Shown here piece by piece: positions 1 through 64,000 of a stretch of 64,000 nucleotides of DNA. The notes below the pieces were generated by a model, which saw nothing but the letters and a program-made list of their open reading frames with translations, was not told the DNA's origin and ran no database searches. The first letter of the stretch is position 1; each line of letters starts with the position of its first letter. Position numbers and translations under genes: made by a program. Source of the DNA: Selaginella tamariscina (lineage: Eukaryota > Streptophyta > Lycopodiopsida > Selaginellales > Selaginellaceae); assembly GCA_003024785.1 (NCBI GenBank), contig PUQB01000273.1, forward strand, positions 62,001-126,000, given 5' to 3'.

Positions 1-10
1 CCATGTTCCG

Positions 11-334
11 GTGCAGCTGAAGACACCAGAGGTGGAGTTCTCTGGTAAAGCTTTGGTGGATAGCGGAGCGAACGCAAATTTCATCGACAAGAATTTTGCT
101 GTCAGGCACGGGATCCGTCTACATCCTTTGAAGACTCCTGGTTCTGTACGGGTCGTTGATGGACGAGATATCAAATCTGGAGCGGTAATAAATGACACGG
201 AGTTCGTTGAGGTCGTTGCTTGCGGTGCTGTGTGCAACATCTCCTTCAGTGTTTTTCTATTCCAGACTCTACGATTATCCTTGGTTTGCCGTGGATCGAG
301 TTGGTGGATCCTGGTTGGAGAGAACGTTTCATGA
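11..334 (+). pseudogene. Element A retropepsin-like protease fragment
   Basis: The frame contains LVDSGANANFID, the retropepsin active-site region, with Asp-Ser-Gly in place of the usual Asp-Thr-Gly. The flap and second strand follow up to about 290, where a frameshift moves the ILGLPW motif into the next frame (from about 270). In an intact element this enzyme would cut the Gag-Pol polyprotein inside the particle. It is cut by the window start, so its upstream joint to gag is unknown. Confidence 0.75.
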
Positions 335-479
335 ACAGTTTCCCAGCTGTTTCAACTCCAGCCACACTCTTTGATTCCGATCCTGTTCCAGTTCCTCCTC
401 CACTTCGAGTCTCGCATATCACCTTGAAGCAGTTCAAGAAAGATAGCCGACATGACCCAGCATCCGTGTTCGCGATCAA

Positions 480-1330
480 AGTCTATCCCTGCTCTGCTAA
501 GGATGTTTCTGTTCCTCCTGCCTTACCAAAGCAGTATGCCGATTTCGCAGACGTCTTCGACAAAAAGAAAGCTTCTGCCTTGCCACCGCACCGTGAGTAC
601 GACTGTCCTATCGATCTCGTTGAGGGTAAGCAGCCGTCCTCCGGTCCCATTTACGGTCTCTCACCAACAGAGTTGGAGACATTGAGGAAATACATTGAGG
701 AGAATCTTGTCACCGGATTTATCCGTCATTCGCGATCACCGGCTGGTGCTCCAGTATTCTTTGTTTCCAAGAAGGATGGAAGTCTCCGGCTCGTGGTGGA
801 CTACCGAGATCTGAATAAGGTCACCATTCCAAACAAGTATCCTCTCCCGCTCGTCTCCGACATGCTCGAACGTCTTTCTGGTGCCCGGTACTTCACAAAG
901 ATCGATTTAAGAGGAGCGTACAATCTCATCCGAATTCGAGAAGGGGACGAGTGGAAAACAGCTTTCCGTACACGCTACGGACATTTCGAGTACGTAGTAA
1001 TGCCGTTCGGCCTGACAAATGCACCTGCTGTGTTCCAGCACATGGCTAACGATATTTTCGGGACTTCTTGGATTTGTTTGTCATCATGTACCTAGACGAC
1101 ATCCTGATATTTTCCAAGACTCGAGAAGAACACGAACGGCATGTACGGTTAGTCTTGGAGAGGCTCCGGAAGCACCACTTGTTTGCCAAGTTGGAGAAGT
1201 GCTCTTTCAGTCAGCAGTCTGTCGAGTTCCTGGGGTACATCATTTCAGCTGAAGGTGTTCACATGGATCCTGCAAAAGTCCGGACTGTATTGGAGTGGGA
1301 GAGACCATCAAATGTTCGTGATGTTCGATG
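480..1330 (+). pseudogene. Element A reverse transcriptase
   Basis: Ty3/gypsy RT blocks appear in order: the [17 protein letters not shown] entry segment, the [19 protein letters not shown] block, [33 protein letters not shown], the [13 protein letters not shown] block, then YLDD (near 1088-1099) and the SVEFLGYIIS thumb segment. A single missing base near 1065 separates the FGLTNAP block from the catalytic YLDD block, which itself is intact. The role would be synthesis of cDNA from the element RNA. Confidence 0.9.
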
Positions 1331-1379
1331 TTTCCTCGGGTTTGCGAACTTCTATCGACGTTTCGTTCGGGATTTCTCC

Positions 1380-2000
1380 AAGATTGCATTGCCATTGACG
1401 AAGTTGACTGGCAAGGATGTTCCATTTGTCTGGTCCTCTGAGGCTGAGGAGGCGTTCGAGTTCCTAAAGAAGGCGTTCACCTCGGCACCTGTTCTTATCC
1501 ATCCTGACCCTGCGAAGCCATATTTCGTGGAAGCTGATGCCTCTGACTTCGCCATTGGTGGAGTGTTGTCCCAGGAAGGTCCAGATCATCTTCTCCATCC
1601 CATTGCTTTCCATTCCCGCAAGTTCACTGCACCTGAGATCAACTACGATGTCTACAACAAGGAGCTGCTGGCGATCGTCGATGCCTTTGAGGAGTGCGCA
1701 GATTCCTTGAAGGTTCCCCGCATGTGGTTAAGGTGTATTGTGATCACAAGAACCTCCAGTACTGGGCAACAGCACGAGTTCTCAATCGACGTCAGGCGCG
1801 ATGGGCACAGTCTTTGTCCCGGTTCCGATATAAGATTATTCATCGTCCCGGTCGTCTAAATGGCAAAGCAGATGCCTTATCTCGTCGCAGTTACCTAGCT
1901 CCAGTACCAGGTGAAATCCGATTTGATCAACAAGAACAAGTCATCCTGAGCTCCGACCAGTTGTTGAACGCGCTTTCCCGTTCTTCTGCTCCAGTTGACA
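1380..2000 (+). pseudogene. Element A RNase H and RT-integrase linker
   Basis: The segment [15 protein letters not shown] carries the first catalytic Asp of the gypsy RNase [34 protein letters not shown] follows in shorter blocks, with the catalytic Glu in the NKELLAIV block. A frameshift near 1705-1720 moves the [10 protein letters not shown] and GKADALSRR blocks into another frame (to about 1890). This domain would degrade the RNA strand during reverse transcription. Confidence 0.85.
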
Positions 2001-3131
2001 CTTCTTTTGGATCTAATCCGAGAAAATCTCCCTCAAGACGAGTTTGCTCGTGATGTCCTTGCACATGTTCGACGAGTTCAGCCATTGTCTTCAGGGTCAC
2101 AACTACGAGATTATGCTGCTTTCCATCTTCATAATGGGTTGCTGTACCACCACATCCAAATCTATGTTCCGGACGGAGAACTGAGGTTGCGAGCTGTCCA
2201 ACACTGCCATGACAACACAGCTGCAGGACATTTTGGCATTCGGAAGACGATCGAGCTGGTACAACGGGTGTTCTGGTGGCCTCGGCTTCCGTGTATGTTG
2301 AGAGATTTGTGCGATCTTGTGACACGTGCCAGCGTACAAAGCTTCCTCGTCATCGACCGGTTGGACTACTACAGCCTCTTCCTATTGCTCAGCGGCCATG
2401 GTCATCCATCACCATGGATTTCCTCACGGATTTACCGCCTTCTAGAGGGTTTGATGCTGTCCTAGTCATTGTTGATCGGTTCTCTAAGATGGCGCACTTT
2501 GTTCCCTGCAACAAGACATGTTCGGGTCCTGATGCTGCAGATCTGGTGTACCGGGAGGTGTTCCGTCTTCATGGTCTTCCTGATGAACTTGTCACAGATC
2601 GAGGTCCCCAGTTCACTTCGGCATTCTGGCGGAGATTCCTAGATCGGCTACGTATCACCAGGAAGCTGTCTACTGCACATCATCCTGAAACAGATGGACA
2701 ATCGGAGCGCACGATTCAGACTCTGGAACAATATCTGGTGTTTCATTTCTCATCTGCAAGATGATTGGGTCGATCTCCTTCCTGCTGCCGAGTTCGCGTA
2801 CAACAACACGGCACACTCATCCATAGGTGTGTCGCCATTTTTCGCGTTCTCTGGTGTTCATCCTCTCTGGTCCTACAGCTTGCCGTGGTTCCTAGCCTCA
2901 CCACTGTTGCCGATGATCGTGTTGAGACAGGTCCATGAAGAAGTGCAGCATCATCTTCAACGCGCTCGGGATTTGCAAAAACAAGCTGCTGATCGTTCCC
3001 ATGTTCCTCTCCTAGCATTCGCAATTGGTGACCAAGTGTGGCTCCTCCGGCGTCATTGGCCAACCACACGTCCCTGTGACAAGCTGGACTATCAACGCTT
3101 GGGACCATTTCGCATCATCGACAAACTCTGA
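2000..3131 (+). pseudogene. Element A integrase
   Basis: The zinc-binding His-His-Cys-Cys module is visible as HCHDN/GHFG and then SCDTCQR, split by a frameshift near 2290. The catalytic core carries TMDFLTDLPPS (first Asp), TDRGPQF (second Asp) and DGQSERTIQTLEQYL (Glu). Another indel near 2745 shifts frame before DDWVDLLPAAEFAYNNT. The C-terminal KLDYQRLGPFRI segment ends at a stop near 3131. In an active element it would insert the cDNA into chromosomes. Confidence 0.9.
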
Positions 3132-3481
3132 TGTGAGTTTCATCTCGAGCTTCCGCCAACCATCCGGATCCATCCCATATTCCATGTTTCCTTGTTGTAA
3201 CGTTTCGTCTCGAGCTTCCGCCAACCATTCGGATCCATCCCGTATTCCATGTTTCCTTGTTGGAGCCTTATCATGCTCCTTCTGAACCTGGCCGACTTTT
3301 TCCACCACCTCCTCCAGTTACAGTTGCTGGTGAACCTGAGTTCGAGGTTGCTGCAATTTTTGACTCCAAACTTATTCGTGATCAGCTTCACTATTTCGTG
3401 GACTGGATCGGTTATCCACCTGGCGAACGCACTTGGGAGCTTGCTACTCATGAACAAGCGCATCATCGACAAACTCTCTGA
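3132..3481 (+). pseudogene. Element A chromodomain, first copy
   Basis: The segment LEPYHAPSEPGR, a proline run, VAGEPEFEVAAIFDSKL and then YFVDWIGYPPGERTW matches the integrase C-terminal chromodomain of chromoviruses, including the aromatic and W-x-Y core. A partial upstream duplication (about 75 bp, 3135-3203 against 3207-3275) repeats the FRLELPPTIRIHP-coding segment just before it. In related elements this domain steers integration toward modified chromatin. Confidence 0.8.
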
Positions 3482-3530
3482 TGTGACGTTTCATGAACAA
3501 GTGCATCATCGACAAACTCTCTGATGTGAC

Positions 3531-4130
3531 GTTTCGTCTTGAGCTTCTGCCAACCATCCGGATACATCCCGTATTCCATGTTTTCTTGTTGGAGCCTTAT
3601 CATGCTCCTTCTGAACCTGGCCGACTTCTTCCACCACCTCCTCCAGTTACAGTTGCTGGTGAACCTGAGTTTGAGGTTGCTGCAATTCTTGACTCCAAAC
3701 TTGTTCGTGGTCAGCTTCACTATTTTCGTGGACTGGATCGGTCAGCTTCACTATTTTCATGGACTGGATCAGTTATTCACTTGGCGAACGCACTTGGAAC
3801 GGTCAACTTCACTATTTTCATGGACTGGATCGGTTATCCACTTGGCAAGCGCATCATCGACAAACTCTCATGAACAAGTGCATCATCGACAAACTCTCTG
3901 ATGTGACGTTTCGTCTTGAGCTTCTGCCAACCATCCGGATACATCCCGTATTCCATGTTTTCTTGTTGGAGCCTTATCATGCTCCTTTTGAACCTGGCCG
4001 ACTTCTTCCACCACCTCCTCCAGTTACAGTTGCTGGTGAACCTGAGTTTGAGGTTGCTGCAATTCTTGACTCCAAACTTGTTCGTGGTCAGCTTCACTAT
4101 TTTTGTGGACTGGATCGGTCAGCTTCACTA
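3531..4130 (+). repeat. 377-bp direct duplication of the chromodomain-coding end of element A
   Basis: The block starting GTTTCGTCTTGAGCTTCTGC at 3531 recurs at 3908 almost unchanged, giving a period of 377 bp. Each copy encodes the LEPYHAP-to-DWIG part of the chromodomain. As 377 is not a multiple of three, the copies are read in different frames. The short segment encoding HHRQTL is also repeated at the copy edges (3456-3480, 3500-3525, 3850-3900), which may be the pairing sequence used in the duplication. Confidence 0.85.
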
Positions 4131-4357
4131 TTTTCATGGACTGGATCGGTTATCCACTTGGCGAACGCACTTGGAACGGTCAACTTCACTATTTTCATGG
4201 ACTGGATCGGTTATCCACTTGGCGAACGCACTTGGAACGGTCAACTTCACTATTTTCATGGACTGGATCGGTTATCCACTTGGCGAACGCACTTGGAACG
4301 GTCAACTTCACTATTTTCATGGACTGGATCGGTTATCCACTTGGCGAACGCACTTGG
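4120..4357 (+). repeat. 61-bp tandem repeat inside the chromodomain motif
   Basis: About four near-identical copies start at 4120, 4181, 4242 and 4303, each covering the LHYFMDWIGYPLGERTW coding stretch. Two further copies lie in the first 377-bp unit (3741-3845). The period of 61 bp rotates the reading frame at every copy, so a protein reading through would contain the chromodomain core only in every third unit. Confidence 0.9.
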
Positions 4358-4526
4358 AAGCCTGCTACTCATCTTGTTGCCGAGTTCCATCAACGAGAAC
4401 TCGGCAACGATATCCTGCAAAACTTGGACCAGTGACGCGCGATGCATCGAAGCCTACTCATCTTGTTGCCGAGTTCCATCAACGAGAACTCGGCAACGAT
4501 ATCCTGCAAAACTTGGACCAGTGACG
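4356..4526 (+). repeat. About 93-bp duplication of the pol stop-codon region
   Basis: The terminal coding stretch LVAEFHQRELGNDILQNLDQ plus stop is present at 4370-4437 and again at 4460-4526. A partial third copy covers the ENSATIS-frame segment at 4527-4555. The first copy gives the natural C-terminus of the element A polyprotein. Confidence 0.75.
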
Positions 4527-4689
4527 CGAGAACTCGGCAACGATATCCTGGATAAAAAGACTCAAGCGTAACTAAGTCATCATGACCAGGGACCCTTTCA
4601 TAAACACCAATTGACCCTTTGCTTAATTGGCATAAGGGGAGTAAAGAGGGGTCCTTGTGCAAATAAATTAGTGATCCCTCCGTCTTTCT

Positions 4690-5019
4690 TTGGAGTATTA
4701 TCAAAGGGTTCACTCGGCACCAGTTCATTCGGTCTTCACTTTTCAAGCTCAATTTAATCACACGCCACGTCCTGTTTTCCTTTCAGTGTTGGTAGATACA
4801 TGTTTGAATTTGTCCTTTATTTCTCAGTTTGTTGCTACACGTTGCAGCTTTCATTTGTGTCGTGTGGTAGAACCAGTCTTCATTCTGTACTGTAACGGAC
4901 ACACTCATACTAATTTATGGGATGAAATTGACATTGTTGTTCGTGTGGATGATCGTGAACTTGAGCTTCAATCTCTGTGGGTGGTGCCGAGTCAAGCTTT
5001 TCACTTTATTCTTGGTTGA
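4690..5019 (+). pseudogene. Element B protease-like segment
   Basis: A 109-residue frame shows the layout of a gypsy aspartic protease (VLVDTCLNLSFISQFVA, then a second half ending SQAFHFILG). The active site reads Asp-Thr-Cys instead of Asp-Thr-Gly, which should abolish activity. The ending SQAFHFILG-stop replaces the usual FDVILG-M-W motif, so the frame is broken there. Confidence 0.55.
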
Positions 5020-5209
5020 ATTGGTTGACTCGCAATCATGCCAAGTGACTTCGAAAAGTCTCCCCCCTATTTGACTTTCCCTCATTTTTCTTCCATTCTT
5101 TTTACTTTTATTCCACTTCGTCCATCTGCTTGCATCACTTTTATTTCACCCTTACTTCCAACCATCTTCCCTTCATGTTCCTTATTTCCCTTTTTAAATC
5201 CATCAGATG

Positions 5210-6100
5210 ATCGTCGTGTTATAGTTGTTGATCAACTCAAGAAGGAGTATGTTAATCTTTTCAACTTTGACTTGTCATTTAAGGCCAAGATTGCAACACG
5301 CCACCCTATTCCAACTGGAGATGCTAGGCCGATCAAGGTACCTATTTGGCACCAGTCACTAAAGAAGCTCAAGATCTTACAACCAAATGTTAAGGAGATG
5401 TTGGAGAAAGGTGTTATCTGAAAATCTTGAAGTCCTTGGGCGTGCAAACCTCATCTTGTGACAAAGTCGAATGGGAGCATTCGATTCTGCATTGACTATT
5501 GCCCATTAAATGATGTAACTATTTTAAATGTGTACCCACTTCCTCATACTACAGACCTTTTGGATCGACTGGGGCGGAGCTATTGGTTCACCAAGTTAGA
5601 TCTCGCCTTTGGATATTGGCAAGTTCCGATGGCTGACATGGACATTCCAAAACTGCTTTTCGGACACCATTTGGCCTGTATGAGTTCTTAGTGATGCCTT
5701 TCTGTTTGAGCAATGCTCCAGCGACTTTTAATGTATGATGGACGAGGTTCTTTGTGATAGTCGGAGGTGACTGCCGATTTCATCAATGATGTTTTAATTC
5801 ACTCGAATGGAACATGAGAGGAGCATGTCAGTGATGTACAAGGTTTTGGATCGGTTGCGGGAAGTTGGTTTGAAGTTGAAGCCATCTAAGTGTGTATTTG
5901 GATCTAAATACACCACTTATCTGGGTTATTGCATTTCACGTGAAGGTTTGCAAGTTGATTATAACAAACTAGTTGCAGTTTTGAAGTTCCCTACGCCGAA
6001 GTGTGTAAATGATATGCAACGCTTTCTTGGCAAGGTACAATATCTGGGTTGTTTGTGGATCATCTTTCAGATCGTACTGCACCATTGCGGGCGTTGCTAA
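5210..6100 (+). pseudogene. Element B reverse transcriptase
   Basis: Recognisable RT blocks are KSNGSIRFCIDYCPLND, YPLPHTTDLLDRLG, FTKLDLAFGYWQVPM and, in another frame, the CVFGSKYTTYLGYCIS thumb with FPTPKCVNDMQRFLG. The catalytic YxDD position is FINDVLI (near 5775), so one catalytic Asp is lost. Several stops lie between the blocks (5421, 5690). Confidence 0.85.
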
Positions 6101-6119
6101 AGTTGTTAATGACTTCTTT

Positions 6120-6590
6120 TGTTTGGTCTAAGGATTGCAAGTAAGCATTTGTAGATCTCAAAGAGCTATTGACGACTCCTCCAGTTTTGGCGTACCCAGA
6201 TTACACTTGTCCTTTCATCTTACGCGTAGATGCTTTGACATTGGTCTCGGGGTGTATTGCTATAGGAGAGTATGAGTGTCCCTAGCTAACGACATCCCAT
6301 TGCGTACATCAGCTGTACATTGCAACCAGCAGAGTGAACTACTCCATGACATAAAAGAAGTATCCAGCAGCAATTTGGGGTTTTGAGAAGCTCCATGCCT
6401 ACTTGCATGGTTCTCGGACGTTGTTGGAAGGTGACCATGCAGCAGTCACTTTGTTGTTGAAGTGAAAGAATTTGATTCATTATACTGCTCGGTGGGCCTT
6501 GAAGCTTCAAATTTATAACTTTGAGGTTGTTCATTGTCCATGGAGTTCCATAGCTAATGTTGATGCTCTTTTTCGAGTTCCTCTTCCACC
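6120..6590 (+). pseudogene. Element B RNase H remnant
   Basis: Weak but ordered RNase H blocks lie between the RT thumb and the integrase. The clearest is the RWALKLQIYNFEV segment with a following VDALFR motif (6472-6600), equivalent to the conserved RW-L-L--Y--EI and ADALSR blocks. Upstream catalytic blocks are too degraded to place with confidence. Confidence 0.6.
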
Positions 6591-6869
6591 TTCTCTTTTT
6601 TCTTCTGCCCCTGAGGAGCCAATTGTTCCAGCATTAGTGGACTTTTTGGACAAAGATTCTGTTCCATCAACAGTTGCTGTGCTTAACGTTCAGTGTCCAC
6701 AAATGCAAAGTTAGATTTGCCGTCTTTGAATGAGGTTCGGGAAGTTTAAAAGGTTGAGCCATGGATTCGAAGCTTTATGATGGGTTTGAGAATCCTGCAT
6801 CACTTATTGATGACTTGCTTTTCAGACATTTACATTCGCAATATCGCATTTAGGACGACATTCTTTATT

Positions 6870-7200
6870 TTGTGGGGACTGATCCAAATGATCATTTGCG
6901 GTTGGTAGTGCCTTTGGTCTTCATTCCACGTTTCCTCCATGCTTACCATGACTCTCCTATTCTTGGCGGGCACATGGGACATTGTCGTGTGATGGAGAAG
7001 CTGCACAGATCTTTCTATTGGCTGGAGTTGCGAGGAGATGTGATTCGGTATGTGTGTAGCTGTGTATGGTGCCAAGCTCGCAATACTCCCCCGTGTGCTT
7101 CGAAAGGACGGTTAGAGTCAATTGCAGTTTCTCGTCTGTTTGAGTTGGTGACATTTGATTTGATGGGACCTTTTCCATGGTCAATTGCTAGCAACGAGTA
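6870..7200 (+). pseudogene. Element B integrase fragment
   Basis: The frame shows the H-H-C-C zinc module (GGHMGHCRVMEKLHRSFYW, then CSCVWCQARN) followed by the first Asp block of the core (VTFDLMGPFPW). A stop at 7199 and loss of the remaining core leave no DDE triad. It joins, after a short degraded stretch, the putative polypurine tract at 7456. Confidence 0.75.
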
Positions 7201-7455
7201 GTTATTATTGCTTCTGACTACCTAACTTGTTAGGTAGAAGTTGGTACTCTTGCTACGGCAAGTAGGGCCGCAGATTTATGAGGTTTAGCATGACATTCAA
7301 TCCGATCCTCTTGAGATTGTACACATGCAATGGTTGAAGCGTTTTATGCAACGGGAATAAGTTGTGCCACTTACAAATCCACCAGTGCTTCACCATGATG
7401 TTCCTCCAGATCCGGGCCCATCTACTAGAGAACCTTAACTAACTTACATCCTTTC

Positions 7456-7631
7456 AAGAAGAGGGGATGATGTAAAATCCATGTGTACATGTGCATGTGC
7501 ATATATTATTATTAGTGTAGTGGGTTTTGATAACTGTCCGAATGGTTTCAATATGGACCACTCACTTCTATACATAAGTGAGGTTCTTGAACTAATGGAT
7601 ATACACATGTCTATATTCTGAGTTCTCACAA
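7456..7631 (+). other. Putative polypurine tract and 3' LTR of element B
   Basis: AAGAAGAGGGGATGA is followed by TGTAAAATCC. The next 150 bases run to GAGTTCTCACA at about 7631, which would end a short LTR in CA. No second LTR copy is available in the window to confirm the end, so the right border is a guess. Confidence 0.4.
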
Positions 7632-7639
7632 CTTGTATA

Positions 7640-9100
7640 TATTAATTAATTAAAGAATTGTATAATGTAAAGAGGTGATGATCCTACTATATGAACCAAT
7701 AGGCTAAGCGGTAGTATTATTTTGTGTATGTTAATGATGTGGTTTATTAACACATACACATGCGAATGTATTAAATACCTTAGACTTTTAATTTAAACTC
7801 TTGATAAAAGCTTTTTAAAATATTTATATAGCATTGCATTTAGTTTAGTCCATGTATTTGTTAATAAATTACATTATTATTAGTATAAAAATAATAATAC
7901 CGCTAATTACTTTAGGTAACGATTGCCACTATTTTTATATAAATCAGTTTTTGAATTGATATATAAATATTAATCAAATTGAAGATAACTGACTTTCCGA
8001 CACAAATTAATAAACACATTTACTCTCAATCAAACGACTTAATCAATTTTAATTAAAATCTTAAATTATAGTAATGTTTAAATATTAAATACAAATTGTG
8101 CCCATTATTGTTTTTAGTCGAGTTCCGACTTAGTCGATGCATTAAAAACTATTATATATGTTCTTTTAGTATTACCTAGCCTATTATATTATTCCTGGAG
8201 TATAAAAACTCAGTTACATTCATCATCATAATAATAATGCAGGTGATTAGTAAAAATGAGGAAGCTTGATTAACAAGTCATCAACTGTCAAAATGTGTAG
8301 AAAATACAAAAGTAAAAATGTAAGAAAAGAAAAAAAGGAAAAAAAAAGGCTAAAAGAGTTTCACAATGGGATGGAAAGTGAAAGAGAAAGAGCTTCTAAA
8401 GTCACAGAGAATAAATAAAGCCTCTTAAGTCACAATAGTTCCCGTTCTTCTGCAAAAAAATGAGCACCATAGTTATGCTTTCAAAAAATTATCTATATAA
8501 TTATTAAATAAACCATACATATAATATACGGTGTATATTATATGGATACGGCCCCGGAGAGAGAGAGAAGCGACCCCAGAGAGAGTGAGTGAACACCGAG
8601 CATATCCGTCCCATGCCTTGTAATGAGAACGTAAAATGCAATACAATACAATTGTGAGATTATGTGTATACATATATATAACGTAGATATATACCGGGCT
8701 TTAAACGTTAATGTGTAAATGATATAGTAACTATTGGGGCTATAAACTTGACTCAAGGCACGAACTATTGTATCCATATTCTCAGTTCAGCGCATGTACT
8801 TACATGTTCTACTGTAAATGCCAGAATACGTAAACTTGTGTGTGAGAGGAGAACAATTTTTATTCCTAGATACGTCACTTAACAAAAACATTAAAAATGT
8901 ATCCTACTTAGTATTCAAAACGAGCTACTACATATATCCAAATTAACTAATAAACTACATAGTAAAAAGGCTGGGGCATACATACTACATAAATAAGAAT
9001 GACAGACTATTTGAGCATTTGCAACCGTAACGTATACTAGTATATTGGATATATGCAGGTGTATACAATGTATATGCGTAATGTGGGGTAGATAGTTCAG
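7640..9100. other. AT-rich intergenic stretch, no gene seen
   Basis: Low-complexity AT-rich DNA with short ORFs that resemble nothing I recognise. A GAGAGAGAG stretch lies near 8560-8590. The last exon or exons and the 3' UTR of the minus-strand Tudor gene should lie somewhere in 8.4-9.1 kb, but I could not place them. Confidence 0.6.
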
Positions 9101-9131
9101 AAATGAAAAACAAATGTAATAGAGAGTGTAC

Positions 9132-10531
9132 CTGGGTCTCAACCTCTGGTCGGATCTGGTAGCCGGCTTAGGCAGCACCACGGGCTTTTTCAGCTTAGTA
9201 CCAGACCGAATGAGCTTGGGTGTACTCTTAGAGGTACCAGCTTGGGCAGAAGCTTGTTCATCCTCGGGTAAGAGTAGAGGCTCTAATTCCTTCCAGTCCA
9301 TCTCTTCTTTATCTTGATCCTCAGGATATAGTATCTGTAGTAAATAAACCGGTCCCTAAACCACCATAAGCGTACCAAAGCCAAACAGATAAAACAACCA
9401 AAACTTGACAGACCTTGTAGTATTTTCTCTCCTTGTCATAGCCTGTCACCACTCCCTCGTACAGCTTCCCGCTAAAGTCCTTCTTCAGCTTCCTGCCCTT
9501 CAACCTTGCTCCCCTTAGTTTCGTAGATTTCCCCTTTTCCGCCTCCTCTACACCTTTCCCCTTCTCATCGGCTTTCTCTGTCGCGTTGGCTTTCTTTGTA
9601 TTCTTTTTATCCGCTGTATCTTCACCCTTTTTACCCATTTCAGGAGCGGACACTCTGCTGCTTTTCCTTGGTGTTGTTGTACCTTTGGTTGGCCTTCCCC
9701 TTTTTACTCCGACAGCCTGCGTTTCGACTACTGTGTTTTGGGCTGCTCCGTCCTTGTTCAGGTCGATCTGTTCCTCTATCTCGTCCACTTTCTTTGTCTT
9801 ACGAGCCTTTTTACTGCCCAACAATAATGTTAGCTTCAGAAGATAGATATTATGCATATAGGCACATACCCTTTCGGGGTGGAGGCTGGGGTACTACGTT
9901 TCTTGGACGATGGTATTTCTTCCTGCTCGGGTGGTGGTTGCTCCTCTTTGGGCGATGGCGGCTCCTCCGGAACAAGATACGGTTCAAGTTCTTTCCAATC
10001 CAGTTCTTCGCTATCACCGTCTTCATAATGAACCTGCACGGAACGATTAGTATCGAATGTCGTTCATGTATTCATGTATTTAATTACCTTGTACCATTTC
10101 GTTTCCGGCTCATAACCCTGCACAGTTCCCGTGAAGTATTTCCTCCCGAATCTTTTCCGAACCTGCCTTCCTTTCATAGCATTACCGGGACCATTCTGCA
10201 CCACCAAACATTCAAATTAAGATCACTCACACACACAAATATGTATGCTTGCCTGTGGATTGTTCACATTTTGCTGCTGGTTCTGCGAACCATCATGCTT
10301 TTGTGGCGAATCGTGTGGCTGCTGTTGCGAGCCATCTCCTGATCAAATACGTAGATAAGTAGTTAGAGAAGTATTAACCACTGAATAAATAACTCGGTTA
10401 CCATTTGTTAAAGTGCCCACAACCTCAATGCCGTTGGTGTGAATCGATTGAACAACCACACTCGTGTCGGCATTATGTTGAGACACCGTGACCACTTCTG
10501 TGCCAGTCGTCACAGAGTATACAGCCGCCAT
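9132..10531 (-). CDS. Tandem Tudor-like (PTM/PDS5-type) nuclear protein, C-terminal exon(s) not resolved
   Basis: Six coding exons on the minus strand: 10531-10402, 10338-10253, 10195-10088, 10033-9870, 9813-9414 and 9334-9132, all with good splice sites; the second intron starts with GC (CAG/GCAAG). They join in frame to about 364 residues and remain open at the last donor. Two modules of the form GR-hydrophobic-KK-F-G--Y-G-V--Y----KWYKV-YEDGD-E-LDW-ELEP lie at about residues 75-125 and 265-325. This is the Tudor-like fold of plant PTM-type proteins and resembles PDS5 Tudor domains. Between them is a long Lys/Glu-rich region with an AT-hook-like KRGRPTK near residue 200 and several basic nuclear-localisation clusters. 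A chromatin reader or adaptor role is inferred from family knowledge only. Confidence 0.8.
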
Positions 10532-10898
10532 CACCTGTTAAAAAAGATATAGCAAAAATTGACTTAAAAGCAAGAACACACTAGCGAGACCAGGAGAAGA
10601 TTTTTATCCTTGATTACTGATATTTTATCTGAAACTCACAGTATGCACTAGCGACAGTGATTTTCGACCTAAAAATGGGAAAAAAAATGACCTATACATG
10701 GGATTTTTGGCCTCGCGACCAGAACTTAGACATATAAAGACTAGGCGACAACGATTTTCAACCAACAAACGCATAAAAACAACCTAGACATAGATTTACA
10801 GGCAAGAACGATTTCATCAGAGAATTTCATCGGATTCTGGCCTCAAGAACAGATTTTCGATGAATCTTTCAGAGGAAATACACAGGAAAATGCATACC

Positions 10899-11100
10899 TT
10901 GACGAATTCGTCGAAATGCGGGCAGAATACCGAGAGCGATCCGTGTGTTCTTCACTAGAAAATAGTAGCGGCTACCTCAGAAGCGCTTCACGGGCGTTTC
11001 TGCCATCGCCCAAACCTTCACCCTTCACCTTTCTTTGTGTCTTCCTACTCAGTTCTTTGGCGCTCCTCACTACTGCCGGCCACAAGCTCACAGGCGACAA
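10899..11100 (-). other. 5' UTR exon of the Tudor gene
   Basis: A donor (GTCAAG/GTATGC) at 10899/10898 and an acceptor (AACAG/GTG) just before the start codon at 10531 indicate an intron of about 360 bases in the 5' leader. The upstream end of the exon is not defined; I place it near 11100 from where the sequence turns GC-rich. Introns in 5' leaders often raise expression in plants. Confidence 0.5.
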
Positions 11101-11777
11101 GACCGAATGATATACTGCCACGTGACCTCCACGTCACTTTGCCTCCGGTATTGCCACATCCAACGGTCAGGAAGTTATTTGGATCTAATCGGATACGTGT
11201 TTAGAAGTGCCCGGGTCTAGGACCGCGCAGTTTAGTTTTGGCCACCTGGTCCATTCGGTTGGTTTCAAAATTGTTGAGCCATATGCCTCACGCTCGTACT
11301 GCTAACCGTGGGAAAAACATTCAAAGATCCGCGCACCGTCCGATGGCCGCGATTGGTACTCATCCAACGGTGGGACTTGTTTTGGGTCTTGAGCGTTGGA
11401 TGGGAATGACGAGATCGGACGGTTCTGGATTCGCATGTTCTTTCTCCTCGTTCCCTGTTAGGGTTTGATTTCGTTTAGGATCAGGCTTTTCCGATTCAAT
11501 ATTCTTCGCAGGGACAGAACTTGTGCAGCGGAATGAGCTCGGCTAATTTATAGCCTCGGCTTCAGGTTCTTAAAGCATTTTGCACAATCTTGAAGAATTT
11601 CATACAAAATCTCGAGCGGCTTAAGCTTTATGTATCAGGATTAGCTTCTCTTTCCGGCACGGGTTCTTAAAGCGTTTCTTGAAGATTCTCACAGAATCAG
11701 TGCTTGGGGAAAAAAATAGGATTTTTGTACGCTGTGCAGCTTTGGGTTTGAAGCATCTCCGCAAAATCTTGAGGAGA
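11100..11777. promoter_or_regulatory. Shared promoter region of divergent Tudor and APRL genes, with G-box
   Basis: The Tudor gene reads left and the APRL gene reads right from this roughly 680-base region. It contains a palindromic G-box CACGTG at 11119-11124 and a nearby ACGTCA element, both binding sites of plant bZIP/bHLH factors. No clear TATA box was found for either gene. Co-regulation is possible but not shown. Confidence 0.45.
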
Positions 11778-13094
11778 ATGTATTCGATTTGCTTCGTCAT
11801 TCTTTGTGCTTCATTCCTAGGGCTTGTGGCTGCAAGGAATCCGGCAGTTCCAGTTTGTCCGAAGCCGAGCTTGAAGGAATCGCTGCTGCCGATTGTAGAT
11901 CAGTGCCCCAGCTTCACCAGAATCGCTCCTCAGAGGGTCTGGTCAGATGCCGCCTCCATTGTTGTCGTGGTAAGTTCATAATAATATAATAACACTCGAG
12001 ATACGACTTTATCAAAAGATATAAGAAAATGCACAAAAATCAGAAACGATTTTGTATCATTCGCTACAATGATAATATAATGAGAAGATAAGACATATAT
12101 ATACATGTGTATATGGATATAAATTTAAGAAAGTTTATGAGCTGTTTAAATGTTTGCAGTCAAACGAAGCGGACTTGGAGCAGGTTTTGAAAATGATTCG
12201 TAATAACAACGAGAGTTTTGCTGCAATGCTATATTACGCTTCATGGTGTCAATTCTCCAACCAGCTCCGGTCTGTTTTTGAGTCACTCGCCACTGTGTTT
12301 CCTTCCGTTTTACATGTAGAGGTTGAAGAGTCGTCAATCAGACCGGGGTACTGTTTTATTCCTTTTTAAAGTTTGCTTATGTATCTGTAGGTAGATGCAC
12401 ACACAATAACGTATGTGTGCTGTCTGTTAGGTGTAGGTAGATATATTTTAGCGAGATTTTCTAAATACTTTATTCATTTGCAGTTTGCTCTCGAAGTATG
12501 GTGTGTACAGCTTCCCGGTGTTGTACATCCACACTGGGGCCTCCAAGTCGCGTTACTCGGGTCCACGAACTATGAAGAATTTAGTGAATTTCTATGTCAA
12601 TATCACAGGTATGTATGTTCATACTCGATAGCATTTTCACGCGTACGATTTATCTTTGGTATCACATTCATGAGAGAGAGAGAGAGATTGGTTATATTTA
12701 CTGATTAGTGTATACAGGAATTCAGCCGAGAAAGATGAAGATGCAGGAGGTTAAACCACTGCCAGCAGAGACTGGGCTATCAGAGAGGCTACAGAACGAT
12801 ACGTACTTGGTGCTAGCATGCTGGTTCCTGATATTGAGAGTACTGTTCATGGTCCTTCCAGTCGCAGTGAACAGGATGAAGAATTTCTGGAATAAGTTGC
12901 ACATATACAAGATGATGCTCAAGCCGAGGGGGCAGAACGATGTTCAGGGTGTTGCTGACAGGTCGTCGAAGAACAACAGGAGAAGGCTCTCTGTCCCTGG
13001 TTGGTCTCATCAGATTACCTCTCCGTCTTCTTCACTGGCGATTGCTGAGAGTCGTGCGAGAAGAATAGCTCCACCCGAAGATTTGATGAGGTAG
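11778..13094 (+). CDS. 5'-adenylylsulfate reductase-like (APRL) protein
   Basis: Four exons, 11778-11969, 12160-12347, 12484-12608 and 12718-13094, join without interruption to 293 residues plus stop. The start at 11778 is chosen because it gives a signal peptide (MYSICFVILCASFLGLVAA); an in-frame ATG at 11679 would bury it. The thioredoxin-like domain spans about residues 65-170, with AMLYYASWCQFSNQL at the active-site position and a YGVYSFPVLYIHTG strand carrying the cis-Pro. The active site keeps a single Cys (WCQFS), as in the family, so disulfide exchange like a classical CxxC thioredoxin is not expected. A membrane helix (LVLACWFLILRVLFMVL) lies near residue 210, followed by a basic tail. 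Plant APRL proteins lack the sulfate-reductase domain and have no firm function; location is likely the secretory pathway. The frame is fully intact. Confidence 0.9.
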
Positions 13095-13631
13095 TTTGTA
13101 TTTGAAACACAATTCTGTATTCTATATGCACAAAAATACAGTTACATTCTTCATCTGTATATCTTTCTACGTGTTTGTGTGTGGGTGAGGTAGTTTTAAT
13201 AGGGTTAAGTGTTTGGATCTTAGCTTTTCCTGATTCATGTAGTATATGAGCTACGATTTGCCTGTAGACATAACACAACCGATGTAAACACGGACACGAA
13301 TGCACACACCTATTTAAGTGTATTTGTGTATATATGTATGAGTTTCTCCTTGTATTTTTCTGATGGTGGTGTGTCAATTGTCTCTAGCGGTGCTTCATGT
13401 CCGTGTGTTATTAAAACGACGGTATTCACACAATACATGTGAGAGGTCGTGACATATATACATAGTAATATAATTATATGTTACATCGTAAAATGTGTAA
13501 TGCAATATACTCTGACCATAGTTTTGGATGGGATGCAGATACACAGGTTGATACACTATTTGTAACATAGCATGGATTTCTTTTATAGCTGCTCTGAAGT
13601 TTCCCACAAAAAGTTGTACCAAGAAAGAAAG

Positions 13632-14598
13632 CTAAGGTGAGTTTTTCCTTTCAGAGTGATTTTTAACATTTGTACGCTGCCTCCATTTAGCACTAGTATT
13701 AGTTGTAGTAGCTTCGGTATTCGGAAGCTCCGCAGGTAATGCAGTAGCAGCATTGCTGAATGCATCTAGCAGTAGGAATGCTAGAATCGGTGAGAAGTCG
13801 AGTGTGCCCCAAGTGGTGGGATTATCCCTCGAAACAGGTTCAAGTACGGATCCGTCACGGTGCTGCATAAACAAACATGTTCATGGGATAGTTTACAATA
13901 CGGGATCTGAGAGGACCAATGAACTCATAAAGAGAGATCATGTTCTAACAAAGGTCATGTTGGGGATTTGAGAGAGGTATGGACTTTCATGACACTTTTT
14001 AAGGGTACCAGGCTGGGGATCGATGGGGATCTGAGAGACGTACCTGATGGGATTGACAATCGCACGAGGAGCATCCGGGAACCAAGTACAGATAATGCGG
14101 ACGATGAGGACCGCGTTATAGAGGGAGAAGAAGTTGGTGAGGCCCCTCGTTACCACGAGTTCCGCAAGTGAGTCTCCTGGTATAATTGCAGCAAAACTGT
14201 GAGTCCTAAGCGGAGTAAACATTCTCACCCGAGCTGTCACCTGCATCAATATGGTTTATTCAAACATCTGCATTTTATAATATTATGCAGATGTCGTGCA
14301 TAGATTTACATTACTCTTCTAATCACACTTTCTGAAAAGAAAACACACACGCGTTCCATACCTGGCGAGCAGTGGAATGTAAGTGGTGAGGAAGAAATGC
14401 CTTAATCTGTGGAGGTAGTGTAGAGAGGGCAGCATCGAGCCTTCGCTGGAGCTCAGAGACGTGAAATGCAGCGGATTGAATAAGAGGATGCTCCAGAACA
14501 TGCGCTCCCTGTGTGTTTCGCAATTGAGGACGCGGGAAGAGAGCGAGTAAAAGGTGTGCTCCAGATTTATGAGCGGCACCGCCATTGCCCTGCGCCAT
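13632..14598 (-). pseudogene. YlmG/YGGT-family chloroplast membrane protein, frame broken by one base
   Basis: Three minus-strand exons: 14598-14362, 14240-14044 and 13862-13632. Exon 1 encodes a basic, Ser/Ala-containing N-terminus that could include a plastid transit peptide. Exon 2 carries the first YGGT helix (FFSLYNAVLIVRIICTWFP followed by DAP and IVNPI). Exon 3 carries TDPYLNLFRGIIPPLG and, after the break, GTLDFSPILAFLLLDAFSNA. One G is missing in the run encoding PPLGG (13812-13815), so the second half lies in a different frame; all else, splice sites included, looks sound. Members of this family sit in plastid membranes and affect thylakoid and nucleoid organisation. Either a recent pseudogene or an assembly error. 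It is convergent with the APRL gene. Confidence 0.8.
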
Positions 14599-14639
14599 AG
14601 CTCAAACTTTGATCCCTTAAACCCTAGATTATAATTTAA

Positions 14640-17045
14640 TATTTTTTATTTCATATACATACATTTTCATATTATTTTTCCAATGCATATGAAATATTTA
14701 TCATGGAGTTACAATAGATTCAAATTGGAAGTTTCAATGGAAATTGACTTATTTACAACATAATATATGCACCTTATTTAGGATTGCCAATGTTAAATAA
14801 TAGTTTAAAACATGTTGTAAATTAATTTAACAATTAATATACGTTGTAAATCATTTTCAACAATTTTAATATTAAAATATTTCTACATGGAAATTCATTT
14901 TGTTGAAATTATTATAACTATTATAACAATTGTTTTTAACTTTCATGTGCTATTATATTCAACATTCTTTATAGTAACTTACATATATTAGGGAAAATTC
15001 TCTAAATAACCTACAATTGACCTTATTAAAAAAAAATTCCTGGCTGTACAACGTACATGTACATGCGCACACAGGTATGTATATAACAGTGTAACAGGTA
15101 GGCACATTGTACAGTGTTAAAACATATACAAGAGGTTATAGTTTTCTAATCATAATATATATTAATTTCTACCATAAGAGTATATACGTGTGTGTGCATG
15201 ATACCTCAAAGATTATATTATGTAAATGTATTGACTTTCAGTATATGATAACGTGTGTGTGTGTGTGTGTGTGTGTAGGTGTAGGTGTGGTGACAATATC
15301 AATTATTCGTAAACATTATATATATGAAAGTATATATGATATGACATTTTTTATTGGTCTTTTTCTGTTTTTATTTTGTGCAATGTAGTATGCATTCGTA
15401 ACAATAATATGTACATTAGAACCTGTCTAAAGTAATAATACTATGGAAAACAGCACTTTTATAATTGAATTAGGTTGATTAATAATACATATATTTTATG
15501 ATTGTGCCTGGAATTTTAATTAATAAAGTGTGTACTAAAATATTTATACAGAGGTGAAACCATAGTGACTAGATCATTTTTTAAACACGATAACATTTAA
15601 CATTTGTTGTTAAACTAACATGTTACAGTTCTGAAATAATATTAATGACATGAAGTTTGATATTACCTTGTAGGATATGTAGAGTATGTATATATATGTA
15701 TGTATAGAATATATGACTTAAACTTGTTGTGTATAAAGATAGACAATGTTCTTAACCTTTGGCTAAACATAACACAGACATGCATAAAACTAAACACACC
15801 CGGCACCTTTAATGTGTAACAACATCCTAGATAAACACAAACATTTAAACACACTCCTTTTTCTTATCGAAAACTTATAGTTACCTGTTTCACATAAACT
15901 AACATATCCAAATGAAAACGAAATGCTCAGTTTAATGTGTTGAGGACATATAGATGTATTAAAGTTCATTCATTTAATCAACATATATACACAATGATGG
16001 TTAAATATAATGCAAAACTTTATGAAATATAGTGGAAATATTATATATGAAAAGCTTTATGAATAAAAAATTCTTGAGATGTTTATAAAGTTATGTGTTA
16101 ATTGAACTTTTATACATTTATAGATTTGCACTTTTTAAACATGCACATTAATGCATCGAAACGTCTGGCTTAGATCAAATCTGGTTTAAAAAAAAAGTGC
16201 AATGTGTTGCCTAAAAGTAACAATCTGTCACCTAAAATTAATAAATCACACATTTTAAATCATACTTGAACATCATTAATTATACCATGGCACATACCAT
16301 GATTATGATATGGTCATCAACGGTCGTATTGTATGTCCTTACTATTTGATTGAATAATTAATCAATTTAATGACTGTCATTTTACACTGTATGTGGTTCA
16401 TAAAGTGACACATTATTAACTAAATGAATCATACATGGATGAACATGTCTATTTAAAAGTTTTTATTTATATTGTAAGTCATCCACATTTTATTTGTGTA
16501 TCTTTACAAATTTAGACTGTGAATTTGATGTGTCTCTGTAATCCAACTTAAGATAAATTCATGTGTTATTTAATGCATTAAAATTATTTTAATTATTAAA
16601 TTAAATGAATGAATAATCCATATCTCATTGAGTAAAATTATGTTTATTATTAGATTTAATTAGATTAAATGGTGAAAATTGTTGGATTTAAAGTTTAGTT
16701 TATGAATGCATTACTCAATTAGCATAATTAAAAAATATAAAAACATATTTTTTCATATAAATGAATAAGTTTTCACTAATTTTTTAAAAATTTTTAAAAA
16801 GATATTACGAATGAATAATTTATGTAGTGAATATTTTATGTTATTATACAAAGATTAAATAAATTGAAATTATCTTAGGTGTTCATTTGCTTTACTTTAT
16901 AACCCATTATAACATTTATGTTAGTAATATAAATAATATTTAAAAATTTCTCATTCTTTTGAAAGAGTTTTATATTACTAAATAAAAAAAACAATTTCAC
17001 GTACTTTCATTGTTATTTATTATATCAAAGAAATTAACAATTATT
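14640..17045. other. AT-rich intergenic stretch, no gene seen
   Basis: About 2.4 kb of very AT-rich DNA with no coding signal I can support. It includes a short (GT)n microsatellite at 15253-15277. The ORFs in it are short and compositionally like the surrounding DNA. Confidence 0.7.
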
Positions 17046-17755
17046 AATACAAAGTGAAACACTAGTCCACAAAATGAAACTCTATTTAGTCTCATGAAGT
17101 GAGACCCGTGCCCTATGAAGTGAGGGTTAACGAAGTAAGACTCTTTCCTTATTAAATAAGACTTGAAGCTCATAAAGTGAGAGTCATGCCCTATAGAGTG
17201 AACCTTCAAGCTTATCAAGTAAGGCTCTAAGCAGACCAAGTAAGACTCGAAGAACATTAAATAAGAATTATGACTCACAAAGTGAGATTCAATGTCCATG
17301 AAGTGAGGCTCCAATCACATGAAGTGATAGTCTTGATAAGATTCCATGCTCACGAAGTCCGAAGTGACAGTCATGCCACACAGAGTGAGCCAAAAAGCTT
17401 ACAAAGTGAGACTTCATGCCCATGACGTGAAATTCCATACCCATGAATTAAGATTACATACTCATAAAGTGAGGATCATGCCCCATAGAGTGAGACCTTA
17501 TGAACACAAAATGACCCTTCAAGTTTGTAAAGTGACACCCTATACATATGAAATAAGCCTCTTAGACCACAAAGTGAAACTTGATGCTCACAATGTGAGA
17601 ACCATGCCCCACGAAGCCTTAGAAAGTGAGGCTTCAGGCCTATGGAGTGAGGTAACAAGTGACTCCAAGCTCACGGAGTGAGGTTTCAAATCGACAAAGG
17701 AGATTCATGCCCATCAAGTGATAGTCTAGCCCATGAAGCGAGACACTATATGTTT
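17046..17755. repeat. 21-bp minisatellite, about 33 degenerate units
   Basis: The stretch resolves into units of about 21 bases with the core AAAGTGAGACTTCATGCCCA, some shortened to 18-20 bases. Because 21 is a multiple of three, both strands carry long heptad-like open frames: HKVRLHA-type on plus (17346-17681) and HFM--ES-YL-type on minus (16997-17314). The units are diverged from each other, so the array is old. I take the open frames as a by-product of the period. Confidence 0.85.
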
Positions 17756-17759
17756 TACA

Positions 17760-18186
17760 AAGTAAACAAAGGAATAAGTTCTTGAAATGTAAAGGCAGAA
17801 CAAGTTACAAAAGATTACATTTATTACATGTCTGTATTATTATTAGACTCTAAAGTCTCTAATATAATGTTTGCAACACCTTTTATCATATTGATCATAT
17901 TCTTTTTCTCCTTATCTTATAAATTGGACTCCAACTGTTAATTAAATGTTGAGACATTAATTACATCATCTCATGAATAATGTAATTCTGAAGTAATTGG
18001 GAGTGAAGAGTTGGGTCCCCATAATGCATGCCCAAGTATTTATGACCTCATGCATAATAACAAATCCTTTGTACTCGGACTTTTTCAATCCATTCACATA
18101 CACATAAAAGAATATAATTAAGTTCCAATTAACAAAAGCAAACCTTAGTTCTTGCTTTCATCCATGTATTACAAATGCTGGGGTTG
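17760..18186. other. AT-rich spacer left of element C, nothing recognised
   Basis: Ordinary AT-rich sequence up to the left LTR of element C. The last five bases before that LTR (GGTTG, 18182-18186) are its left flank; they do not match the right flank at 29958-29962. Confidence 0.6.
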
Positions 18187-20010
18187 TGTCATAGTTTTTA
18201 CTATGACTCGACCCTTTACTTTGGATGTTGACTGTTGTTACTACTGTACTATATTGATAAGCCCTAGGTGTAGAAGAAACAGGCCCACTTAGTGCACTTG
18301 GATATCTAGTGATGGTCCGGCCGGGTGTCATTAGGTATTTGCAAGAAACTCTGGGCGAAGCTAGCACTTCCATCTAGAAAACCCCCCCGATTTTGACGTC
18401 CCGAATAGGCTGATTGGTTTTTGCAGATGAGTTTGGCGTGTTAAGTAGGGTTAGGAACACCCCTAGGGTTGACCTAACCCTAGGGTTGCCCTAACCCACG
18501 CCCTAAAACCCCACCCCCTTGGGTAGGGTTTAGGGGTAGGAGTAAGGGTGAGTTATAGGCTCATATTGCTAATTTATCTAAGGGGCTAGAATTCAGTGCC
18601 AGCCCACTAATACAACAGGAAAAGAGGGGGGGGGGGCTCCGTCACATAAATAAGGTAGAGTATACGTAGGAGAGCTCCTGGGTTCATGAATGAGTTCGTT
18701 GCTCTTCTGCCGGTGCAAGCTTCAGCTTGTGTCGTTAAGGTACAACCCTCTGTTGTGCCGCCCTAACTTCCAGATGCCAGGGGTACGTCCCACCTTCGGG
18801 GTAGCTTACCCTTAACGTTGGCGAATCCATGCCTGGGAGGTCTTGTCGGGATGCACGTTCCAAGAGGCAGAGGTTGAGGCTTGTCTCCAGCCTCCTCCTC
18901 CACGTCAAGCTAGGTGTAGCACTCACGGCCAAGCAAGGCACATCCGTGTCCTTGTCCAACTGTGGGCGTGGGATCTTGTTTGACAGGTTCACGTTACCTG
19001 GTTCCTGAGGGTTCATTGAGGGGTTCTAGAGTTGGCATTTAGGAACCACGTTTGTGGTACTTGGTGCAACTCTTGAATCTAAGGGCTATGGCATGATAGC
19101 CCACATCTTGGAAGGCAGTGTCACATGGGATGTGACACTGGGCTAAACGTCACATGGTACAACGCCCGAGGCACGCCCTTTGGGGTTATGTCATGGGCTT
19201 GTCGCTAAGGGGTTGGATACTCTAGCAAACAGGCATGCTTGTGCTTGCACTAGGGTGCTAAGCCTTGGGCATCCGCTCAGGGAGGTTAGGTCTCGTAACT
19301 AGGTGTGCTTTGGCACACTTGGCTAGGGGAGTGTTCTCCTTGGAATCCAGGGTTGAACAACCTAAGCTCATTAGCAGAAGCCCTTTCGTAAGGCACTCGC
19401 AAGGTCATGTGCTTAGGGTTATCCCAAACCTAGCCTTAGGGAGTTTGCTTAGCAGAACACTCGTGTCGCCTACGGCGCACACTCGTGTCCTCACTAAGTA
19501 CTAGCCCTAGGTCTAGGGTAACTTGGCCACTCAAACCCTTAGGGGTTAGTCGTGGTTCAGGGTACCCCTTGTCGCCCTAAAGGGGTTGTACTCCCGGATG
19601 AGGGTGATTCCTCAAGGGGTAAGTGACATGCCTTAGCTCTGTCAGGGGTATGTGTGGAACACACGTCTCCTTGATGGGGGTTAGGGCATGAGCCTGTCTA
19701 GGTCTTCTAGGGCAAGACCCTAAGTCAACTAGGGTTATCCCTCAAGGGTTTTGGGGTAGACACTCTAGGGAGACTTAGGCTAAACCCTAAGTCAACTAGG
19801 GTTATCCCTCAAGGGTTCTGGGGGCAGACATTCTAGGGAGACTTAGGCTAAACCCTAAGTCTCTTGTCCACTTGGGCATTAGAGTCTAACCCTAGGGGTT
19901 TGGGGTTGTTCTGGGAAACTTAGCGTTGCTCACACAGGGTGATGACGCCGAATGGCCACCTGGCAGCCACGTGTTGCCACGTGTTGGCCCTTTGGGTTAA
20001 AACTCTGACA
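18187..20010 (+). repeat. Left LTR of element C (1824 bp)
   Basis: Runs from TGTCATAGTTTTTACTATGA to AAAACTCTGACA. Contents worth noting are a G-run of about 11 near 18626-18636, many plant-telomere-like CCCTAA/TTAGGG words with CCTAGG centres, and a roughly 66-bp tandem duplication at 19726-19860 around AGGCTAAACCCTAAGTCAAC. Two perfect G-boxes CACGTG lie at 19968-19973 and 19978-19983, close to the 3' border. A 93-codon minus-strand frame inside (18735-19016) shows no family resemblance and is not called. Confidence 0.9.
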
Positions 20011-20011
20011 A

Positions 20012-20024
20012 TTGGTATCGGAGC
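20012..20024 (+). other. Primer-binding site of element C (tRNA-iMet-like)
   Basis: TTGGTATCGGAGC begins two bases after the LTR. TGGTATCAGAGC is complementary to the 3' end of plant initiator tRNA-Met; here one base differs (CGG for CAG). Element F has the same variant, so it is ancestral to this family. This marks the first base copied by reverse transcriptase. Confidence 0.85.
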
Positions 20025-20649
20025 CTATTCTCTACGGTCAGTAGGACTACCTAAAGTGTAGTGTATTTTAGGGTTTAGTTAGTTCTAAATTCTTGAAGTA
20101 CTTATCACTTTCGGCTAATGTCTGAATTCTGCGTGGAGAGTTGGTCCTGAGATCTATAACTCTTCAGAGTACACCTACTTCATAAGTGGGTGTGGGTTAT
20201 GGACTTAGAAGGTAGCACTTGGAAGTCAGCTTCCAAGTTGTATGCCAGGTTATTTTACCTTATGGTTGTCCAGGTTACTTTACCATTTACTTCCACAAGA
20301 CAAGGCATGTTAGTTTGTTCTGGCTTACAAACTAAGTCTTGTGAAGTGGGCATTGTGATATCCTATTCTACACATTATTGAAAATTTTTCTTTTTCTTTA
20401 AGGTGTTTGAATTTGGGATAACACATGATTTGAGAACATGACTATGTCCATTGAGTTTTGGCTTAGTCAAGATTCAATATCGTTCCAGCAATAGTGTTCA
20501 AACGGGAAAGACTTATGTTCAGAAGTGCATCTTTGACTTCGGGAGAAGGGGCATATTCAAACATAAGAATGAACACTACATTTTGACATAAAGTGTAAAA
20601 TAAGCTCTTATTATAGTGCATGTTTCCGAGAGTGTAACTCTAGAAGCAG

Positions 20650-23140
20650 ACTATGGTGATGAACTTATAATACAACGGAATGTCGAATATTAACATATGA
20701 TGAATATGTTAAGCAGTTGGTTCGAAGATCCAATGTAATCAAAGTATTGTCCGATGGACGTAATACTTTGATGACGCTAGCTGCAAGTAACATTAGGTGA
20801 AATAGTTTACTAAGTTCAAGTCATTTGAACAAAGTACAACTTGAAACCTTAGTTGTTGTAAGCGCGCACTTTGTATTCAAGTTAGCTAGCTCACTAACTT
20901 GATTATGAAGTTATCTATGTGGATCTAAGAATGGGATAGAATAATATATTGGCAGTAGACGGATTTAATGTTGCATCCCTATCAATGCAACTTTTGGGAT
21001 AGATGGCATGATCTATCAGAAAGAGTAATGTTGGAAACATACGTTTACATTTTCAGTTTACTGAGTAATGAAGGACTTGCATAGTGAAGGCGTTCGGCGC
21101 ACACTTGTGCATTTTCATTGTTAACTCTTTAATCTTGAAACTGTAACGTTGTTTGCAATGTGGGAGAAGCTCTTGAACAAGGGTGATTCCTTGGTTAAGA
21201 AGAGCATGATTTGGGATTCTCACTTTGCTTATTGACTAAGTAAGGAAACTTGCTAAGTTTATAAGTTATGTTGGTTCAATGAGTTAAGTAGTCGATTTCA
21301 TTGGAGGTTTAAGTGCATGTACCTCCTCAGAGAGTCGGTGTTCGATGAGAATTGAAAGTTGATATTGATTTTCAATATCAATTTTATTTTAGAGTCGAAT
21401 ACGATTATTCAAAAGACGGTTTCTTGACTCTGCATCATGGTCGCAAATGTGGGCACTTAAAGAACAAATAAAGTATGTATCTTCAATCTTTTGGAATATT
21501 GAAAAATAGAACTATTCTTGACTCAAGGTTTGATTGTATTCCTTGGGTTAGTTGTTAGTTCTATCTCAAGGTTTGATGGTGTTCCTTGAGTTGGTTCAAT
21601 ATTCTTGTAAGTATGATATTGTGTAGCGGGATTAGCTCAAGAAGATGGTGTCCCTTCTTGATGATTGTAGTTCAAGGTTCGTCCAATATCCGGTTCGAAA
21701 TATGAGGTTTCCTATCACCTCATTCTGTGAGATATTTATTTAAACTTTGAAATTTTGACAATCTTTTCAGATTGATTATAAATGACTTGTCAAAGTATAG
21801 TATGATATCTCTTCAATATTGAGTTTGGAGCGCTCAATATCAAACTTGGTTATGATCACATGAGGTGGCCGTAATCATATAATATAAAGACTCAAGTGGA
21901 TTTGAGTCTGACACTTTGGTAAGGCACTACCTTAGTGTTATAACTTGAAACGTGTTTTCAAGTTAGTTGAGAAATGAGACATTTCTCAATACATTGCTTG
22001 AGGGGCAATGTAACACTTTCTGGATTGCTAGGTGTCTAGAGTGAATAATGTATCTTAGTTCAATGTACTGAACTAGATATTTTATTCATGTTTGGGGAGA
22101 TCTATTGAATATAAGGTATGACTAAAACATGAAGTTGATCTAACACTTCAGTGTTATGATAACATTTATGTGGAGGTTTATATCTTACTAAATCAATTAG
22201 ATGAACCAGACACTAGTTCATGATTCCTCTTAGTCTCTGAACAAAGTTCCTCGAAATACTGTCGTAACATTATATTTCCGTCTCAAAATTGAAGTTCGGT
22301 TCATGTAAACTAAGACCATATCTATAATGTAGTTGTAGCATTTCGATAAATTGATATGATTGTAAGTTTATATCCACTAGTATAACAACTAGTTGATAAG
22401 CTTAGGATTTGAACGTTAAAACGATCATTATCCATTCGAGAGTATCAATATCGAAATTGTGACTATTTATAGAATAAGGATTAGTTAAAAAGATGTTTAT
22501 CAAAACACTAGTTGCTTCAATTAGTGAAAATGCTATACTTCGGTATAGTGTTGAGAAACATTTACGAAATCAGTTTAAGAGTTGGAAATAAATATAATGT
22601 TATGGAGGCGTGCAGTATTCTGAATTCAGAGAGACTCTTATCGTGGAAACTAAGTCTTAAAATTTGGTATTTTGAACTTAGTGATAAGAGTTAGGAAGTA
22701 TTGAACGGCATCTAGTATGATGTGCTCTTTGGGAATGAGTACAATGAGAGTGACAATTAAGAGACGTGTTATCTAAAGATTGTCGATTGAGGCACTAGAG
22801 ATGGGTTGAATTTCCTGGTTTCCACATTGGTTTAAGAAAGGTATGTTAGCTTATCTGGTCCCTGAACTGGTCGGTGTTATGAAAGAGTACAAAGTTTTGC
22901 GAAAGACAATGGTAGTGCTATCACACTTGGTCAGATTTGACTGAATTTGATTCCTATCGGGAATAAATTTATGTTAATAACACACCAAGTGGATGGCAGT
23001 TGGCAGTTGGCAAGACCTTGTTGTATACATGTGTACAGCCATGCGCCTCTGTGATCGCCTCTGGCCAGATTGACATGTTTACAAAGAACAGGGTTTTACG
23101 AATTGTACTCTTGTATCGGAAAAGAGCTTGATTCCGATAA
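20650..23140 (+). other. Chain of short perfect hairpins in the interior of element C
   Basis: No coding potential, but a dense succession of inverted repeats. Clear examples (outer limits, stem length): 20690-20712 (9 bp), 20739-20771 (10 bp plus an inner 4-bp GTCC/GGAC stem), 20877-20902 (9), 21359-21381 (10), 21637-21661 (8), 21816-21840 (8), 21888-21909 (8), 21941-21965 (10), 21967-21989 (9), 21990-22012 (8), 22043-22087 (composite, about 17), 22533-22548 (6, closed by the stable C-TTCG-G loop) and 23114-23139 (8). Between 21888 and 22012 five hairpins follow each other with 0-2 bases between them. The element RNA should fold into a string of stem-loops. Function unknown. Confidence 0.85.
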
Positions 23141-23379
23141 AAGTCTCATACTTAGTCTGGCGTAGCTATATACTAACAAGATAGGTATAGTAGCAGACCC
23201 TTATGAAAAGGGGTAATGAGAAACCGAGGGATGCAGAGATGTAAGCTATAATATCGTAACATGTGACATGTGGGACCATTGGAAAATCAAAGAAATGCGA
23301 AGGTGCTTGTTGTGCGCTAGATGACAGAGGTCGTCAACAGCGTTTAATATAAGGAATAAAGCAAGTCTTTATTTCTTAT

Positions 23380-23731
23380 TAACCAAGGGGCCGGCAACAA
23401 CACTAACTAGAGGCCTCCAATATAAATTCTAGTTAAGTAAAGAAATTAACCAGTGTTGTGTGCGTCGGGTGACAGACTTTGCAGACGTGCAAAAGGTCTC
23501 CAAGTGACTTCATGTCGCAGGTGGTGCCTCCGGCAGCTGGTTTACGACTCAGTGAACGACGGTTCTGAAGTACTTGGTTTCGCGTAATGCAAGGGGGGTA
23601 ATAAAATTATGTGAACTTTTGGCTGACTCCGCATAGAGTGATATGTTAGTTTTGGTTAGTTTTTTCTAACATTATCTAGTCTTGGAGTTGGACGTCAACG
23701 AGGACGTTGACATTTTCAAAGGCGGGGAGTG
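23380..23731 (+). other. 3' tail and polypurine tract of element C
   Basis: The segment around 23380-23630 matches, in reverse orientation, the region after pol in element F (39030-39310), including the GTCGGGTGACAGACTTTGC and TTGCAGACGTGC words. The purine tract AAAGGCGGGGAG lies immediately before the right LTR, where plus-strand DNA synthesis would start. Confidence 0.75.
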
Positions 23732-24052
23732 TGTCATAGTTTTTACTATGACTCGACCTTTACTTTGGACGTTGACTGTTGTTACCTACTGTACTATGTT
23801 GATGGACCCTAGATGTAGAGGAAACAGGCCCGCTTAGTGCACTTGGGTATCTGGTGATGGTCCGGCCGGGTGTCATTAGGTATTTGCAGGAAACTCTAAG
23901 CGAAGCTAGAACTTACCTTCTAGAAACCCACCCCAATTTTGACGTCCCGAATAGGCTGATTGGTCTTTGCAGATGAGTTCGGTGTGTTAAGTAGGGTTAG
24001 GAACACCCCTAGGGTTGACCTAACCCTAGGGTTGCCCTAACCCACGCCCTAA

Positions 24053-24479
24053 GAGGCGGTTCACATGTGCCCTCACCCTCAAGAATCTTTTACCCTGGGG
24101 AGGTCACATGTGCTATTTTACCCTCACCCTCGTGAGGGTCTCAAGGGCAAGATTTTAAATCAGCCTAGATTTAATTAAATTCCCTCACCCTCATGAGGGT
24201 GAGAATATGCTTTTTCTTGTCACGTGTCTCATTACAATAGGTTTAAATAAAGATTTTAAAAATATATATTAATATAAATAATAAAGATTTTAATTTATTT
24301 TATTTTATATTAAAATATATATATAAATGAGATGCTTACAATTCTAATTTATATTTATTTTATTTTAAAAATAAAATTTATTAAATTTAAATTAATAACA
24401 CGAGGGTAAATAGGTCACGTGTGACCCTCACCCTCACCTTCACCCTCACATGAGGGTGAGGGCACATGTGAACCGCCTC
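24053..24479. mobile_element. 427-bp MITE with TAA target duplication (PIF/Harbinger-type)
   Basis: The element begins GAGGCGGTTCACATGTGCCC and ends with the inverted form of that sequence, giving terminal inverted repeats of about 28 bp. It is flanked by TAA at 24050-24052 and 24480-24482, and the left LTR of C has the empty site (CCCTAAAACCCC). A three-base TWA duplication is typical of PIF/Harbinger elements. The centre is AT-rich with no ORF, so it needs a transposase from elsewhere. Further internal CCCTCACCCTC repeats make the ends strongly self-complementary. Confidence 0.85.
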
Positions 24480-24906
24480 TAAAACCCCCACCCCTTGGGT
24501 AGGGTTTAGGGGTAGGATAAGGGTGAGTTATAAGCTCATATTGCTAATTTGTCTAAGGGGCTAAAATTCAGTGCCAGCCCACTAACACATATAGGAAAAG
24601 AGGGGGGGGGGGGCTCCGTCACATAAAATAAGGTAGAGTATACATAGGAGAGCTCCTGGGTTCATGAATGAGTTCGTTGCTCTTCTGCCGGTGCAAGCTT
24701 CAGCTTGTGTCGTTAAGGTACAACCCTTTGTTGTGCCGCCCTAACTTTCAGATGCCAGGGGTACGTCCCACCTTCGGGTAGCTTACCCTTAACGTTGGCG
24801 AATCCATGCCTGGGAGGTCTTGACGAAATGCACGTTCCAAGAGGCAGAGGTTGAGGCTTGTCTCCAGCCTCCTCCTCCACGTCAAGCTAGGTGTAGCACT
24901 CACAGC

Positions 24907-25427
24907 TGTCACAACCCGATGCAAGATACAGGATTCCGGATACAGGATACAGGATGCAGGATTTCGGATACAGGATACGGGTTACAGGATATGCCTGTAG
25001 GATATTCCTACAGGATATACCTATAGAATATTCCTATAGGATATGCCTATAGGATATGCTAGAGGATAAGGGACACTATTCTTAGCTCATGACTAGATTA
25101 GACTCATGACTATAGCTTGGAGTTGTGAGCATAAAAGCTCCGACCTAATTGTTTGACAATCAGTTACTATCAACACCAGTCATTCTACGATTATTCTTGT
25201 TCCTTGTTCTTGTCTTGTTCTTGTCTTACTCTTTGCCTCCTGCTCCTGTCTTGCTCCCGATCCTATCCTGTTCCTGTCTAGCTCCTAGATCTGTCCTGCG
25301 TCTTGTCTTGCTCCTGAGTTCCTAGTTCCTGTCTTGTTTCCTATCCTACACTCGGTCCTGTTCCTGAGTCAAGCCTTCCTATTCTTGGAATCCTACTCTC
25401 TTCCTGGTTCCTGGATCGGGCTTGACA
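24907..25427 (+). repeat. Left LTR of element D with TATA box and predicted transcript start
   Basis: The first 150 bases are packed with AGGATAT/ACAGGAT words. A TATA-like CATAAAAGC lies near 25130-25138. About 31 bases downstream of the TATA position is CAGTTACTATCAA (25161-25173), the expected 5' end of the transcript, which pairs with the primer site just outside the LTR. The second half is pyrimidine-rich with repeated TCCTGTCTTGCTCC-like words. Confidence 0.85.
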
Positions 25428-25429
25428 GT

Positions 25430-25442
25430 TTGATAGTAACTG
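25430..25442 (+). other. Self-complementary primer-binding site of element D
   Basis: TTGATAGTAACTG, two bases after the LTR end, is the exact reverse complement of CAGTTACTATCAA at 25161-25173 inside the LTR. It does not begin TGG, as a site for a tRNA 3' CCA end would. The same arrangement is present in E, G and I. Confidence 0.8.
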
Positions 25443-25525
25443 CTTTCATAGCTCTTCGTTTTCCAGCTACTTTTTTTCCTTGATTCTTTTCCTTCGTTTT
25501 TCTCCTTTCTTTCTTTCATAAGATC

Positions 25526-26500
25526 ATGGCTGATTTGAGCACTTTCAACGTGAGCACCAAATGTTGCTTCATGAGCTGGCCACTTTGCGCCAAGTGGTCA
25601 CCGATCTGCAAGGCTCCACCCATGCGGCACATGCAGCTGCTGATGCATCCTCCAAGGCTGCCTGCGCAGGCTCTCTCTCAGGCATCGGTGGTTCCTTCTT
25701 CATCGAACTTTTCTCCGGAGCCGAAGATCAACATGCCAGAGAAGTTCAGTGGAAACCGTGCCGATTTCCAAAGGTTTCTGAATCAGATCCGGCTCTTAAT
25801 CCGCATGCAACCGCCGCTACTCGACGGATGCACAAAAGGTTGGCCTTTTGGCATCCTTACTAAGTGGATCTCCACGAGCTTGGGTTGCTCCCTTGCTGGA
25901 GCGTGACGACCCATTGATGGAAGACTTTGAAGGTTTCGTGGCTGCCTTTGAAGCTTGTTTTGGAGATCCCGATAAGTACCGTTCTGCATGCACGAAGTTA
26001 CGGAAGCTCACACAAGGATCCAGACTAGCTTCCGTTTATGCATCCGAATTTCAGTAATTGTGCACGAACATTCCATGGGACGAGACTGCATTGATCGAAC
26101 ACTTCCGTTTTGGGCTGAGGGATGATGTGAAGGACCTTCTCCTTACATTACCGGATGCTCAAACGTTAGCAGAGATCATGCAACAGGCCGTTCGCTGCGA
26201 CAACTGTTTTTCGAGCACCGTCAGGAAAATTCCGTCAGCAGTTCCTGCCAACCAATCCTGTAGCCGTAGCACATGTTCCTACGACACCTTCTGGAGCAGT
26301 TCCTATGGAGGTTAACAAATCCAAGCGTGGCCCACTTTCAGCTGCTGAGAAGCAACGTCGTCGGGGTGAGAACCTATGCTTGTATTGTGGTGCAGCAGGA
26401 CACAAGGTGGCGAAATGTCCTAATAAAGCCAGAAAGTTCAAGACGCGTGAAGCCGAAGCTAAAGTTCAGTCGGAAAACTTCAATGTCCACTTCGTCTAGG
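25526..26500 (+). pseudogene. Element D gag with zinc knuckle
   Basis: Starts ATGGCTGATTTG, and the same protein is readable across several frames because of indels. The C-terminal part keeps an intact nucleic-acid-binding knuckle, CLYCGAAGHKVAKC (C-x2-C-x4-H-x4-C, about 26377-26418). Gag would form the particle shell and package element RNA. The capsid-like part (LTLPDAQTLAEIMQQAVRCD) is at about 26133-26200. Confidence 0.8.
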
Positions 26501-26559
26501 AGCCGCGAAGTTGGACGTAGGTGCAGGCTCCATTGGTGCTGCTCATACCATTCCATCAC

Positions 26560-27560
26560 TCAAGTTTCCTGTACACATTCGCCTCAATAACCGAGAGCTC
26601 AAGGAGTTTGCCCTGTTAGACACTGGTGCAAATGCATGTTTCATGGATGACACTTTTGCAGCTCACCATGGCATTCCGATGGTGAGTTGAAGCGTGCAAT
26701 TCCTGTAGAGGTGGCCGATGGTCGTTTGATTGCTTTTGGCACAGTTACCCACGCTACCACACCTCTCTCTTGCAGTCATGGTGCATTCAACTATTCTATT
26801 TCCTTCAACTTGATCAAGACTCGGTCGACTCCCATCATTTTTGGCATGCCATGGTTCTTTGTTGCAAATCCGTAGATCGACTAGAGGTCTAGGACGCTCA
26901 CGTTTTTCTCTCCAGCAGCCAGGATCAATCCTGTACCTTCCTGCGTGCAGGAAACATCCTTGGTGTCTGAGGCAATACAAGCTACAGGATTGACCGTGCC
27001 TGTTCCTGTACCAGTGTTGGAGACTCTTCCTCGACAGGATTCACCTCATGTCAGTTCCTCAGCACATCCGCAGGTTCTCTCCACTCCTGTAAGTTTGCGG
27101 ATTCCTGTACAGGGTTCTTCCAATCCTGTATCAGTGTCGAAGGTTCCTCCTCAACAGGATCCCCTCTTGTTGGTTCGTCAGCACACTCACAGGCTTCCCT
27201 CACTCCTGTGCAACCACGGACTTCTGTACAAGATTCTTCCAATCCTGTACACTCGTCAACATCCACACAGGTTTCTCCCAATCCTACCTCCTTTTGTTAC
27301 TCTACCTCTGTTCCACCCCCCAAGATCCTTCCTCTTTTTCAGTCACAACTCCCTCCTGCTCCTCTCCGAGTTCTTACCATTACCATGCATGAACTTACCA
27401 CTGATCCTGCTCCTTTCCACCTTTTTGCCTTTCAAGTAACTCCTACGTCCTCTTCTACCTTTCCTGTGTCTAACTCTCCTGTTTTCAATCTCCTTCACCT
27501 ACTCCTTCTCCTTCTCCTCCTTCTTCTCTACCATCCAAGTACCCGACTTTAAGGACGTTT
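26560..27560 (+). pseudogene. Element D protease and proline/serine-rich linker
   Basis: The active-site motif LLDTGANACFMDD is intact (Asp-Thr-Gly at 26619-26627), with the flap and a second ILGMPWF-type block at about 26830-26860 (here IFGMPWF). It is followed by about 600 bases of a Pro/Ser/Val-rich linker in which ACAGGAT and TCCTGT words recur. A shift near 26680 and a stop near 26875 break the frame. Confidence 0.75.
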
Positions 27561-28270
27561 TTGACAAGCACAAGGCTACAGTTCTTCCTGTTCACAGGTC
27601 CTACAACTGTCCTATTGATCTTGCAGAAGGAAAGACTCCACCGTTCGGACGATTTACGCATTGTCACCCACAGAGTTGGAGGTTCTTCGCCAATACATTG
27701 AGGACAACTTGGCATCCGGCTTCATTCGTCACTCAAAGTCCCCTGCAGGAGCGCCTATCTTCTTTGTCAAGAAAGAAGGATGGGAGCTTACGTTTGGTTG
27801 TGGGACTACAGGGGCTTGAATCAAGTTACCATTCGGAATCGGTACCTTGCCATTGATCCCGGAACTCTCGATCGGCTGCGAGGAGCAAAGGTGTTCAGGA
27901 TCGTGGCGGAGGTAAATCCTGTAGCTTTCCGACTTGAGTTACCATCCACGGTGAACTTCATCCTGTGTTTCACACCTCCTTGTTGGAGTCGTATCATCCT
28001 TCTTCTCTTCCTGGTCGTGTTTCTTCTCCTCCCCCTCCTGTGGTCATTGCTGGTGAACCTAAGTACGAAGTTGCAGCCATCCTTGATCTCGTCTTCAATC
28101 GCCGCCAACTTCAATACTTGGTGGATTGGAAAGGTTATTTGCCTACCGATCGCACTTGGGAACCTGCATCCAACTTACTTCATGCTTCTTCCAAAATTGC
28201 TGCCTTCCATCGGCATTCTCCTGCTAAACCAGTCCTAAGACTAGTGAAACTCGTCCTTAGGGAGGAGGTG
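27560..28270 (+). pseudogene. Element D RT start fused by deletion to integrase C-terminus and chromodomain
   Basis: RT blocks up to [10 protein letters not shown] are present, and the next codons encode IVAEVNPVAFRLELPSTV from the integrase C-terminal domain. The junction (27897-27905) shares a CA dinucleotide between the two parent sites, as expected for end joining or template switching. The chromodomain (QYLVDWKGYLPTDRTWEPAS, 28110-28170) follows. The purine tract GGAGGAGGTGC precedes the right LTR. Confidence 0.85.
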
Positions 28271-28271
28271 C

Positions 28272-28865
28272 TGTCACAACCCGATGCAGGATACAGGATC
28301 CGGATACAGGATACAGGATGCAGGATTCAGATACAGGATAACGGGTTACAGGATATGCCTGTAGGATATTCCTACAGGATATACCTATAGAATATTCCTA
28401 TAGGATATGCCTATAGGATATGCCTAGAGGATAAGGGACACTATTCTTAGCTCATGACTAGATTAGACTCATGACTAGATTAGCTTTGGAATTGTGAGCA
28501 TAAAAGTTCCGACCTAATTGTTGTACAATCAGTTACTATCAACACCAGTCATTTCTAAACGATTATTCTTGTTCCTTGTTCTTGTTTTGTTCTTGTCTTA
28601 CTCTTTGCCTCCTGCTCCTGTCTTGCTCCCGGATCCTGTCTTGCTCCTGTCTTGTTCCTGGATCCGGTCCTGCGCCTTTCCTATCTTGCTCCCGGATCCT
28701 ATCCTGTTCCTGTCTAGCTCCTAGATCCTGTCCTGCGTCTTGTCTTGCTCCTGAGTTCCTAGTTCCTGTCTTGTTTCCTATTCTACACTCGGTCCTGTTC
28801 CTGAGTCAAGCATTCATGTTCTTGGAATCCTACTCTCTTCCTGGTTCCTGGATCGTGGCTTGACA
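28272..28865 (+). repeat. Right LTR of element D
   Basis: 594 bases, same borders as the left LTR (TGTCACAACC to TTGACA) but about 70 bases longer in the TCCTGT-rich half, so the two LTRs differ by an indel in that repetitive section. Contains the same TATA-like box and CAGTTACTATCAA. Confidence 0.85.
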
Positions 28866-29957
28866 ACGGCCAAGCAAGGCACATCCCGTGTCCTTGTCCA
28901 ACTGTGGGCGTGGGATCTTGTTTGACAGGTTCACGTTACCTAGTTCCTGAGGGTTCATTGAGGGGTTCTAGAGTTGGTTTAGGAACCACGTTTGTGGTAC
29001 TTGGTGCAACTCTTGAATCTAAGGGCTAATGGCATGATAGCCCACATCATGGAAGGCAGTGTCACATGGAGATTGACACTGGGCTAAACGTCACATGTAC
29101 AAACGCCCGAGGCACACCCTTTGGGGTTATGTCATGGGCTTGTCGCTAAGGGGTTGGATACTCTAGCAAACAGGCATGCTTGGTGCTTGCACTAGGGTGC
29201 TAAGCCTTGGGCAAACTGCTCAAGGGAGGTTAGGTCTCGTAACAGGTGTGCTTTGGCACACTTGGCTAGGGGAGTGTTCTCCTTGGAAATCCAGGGGTTG
29301 AACAACCTAAGCTCATTAGCAGAAGCCCTTTCGTAAGGCACTCGCAAGGTCATGTGCTTAGGGTTATCCCAAACCTAGCCTTAGGAGTTTGCTTAGCAGA
29401 ACACTCGTGTCCGCCTACGGCGCACACTCGTGTCCTCACCAAGTACTAACCCTAGGTCTAGGGTATGACTTGGCCACTCAAACCCTTAGGGGTTTGTCGT
29501 GGTTCAGGATACCCTTGTCGCCCTAAAGGGGTTGTACTCCCGGATGAGGGTGATTCCCAAGGGGGAGTGACGATGCCTTAGCTCTGTCTAGGGGTATGTG
29601 TGGAACACACGTCTCCTTGATGGGGGTTAGGGCATGAGCCTGTCTAGGTCTTCTAGGGCCAGACCCTAAGTCAACTAGGGTTATCCCTCAAGGGTTTTGG
29701 GGGTAGACACTCTAGGGAGACTTAGGCTAAACCCTAAGTCAACTAGGGTTATCCCTCAAGGGTTTGGGGGCAGACATTCTAGGGAGACTTAGGCTAAACC
29801 CTAAGTCTCCTGTCCACTTGGGCATTAGAGTCTAACCCTAGGGGTCGTTGGGGTTGTTCTGGGAAACTTAGCGTTGCTCACACAGGGTGATGACGCCGAA
29901 TGGCCACCTGGCAGCCACGTGTTGCCACGTGTTGGCCCTTTGGTTAAAACTTTGACA

Positions 29958-30250
29958 TGGATGCAGGTTCCCAAGTGCGATTAGTAAGCAAATAACCTTT
30001 CCAATCCACCAAGTATTGGAGTTGGCGGCGATAAAGACGAGAATCCAGGATGGCTACAACTTCGTACTCAGGTTCAGTGTCAATGACCACAGGAGGGGAG
30101 GAGAAGAAGCACGACCAGGAAGAGAAGAAGGATGATACGGCTTCAACAAGGAGGTGTGAAACACAGGATGAAGTTTCACCGTAGATGGTAACTCGAGTCG
30201 GAAGGCTACAGGATTGACCTCCGCCACAATCTTATAAGGGCCCAATCGTT
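29958..30250 (-). pseudogene. Element E chromodomain, truncated
   Basis: EPEYEVVAILDSRL followed by LQYLVDWKGYLLTNRTWEPA ends at 29958. In G and D the same domain continues for about 30 more codons to a stop, so the break is inside the domain's last helix. Confidence 0.85.
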
Positions 30251-31490
30251 GAAAATCCAAACTTAGAAGAAGGCATGTTGGTGCGAATATGTCGACGAAG
30301 AAGCCACACGAGATCACCAATCTTGTATGCAGGTGCCGACTGACGGTGAGCATCAGCATGATGCTTGTATCGTTCCTGTGCCTACTGAAGATGAACCCGG
30401 AGATCATCCTGTACCTGACGAAGATGCTGGAGACGATCCTGTACTGCAGGAGCGGAAGAAGGAGAAGTGGGAGGAGCAAAGTCAAAACGTGGATGGTGAT
30501 CTGTAAGAGCAAAGAAAGGTGTTTGTCCTGTAGATGCGTGAACGGAGTTGTTGTAGGCAAACTCCGCCATTGGAAGAAGGTCCAACCAGTTGTCCTGCTG
30601 GTAACTGATGAAGCAACGAAGATACTGTTCCAAGGTTTGAATTGTGCGTTCGGACTGCCCATCAGTTTGCGGATGATATCCTAAAGAAAGATCCTCTTTA
30701 ACCTGTAGACTCCGAAGAAGCTCTCGCCAAAACTTGGACATGAATTGTGGACCTCGATCGAAAACAATGCTCTCAGGAAGACCATGATGTCGGAACACTT
30801 CACGGATCACCAACTCAGCAGTTGTCTGACCTGTAGTTGTCTTGTTGCAGGGTAGGAAATGAGCATGCTTAGTGAAATGGTCAACCATCACAAGAACTGC
30901 ATCGAATCCATGAGAAGGAGGAAGATCTGTGAGGAAATCCATAGAAATGGATCTCCAAGGAGCAGAAGGAACAAGAAGAGGACGAAGAAGACCAAAGGAT
31001 GCATGATGAGGCATCTTCGACCTGTTACAAGTGTCACAACTTCGTACAAACCTTTCCACAAAACCTCACAACCAGGCCACCAATAGTTGCGAGTCACCAA
31101 CTCCACTGTCTTGGCCACACCCAAAATGTCCTGTAGCTGGGGTATCATGACAATCCTGTACCACACGAGTCCTGAAAATACCAATAGGAACGTACAGGAG
31201 ACCTTCCCAGTACATGAGTCCATCCTGTATAGTGAACAACTTGTAGTCTGAACGGGAACTGGAGGAAGAGGAACTTGCAATGTCAGGATGAATGTGTGAG
31301 AACACATTCTTTGCCAAGTCGTCTGTAGCCAACTGCGAACAGACGTCCTGTAGGAGTGTTGAATTTGCTGGAGCCTGATGAACCTGCAGTGCCGTAAGCC
31401 GAAATTGATCAAGACCCAACAACACTTGCCTTTGACAGTCATATGCAGGATCGCCCGGGCTTGGTGCAAGATAAGAGCGCCTAGACAATG
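30250..31490 (-). pseudogene. Element E integrase
   Basis: The zinc module ([12 protein letters not shown], then SCDTCNRSKMP) spans about 31150-31010. The core carries SMDFLTDLPPS, a second Asp in FDRGPQF (usual: SDRGPQF) and TDGQSERTIQTLEQYL, in one open frame 31059-30382. The C-terminal FQRLGPYKIVAEVNPVAF segment comes after a frameshift. An IN of this quality could still be translated from a read-through transcript but lacks its chromodomain end. Confidence 0.9.
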
Positions 31491-31499
31491 CGTCCGCCT

Positions 31500-32800
31500 T
31501 GCCATTCCGAAAATCGGGCCTGTAGACGATGACAAAATCAAAACGTGATAGGAACTCCGCCCATCTAACCTGTCACCGACTGAGAACTCGAGCCGTTTGA
31601 AAATACTCCAGGTTCTTGTGATCCGTAAGAACTTGTACAGGATGTGCAGCACCTTCCAAGAAATGCCGCCACTCCTCGAACAAATCCACAATGGCCTTGA
31701 GTTCCTTGTCATGAATCTCGTAATTGATCTCCGCCGAAAGGAACTTACGAGAGTGAAAAGCTACAGGATGAAGCAACTTGTCTTCTCCAACTTGTGATAG
31801 GACAGATCCTACTGCAAAATCCGAGGCATCTGCTTCAATGAAGAAAGTATGAAGGGTCAGGATGTGCTAAAATTGGAGCTGTCGTGAAGGTGTCCTTGAG
31901 TGTTGTGAACGCATGTTCCGCCTTGTCGGACCAAGAGAAAACCCTGTGCGCTTGGTGAGTTCCGTGAGTGGAAGTACACGCTTGGAGAAGTCCTGTATGA
32001 ACCGCCTGTAGAAGTTTGCAAAGCCAAGGAAACATTGTACATCTCGTACCGACTTGGGCCTCTCCCACTCCACGATGGTCTTCACCTTGTGCATGTCCAT
32101 GGAAACGCCAGCAGGAGAGACGATGTAGCCCAAGAACTCCACCGAATCCCTATCGAAAAAACACTTCTCCAACTTCGCGTACAGGCCATGCTCGCGAAGC
32201 CGCTCTAGAACTAGTCGTACATGCTTGTCATGTGCCGCCTGGTCCTTGGAGAAAATCAAATGTCGTCGAGGTAGATCACCACAAACTGGTCCAAGAAGTC
32301 ACGAAAGATGTCGTTCACCATGTGTTGGAACACGGCTGGGGCATTGGTAAGGCCGAAAGGCATTACCGTGTACTCAAGTGTCCATACCTTGTACGAAAGG
32401 CAGTCTTCCACTCATCGCCGGGACGAATCCGTACAAGGTTGTAGGCCCCTCGTAAGTCGATCTTCGTGAACACCTTTGCTCCTCGCAGCCGATCGAGAAG
32501 TTCCGGGATCAATGGCAACGGGTACCGATTCCGAATGGTGACTTGATTCAAACCCCTGTAGTCCACAACCAAACGTAAACTCCCATCCTTCTTCTTGACA
32601 AAGAAGATAGGCCTCCTGCAGGGGACTTTGAGTGACGAATGAAGCCGGATGCCAAGTTGTCCTCGATGTACTGACGAAGAACCTCCAACTCTGTGGGTGA
32701 CAATGCATAAATCGGTCCGAATGGTGGAGTCTTTCCTTCCGCAAGATCAATAGGACAGTCGTAGGACCTGTGAACAGGAAGAACTGCAGCCTTGTGCTTG
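31500..32800 (-). pseudogene. Element E reverse transcriptase and RNase H
   Basis: RT blocks in order include [40 protein letters not shown], then [13 protein letters not shown] and VIYLDD. One base is missing directly after the YLDD codons (near 32260), so the active-site block is out of frame with [14 protein letters not shown]. The thumb (SVEFLGYIVSPAGVSMD) and the RNase H blocks ([48 protein letters not shown]) follow. Confidence 0.9.
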
Positions 32801-32809
32801 TCAAAAACG

Positions 32810-33800
32810 TCCTTAAAGTCGTGATACTTGGATGGTAGGGAAGAAGGAGGAGAAGGAGAAGGAGAAGGAGAAGAGAAGGAGAGAGGATTGAAAAACAGGA
32901 GCGGATACAGGAAAGGTAGAAGAGGACGTAGGAGTTACTTGAAAGGCAAAAAGGTGGAAAGGAGCAGGATCAGTGGCGAGTTCATGCATGGTAGTGGTAA
33001 GAACTCGGAGAGGAGAAGGAGGGAGCTGTGACTGAAAAAGAGGAAGGATCTTGGGGGTGGAACAGAAGCAGGGTAACAGAAAGAGGCAGGATTGGAAAAA
33101 ACCTGTGTGGATGTTGACGAGTGTACAGGATTGGAAGAATCCTGTACAGGAGTCCGTGGTTGCGCAGGAGTGGGAAAGCCTGCGAATGTGCTGACGAATC
33201 AACAGGAGGTGGATCCTGTTGAGGAGGAACCTTCGACACTGATACAGGATTGGAAGAACCCTGTACAGGACAGCAAACTTACAGGAGTGGAGAGAGCCTG
33301 CGGATGTGCTGAGGAACTGACATGAGGTGAATCCTGTCGAGGAGGAGTCTTCAACACTGGTACAGGAACAGGCACGGTCAATCCTGTAGCTTGTACTGCC
33401 TCAGATACTAAGGATGTATCCTGCACACAGGAAGGTACAGGATTGATCCTAGCTGTCGGAGAGGAAAACGTGAGCGTCCTAGACCTCCAGTCGATCTGCG
33501 GATTTGCAACAACGAACCATGGCATGCCCAAAATGATGGGAGTCGACCGAGTCTTGATCAAGTTGAAGGAAATTGAACAGTTGAATGTGCCATACTGCAG
33601 GAGAGAGGTTCGGTAGCATGGGTAACTGCGCCAGAAGCAATCAGACGCCCATCGGCCACCTCTACAGGAACTGCACGCTTCAACTTCACCACCGAAATGC
33701 CATGTTGAGTTGCAAACGTGTCATCCATGAAGCATGCATTTGCACCAGTGTCTAACAAGGCAAACTCCATGAGCTCTCGATTATTAAGATGAATGTGTAC
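32810..33800 (-). pseudogene. Element E protease and Pro/Ser linker
   Basis: LLDTGANACFMDDTFATQHG with an intact Asp-Thr-Gly lies at about 33765-33700, and the second conserved block IILGMPWFVVANPQIDW follows at about 33540-33490. Between about 33440 and 32820 lies a low-complexity Pro/Ser/Val linker encoded by ACAGGAT/TCCTGTA-rich DNA, with a GAAGGAGAAGGAGAA purine run at 32850-32880. Confidence 0.8.
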
Positions 33801-33859
33801 AGGAAACTTAAGTGATGGGATGGTATGAGCAGCACCAATGGAGCCTGCACCTACGTCCA

Positions 33860-34829
33860 ACTTCGCGGCTCCTAGACGAAGTGGACATTGAGTTTTCCGA
33901 CTGAACTTCAGCTTCAACTTCACGCGTCTTGAAGTTCCTGGCTTTAATAGGAAATCTGCCACCTTGTGTCCTGCTCCACCACAATACAAGCACAGGTTCT
34001 CACTACGACGTTGCTTCTCAGCAGCGGAAAGAGAGCCACGCTTGGATTTCTCAACCTCCATAGGAACTACTCCAGAAGGTGTGCAGGAACATGTACCACA
34101 GCTGCAGGATTGGTTTGCAGGAACTGCTACGGGATCTTTCCTGACGACGCTCGAACAAACGGTTGTCGCAACGAACAGCTTGTTGCATGATCTCTGCTAA
34201 TGTTTGGGCATCCGGTAACGTAAGGAGAAGGTCCTTCACGTCATCCCTCAACCCAAAACGGAAGTGTTCATCAATGCAGTCTCGTCCCATGGAATGTTCG
34301 TGCAAAGTTGCTGAAATTCGGATGCATAGACGGAAGCTGGTCGGGATCCTTGAGTGAGCTTCCGTAACTTCGTGCATGCAGAACGGTACTTATCAGGATC
34401 TCCAAACAGGCTTCAAAGGCAGCCACGAAACCTTCAAAGTCTTCCATCAATGGTGTCACGCTCCAGCAAGGGGGCAACCCAAGCCCGTGGAGATCCACTT
34501 AGTAAGGATGCCAAAAGGCCAACCTTTGTGCATCAGTCGAGTAGTGCGTGGTTGCATACGGATCAAGAGCGGATCTGATTCAGGAAACTTGGAAATCCGC
34601 ATATTGCCACCGAACTTTTTGGGCATGCTGAACTTCGATTGAGAAGAAAAGTTCGATGAAGAAGGAACCACCGATGCCTGAGAGAGAGCCTGCGCAGCAG
34701 CCTTGGAGGGATGCATCAGCAGCTGCATGTGCCGCAGGTGGAACCTTGCATCGGTGACCACTTGGCGCAAAGTGGCCAGCTCATGAAGAACATTTGGTGC
34801 TCGCGTTGAAAGCGCTCAAAATCAGCCAT
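33860..34829 (-). pseudogene. Element E gag
   Basis: The start ATG is at 34829-34827 (MADF). Capsid-like segments WVAPLLERDDPLMEDFEGF-type and LTLPDAQTLAEIMQQAVRCD are spread over three frames. The zinc knuckle is CLYCGGAGHKVAD: the final Cys is lost at an indel near 33955. About 25 bases upstream of the ATG the sequence is purine-rich rather than coding. Confidence 0.8.
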
Positions 34830-34903
34830 GATCTAGGAAAGAAAAAGGAGGAAAAAAGGAAAAGAATCAAAAAAAAGTAGCTGGAAAACGAGAACTATGA
34901 AGC

Positions 34904-34916
34904 AGTTACTATCAAA
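34904..34916 (-). other. Self-complementary primer-binding site of element E
   Basis: Minus-strand TTGATAGTAACTG, two bases beyond the LTR, exactly complementary to the CAGTTACTATCAA at the predicted transcript start inside the same LTR. Confidence 0.8.
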
Positions 34917-34918
34917 CT

Positions 34919-35496
34919 GTCAAGCCACGATCCAGGAACCAGGAAGAGACAGGATTCCAAGGACAGGAAGGCTTGACTCAGGAACAGGACCGAGGCAGGA
35001 CAGGAACTAGGAACAGGAGGAAGACAGGACAGGATAGGATCCGGGAGCAAGACAGGAAGGATAGGACAGGATCCAGGAACAAGACAGAACAGGACAGGAT
35101 CCGGAAAGATAGGAGCAGGACAGGAAACAGGAGAGACAAAGCAGGACAGGAAACAAGACAAGAACAAGACAAGACGAGATTGATCGTAGTAAGACTGGTG
35201 TTGATAGTAACTGATTGTACAACAATTAGGTCGGAGCTTTTATGCTCACAACTCCAAGAGCTAATCTAGGCATGAGTGCTAAAAGTGGTTGCATGCATGC
35301 AAAAGTGACTGCATGCATGCAGAGGCTAAGATGAGTCCACATGTCCCTTATCCTCTAGGCATATCCTGTGGCATATCCTGTAGGAATATCCTGCAACCGA
35401 ATCCTGTGTCCGGAATCCTGGTAGGAATATCCTGTAGGAAATCCTGCAACCCGTATCCTGTATCCGGAATCCTATATCCTGTATCGGGTCGTGACA
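34919..35496 (-). repeat. 5' LTR of element E
   Basis: 578 bases, minus-strand start TGTCACGACCCGATAC and end TTGACA. It includes the AGGATAT array (35345-35490 side), a TATA-like box (minus CATAAAAGC at 35241-35249), the predicted transcript start (minus CAGTTACTATCAA, 35213-35201) and the TCCTGT-rich half. Confidence 0.85.
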
Positions 35497-37076
35497 CCTG
35501 GCCTGCTGCATTGTCTGATTAGTTGAACTTCCTGGTGTAGAGGTTGCCTTGTTGGCAATCGATGCCCCTCCGTATGAGGGCTTTCTGGATGAGGCTCTTC
35601 CTCCCCTCTTTTCGGGCAGCCACGGGCCCCCGCCTTACCCTAGTGGGTGACGGCGGCCCTGGGTTTCCTACTTTACATCCGTCGTGGTGCCGACCATGCT
35701 GGACCTTCGGCTCACGTCCCCCATCGCTATCCGTGCTGCTTTTGCCACCTTGAGATTCCAACCTCTGCCGCAAGCCTTCCCTTTCTTGGGGTTCTCCTAT
35801 GCGGGGTTTTCTCCTTCGGGGGTACTCGTCGAACATGGGTTCTGCTCTTTGGTGTGGGCTCATCGTGGCCGTCACTTTCACCTACGTCAAGAGGTGGAGG
35901 GCTTCCATCGTCTTGCCATCCATCCCACTCTGCATCATAGGTCATTGTTGGGCAAAGTCGTTCATCCAGGTGCTGCTCATTCCTGCATGCTGTTGTGCCT
36001 GGACTAATGTCTGGACGTGCTGCAGTTTCTTCATATCCTTCTTCATTGTCGACAGCGTGCAACCGCCTCTGCCGCTGGTGTGCTAGGTTTACTGCTGCTG
36101 GAGATTCAGCCATGCGGTATTTACGTCGTTTCCCTCGGTAGGTGAGGCAGGAGCCGATTGCGGCAATCGAGGTGCCTCGCTGCCTTCCATCAACCTCCCT
36201 CAGCCGGCCCATCGCATTCTCATGGCAAGCTGATGCTCATTGATCTCTAGTTGTTCGAACGAGTTAATCTCAGCTCTCCTTTGGGCTTTGCTAAAGTGAA
36301 CTCCATCCGTGTGTACTATTTATCCCTCCATGGTCGTCACAAAATGGTGGTCGGGGACTTCACAGGCCAGATGTGGTGCTTCTTAGAAAGCCTCAGTGGT
36401 CGCTAGGACGTTGTGGATAGCGTCCAACTCCGGGGGTCTGAACCGGCAAGCCGGCCTACCTCGGAAGTAATGGAAGGTGCTTCTAACCTCTACCCAGACG
36501 CCGCGAGGGTCCATGTACAAGGTGGGGGGAGCTCTACTAGGGCCTCGCTGTTGTGGTTGGTAGAGGCATTGCTCAGCCTAGGAGTGGGACAAGCAGGGAA
36601 TCTCCGCTTGTAAGGTGAATAGAACGAGTATGGATATATTTATAATGCCTGCTTGAGTACAAAACTATCTCTAATAGGGGAGCAAGATACAAGATGCAGA
36701 CTTGACTCCAAAAAGACCCCGACCCACTACCTAGCTTCCTGCTTATAGTGGGTCACCTAGCTCTAGACCCTAGGTACAGGTGGCGCTTTCTTATTGGTCT
36801 GCCACCCTGTGACAGAGTCTTGTCTGTCTCATTTATGCACCTCCCTCACGCGTGTTGTCCTGTGTACCCTAGGTAGTTGGTTCGGACGATCAGATCTATG
36901 CCCGGTTATGCCGCCGCCTGACAACGGTCACCATTAGTCTGTACCTGTGGTACCTTCTTTATCTGGCACTTCGTCTCGTCACTCGTCCGCGTCGGCTAGC
37001 AGTTTGACGGTCTCAGATCATCGTCAACCACAAAGTTGCACAAGAATTTGTGCAAACTACACTTGGTATTCGTAGC
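35497..37076. other. GC-rich island of unknown origin
   Basis: Composition changes sharply at the outer edge of the E LTR. The minus strand carries two overlapping frames, 36212-35727 (161 codons) and 35881-35519 (120 codons). They encode Arg/Gly/Pro-rich sequence (for example RVPPKEKTPHRRTPRKGRL) that could be one product split by a frameshift. I see no recognised domain, knuckle or protease motif. It could be the gag-like end of an unidentified element or gene debris. 36620-37076 is lower in GC and shows nothing. Confidence 0.4.
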
Positions 37077-38281
37077 TTGTGTGTTAGAGTTTTAACTCGA
37101 AGGACCAACACGTGACAACACGTGGTTGCATAGTGGCCATTCGGTGTCATCAGCCTGGGTGAGTAACACTAAGTCTTCCAAGATGATCCCAAGAGTTTGA
37201 CTCAGACGTCTAATTAGGCGGAAGACTCAGAGTCTTACTCTAAGTCCCCTAGATTGATTATCCTCCGAACCCTAGAGGATAACCCAAGTAGACTTTAGGA
37301 TCCTTTCTTATTAGACCTAGACAGGCTCATGCCCTAACTTCATTAAGGAGATGTGTCTTACACATACCCTCGTGACAGAGCTAAGGCATCGTCACTTACC
37401 CTTTGAGGAATCACCCTCATCTAGGTGTACAACCCCTTTAGGGCAATAAAGGGTACCCTGAACCATGACTAACCCTTGAGGGTTTGAGTGGCCAACTTAT
37501 ATCCTAGACTCAGGACTAGTACTTAGTGAGGACACGAGTCTATGCCATAGGCAAACACGAGTGTTTTGCTAAGAAAACTTCATAAGGCTAGATTTGGATA
37601 ATCTTAAGTACATGACCTTGCAAGTGCCTCATGAGAGGGAGGTTAGGTTATTCAACCCTTAGATCCTAAGGAGAACACCCCCTAGCCAGGTGTGCCAAAG
37701 CACACCTAGTTATGAGACCTACCCTCCCTTGAGCTTATGCCTAATAGCACCCTAGTGCAAGCACAAGCATGCATGTTTGCTAAAGTATCCAACCCTTGGC
37801 AACAAACCCTTGACAACCCCAAAGGGCATTTCTTGGGCATTGTATCGGGTTCCGTCTAGCCTAGTGTCACATCTTCATGTGACACTGCCTTCCATGATGT
37901 GGGCTATCATGCCATAGCCCCTTAGATTCAAAAGTTGCACCAAGTGCCATAAACGTTGATTCTTAAATGCTAACTCTAGAACCCCTCTATGAACCCTCAA
38001 TAACTGGGTACCGTGAACCTATTAAACAAGTTTTCATGCCCATAGTTGGACATGTGCCTTGCTTGGCTGAGTGCTACACTTAGCTTGACATGGAGGAAGA
38101 AGTTGGAGACAAGCCTCAACCTTTGCCTCTTAGAACGTGCATTCTAATAATACCTTCCATGCATGGATTCACCAATGTTAAGGGTATGCTACTCCGAAGG
38201 TGGGACATAACCATGTCATCTAGAAGTTAGGGCGGCATAATAAAGGGTTGTACCTTAACGACACAAGTTAAAGCTTGCACC

Positions 38282-39012
38282 TGTCAGAGTTTCTACCTGG
38301 TGCCACAAAGGCAACTTACCAAGTGCCAACCTTGAAATCCCCTCTCTGGAAACCCCACAAAATATGGTAAAGTAACCCATATTAGGAACCTAACCCTTAG
38401 GAACTTAAGCCCCTGGCTGACCAAGTCTATGAACGAGGCTCACCTTGTGAATCAGGACACGTGGACTAGCCGAGCTATGGGTATCGTTCCTAGCTTGGCG
38501 TGGTTGAGGTGGCCGAAGCAAGGCCTTAACCACTAGTTTTGCGAAACATGAACTCAGGCAATGCCTTTGAGCTTGCGAGCAGGTTTTCGGGCCAAGGAAT
38601 CTAACTAACTCCTTGGAAGTAACATACTCACGTCACAAAGGCGTGATCCTGCCAACGATAAGGATAGTATAACCCAAAGGTGAGATGTACCCCTGTCATG
38701 TGGTAGTTAGGGCAGCACAACAGAGGGTTACACCTTGACGACACAACCTTATTTATGTGACGGACCCCCCCCCCCCCCCTGTTTTCCTAAATGAGTAAGT
38801 GGGCTGGCACGGAAATGCCAGCCCTTAGAGAAAATGAGTTGTCCTAACCTAACCGTAAACCTAACCCCTAGGGGCGGGTTTAGGGCGTGGGGTTAGGTCA
38901 ACCCTAGGGGTGTACCTAACCCTTTTTGACAAGCTATACTTTTTAACAGAAAACCTACTTTGGAACATCAAACTGTGGGAGAGTTTTTTAGAAGGTAAGT
39001 ACTACCTTCGTC
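38282..39012 (-). repeat. 3' LTR of element F, missing its first part
   Basis: Matches the 5' LTR from its end (TGACA at 38282) up to about 39012, where the sequence jumps into the internal 3' tail. About 200 bases of LTR start, the polypurine tract and a little internal sequence are deleted. The C-run at 38766-38779 is the same homopolymer seen at 44852 in the other LTR, but longer. Confidence 0.8.
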
Positions 39013-39379
39013 TAATCACTCTATACGGGGTCAACAAAAAGTTCACAAGTTTTATTATCCCCCTTGCATTATGCGAAGCCAAGTACTTCAAAACCGTCAT
39101 TCATTGAGTGACAACTCAACTGCCGGAGGCACCACTTGCGACAAGAAGTCACTTGGAGACCTTTTGCACGTCTGCAAAGTCTATCACCCGACACAAACAA
39201 TAAGTTAGTTAATTTTTTAAAGTTAACTAGAATTTATATTGCATGCCTCTAGTTAAAGTTGTCTGTCGGCCCCTAGGTTAATAAGAAATAAGTTCACTTT
39301 ATTTTTCATCATCATTACTAACAGTATGAGACCTTGCCTCAAACTCATTCACTACCTCCATCGCGTTCTGTAGATTATC

Positions 39380-40706
39380 CAATAGTTCCCATGTTGACTC
39401 GCATTGCCGGGTAACTCTTCCACTTAACAAGATATTCTCATTTACATTTTTCGTGACCCTCGACATTTAATATCTTATGCATCCAAAATTGACTCAACTT
39501 CGAACTCCTTTGTATCGCCAACTAGCTCAGGAAGCGGACGTAAGTTTTCATATCTCTGCGAATGTTTCTCATCCTTGTGGAATGGCTCGAGTAAATTAAC
39601 ATGAAAACACATTGTGTATTGCTCCAGCTTCGGAGGAAGATTTAACCCATAAGCCACTTTTCCTACTTGCTTCACCACCTCGTATGGACCTATGTAGTGC
39701 AATAGAAACTTCCTCGAAAGAGTCGTTGAAACCTTCAGGTTTTTGATACTCAGCAATACCATATCCCCAACCTGATACTCTACATCCCACCGATGTTTAT
39801 TGTACTATTGACAATACCTTTCTTGTGTTGTAGCCATCACTTGACGAGCAGCTTCCCATGTCCGATACAATTGTCTAGTGAACTCTGCTACAGATGGAAC
39901 TCGATTGACATCGTCTTTCGGTAACACCATACTCTAAGGAATACCACCCTTATTCCCAATTAACACTTCCATCGGACTACATCCGATTGCAGTATGTGTC
40001 GAGTTACTGTAACATATCTCAGCTATATCCAAGTGTTCAGCCCAATCAAGTTGATCACCTTGAACATAGCATCTAAGATAGTCCTCGACTTGTTGGTTCA
40101 CCCTCTTCAGTTTACAAATGGTAGGTTGTACTAAACTTCAGCATCATACCAAACTGCCTAAACAATGTTCTCCAAAACTTGCCCGTAATCGAGGATCCCG
40201 ATCTGAGATCATTATTTCCGTTAACCCACGCACTCTTATGACTTCATGGAAGAACAACTTTGCTACTTGAATTGTATTCATTATCTCTACAGTTGAAATG
40301 AAATGAGCAACCTTTGAAACCAATCGACTACCACCATGAGCATGTTTAAAACCACAAGATTCTGGCAATCCCATGATAAAGTCCAAAATAACACTTTGAA
40401 ATGGCGCTCTGAAATCGGTATACACTGCAACTTCCCAGCTCATTTTTGCGATCGGCTCTTCACTTGTTGACATGTGGGGCATGTCTTGACATACTTGGCA
40501 ACATCGTTTATCATACCCAGCCAATAAAATCCCTGTTTCAACAAAGCCAACGTCTTATGCCTTCCACCATGTCCTACCAAAGGAACGTCGTGATGCTCTC
40601 TTAACAACCTCTCCCTCCATGTCCCTTTTGGAACATAGAGTCTCTTTTCTTTATAATAAAGAACTCCATCTCGTACCGCAAAATGCGCCTGTTTGAGTGC
40701 ATCCAT
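39380..40706 (-). pseudogene. Element F integrase and degenerate chromodomain
   Basis: Zinc module REHHDVPLVGHGG and CPTCQQVKS (40620-40450); core with ILDFIMGLPES and ISDRDPRLRASF, partly out of frame; third catalytic block not clear. The C-terminal part has LLHYIGPYEVVKQVGKVAYGL and HVNLLEPFHK (39700-39590) and KEFEVESILDA. After a shift comes EYLVKWKSYPA (39430-39400), the core of a chromodomain. Confidence 0.85.
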
Positions 40707-40729
40707 TCGACTTTCTATTCCTGCTGAAA

Positions 40730-42110
40730 TATTACCATCTATTCGTAATTGATGAACTTATTTCCTCTTTGCCACCATTCTCAAAGCCTTCCTTAGCAAA
40801 CTTGTCCTGAGGATACGCCGTCACAAATTCATCCACCAAAGTTGACACGGGTGCTGACATAATACGAAGATGACCCTTTCTACTGAGTGCATCAGCTACC
40901 ACATTGTCCTTTCCCGCCTTATGTCTGATTTCAGGCTGAAATCGTGCCAACTTCTGCTGCCATCTAGCATACTTGCGATAGCTTCGGCTGCGTTTCAAAA
41001 TACCTTAGAGTTACACTATCTGTCCAAACCACAGTGCCATGACTTGGAAGATAATGACGCCAATACTCCAAGGAAGCAACAATAGCATACATCTCCTTTT
41101 CGTGAGTAGGCCATCGAGTTTGCGCGGCATCTAACTTCTTCGAGAAAAAGGACACTGGATGTCCTTTCTGTTGCAATACACCACCAATTGCAAAGTCGGA
41201 AGCGTCACATTCTACTTCAAAGGGATCTTCAAAGATGGGCAACTGCAAAACTGGCTCAGAAGAGATAGCCTCTTTGAGTTTGACGAACGCACGTTGGCAC
41301 TCTGGAGTCCAATGCCATGGAATGTTTTTCGTAAGATCTGTCAATGGGGCCGCTATTTCCGAGTAACCCTTTATGAATCTTCGGTAATACCCTGTCAGAC
41401 CAAGAAATGATCTAACTTCATGCATCTTTTAAAGTCATCCACTCAGTAATAGCTTGAATTTTCTTTGGGTCCATGGCAACCTCCCCACCTGAGATCAAGT
41501 GTCCCAAGAAATCTATCTTGGTTTGACCAAATGCGCACTTGCTTTCTTTAGCATACAACTGGTTCTCTCTCAACCTCTGAAACACTTTTTCTAAGTGTTC
41601 CACATGTTCTCAATTGTCGAACTGAAAACCAGAATGTCATCAATATACACCACACGAACTCGTCTAGATAGTCTCTAAACACATCATCCATCATTGTGCA
41701 AAAAGTTGCTGAGCATTGCCGAATGGCAAGACTAGAAACTCAAATGATCCATAACGCGTTCGAAAAGCGGTCTTCTCAATGTCATTCTCTGCTACCCGAA
41801 TCTGATGGTACCCAGACCTCAAGTCTATTCTTGAAAAATACTTTGCTTTTGATAGCCTATCAAATAAGTCGTCCACTCGTGGAAGAGGATACTTATTTTT
41901 GATAGTTATCGCGTTCAGTGCTCGATAGTCCACACACATTCGCATCGTACCATCCTTTTTCATTACAAACAAGATAGGTGCACCATATGGCGATCGACTA
42001 GGTCGAATGTGTCCTCGACCAATCAATTTGTCAGCTGTCTCTTCAATTCTACTAACTCTTGAGGATTCAACCGATATGGGGCTCTTGCCGGTGGAGACGA
42101 ACCTGGCAAA
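40730..42110 (-). pseudogene. Element F reverse transcriptase and RNase H
   Basis: RT blocks: [58 protein letters not shown], then a shift at the FGxxNAP block (41700) and YIDDILVF near 41650-41627. The thumb (FLGHLISGGEVAMD) and [17 protein letters not shown] follow. RNase H shows [14 protein letters not shown] and [19 protein letters not shown], then [14 protein letters not shown] and VVADALSRKG. At least three frameshifts. Confidence 0.9.
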
Positions 42111-42114
42111 ATCT

Positions 42115-42889
42115 CTATCTGTGGTCCACAGCTCGACGTGGAGGTAACTGGCGGCAAGTCTTCGGCAACACATCCTTAAACATGTTCAAGACTTCCAAAA
42201 TAGGTTCAGGAACAGATTCTTGACCATCTCCTATTTTGACTTCACCAGTATCCAAAACCATTGCAAGAAACACACGTTCCCGATGTCTAACTGCCTTACG
42301 CAACTGAGTTAAGGTAAGGAACATAGGATTCCAATCCTTATCAGTTAGCGTTTCCATTTTGAGCGTGTTTTTCTAATGTCTCTTTATCTGCTGCAAGCGT
42401 GATTCGATTATCTCCGGAACCCCTCATTTCGATTACATGTTTATGGAACCATTCCATACCCAAAACAAAGTCAAACCCCGTCATATTCAAGACAACTAAG
42501 TCTAGCTTAGCCTTCCAATCTTTGATTTGGACAGGAACTGCCCTTGCTATATTATTAGTATTTTGAGAACCTTTGCCAAAATTGATCTTTATTTCACACA
42601 TCTTTATTACATCCAAATTCAATCGACGAGCTAGACTAGTCGATATGAAGTTGTATGTTGCTCCAGTATCGATCATCATTCGGACTCGGTCCCCTCGTAT
42701 CCTTCCTGTCAAATATAGCAAAGGGTCAGTTTTGTCTTGAATAGCGAATAAGGCAGGTTGTGTCTGGCACAACATTACCTCTTCTGACTCATCTTCCGGA
42801 TCTTCAAGCGTTTCTGGTTCAGCAACTTCCTCTTCTACCATCGCCTTGAAATGTCCTGATTGTTGTGAGGGTGCCGGACTCTTTAGCAA
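42115..42889 (-). pseudogene. Element F aspartic protease
   Basis: A 182-codon frame shows MMIDTGATYNFIS with the catalytic Asp-Thr-Gly (about 42680-42640), the flap region and FDFVLGMEWFHKH, the conserved second block (about 42480-42440). It is the best-preserved protease of the window. A frameshift near 42350 separates it from the link to RT. Confidence 0.85.
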
Positions 42890-43865
42890 AATGACCAGGC
42901 TTGTTACAATTATAACATTTCACGACCCCGCCTGAACGGGGGGAGCAGACTTTGGAGCCGATCCTTTGGCCTGCTGAGGTGGTAACGCCAATTTTCCGAA
43001 ATCCGGTGGGTCTTGATGTGTCCGAAAACTTAAACTACGACAAAGGGACTTGCACTTCGAATTGATGATTGATCTGGTCGCCTATCAAACCTTCTGAACC
43101 CAGACTTTGGAGGAAACCTCCTTGGTTTAGGTTTTGCTTCCTCCCCTTTGTACAAGTCTTCTAACGACATGCCATAAGCAACCTTTTGAGCTGCCTCTTG
43201 ACATTCCCGATAGCTTGTTGGCTTGTACCTTAAGATTTCCCTTCGCGTTTCTCATTCAAGCTAGCCATGAAGCAACTTCGAGCTTCATCATCGCTCATAT
43301 TTGGCACCAATCGCCGTACACTTTCGAATCGATAAACGTGGTCCATTGGACTTCCCCGAACTCCCTGTTGACAAAGTGCCAGGTCACGCAATCGCAAACC
43401 GAGATCATCCGGCATATACTGCTTTTTGATCTCCTTTTTCATGTGCTTCCAGCTGTTTCGGTATCCACGTTCACCTTCAACAATTCGCCACCAAGTCTTA
43501 GCTTCTTCTTTAAGAAACTGCTTGGCACATGCAACCTTTTCTGTCTTTCTCACGGAAGCAGCCTCGAAATAGCTTTCCATATCATACAACCAGTCATCCA
43601 AAACCTTGTAATCCTTTGAACCCATGAAATTCGAAGGCTTTACCGGTTTGAATTTACTGGGACCTCCACCACCTACTTTCGAAGAATCTGATTCAGAGGA
43701 ACCTGACTCTGAGTCATGCTTCTTCTTCTTTTTCCGTGTGTCTGGTTGCGGAACATCTGGCACCGTATTCGTTGGAATCGAAAACGGCAACATTATCGAT
43801 TTGTCGTTCAACCCCAAACATCCCCTCGAAGTTCGTTTAGGGCATCCATCATTATTTCTCGCCAA
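42880..43865 (-). pseudogene. Element F gag
   Basis: The frame 43865-43230 contains a retrotransposon gag domain (SNFMGSKDYKVLDDWLYDME, ACAKQFLKEEAKTWWR, SPMDHVYRFESV). A poly-Lys stretch at about 43735-43720 precedes it. A likely zinc knuckle, KCYNCNKPGHFAKES, lies near 42895-42930; its last Cys codon is changed to Ser, which would weaken zinc binding. Stops and shifts lie between the two parts (43230-42940). Confidence 0.8.
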
Positions 43866-44290
43866 CCAGGTCGTTGTCTAACCTAGGGGGTCGACCTGGA
43901 TCAGCCTCATCCATCTCCTCATTTTGAGCCTCTGCGACAGCCCTCTCTGCCTCAGGCTCTGGTTGCTTTCTTTGCTCATCGTATTGAACCCTAGTTCAAC
44001 ACTCGGAGAATATGCTTGGAATATTCCCAATTAAGTTGGAAACACCCTGCACAGGTTGTACACCCACACACATCAGCTTAAACTAGCATAAGACTTTCGG
44101 ACATACCTAGAATCTCACGCCGACTCACTGAGCAAGTGTTCTCCGAAGTTTGACAACTCACAGGATCAAACTCTCTGCGCAGAATACAGACATGTCAACC
44201 GAAAGCGATAGAGTATATCAAGAATTTAGAGTTATCTAAACATTGAAACACCCTATGACTTAAGGCAGTCCTACTGACCGCAGAGAACTT

Positions 44291-44303
44291 GCTCCGATAC
44301 CAA
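44291..44303 (-). other. Primer-binding site of element F (tRNA-iMet-like)
   Basis: Minus-strand TTGGTATCGGAGC, two bases after the LTR end, the same one-mismatch variant of the initiator tRNA-Met site as in element C. Confidence 0.85.
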
Positions 44304-44304
44304 T

Positions 44305-45248
44305 TGTCAGAGTTTTTACCTGGTGCCACAAAGGCGGCTTGCCAGGTGCCAACCCTGGAATCCCCTCTCTGGAAACCCCACGGAATCTGGTAAAGTAACC
44401 CGTATTAGGAACCCAACCCTTAGGAACTTAAACCCTAACTGACCAAGTCCACGAACGAGACTCACCTTGTGAATCAGGATGCAACTAGCCGAGCTAGGTG
44501 TCGTTCCTAGCTTGGCGTGGTTGAGGCGGCCGGAGCAAGGCCTCAACCACTAGTTTGCGGAACGTGAACTCGGGCAATGCCTTTGAGCTTGCGAGCAGGT
44601 TTTCGGACCAAGGAATCTGACTAACTCCTTGGAAGTGACTACCCCGTCTCAAAGGCAAGATCCTGCCAACGATAAGGATAGTCTAACCCTAGGGTGGGTT
44701 GTACCCCTGTCGTGTGGAAGTTTGGGCGGCACAACAGAGGGTTGCACCTTGACGACACAAGCTTAGCTTGCACCGGTAGGAGGTTAACGAGCTCTCTTTT
44801 GAACCCAGGAAGCCTCACTACATATACTCTACCTTATTTATGTGACGGACCCCCCCCCCCCTGTTTACCTAAATGAGTAAGTGGGCTGGCACGGAAATGC
44901 CAGCCCTTAGAGAAAATGGTTGTCCTAACCTAACCCTAAACCTAACCCCTAGGGGGGGGTTTAGGGCGTGGGGTTAGGGCAACCCTAGGGTTAGGTCAAC
45001 CCTAGGGGTGTCTTGACAAGCTATACTTTTAACGGAAAACCTACTTTGAACATCAAACCAAAGGAGAGTTTTTAGAAGGTAAGTACTACCTTTGCCTAGA
45101 GTTTCTCAAGGTACCTAGTGACAGCCGGCCAGACTACCCCTAAACACCGGGCTATTTCTCACTACAACTAGGGTTCGTCACACAACTCGATAGGTAACAA
45201 CAGTCAAACCCTAAAGTAAAGGGTCGAGTCATAGTAAAACTTATGACA
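44305..45248 (-). repeat. 5' LTR of element F (944 bp)
   Basis: Minus-strand start TGTCATAAGTTTTACTATGA, end CAGGTAAAAACTCTGACA. The first part is homologous to the C LTR (CTATGACTCGACCC, G-run region at 44852-44862, CCTAGGGTT words). The last roughly 450 bases differ entirely from C, and the C-type G-boxes are absent. The two families have therefore exchanged or replaced the 3' part of the LTR. Confidence 0.85.
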
Positions 45249-45731
45249 GCACCAATAGAAAAGCAACGAACTCAATCATGAACCTAGGAGTTCCCCTACA
45301 TGTACTACTTAATATATGTGATAGAACCCCCCCCCCCCTCCCCAAACCGTTTTTCTGTTTACATAAGTGGGTTGGCATGGAAACTCACTTCTAGAGGGTG
45401 AGCTAATTAATGACCCATTGACCCCTAAACCCTAACCTATCAAACCTAGGGGTATTTCTAAACATATCCGACATGCTGAACTCACCAAAACTAACCATTA
45501 ACCCAACCGAAACACAAAAATGGGGTAAGAATTTTCTAGAAGGTAAGTGTTACCTTCGCTTAGAGTTTCTCGTAATATCTAAGGACAGTCGGCCGAACTA
45601 CCCTTAAACACCTAAGTGCACCAAGCAGGGTTGTTTCCCACTACATCTAAGGCTTATCAACATAGTTCAGTAGGTAACAGTAGTCAACATCCAAAGTAAA
45701 GAGGAGTTATAGTAAAAACTATGACATTGTG

Positions 45732-46654
45732 GGTCCTTCCTTGCAAATGCTCTACAACACTTGAAAGTCATATCCACATCTACATTGCCTTTTGGATGCT
45801 ACAACTATTGTTGATATCCCTCCTCAAATCGAAAATTGTAGACTTGGATGTCCTACGACCCACTACCATGATATGCTTTTCTACCAAACATACTTGCATG
45901 TGCTTACGATGATTGTTAGAAGGGCAATGGATTGAATTGATGTTGTGTGAACTTTGGTACTTGTGCCATGGGTTCGTCCTACTCAAGATTCCTGAAATGG
46001 ATCGTTGGTTATACATAATCGTCTGAGATGGAATATCTTGGAATGAATCTAATTCCAAAACATTCCACTCCTCCTCTGGTTGTTCCACATGTTCCAATGC
46101 TATTGCCTTTCCTTGCCATGTGCTTCCCTCGATGTGGCAATGACCTCTTCCAATGGAACCATTACTAAGGATTGCATCATGGATAACAACTTACCTAATC
46201 ACAACAGCTAGGGAACAAATTTCTACTCTGTTTTTGTCTCTTGCTGCTTCTCATCTCCGTTCAACCCCGCCATCGGTTCCTCCGGAGATTGACTCTCATA
46301 TCGACACTTTGGCCTCACTTTTCCCACTCTCCTATTTCTCCTTAGTCCTCTATTCCTATTTCACTTCCTTTGGCTCCTCTTCATCTTGATTCTCCGCAAG
46401 TTCCTCCTCCAACATAGTGACTTCTTGGTTATCATCATCATCCTCCCCAGATCCACCACCATAGCCTTCTCTATAGAGGTGTCATGGGTCCTTGAGGATT
46501 TCAACTTTGCTCCCTTAATTACTGACCTCATTGTTCACTTTGCCAAAATGGGTCTTTCCACCTTCGGTTCTTCTTCTTAGGAGTCTTCTCTACTTGCTTC
46601 TCTACCTCCATGTGAAAATCACTCTCCAACTTTTTTATCTTGGGCTCGAGCTCC
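45732..46654. other. No gene recognised
   Basis: Mixed-composition sequence between the H solo LTR and the K fossil. A minus frame at 46097-45780 and a Lys-rich minus segment near 46630-46560 (EKQVEKTPKKKNRR-type) hint at degraded coding DNA. It could be the upstream end of another element, but I see no diagnostic motif. Confidence 0.4.
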
Positions 46655-48960
46655 TGTCAGAAACCAAGTCGAAATAAGCTGGATTACAGAGATCAGAACA
46701 AGACAAGAGGCTTAACTCCTAAACTGGCATTGAACTGGAATACTTAACCCTAACTGCATCCACTCTTATATACTATAAGAAAAGCCAAATCTGGACTTAA
46801 CTAAATTTAGTGACCCTTATTCTTATCCTGGACTTGGCTAAATTTAATTATTCTTATCCATATTTTATATGTATATGTATATGTATCCTTATCCATATCC
46901 CCCTTCTCAAGAGCCAAGCTTGTCCGGATACCTACGATGAAACTCATTAACAACATCCCAAGCATGTTATAAATTTGTTACGGGTACGTTCACTTGGAGG
47001 GTAGCCAACCCAATCAACCTAGTAATAGAGTCGGTAGCAAAAGAACTTGAAGTCCAGGATTTTGTTGACTTCATATTCCAAATCATTATCAATTGTAACT
47101 AGAGCTGGATGTGGTAAAGTTTCATCAGGAAGCATGTTCAGATGGTATGGCTCAAGAAAAAAACATGGAATATCGAATGAATGTGCATCAAAGAAGGAAT
47201 CTCCAGCCAATAAACCACATCGTTGATATGAGATGCCATCAGAAACGAGTCGAGGCATTGTAGTCAAACTTTTCACAAGGTCACATAGTCTTGATATTGC
47301 ATCGAAGAAGCCAGACTTGTTCACTAACCTAATAAATTGGATTGTCTTTATGATATTGATCAGCATTTATCTTTTGATGTTCTTGTGCCTCTAGAATATG
47401 TTGATGAAGTGTAACTTGGACATATTGAAGATGGTCAAGTCGATCTTCGGTAAATGGATTTATTGAACTCTCAAGTGTATCAAAACTCCATCATGAATGT
47501 TGACCTGTCAAGGCATAGAAGGGTGACATATTAGTTGAGGCATGCTTAGAGTTGTTGTAGGAGAACTCAACTAAGGGCAATAGCAATAACCAATCGTACT
47601 ATTGGTAATTGATGAAGCACCATAAATACTTTTGCGAGTCTAGATAGTGCATTCCAATTGACCATTAAATTTTGAATGATAACCCAAAAATAATGACCTC
47701 TTAATTTTGAGTAGCTTGAGAAGTCATTGTTAAAACTTGGTAATAAACTGTAGACCATGATCGCTGACAATGTTGTCAGGGAATCCATATAGCCGAAAAA
47801 TGTTCTTCATAACTAAGTCAATTGTCTCTTCACTAGAAATAGTTTTCATACACGGTAGGAAGTGAGCCATCTTAATAAAATAGTCCACAACGACGAGAAT
47901 ATTGTCAAATCCTTAAGTTGGTGCCAAATCATTCATAAAGTCCATTGAGATGCAAGACCAAAGCGTTATTGGAGCTGGAAGCAGTTGAAGGAGACCATAT
48001 GGGTGATGACAGAGTGAGTACAGATGTCACAAGTACAAATAAATTCTTTCACTGATTGGCATAGTTGGGGCCACCAATAGTTATGGCTGATTAGTTCCAC
48101 TGTTTTTGTAACGCCAAAGTGATTAATAAGCGAGTATTATGATGAGATTGTAGCACTTAAAGTTGAGCGTCACTTGGTGGAATATAAACCAAGTTGTTAT
48201 GGAGAAGCATACTATTAGCGAATCGGAACAAATTATAGTCAAGTTGTGAGACAAATGGAGTGTTACATGCAAGGTGACTCAAGATATCTTGAGCTAGTGG
48301 ATCGAAGACAAGTTTAGAGTGGATAGTGTCAAGAAGGCCGGAGTCAAAGGGTGTAACATGAATGGCGAGTGCTTGGAGGTGTTTAGATCAAGTACCACTT
48401 GCTTTTGTTGGTCAAACTTGATGTCACCATACACTCATTGTGAAAGTGCGTCGAATTGAACTTGTTGAGTGTCGTGTTGATACTTGATCTTGAAGTCAAA
48501 CCGAGAGAGGATCTGATGGATCCAACAAGCTTAACATCGATTTAAAACTTGAGTCTGAAAGAAGTAAATCAAGTTCTGATAATTAGTGAAGATGGTTACC
48601 TTGTGCAGGGAGCCTTCAAGAAACCTTCAAAAAACCTTCACCACTCTTGGAAGTAATCCACGATAACTAGAAGTTCCTTGTCATGAATCTAATAGTTGAT
48701 CTTTGTAGCTGTGAATTTGCACGAGTAGAATGCTACGGGTAAAGATCATTGTCGGAGCCATACTAATAAAGAATACCACCTAAAGCAAAGTTAAATCCAT
48801 CTATCTCCATCACAAAGGGTTTGGATAGGTCAGGGTGAAGCAAGATCAAAGCCGAGGTAAAAGCAAACTTGAGTGTGATAAATGCATTCTCAACCTCCAA
48901 CAACGATTTTCAGGATCATAAACCACGAGATCAAAAAATCATTGGTTTAATGTACACATT
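46655..48960 (-). mobile_element. Element K: ancient gypsy pol fossil with putative 3' LTR
   Basis: Minus-strand blocks remain recognisable despite many stops. The integrase core has SMDFMNDLAPT, VVVDYFIKMAHFLPCMK and GFPDNIVSDHGLQF (about 47960-47730). The integrase end has FFLEPYHLNMLPDETLPHP with DLEYEVNKILDFK (47160-47040). RNase H and RT traces reach about 48960. A purine tract (CTTGAGAAGGGGG, 46917-46905) is followed on the minus strand by about 250 bases ending GGTTTCTGACA at 46655, a plausible 3' LTR. Clearly older than A, D, E, F or G. Confidence 0.8.
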
Positions 48961-50512
48961 GATTTACTCAAAGAAAGATGGAGACTCCAAATCTGATGGA
49001 GAAAGATCCATATTCTTCTATGACGAGATGAAGTCATTAGTTTTAATACAATATTGACATCGAATTTAATGATATTATATATTATTATATATATCCTTAC
49101 TCATCTACACTTCCATGATGTGGCAAAGCATGGTTGAAATTGGGGTCATAGCGTAAATTGCCTATCAACTTGCATTCATTAGATCGGACACAACTTGTTC
49201 TTTGTTCAATTCAGTATGATAGTGTCAATTATGTTTAATTGAGGTCAAAGTTCTGTGTTGTGCAACTTTTGTTTGGCGATTTGTTATTATCTTATGTTGT
49301 GCAGCTTCTCATCTTTCTCTACAAATTTCATGTGTTCGTCATTGGAAATGAGATCATAGATGCTCATTGGGGTTTTACCAAACACCACAGTTGTAGTTGA
49401 GCTGCCACATTCTGCAACAGTGATTCAGAAGTGCTTGTCTAGAAAGAAGAGCACAAACCAAGAAGGGGGAGTCAAATGTAACATGCAGCAAGAGCTTGTC
49501 ATCTATAGGTTAAAATGATTGGTTTCTCTTTGATGAGTCTTTGGTGCAATACATTATACATAGATCCACAATATTATATATATATATATTTGAAAATTAT
49601 ACTTCAACAAAGATAAAATTGTCTTGAGACATTATACTTCAAGAAGGAAAATATAGCTCTAAGACTAAGTTCTAAAACAATAAGAAGATCAATAACCTTT
49701 CGCATGGAACAAATGAAGTTTTGCAAGTCGTTCTATTCACACCTTCAAGTACTAGTGCATCATTTAAATTCATTTCCATCTCTTTTACACATCTTTTTCA
49801 ACCTTCTCTAGATATTGCAGATCTACACTTATATCTTCATGTGCTTTCATCCTTAAAAAGTGCATTCAAATGTGCTTGATGAGTATCTCCTTTGTTATTT
49901 ATCAGCATGATATGTGTGATTGGATCTAAATAAGACATCATGAACTCCTTAGGAATCCCCTAAGAAATATAAAACAATGAAACACACACTCAGATATGAA
50001 TTAGATATAACTTCTCTATACATATTTGTTTAATAATTACATCCTTTATTTAACTCTCTCAGTGCATTTTCTCTCGGTAATTTTTTTAAAAAGGACCAAC
50101 ACAAACACACACTCACACATGCATAGTTACTCACTAGCATGTTGAAGGAGTTCTATGTGAAATGTAAAATAGCTATGGGATGTTCAGATTGAAATCAGGA
50201 TGCTTCTTCATATGCTTGTGCGTTTGATGTGCTATTGACTTTCATCATTGAAAGAATGGCCAGACTAGCAAATTCAAGATGGGGTTGCTTGCCCTTGAGC
50301 ACTATATGACAAGGAGGTTTCTACATGGGTTCATGGGGGCCCGCAAAGACCATCTCATCCTTGTGCACATGTTCCTCAGTGTCACTATGACTCTCACAAA
50401 TGTCATCTTCTAGATCTACCACTACATGTGGTCCTCGCTTCTTGTCTGCCAATTTCTTAGTTGGAGGTGTTTCAATTGCTTCCTTGTTAAAATTTGACCT
50501 TGTCCTATGCTA
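48961..50512. other. AT-rich intergenic stretch, nothing recognised
   Basis: Short ORFs only, with low-complexity TATATA tracts (49575-49590). No protein motif or RNA gene found on either strand. Confidence 0.6.
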
Positions 50513-50520
50513 GTTAGAAC

Positions 50521-50648
50521 CAGTGATATATGCAGTAGTAAAAAAATGCTACGGATTAGTAATTAAACTAGATTAATAATTAGTAAACTAGTAGTTAGAT
50601 TAAATTAAACATATCCGTAGCATTTTTTGACTACGGATTTAATCACTG
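50521..50648. mobile_element. 128-bp hAT-type MITE
   Basis: Terminal inverted repeats of about 38 bp start CAGTGAT and include a shared AAAAAATGCTACGGAT block. Flanking eight-base duplications are perfect: GTTAGAAC at 50513-50520 and 50649-50656. Eight-base duplications with CAGTG ends are the signature of hAT elements. The 55-base centre is AT-rich and has no ORF. Confidence 0.9.
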
Positions 50649-50726
50649 GTTAGAACTATCTATATCCTTCTGGATCAAACTCAGAGAATAATATGACTAA
50701 TTACACATAAAATATATACTCTATCG

Positions 50727-50852
50727 GACCATCACTAAATACCCAAGTGCATTAAACAGGCATGTTTCTTCTTCATTAGATTTATCAACATAGTTCAATA
50801 AGTAACAATAATTAACTCGAAGTAAAAATATAAGTCATAGTAAAAACTATGA
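50727..50852 (-). repeat. Fragment of a C-family LTR (5' end, reversed)
   Basis: Matches the start of the C LTR in reverse, from the region of CACTTGGGTATCTGGTGATG to TAGTAAAAACTATGAC at 50852. It is more diverged than H or J, so it is an older insertion relic. Confidence 0.75.
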
Positions 50853-50859
50853 CTTCAAG

Positions 50860-52440
50860 CAATTTAATTCTAAAAGAACATATCATTGTTGACCATTGCT
50901 AAATTAAAACAGTAGAAATGTCATGGCTACCCCTCTATTGTATGCAACTTAGTTTATTGTGCAAAAGATTTTACTAACTCGAAGGGAGGAAATGAAGCTA
51001 AATGTTTGTATGGATTCTTCATGATTAAAATTGTTCAATCAAATGGCTCTAACTTTGAAGAACTTATTAAGAACCTCAAAATTATTGTTCTTACTCAAGG
51101 GCTTGAGACTCTCGAGATGGATGTGGTTAACCATATGCTTAGCTTATTTAAATAATTGATTGTGATGTGACTAGAACCATCATAATAAAGGCATAAAACA
51201 TTCATCCTATGGCATTGTTTCTCATATGCAATTAAGGGTCCAAGATGTCAAGTTTGAATTGTTAATATATTGTATTATTGCTGTTGTATAAGTGTACTTA
51301 TGTCTTAATTAAGATATTTGGAATTGCGTTAAATGACACTCAAGTAGTCGATTATTGCCCCATAATTTGGATAAGGGACTTTGATTCCTCATAGAATGTC
51401 AAAAGAAAATCTTTGACACCATTGTATAATCCTTATCAAAATTAATCCATTAAGGCCCATGGATATCACACACAAACTCAAAGGCATAAATAAATGTAAA
51501 ATGAATTATTATGCAAACATTGTGTTATTAAAATATTTTTTGAATTCCTAAGTAAAATTTTCAAATTGTCCACAAGAGAGAAAGCTTTCTCTAGAATGGG
51601 AGAAACCATGATTGTGTAATATTAATGAATTGACTAAACTTATTTTTAATTAATTATTAAAGTAATAACAGTTAAAATTCATTTGAATAATCAAATTATA
51701 CTTGGTTCATGAGCCATCAAATTAAGACCTTGTATCGTGACAAACTTACCTTAGCATTGGACTCTCAATGCATGTGACAGTACATAAGCTTGAAGATTTA
51801 CTTTGTAGTTGTTGCACTCGTTATGATAACTTGTCCACTGCTTTATTAGTTTTTTGATTATTTTTATTATCCTATTACTTTTTAAGGTTAATCACTTTTA
51901 AGGTTAATGAATTGGACTTTCTTATTCACTAATCTTTTATCTTTTATCATTAATTAGTGATTTTCTAATTGTGAATCAGATGCAGTTCAAATAACATACA
52001 ATTGTAACATTGTCGACTATTGTTTTAGCACAAGCACCACATAGTTGACAAGGGTTAACTAGAAAAGATATTAATGGGTCGGTCAAATGGGATAAATTGG
52101 TTGGTTTTTAAGATGAAAACTTCAACTGAAATGTGTAAAATGTTCCACATTGTAGTTAAAAAGCTAAATATGAAATACTATAATGAAATTGAAAATTTAA
52201 ATAAGTAATTACTAATTACTTAATAATAATTCCCGTACAACTCATAGTCATCTATGTATGTAAATATAAGCTTACATACTAGGGCTCGTGCTTAGTAACA
52301 GATATACATATGTGTGTGTCCCCTATTTATTTTACTTAAACCATATAATAATTTGTGTCATAAATAAATTACAATATTTTGTGTGAGAGAGTTTCTACAT
52401 TCACATAATTCAATAAAGAAAAATGAATAAGGGGCATTAC
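50860..52440. other. AT-rich intergenic stretch, nothing recognised
   Basis: No ORF or repeat of note. It separates element debris from the small heat shock-like gene. Confidence 0.6.
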
Positions 52441-52444
52441 TAAC

Positions 52445-55138
52445 CGTTAATAATCCGGGGCGTGGCTTTGGGACCTTAAGAATGGTAACAGTGAGCACAC
52501 CATTATTCACCTCAGCCTTTGTACTCTCAACGTTAGTGAATTCCGGCAGCTTGAACTTGCATAGAAATCCACCGTAAAATCTCTCCACACGGTGCCACCT
52601 GTCCACGCACGTCTGTCCTCCTTTCCTACGTTTGGCCACGTATTTGCAGGCGCGAGCCCTCGTCAACCTCGATATCCATCTCCTCTTTGCTCACCCCAGG
52701 AATATCTGCTTTAAACGGGTCTCGACCCAGTCCACACGTGTTGAATCTGGAGTCTCAAAGTTGTTGATGACTGGGATGAATATGTTCTTCCTGCACAAAA
52801 CCCATATTAATTAACATGCATATATTGAGCACATACACGTACTGCAGGAAGAGCATAAAAGCATCATGCAAGGGTACCAAAACGTTTCATGTAATAAACA
52901 CAGCATCTATCTATATAAAAATAATGATGTGTAAGCTTACCCCTCTTCTTCGTTTACATGCTTCAGAGTGCATGGAGTCTCTCCTCTTGCAGCCCTTCTC
53001 ACCTTCACAAGACATAACATGCGAGACTGAGATATGTCGTTTATTTCTTGAGGGTTTGGAGTCACTGGTGAATCCTTTTGTTTGTTTCTTGAGGTTTCCC
53101 TTACTGATGAGCATTTCCTGCAAATTTAAAATCAAGTAATCATAATCTTGTAATACTTGTATGAGAGTGTTTTCTATACATACACTTTTGACGAGTAATT
53201 TCCTGAAAATAAAGACACAGTTATCCCCCCCCTTCTCTCTCTCTCTCTCTCTATTCTATATCTATAAACACACACCTTCCGAGCTTCAGGTATAGAGAAT
53301 TGAAGTACTGCCATGGTATGTTGTCAACATCCTGTCCACCTGCTTACCATAATATATATATATATATATATATTCAATTAAATGTCACATTTTTTCTTAA
53401 TTATGTTAAGAGTACTTTGTTTGATTCTCTTTGCGTACTTATGCATACTCACAAAACAAACATATATGCGCAGGCTAATATAGCAGAGACACAATACAAT
53501 ATCTAAGATAAATTCATATATAATACCCTCTCTCTCTCTAACTCACACACACATACTAGGTTTTCTTGCTCCAAGCTCCTTAACACTTGCATCTAGCTTC
53601 AGCCGTTTATACGAAGGTTCTATGGCAAACTCGTCTTTCCCACAGCTTAGCATTCATATGCTCGTTGGTCCGCTTGATGTGGTGCCTAAAACCATAGTCC
53701 ACATGAGTATTACACTGTTATTCAAGTGATAAACATGTACATGACATTGTCAAGTTGTGTGATGTGTGTGCAGAAATTCTTAATATTTGAATATTTGTTA
53801 ATGTGTGGTATAAAGCAGATAATCTTTTAACACTGACAAATTACCACACACATACACACACAAACGTGTGCCTCATAAAAATTTATAAAGAAAATGATAT
53901 CCACTCAGGGTCACCTAAACTCCTTTATTAACCATGTTTACACACAAATGCACATATGCTGCCTTAACAATGTATACATGTACGGTATTAATTCCAAAAA
54001 TCAACTTGAGAACTAATCACTAAAAACGGAAACTATAAAGAACCCCGTTCTGGGAATGAGTCGGGAATATTTCCCGTAAAGAAAATTCCCCTAGAATATT
54101 CTAAGGAATCAATTAGATATTACCTGTAAGAAATACCTTTGAACTTTGAAGCTTCTTCGTTTGCCTCCCGTTTTGTCCTGCAAACTCTGCCTTCGCTTTC
54201 TGCTCACATAAACATGGTGTATACTACGACACATCATTGGAAATACATGCATTTACGTATTGTATATACGCTGTATATCTTTGGTCTGATACAATCGTTG
54301 ATATGTACATGTACATATGCTTATCAACATATGTGATACATATGCATATATATACATACATGTATATAGTGCAACACACACACACACACACACACGTATA
54401 CGCACAAGGTAAACAATATAAACATCCATAATGTACTTTGTCATATTCATGTATATGATTAATATATGTATGCCATATGTGTGTGCCTAAATATCTCATA
54501 TTGTATTATGTATGTGCACATCTCTAGCTCGCCTTTAGTTTCATTAAGTTCTTTCTCTGTATCCACAAAACGCTCATATAGCTGGTGAATCGCATGCTTC
54601 ATCAAGCTTAACGGTTTAGCTAGCACTGCAAGAGAATGTCTATATTATCATAGTCTGCTTCTGTTTCCACTGGTGCTCCTACTGACATGCCATGTTATCT
54701 TACAAACTGTTATGGATTGTATGATTGTGCATACAGTTAAATATATATGTTTCATTATTAGATTGATGAGTAGGATGTCCACACAGTTCTGTATGTTATG
54801 TATATGTACATAGACTATACATGTTAATTATAAACATACACACACTTCTACTTACTCTCATTCTCTATAGAGCCGACGTAGAAACTCCATCTGCTTCCGC
54901 ACTGATTTTGGAAACTGGATAAAAGATTGTATATGAACATGTGCCTGTCTATGTATGTATGTATGTATCTATTTATATATATGTCTATATATATATATAA
55001 GAAATGAATACACGCTTGTTGCCTTGAATGTTCTACATTATCACACTTTTAAAAAAATATTCTTGTATGTAAGGAGAAACCTGTTAAATACACTTTACAT
55101 ATAAACAAAAAACGTATATTATTTTTTAAAAATAAATC

Positions 55139-55177
<39 letters not shown>

Positions 55178-55530
55178 CAGTGTGTGTTTTGTGAATTTAT
55201 GGGTATGTTACCTTTTTGGAGATAGTTTTCTAAGATGAGAAAGGTAAATTATGCATCTGTGTACATATACATAGATATGTATAAATATGGCCTACTTTGC
55301 TCTAGTTTTTGTGAATGAATCCATATATGAAAAAAACTTACAGATTTCCAGATATCGTCGACAGAGGGATGTTCTGCTTCATGGCCAGAGGCATAGAAGC
55401 AGTGGCAGATGCGTTGGGTGCAGGAATTTCACGACTGCAGATAGATATTGTAGGATCGCTCATTGTATTTGCTTTTGAATTGGACTTTGGTGTGCCTTCC
55501 CCGCTTTCGCTTCGCCATCACCTCCTTACT
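52445..55530 (-). pseudogene. Multi-exon gene ending in an alpha-crystallin (small HSP-like) domain, broken
   Basis: The exon at about 52790-52445 encodes an alpha-crystallin domain: VINNFETPDSTRVDWVET, KADIPGVSKEEMDIEV, then DRWHRVERFYGGFLCKF, KLPEFTN and NGVLTVTILKVP. The blocks lie in three frames owing to indels near 52715 and 52640. Upstream is an exon 53117-52941 of 59 codons, basic and Ser-rich, ending KRRRG with a good donor; it can join the alpha-crystallin exon in phase at an AG two codons into it. Further exon-like segments with splice sites lie at about 54200-54140, 54610-54530 (coiled-coil-like LYERFVDTEKELNETKGELE) and 55518-55342 (start MAKRKRGRHTKVQFKSK). A long basic N-terminal part is not typical of class I cytosolic small HSPs. 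It may be a nuclear alpha-crystallin protein of the IDM2/IDM3 kind, but that is a guess. Only the alpha-crystallin domain is certain. Confidence 0.6.
53230..55180. repeat. Microsatellites in introns of the alpha-crystallin gene
   Basis: (CT)n at 53236-53252, (TA)n at 53350-53372, (AC)n at 54371-54395 and (AC)n followed by (TA)n at 55140-55178. The ORFs that cross these tracts (such as 54224-54499) are artefacts of repeat composition. Confidence 0.8.
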
Positions 55531-55659
55531 TTGCGTTTAGGGTAAGCACAGTTTGTATCTTTTTAAATATCAATTTTTGACTTTAATGCATTAGACGCTA
55601 GAGGTAAACATTTCACAAAATTATATATATAAATATGCATATTTATAAAAACAGCCATC

Positions 55660-55812
55660 CTAAAGACACCCGGATCATCACAATATATTCAGTGCACTAA
55701 GCAAGTCTGTTTACTATTATATTTAATGTCCATCAAAATAGTACAATAAGTAATAATAATTAACCTCCAAAGTTTTAAAATAAAAAAAAAGTCATAATAG
55801 AAACTACTACAG
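55660..55812 (-). repeat. Fragment of a C-family LTR (5' end, reversed), degraded
   Basis: Resembles the reversed start of the C LTR (CACTAAGCAAGTCTG, CATCAAAATAGTACAATAAG, AGTCATAATAGAAACTACTA). It is strongly mutated and slightly shortened. 55813-56237 between this and the next fragment shows nothing I recognise. Confidence 0.65.
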
Positions 55813-56237
55813 AGGATGTAATGCAAATAACTGCTATATAAATGGTATGGGGAACATACAATAATGAGACAAATCGTTTGGGATCCTTTATGATGGCTAA
55901 TGCATGATTATATTCTTATGGTGTGGTTGGCAGTTGTGGAGACATGAATGACCATCCTCACTGATGAGGAATGGTCATTGCATGATAATGGTGTGTGCTA
56001 TGGTGGGCCATGATTGTTTAGTTACCTTCCTTACTACCAAGGATGATCAAATAATTGAATGGTGCTAAACTGTGGTGAATATGAAATGACAAAAAGCATC
56101 CTTGACACCAAGGATGGGTAATGCATGTATTGGATAAGCAATTTGTGTATTGTGTAGAGAAGCCCAAGTGAAGTCAACAACCAAAAGATATATGAAAAAT
56201 GACCCTAACTATTCATTTATATTGGGCAATGTAATGT

Positions 56238-56702
56238 GTGACAGAGTTTTTAACTTGAAGGGCTAACACATGGCTACCAAGTGACCATCTAACAAGCAAT
56301 GTTAAGTCTTCTAAAATAACCTCAAGAATTTGACTCAAATACCCAAATAGATATAAGAATTAAAGTCCTACCCTAAGTCCCTTAGTATGACTATTTCCTA
56401 AGAAGATAACCCAAGTAGACTTTAGACATGTTCATGTCCTAACCCAATTAAGGAGATCTGTCTCACACATACCCTTATGATAAAGTTAAGGCATCATCAA
56501 TTGCCCCTTAAGGAATCATCCTCATTTAGAAGTATAATCCATTTATGTGTCAAAGGGTACCTTGAACCACAATTAACCCCTAAGAGTTTTGAGTGGCTAA
56601 GTCATACCATATACTTAATGAGGCCACAAGTGTGCACCATAGGTGAATATGAGTGTTCTGTTAAGCAAACTTGTAAGGCTAGTTTGGACAACCCCTAGAT
56701 TA
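56238..56702 (-). repeat. J: C-family LTR relic (3' end, reversed), target of element I
   Basis: Starts TGACAGAGTTTTTAACTTGA, the reversed LTR end, and continues through the AAGTCTTCTAAAATAACC and GGAGATCTGTCTCACACA blocks of the C/H LTR. Element I interrupts it at 56703. The remaining part is expected beyond the right edge of the window. Confidence 0.7.
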
Positions 56703-57077
56703 TGTCATGACATGATACATGATGCAGGATTCCGGTTACATGATATAGGAGATACAGGATATGGGATACAGGATATGCTCACAGGATATGCTCACAGGAT
56801 ATGCCTATAGGATATACTTACAGGATATGCTTATAGGAATACCTACAGGATATGCTACAGGATATACCTTTAGGATAAGGATCACCATTTTAGCTCATGA
56901 CTAGATTAGGCTCATGACCAGATTAGCTTGGAGTTGTGAGTATAAAAGCTCCAACCTAATTGTTGTACAATCAGTTACTATCAACACCAGTCATTCTACG
57001 ATCATTCTTGTTCCCTGTTCTTGTATTGTTTTTGGAATCCTATTCTTTTCCTTGTTCTTGGATCGTGACTTGACAGT

Positions 57078-57089
57078 TTGATAGTAACT
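57078..57089 (+). other. Self-complementary primer-binding site of element I
   Basis: TTGATAGTAACT after the LTR pairs over 12 bases with the start of CAGTTACTATCAA at 56972-56984. A consensus TATAAAAG box at 56941-56948 lies 31 bases upstream of that stretch. The final base of the 13-base site found in D and E has mutated (G to C). Confidence 0.8.
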
Positions 57090-57176
57090 CCTTTCATAAC
57101 TTTCAGATTTCTAGCTACTTTTTTTTCCCTTGATTCTTCTCCTTCGTTTTCCTCTTTTTTTTTTCTTTCATAGATC

Positions 57177-58482
57177 ATGGCCGATTTTGAGCAATTTCAA
57201 CGCGAGCACCAAATGTTGCTTCATGAGCTGGCCACTTTGCACCAAGTGGTCATAAATTTGCAAGGTTCCACCAATGTGGCGCATGCAGATGTTGATGCAT
57301 CCTCCAAGGCTACTGCACAGGCTCTCTCAAGCATCTGTGGTTTCTTTTCCATCAAACACTTCTTCGGAGCTGAAGATCAGCATGCCGGAAAAGTTCAGCG
57401 GCAATCGCGATGATTTTCAAGGGTTCTTGAATCAGATCAGATCTGCATGCAATCATGCCACTACTCGACTGATGCATAAAAGGTTTGGCCTTTGGCATCC
57501 TTATTAATTGGATCTTCATGGGCTTGAGTTGCCCCTTTGCTGGAGCGTGACGACCCATTGATGGAGGACTTTGAAGGATTTGTGGTTGCCTTTGAAGCCT
57601 GCTTTAGAAATCTCGACAAGTACCGTTCCGCATGCATGAAGTTACGCAAGCTCACACAAGGATCCTAACCAACGTTTGTCTATGCATCCGAATTTTAGCA
57701 ACTTTGCACGAACATTCCATGGGACAAGACTGCATTCATCGAACATTTCCCTTGAGGGATGACGTGAAGGACCTTCTCCTTACATTACCGGATGCCCAAA
57801 CATTAGCAGAGATCATGCAACATGCCGTTCATTGCGACAATTATTTGTTCGAGCGTTGTCAGAAAAAATCCCGTTAGCAGTTCCTGCAAACCAATCCTGC
57901 AGCTGTAGTACATATTCCTGCGACACCTTCTGGAGTAGTTCCTATGGAGGTTGAGAAATACAAGTGTAACTCACTTTCCACGGCTAAGAAGCAATGTCGT
58001 CGCAGTGCAAACCTATGTTTGTATTGTGGTGAAGTAGGACACAAGGTGGCGGAATGTCTTGTTAAAGCCAGGAAGTTTAAAATGCGTAAAGTTGAAGCTG
58101 AAGTTCAGTCAAAAAACTTCAATGTCCACTTTGTCTAGGAGCTGTGAAGTTGGACGTAGGTGCAGGCTCCATTGGTGCTGCTCATACCATTCCATCACTC
58201 AAGTTTCCTGTACACATTCGCCTCAATAATCGAGAGCTCAAGGAGTTTGACACTGGTGCAAATGCATGCTTCATGGATGACACTTTTGCAACTCAACATG
58301 GCATTCCGGTGGTGAAGTTGAAGCGTGCAGTTTTTGTAAAGGTGGCCGATGGTCGTCTGATTGCTTCTGGTGTAGTTACCCATGCTACCAAACCTCTCTT
58401 TGCAGTTATGACGCATTCAACTGTTCGATTTTCTTCAACTTGATCAAGACTCGGTCGACTCCTATTATTTTGGGCATGCCAT
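57177..58482 (+). pseudogene. Element I gag and protease
   Basis: Begins MADFEQFQREHQMLLHELAT, with the first 78 codons intact, then shifts frame several times. The zinc knuckle CLYCGEVGHKVAEC (C-x2-C-x4-H-x4-C) is intact at about 58012-58053. The protease segment has DTGANACFMDD with intact Asp-Thr-Gly but has lost three or four residues just before it (EFDTG instead of EFALLDTG). The end is cut by element G. Confidence 0.8.
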
Positions 58483-58936
58483 TGTCAAGCCACGACCTAA
58501 GAGCAAGATAACAAAAGAAGGCTTGACTTAAGAACAAAGCAAGAGCAAGGAACAAGACAAGAACAAAGAACAAGACAAGAATGATCGTAGAATGACTGGT
58601 GTTGATAGTAACTGATTGTACAACAATTAGGTCAGAGCTTTTATACTCACAACTCCAAGCTAATCTGGTCATGAGTCTAATATGGTCATGAGCTAAAAAT
58701 AGTGACCCTTATCCTTTAGGCATATCTTGTAGTATATATCCTATAGGCATATCCTAGGAATATCCTGTAGGTATATCCTGTAGGAATATCCTGCAGGCAT
58801 ATCCTATAGGTATATCCTATAGGCATATCCTGTAGGAATATCTTGCAGGCATATCCTGTAATATATCCTGCAGGCATATCCTGTAATATATCCTATAGGC
58901 ATATCTGTAACTCGTATCCTGTATCCGGTCGTGATA
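58483..58936 (-). repeat. 3' LTR of element G
   Basis: 454 bases. The minus-strand start is TATCACGACCGG (TG mutated to TA) and the end is TTGACA. It has a long AGGATAT array (58720-58915), TATAAAAGC (minus, 58646-58638) and CAGTTACTATCAA (minus, 58614-58602), exactly 31 bases apart. Confidence 0.85.
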
Positions 58937-58947
58937 GCACCTCCTCC

Positions 58948-60493
58948 CTAAGGACGAGTTCCACGAGTCTTGGGACCTGGTTTAGCAGGATAACGCCGAT
59001 GGAAAGCAGCAACTTTGGAAGAAGCATGGAGTAAGTTGGATGCAGGTTCCCAAGTGCGATCGGTAGGCAAATAACCTTTCCAATCCACCAAGTATTGAAG
59101 TTGGCGGCGATGAAGACGAGAATCAAGGATGGCTGCAACTTCATACTCAGGTTCACCGTCAATGACCACAGGAGGGGGAGGAGAAGAAGCACGACCAAGA
59201 AGAGAAGAAGGATGATACGGCTCCAACAAAGAAGTGTGAAACACAGGATGAAGTTTCACCGTAGATGGTAACTCGAGTCGGAAAGCTACAGGATTGACCT
59301 CAGCCGCAATCCTGTAAGGGCCCAATCGTTGAAAATCCAACTTAGAAGAAGGCCTGTTGGTGCGAATATGCCGACGAAGAAGCCACACGAGATCACCAAT
59401 CTTGTATGTAGGTGCCGGTTGACGATGAGCATCAGCATAATGCTTGTACCATTCCTGTGCCTGCTGAAGATGAACCCGGAGATCCTCATGTACCTGACGA
59501 AGATGCTGGAGACGATCCTGTACTGCAGGAGCAGAAGAAGAGAAGCAGGAGGAGCAAAGTCAAAACGTGGATGGTAGCCTGTAAGAGCAAAGAAAGGTGT
59601 CTGGCCTGTAGATGCGTGAACGGAGTTGTTGTAGGCAAACTCCGCCATTGGAAGAAGGTCCAACCAGTTGTCCTGTTGGTAACTGATGAAGCAGCGAAGA
59701 TATTGCTCCAAGGTCTGAATCGTGCGTTCTGACTGCCCATCAGTTTGTGGATGGTATCCTGAAGAAAGGTCCGCTTTAACCTGTAGACTCCGGAGAAGTT
59801 CTCGCCAAAACTTGGACATGAATTGTGGGCCTCGATCAGAAACAATGCTCTCAGGAAGACCATGGTGTCGGAATACTTTGCGGATCACCAACTCAGCAGT
59901 TGTCTGGCCTGTAGCAGTCTTGTGACATGGTAGGAAATGAGCTTGTTTGGTGAAACGGTCAACCACCAAGAACTGCATCAAATCCAGAGGAGGAAGATCT
60001 GTGAGGAAATCCATAGAAATGGATCTCCAAGGAGCAGAAGGAACAGGAAGAGGACGAAGAAGACCAGAGGGCGTGTGACGAGGCATCTTCGACCTATTGC
60101 AGGTGTCACAACTCCGTACAAACTTGTCCACAAAACCTCGCAACCCAGGCCACCAATAGTTGCGAGTCACCAACTCAACTGTCTTGGCCACACCAAAATG
60201 TCCTGTAGCCGGGGTATCATGACAATCCTGTACCACAGTCCTGCAAACACCAACAGGAACATACAGAGACCTTCCCGATACAGGAGTCCGTCCTGTATGG
60301 TAAACAACTTGTAGTCTGTACGGGAACTGGAGGAAGAGGAACTTGCGATGTCAGGACTAATGTGTGAAAACACATTCCTTGCCAAGTCGTCTGTAGCCAA
60401 CTGCAAACGGATGTCCTGTAGGAGTGTGGAATCTGCTGGAGCCTGATGAACTTGTAGTGCTGCAAGCCGAAGTCGATCAGGACCCAACAACAC
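58948..60493 (-). pseudogene. Element G integrase with intact chromodomain
   Basis: The frame 60236-59286 contains [51 protein letters not shown] and TDGQSERTIQTLEQYL, so the H-H-C-C module and D-D-E core are all readable. After a shift near 59440 the frame 59388-58948 gives FQRLGPYRIAAEVNPVAF, the EPYHPSSLLGRASSPPPP segment and the chromodomain LQYLVDWKGYLPTDRTWEPA, ending at a natural stop. The purine tract AGGGAGGAGGTGC comes just before the 3' LTR. Confidence 0.9.
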
Positions 60494-60631
60494 TTGCTTT
60501 TGACAGTCATATGCAGGATCGCCGGGGTCGGTGCAAGGTAAGAGCGCCTAGACAATGCATCCGCCTTGCCATTTCGAAAACCAGGCCTGTAGATGATGAC
60601 GAAATCAAAACGTGATAGGAACTCCGCCCAC

Positions 60632-61800
60632 CTAGCCTGTCGCCGACTGAGAACTCGAGCCGTTTGAAAATACTCCAGGTTCTTGTGATCTAAGAACTTG
60701 TACAGGATGCGCAGCACCTTCCAGGAAATGCCGCCACTCGAACGAATCCACAATGGCCTTGAGTTCCTTGTCATGAATCTCGTAATTGATCTCCGCCGAA
60801 AGGAACTTACGAGAGTGAAAAGCTACAGGATGAAGCAACTTATCTTCTCCAACTTGTGATAGAACAGATCCTACTGCAAAATCCGAGGCATCTGCTTCAA
60901 CGAAGAAGGGACGAGAAGGATCAGGATGTGCTAAAATCGGAGCTGTCGTGAAGATGTTCTTGAGTGTTGTGAATGCATGTTCTGCCTTGTCGGACCAAGA
61001 GAACACTCCTGTGCGCTTGGTGAGTTCCGTGAGTGGAAGTACACGCTTGGAGAAGTCCTGTATGAAACGCCTGTAGAAGTTTGCAAAGCCAAGGAAACAT
61101 TGTACATCTCGTACAGACTTGGGCCTCTCCCACTCGCGATAGTCTTCACCTTGTGCATGTCCATGGAAACGCCAGCAGGAGAGACGATGTAGCCCAAGAA
61201 CTCTACAGTATCCCTGTCGAAAGAAACACTTCTCCAACTTCGCATACAGGCCATGCTCGCGAAGCCTTGTAAGACTAGTCGTACATGCTTGTCATGAGCC
61301 GCCTGGTCCTTGGAGAAAATCAAAATGTCATCGAGGTAGATTACCACAAACTGGTCCAAGAAGTCACGAAAGATGTCGTTCACCATGTGTTGGAACACGG
61401 CTGGGGCATTGGTAAGTCCGAAAGGCATCACCGTATACTCGAAGTGTCCATACCTTGTACGAAAGGCAGTCTTCCACTCATCGCCTGGACGAATCCGTAC
61501 AAGATTGTAAGCCCCTCAAGTCAATCTTCGTGAACACTTTTGCTCCTTGCAGCCGATCGAGAAGTTCCGGGATCAATGGCAACGGGTACCGTTCCGAATG
61601 GTGACTTGATTCAAACCTCTGTAGTCCACAACCAAACGTAAACTCCCATCTTTCTTCTTGACAAAGAAGATAGGTGCTCCTGCAGGGGACTTTGAGTGAC
61701 GAATGAAGCCGGATGCCAAGTTTTCCTCGATGTACTGACGAAGAACCTCCAATTCTGTAGGTGACAGTGCATAAATCGGTCCGAACGGTGGAGTCTTTCA
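60632..61800 (-). pseudogene. Element G reverse transcriptase and RNase H
   Basis: RT blocks [47 protein letters not shown] and [20 protein letters not shown]; the catalytic YLDD (near 61328-61339) is in frame with its flanks. RNase H has [20 protein letters not shown] and [20 protein letters not shown]. Frameshifts lie near 61517 (ARG to LQSC), 61275 and 60735. Confidence 0.9.
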
Positions 61801-62720
61801 CAAGATCGATAGACAGTCGTAGGACCTGTGAACAGGAAGAACTGCAGCCTTGTGCTTGTCAAAAACGTTCTGAAAGGAGTGATACTTGGATGGCAGGGAA
61901 GAAGGAGGAGAAGAAGGAACAAGAGAAGGAGATTGAAAAACAGGGGAATCAGATACAGGAAAGGTAGAAGAGGACGTAGGAGTTACTTGGAAGGCAAAAA
62001 GATGAAAAGGAGCAGGATCAGTGGCAAGTTCATGCATGGTAGTGGTAAGAACTCGAAGAGGAGAAGGAGGGAGCTGTGATTGAAAAAGAGGAAGGATCTT
62101 GGGGGGTGGAACAGAAGAAGAGTAATGAAAAGAGGCAGAATTGGGAGAAACATGTGTGGATGTTGACAAGTGTACAGGATTGGAAGAATCCTGTACAGAA
62201 GTCCGTGGATGCACAGAAGTGAGGAGAACTTGTGAGTGTGCTGACGAACCAATAGGAGGTGGATCTTGTTGAGGAGGAGTCTTCAACACTGATACAGAAC
62301 AGGCACGGTCAATCCTGTAGCTTGTACTGCCTCAGACACTAAGGATGTATTCTGCACACAGGAAGGTACAGGATTGGTCCTGGTTGCTGGAGAGGAAAAC
62401 GTGAACGTCCTAGACCTCCAGTTGATCTGAGGATTTGCAAAAACGAACCATGGCATGCCCAAAATGATGGGAAGTCGACCGAGTCTTATCAAGTTGAAGG
62501 AAATTGAACAGTTAAATGCGCCATGACTACAAGAGAGAGGTTTGGTAGCATGGGTATGCCATGTTGAGTTGCAAAAGTGTCATCCATGAAGCATGCATTT
62601 GCACCAGTGTTTAACAGGGCAAACTCCTTGAGCTCTCGATTATTGAGATGAGTGTGTATAAGAAACTTGAGTGATGGAATGGTATGAGCAGCATCAATGG
62701 AGCCTACACCTACGTCCAAC
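61800..62720 (-). pseudogene. Element G protease and linker
   Basis: The active site reads LLNTGANACFMDD (about 62615-62580): the catalytic Asp is replaced by Asn through a one-base change. About 80 bases after the active site are deleted compared with E (MLPNLSL follows directly). The IILGMPWFVFANPQINW block (62470-62420) and the Pro/Ser linker (62290-61880) follow. Confidence 0.85.
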
Positions 62721-62730
62721 TTCGTGGCTC

Positions 62731-63705
62731 CTAAACGAACTGAACATTGAAATTTTCCGACTGAACTTCAGCTTCAACTTCACGCGTCTTGAACTTCCTG
62801 GCTTTAATAAGACATTCCGCCTTGTGTCCTGCTTCACCACAATACAAACATAGATTCTCACTGCGGCGACGTTGCTTCTCAGCAACGGAAAGTGGGCCAC
62901 ACTTGTATTTCTCAACCTCCATAGGAACTACTCCAGAAGGTGTCGCAGAAGTATGTACCACAGCTGCAGGATTGATTTGCAGGAACCGCTGACGGGATTT
63001 TTCTTGACGACGCTCGAACAAGCGGTTGTCGCAGCGAATGGCCTGTTGCATGATCTCCGCTAATGTTTGGGCATCCGGTAACGAAAGGAGAAGGTCCTTC
63101 ACATCATCCCTCAACCCAAAATGGAAGTGTTCAATCAATGTAGTTTCATCTCATGGAATGTTCGTGCAAAGTTGCTGAAATTCGGATGCATAAACGGAAG
63201 TTGGTCGAGATTCTTGTGTGAGCTTTCGTAACTTCATGCATGCGGAACGGTACTTATCGGGATCTCCAAAGCAAGTTTCAAAGGCAGCCACGAAACCTTC
63301 AAAGTCTTCCATCAATGGGTCGTCACGTTCCAGCAAAGGGGCAACCCAAGCCCATGGAGATTCAACTAGTAGGGATACCAAAAGGTCAACCTTTTGTGCA
63401 TCAGTCGAGTAGCGGCATGGTTGCATGCGGATCAAAAGCCTAATCTGATTCAGGAACCCTTGGAAATTGGCACGATTGCCATTGAACTTTTCTGGCATGC
63501 TAATCTTCGGCTCCAAAGAAGTGTTCGATGTAGAGGAAATCACGGATGCTTGAGAGAAAGCCTGTGCAGCAGCCTTGGAGGATGCATCAGCAGCTGCATG
63601 CGCCGCGTTGATGGAACCTTGCAGATATGTGACCACTTGGCGCAAAATGGCTAGCTCATGAAGCAATATTTGGTGCTCGCGTTGAAATTGCTCAAAATCG
63701 GCCAT
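62731..63705 (-). pseudogene. Element G gag
   Basis: The start ATG is at 63705-63703. An open frame of 184 codons (to 63151) carries ISMPEKFNGNRANFQGFLNQ and WVAPLLERDDPLMEDFEGFV, the capsid region. After one stop near 63150 the next frame (63138-62731) carries LSLPDAQTLAEIMQQAIRCD and the knuckle CLYCGEAGHKAEC, in which one residue between His and the last Cys is deleted. Confidence 0.85.
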
Positions 63706-63793
63706 GATCTATGAAAGAAAAAAAAAAAGGAGAAAAACGAAGGAGAAGAATCAAGGAAAAAAAAAGTAACTGAAAATCGAAAAGCTATGAAAG

Positions 63794-63806
63794 CAATTAC
63801 TATCAA
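63794..63806 (-). other. Self-complementary primer-binding site of element G
   Basis: Minus-strand TTGATAGTAATTG, two bases after the LTR. It differs by one base from the D and E sites, and the change (C to T) still allows a G-U pair with CAGTTACTATCAA in RNA. Confidence 0.75.
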
Positions 63807-63808
63807 AC

Positions 63809-64000
63809 TGTCAAGCCACGACCTAAGAGCAAGATAACAACAAGAAGGCTTGACTCAAGAACAAGGCAAGAGCAAGAACAAGACAAGAATGATCATAGAA
63901 TGACTGGTGTTGATAGTAACTGATTGTACAACAATTAGGTCGGAGCTTTTATACACAACTCCAAGCTAATCTGGTCATGAGTCTAATATGGTCATGAACT
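63809..64000 (-). repeat. 5' LTR of element G, cut by the window end
   Basis: Only the last roughly 190 bases are visible, ending TTGACA at 63809. Includes the predicted transcript start (minus CAGTTACTATCAA, 63922-63910) and TATA-like region (minus TATAAAAGC near 63955-63945). Confidence 0.85.

Follow-up and report, generated by a model that had tools for sequence, protein, structure and literature searches.

Four chromovirus copies, here called D, E, I and G, were found in the window (the whole stretch of 64,000 nucleotides analysed), and they are most probably Tf1/sushi-type, plant Tcn1-like elements that would prime minus-strand synthesis with their own RNA, a reading to which we assign a probability of about 0.92. 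The LTR of each copy contains the 13-mer CAGTTACTATCAA about 31 nt past a TATA-like box, and the reverse complement TTGATAGTAACTG is located at the PBS position, 2 nt (GT) beyond the CA end of the 5′ LTR. The two sites are complementary at all 13 positions in D and E and at 12 of 13 in I, and in G they form 13 pairs, one of them G-U. This agrees with the first-pass annotation of this DNA, except that the E PBS, placed there at 34904-34916, is located one position lower, at 34903-34915.

The priming events may be depicted as follows: Transcription would start at or beside the 13-mer in the LTR, some 31 nt past the TATA-like box, and the first 12-13 nt of the RNA would anneal to the PBS, located 2 nt past the 5′ LTR. 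The RNase H of the element would then cut after ...TCAA, and the short RNA released in this way would be extended through the GT and on into the end of the LTR. Every new copy would have its PBS refreshed from the primer, and such a proposed refreshment would keep the two sites matched.

Element D is 3.96 kb long and located on the + strand, with the 5′ LTR (TGTCA...TGACA) at 24907-25427, the TATA-like box CATAAAAG at 25130-25137, its first base 31 nt before the C of the primer, the self-primer segment and putative RNA 5′-end at 25161-25173, the PBS at 25430-25442, and the 3′ LTR at 28272-28865 with a second primer copy at 28530-28542. Its 5-bp target-site duplication has one mismatch (ACAGC 24902-24906, ACGGC 28866-28870), and identity between the two LTRs is 97.9% (519 aligned sites). 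Compared to E, about 2.2 kb of pol is missing from D, and since its LTRs are nearly identical and a target duplication is present, D may be a non-autonomous derivative. Element E is on the − strand and comprises the 5′ LTR (34918-35496), the self-primer segment (35201-35213), the PBS and, at 29958-34196, coding remnants in broken frames recognised by Pfam rve, tblastn and open reading frames: a protease-like part (below the Pfam cut-off), RT, RNase H, integrase and a chromodomain region.

Element I, on the + strand, has its 5′ LTR at 56703-57075 with the primer at 56972-56984, and the PBS at 57078-57090 is changed to C at the 13th base. Element G, on the − strand, has a 5′ LTR that is cut by the window end (63809-64000; primer 63910-63922), a PBS at 63794-63806 in which one change yields the G-U pair, coding remnants for RNase H, integrase, a Tf2-type SH3 and a chromodomain at 58948-61291, and a 3′ LTR with an approximate outer boundary at 58483-58936 (primer copy 58602-58614); the LTR identity is 97.4% over 191 sites. 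G is probably nested inside I at about 58485, because the G 3′ LTR ends where the homology to I stops, which would imply at least two rounds of insertion.

By allowing up to two mismatches, a scan of the window with the 13-mer returned 12 matches, compared to 2.2 expected by chance. The exact matches, with the match strand in parentheses, were 25161-25173 (−), 25430-25442 (+), 28530-28542 (−), 34903-34915 (−), 35201-35213 (+), 56972-56984 (−), 58602-58614 (+) and 63910-63922 (+), and the one-mismatch matches were the I and G PBSs at 57078-57090 and 63794-63806. The two-mismatch matches at 8017 and 14968 had no link to any LTR. The longest complement between LTR and leader was compared to 1000 dinucleotide shuffles of each LTR and exceeded the shuffle maximum in D (13 versus 11), E (13 versus 10) and I (12 versus 11); in G, whose LTR is truncated by the window end, the longest exact complement was 10, which 2 of the 1000 shuffles reached. 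The primer's best partner was the PBS (within 1 nt) and the PBS's best partner was the primer in all four copies. Across six aligned LTR copies, 26 columns from ACAATCAGTT through CACCAGTC were invariant. In the 300.7 Mb assembly (1391 contigs), the 13-mer was present in 2468+2482 copies, versus 1+7 for the reversed control.

A tRNA-type TGG start was absent near the LTR in D, E, I and G, as the first-pass annotation had stated, the first TGG being located 89-104 nt beyond the LTR. Rfam and tRNA scans of the window returned no matches. For the E family, a genome-wide search for TTACTATCAA in tRNA-like context (a T-loop motif at most 30 nt later) gave 0 occurrences, with 1+1 for the reversed control. 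Two other LTR elements in the window display ...TGACA-AT-TGGTATCGGAGC at the equivalent position, one at 44291-44302 (−), 2 nt after the LTR of another family, and a related one at 20013-20024 (+). We take TGGTATCGGAGC to be a site of the tRNA-Met type. The family is a high-copy one (40 copies scored of 967 first-look candidates, 20 fetched). The 2-nt spacer is common to the tRNA-type and the self-matching elements, and the difference between them is thus the content of the PBS.

The frequency of the two sites was estimated from E-type 5′-ends picked by a 181-nt gag match, independently of the primer and PBS sequences. Out of 1707 first-look candidates 40 were scored, one of which was E itself. 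Both sites were present in 39/39 of these 5′-ends, with a perfect 13/13 in 32; five of the imperfect copies carried PBS changes at positions 12-13 only and two carried primer changes. The copies are 96-97% identical in gag and therefore represent those nearest to E. The TATA-to-primer distance of about 31 nt given by the first-pass annotation was 31 nt in D and in 19 of 20 other copies, and 30 nt in the remaining one. Both sites were retained while the distance between the matched windows ranged from 100 to 385 nt among the copies compared. Loci that had been picked for exact 13-mers (8 + 20), and a further 40 surrounding exact 13-mers for which in most cases no neighbouring partner was listed, are biased sets and were not used for rates. 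The first-pass annotation had suggested a search for compensatory changes among the copies. Such changes were looked for within the E family and not found; one-sided variants, with one site changed and the partner canonical, are common among the copies compared, which counts against within-family compensation and fits decay after insertion.

Compensation is evident between families. Element A, whose pol occupies 1-4571 (+), belongs to a second chromovirus family. Its PBS and the end of its 5′ LTR fall immediately beyond the window, at G000:C586:60550-60950 (L127), and display a self-primer of its own. The family A primer is the 13-mer CAGAATCATTCAA, with the matching PBS TTGAATGATTCTG after GTGACA-GT, and in three copies the order of the 5′ LTR is a TATA box followed 29-30 nt on by CAGAATCATTCAACACCAGTC. 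The A and E primers differ at 5 of 13 positions, and all five differences are compensated in the PBS. The two LTRs share little: blastn gave five matches, 8-15 nt in length, of which TCAACACCAGTCTT (14 nt) was the best. Cross matches are at most 5 nt for the E PBS against the A LTR and at most 7 nt for the A PBS against the E LTR. The longest complements in three A copies were 13, 13 and 12, versus shuffle maxima of 11, 12 and 11. D, E, I and G are homologous and hence do not constitute four separate tests; family A is independent evidence for self-priming that they alone could not give.

Of 1091 first-look candidates for family A, 40 were scored, with approximately 100% identity over 885 nt, and 24 of the 40 were examined. 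Both sites were present in 24/24 of these 5′-ends and were exact (13/13) in 14. The ten imperfect copies comprised six with a change at PBS position 13, one without a PBS base, two with other PBS changes and one with a changed primer. In two of the three A copies checked for it, TGG occurs 13 nt beyond the LTR, where the PBS has its far end; it is probably not a tRNA site, the scan for tRNA context having covered the E family only. The near identity of all 40 scored copies over the 885 nt indicates that A was amplified very recently, and tandem repeats, seemingly of the chromodomain region, abound at the 3′-end of the A pol (window 1-4571; G000:C738, L096, L099). A catalogue search for primers of the form CAGV...TCAACACCAG gave 472 genome matches compared to 5 for the control. 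Among the first 100 of these matches, 88 were the A primer and 12 differed (E-like, A-like and one other), and no further matched family was found among these 100.

The third related chromovirus, the 47k element (46913-48897, −), is old, and weak self-complementarity was seen in its relatives. Four copies of 41 matches were fetched, and an LTR pair was present in two, in neither of which an exact complement of at least 9 nt was found at the PBS. One of them showed 9/13 complementarity, with all four mismatches being transitions, and in the other a bulged helix was seen by eye. The self-complementarity of this old family (L100-L107) may have decayed.

Folding predictions for RNAs cut at the PBS were dominated by the primer:PBS helix in D, E, I and G as well as in A. 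Most primer:PBS pairs had predicted probabilities of approximately 0.9-1, both in these four copies and in family A. The exceptions among the four were I, which lacked the first pair, and the innermost pair of D and E (0.56-0.58). When 130 nt of leader were added to G, the primer helix dropped to 0.23-0.38 in competition with a U5 stem. In the predicted folds of I, G and A the helix is longer: AC and then GTC, which directly follow the primer, are also paired, with the GT of the spacer and the GAC of the LTR end. This extension, which was not predicted in D and E, leaves a bulged C at the expected cleavage point. A U5 hairpin spotted by eye was unsupported in most foldings: the predicted probability of the U5 stem-loop was 0 to 0.08 in 8 of 9 foldings of D, E and G and 0.65 in one, and the stem-loop was absent from the foldings of I.

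The extended stem bears on one alternative, namely that the inverted match has some other role, for example as a hairpin in the RNA that serves packaging or the control of translation, and that priming proceeds by another route, since a predicted stem joining the LTR end and R in I, G and A could serve packaging. Against it, the match coincides with the PBS position and is set off from the LTR by 2 nt just as in the tRNA-type family, it lies near the predicted transcript start, and the A junction varies precisely at the 5′ edge of the primer; we regard this alternative as very unlikely. Slightly less probable still is that a tRNA of the host, or an internal fragment of one, pairs with the PBS, the LTR match being incidental. 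Precedents exist in the half-tRNA primers reported for some plant copia lineages (PMC6317226) and in the tRNA-Met PBSs reported for two Selaginella Galahad elements (PMC3350952). Against a tRNA primer stand the 89 nt without TGG after the LTR in D, E, I and G, the missing tRNA-like context of TTACTATCAA across the genome, the tRNA-type family with its own site at the equivalent place and two families whose different PBSs each match their own LTR.

The same pair of families bears on a match that arose by chance, or once in an ancestor, and was inherited without function by all copies. D, E, I and G belong to one family and are not independent, as this explanation would have it, but family A has an equivalent arrangement, its sequence being different and its LTR having no more than short matches to that of E, and the explanation is so improbable as to be nearly negligible. 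Self-priming from the RNA 5′-end is retained as the preferred reading. The element is a well-supported case of a self-priming kind predicted previously, and the mechanism proposed is very likely right.

If the PBS is rewritten from the primer, its outer edge may hold traces of the process. In family A (n = 24), the bases between TTGAATGATT and GTAGTGACAAGC were CTG in 6 copies, CTAG in 6, CTGAG in 4 and CTGG in 3, with CTGA, CTGCG and CG once each, one altered PBS (L130) and one unread copy (L134). At least seven junction forms are thus present among near-identical copies, at the 5′ edge of the primer, in surroundings with 7 substitutions in 22 positions × 24 copies on the left flank and 1 in 33 positions × 23 copies on the right. 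In the tRNA-type family the junction was identical in 20/20 fetched copies; the window copy at 44291 agrees with these and the one at 20013 differs. The E family (n = 39) displayed CTGCT in 25 copies, CTGC in 7 and seven single forms, which is weaker evidence since the right flank of E is itself polymorphic. Each new copy's PBS would be rewritten from the RNA 5′-end, and start-site or cap-derived extra bases would be kept. Tentatively, and at somewhat less than even odds, the capped 5′-end of the self-primer may be recorded in the genome as the 3′ edge of the PBS; the variation could also have another origin, for example a small number of diverged source copies. If the record is real, the RNA 5′-ends and strand transfer of self-primed elements would be readable from genome sequence alone.

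Pfam searches identified RVT_1 and RNase H in A and rve in E and G, and in G also RNase H, Integrase_H2C2, SH3_Tf2-1 (PF24626) and Chromo (PF00385), the latter two above the cut-off. Named proteins from vertebrates, fungi and amoebae were 49-58% identical to the G integrase core, versus 44% for an angiosperm protein. An integrase-core tree of 23 rows placed E and G, with weak support, in one group with unnamed proteins and the window elements A and 47k. Descent from the Tf1/sushi group is graded only as likely, because 10 of the 20 inner forks of this tree were open, the angiosperm row was not separated and the rows included no Tf1, sushi or Tcn1 references. A PDB search gave no matches with gag and Ty3 as the best match with integrase. 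In the viral and prokaryote collections no relative was found, the searches returning 1 (unconfirmed), 26 (none confirmed) and 0 stretches; five further stretches from these collections were taken as chance, about 7 being expected for an 18-mer in 257 Gb.

The genes of the window identify the host as a plant, the two joined exons of ylmG giving one match, to Selaginella moellendorffii, with 51% identity. The last exon of this ylmG-like gene (13300-14650, −) appeared by eye to be frameshifted, through either a pseudogene or an assembly error. Exons at 12076-12708 (+) presumably belong to an adenylylsulfate-reductase-like gene and one at 52358-52690 (−) presumably to a small heat-shock protein, both by eye.

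The first-pass annotation had proposed self-priming of the Tf1/sushi type and knew of no established case in land plants. The complementarity, the TATA spacing, the lack of a tRNA PBS, the SH3 and chromodomain and family A all support the former, but the claim of novelty does not hold. Neumann et al. (2019; PMC6317226) had already predicted self-priming for most plant Tcn1-clade elements, of moss and club-moss, which lack a tRNA PBS, and for the TAR copia lineage (Houba, Osr-1). Their criterion was complementarity over 10 bp or more, beginning 0-5 bp from the LTR; here the complement is 13 bp and starts 2 nt after the LTR in two families. The between-family compensation, the copy counts unselected for the sites and the PBS junction pattern are added to these predictions, and the first and the last of them were not seen in print in the open-access literature searched. 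In that literature plant self-priming has so far rested on sequence prediction, no biochemical demonstration in a plant being found, and two high-copy families with different matched primers beside a tRNA-type family provide a clean test bed.

Among the known systems, Tf1 of Schizosaccharomyces pombe resembles the elements described here in that the first bases of its RNA are complementary to an LTR-adjacent PBS, and the SH3 family of G carries the name of Tf2-1. The Tf1 primer consists of 11 bases from the RNA start, with cleavage between bases 11 and 12 (review PMC7175516), versus the 12-13 nt proposed here, and the U5 stem-loop reported for Tf1 is only weakly predicted here. For Tj1 of S. 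japonicus, the complementarity of its PBS to the mRNA 5′-end likewise led self-priming to be inferred, but its host is a fungus and it is described as active in a transposition assay (PMC4600332). The TAR copia elements Houba and Osr-1 share the prediction of self-priming in plants, but are Ty1/copia and not chromoviruses (PMC6317226). By description, the plant Tcn1 clade is like the present elements in being Ty3/gypsy with a chromodomain, in lacking a tRNA PBS and probably in occurring in non-seed plants, and its member SM-Tcn1 of S. moellendorffii shares the TG...CA LTRs, the 5-bp duplication and the T-rich leader. Novikova et al. (2010; PMC2864245) found neither tRNA priming nor self-priming for SM-Tcn1, whereas self-complementarity is clear here in two families, which may help to explain the apparent lack of a primer site in SM-Tcn1.
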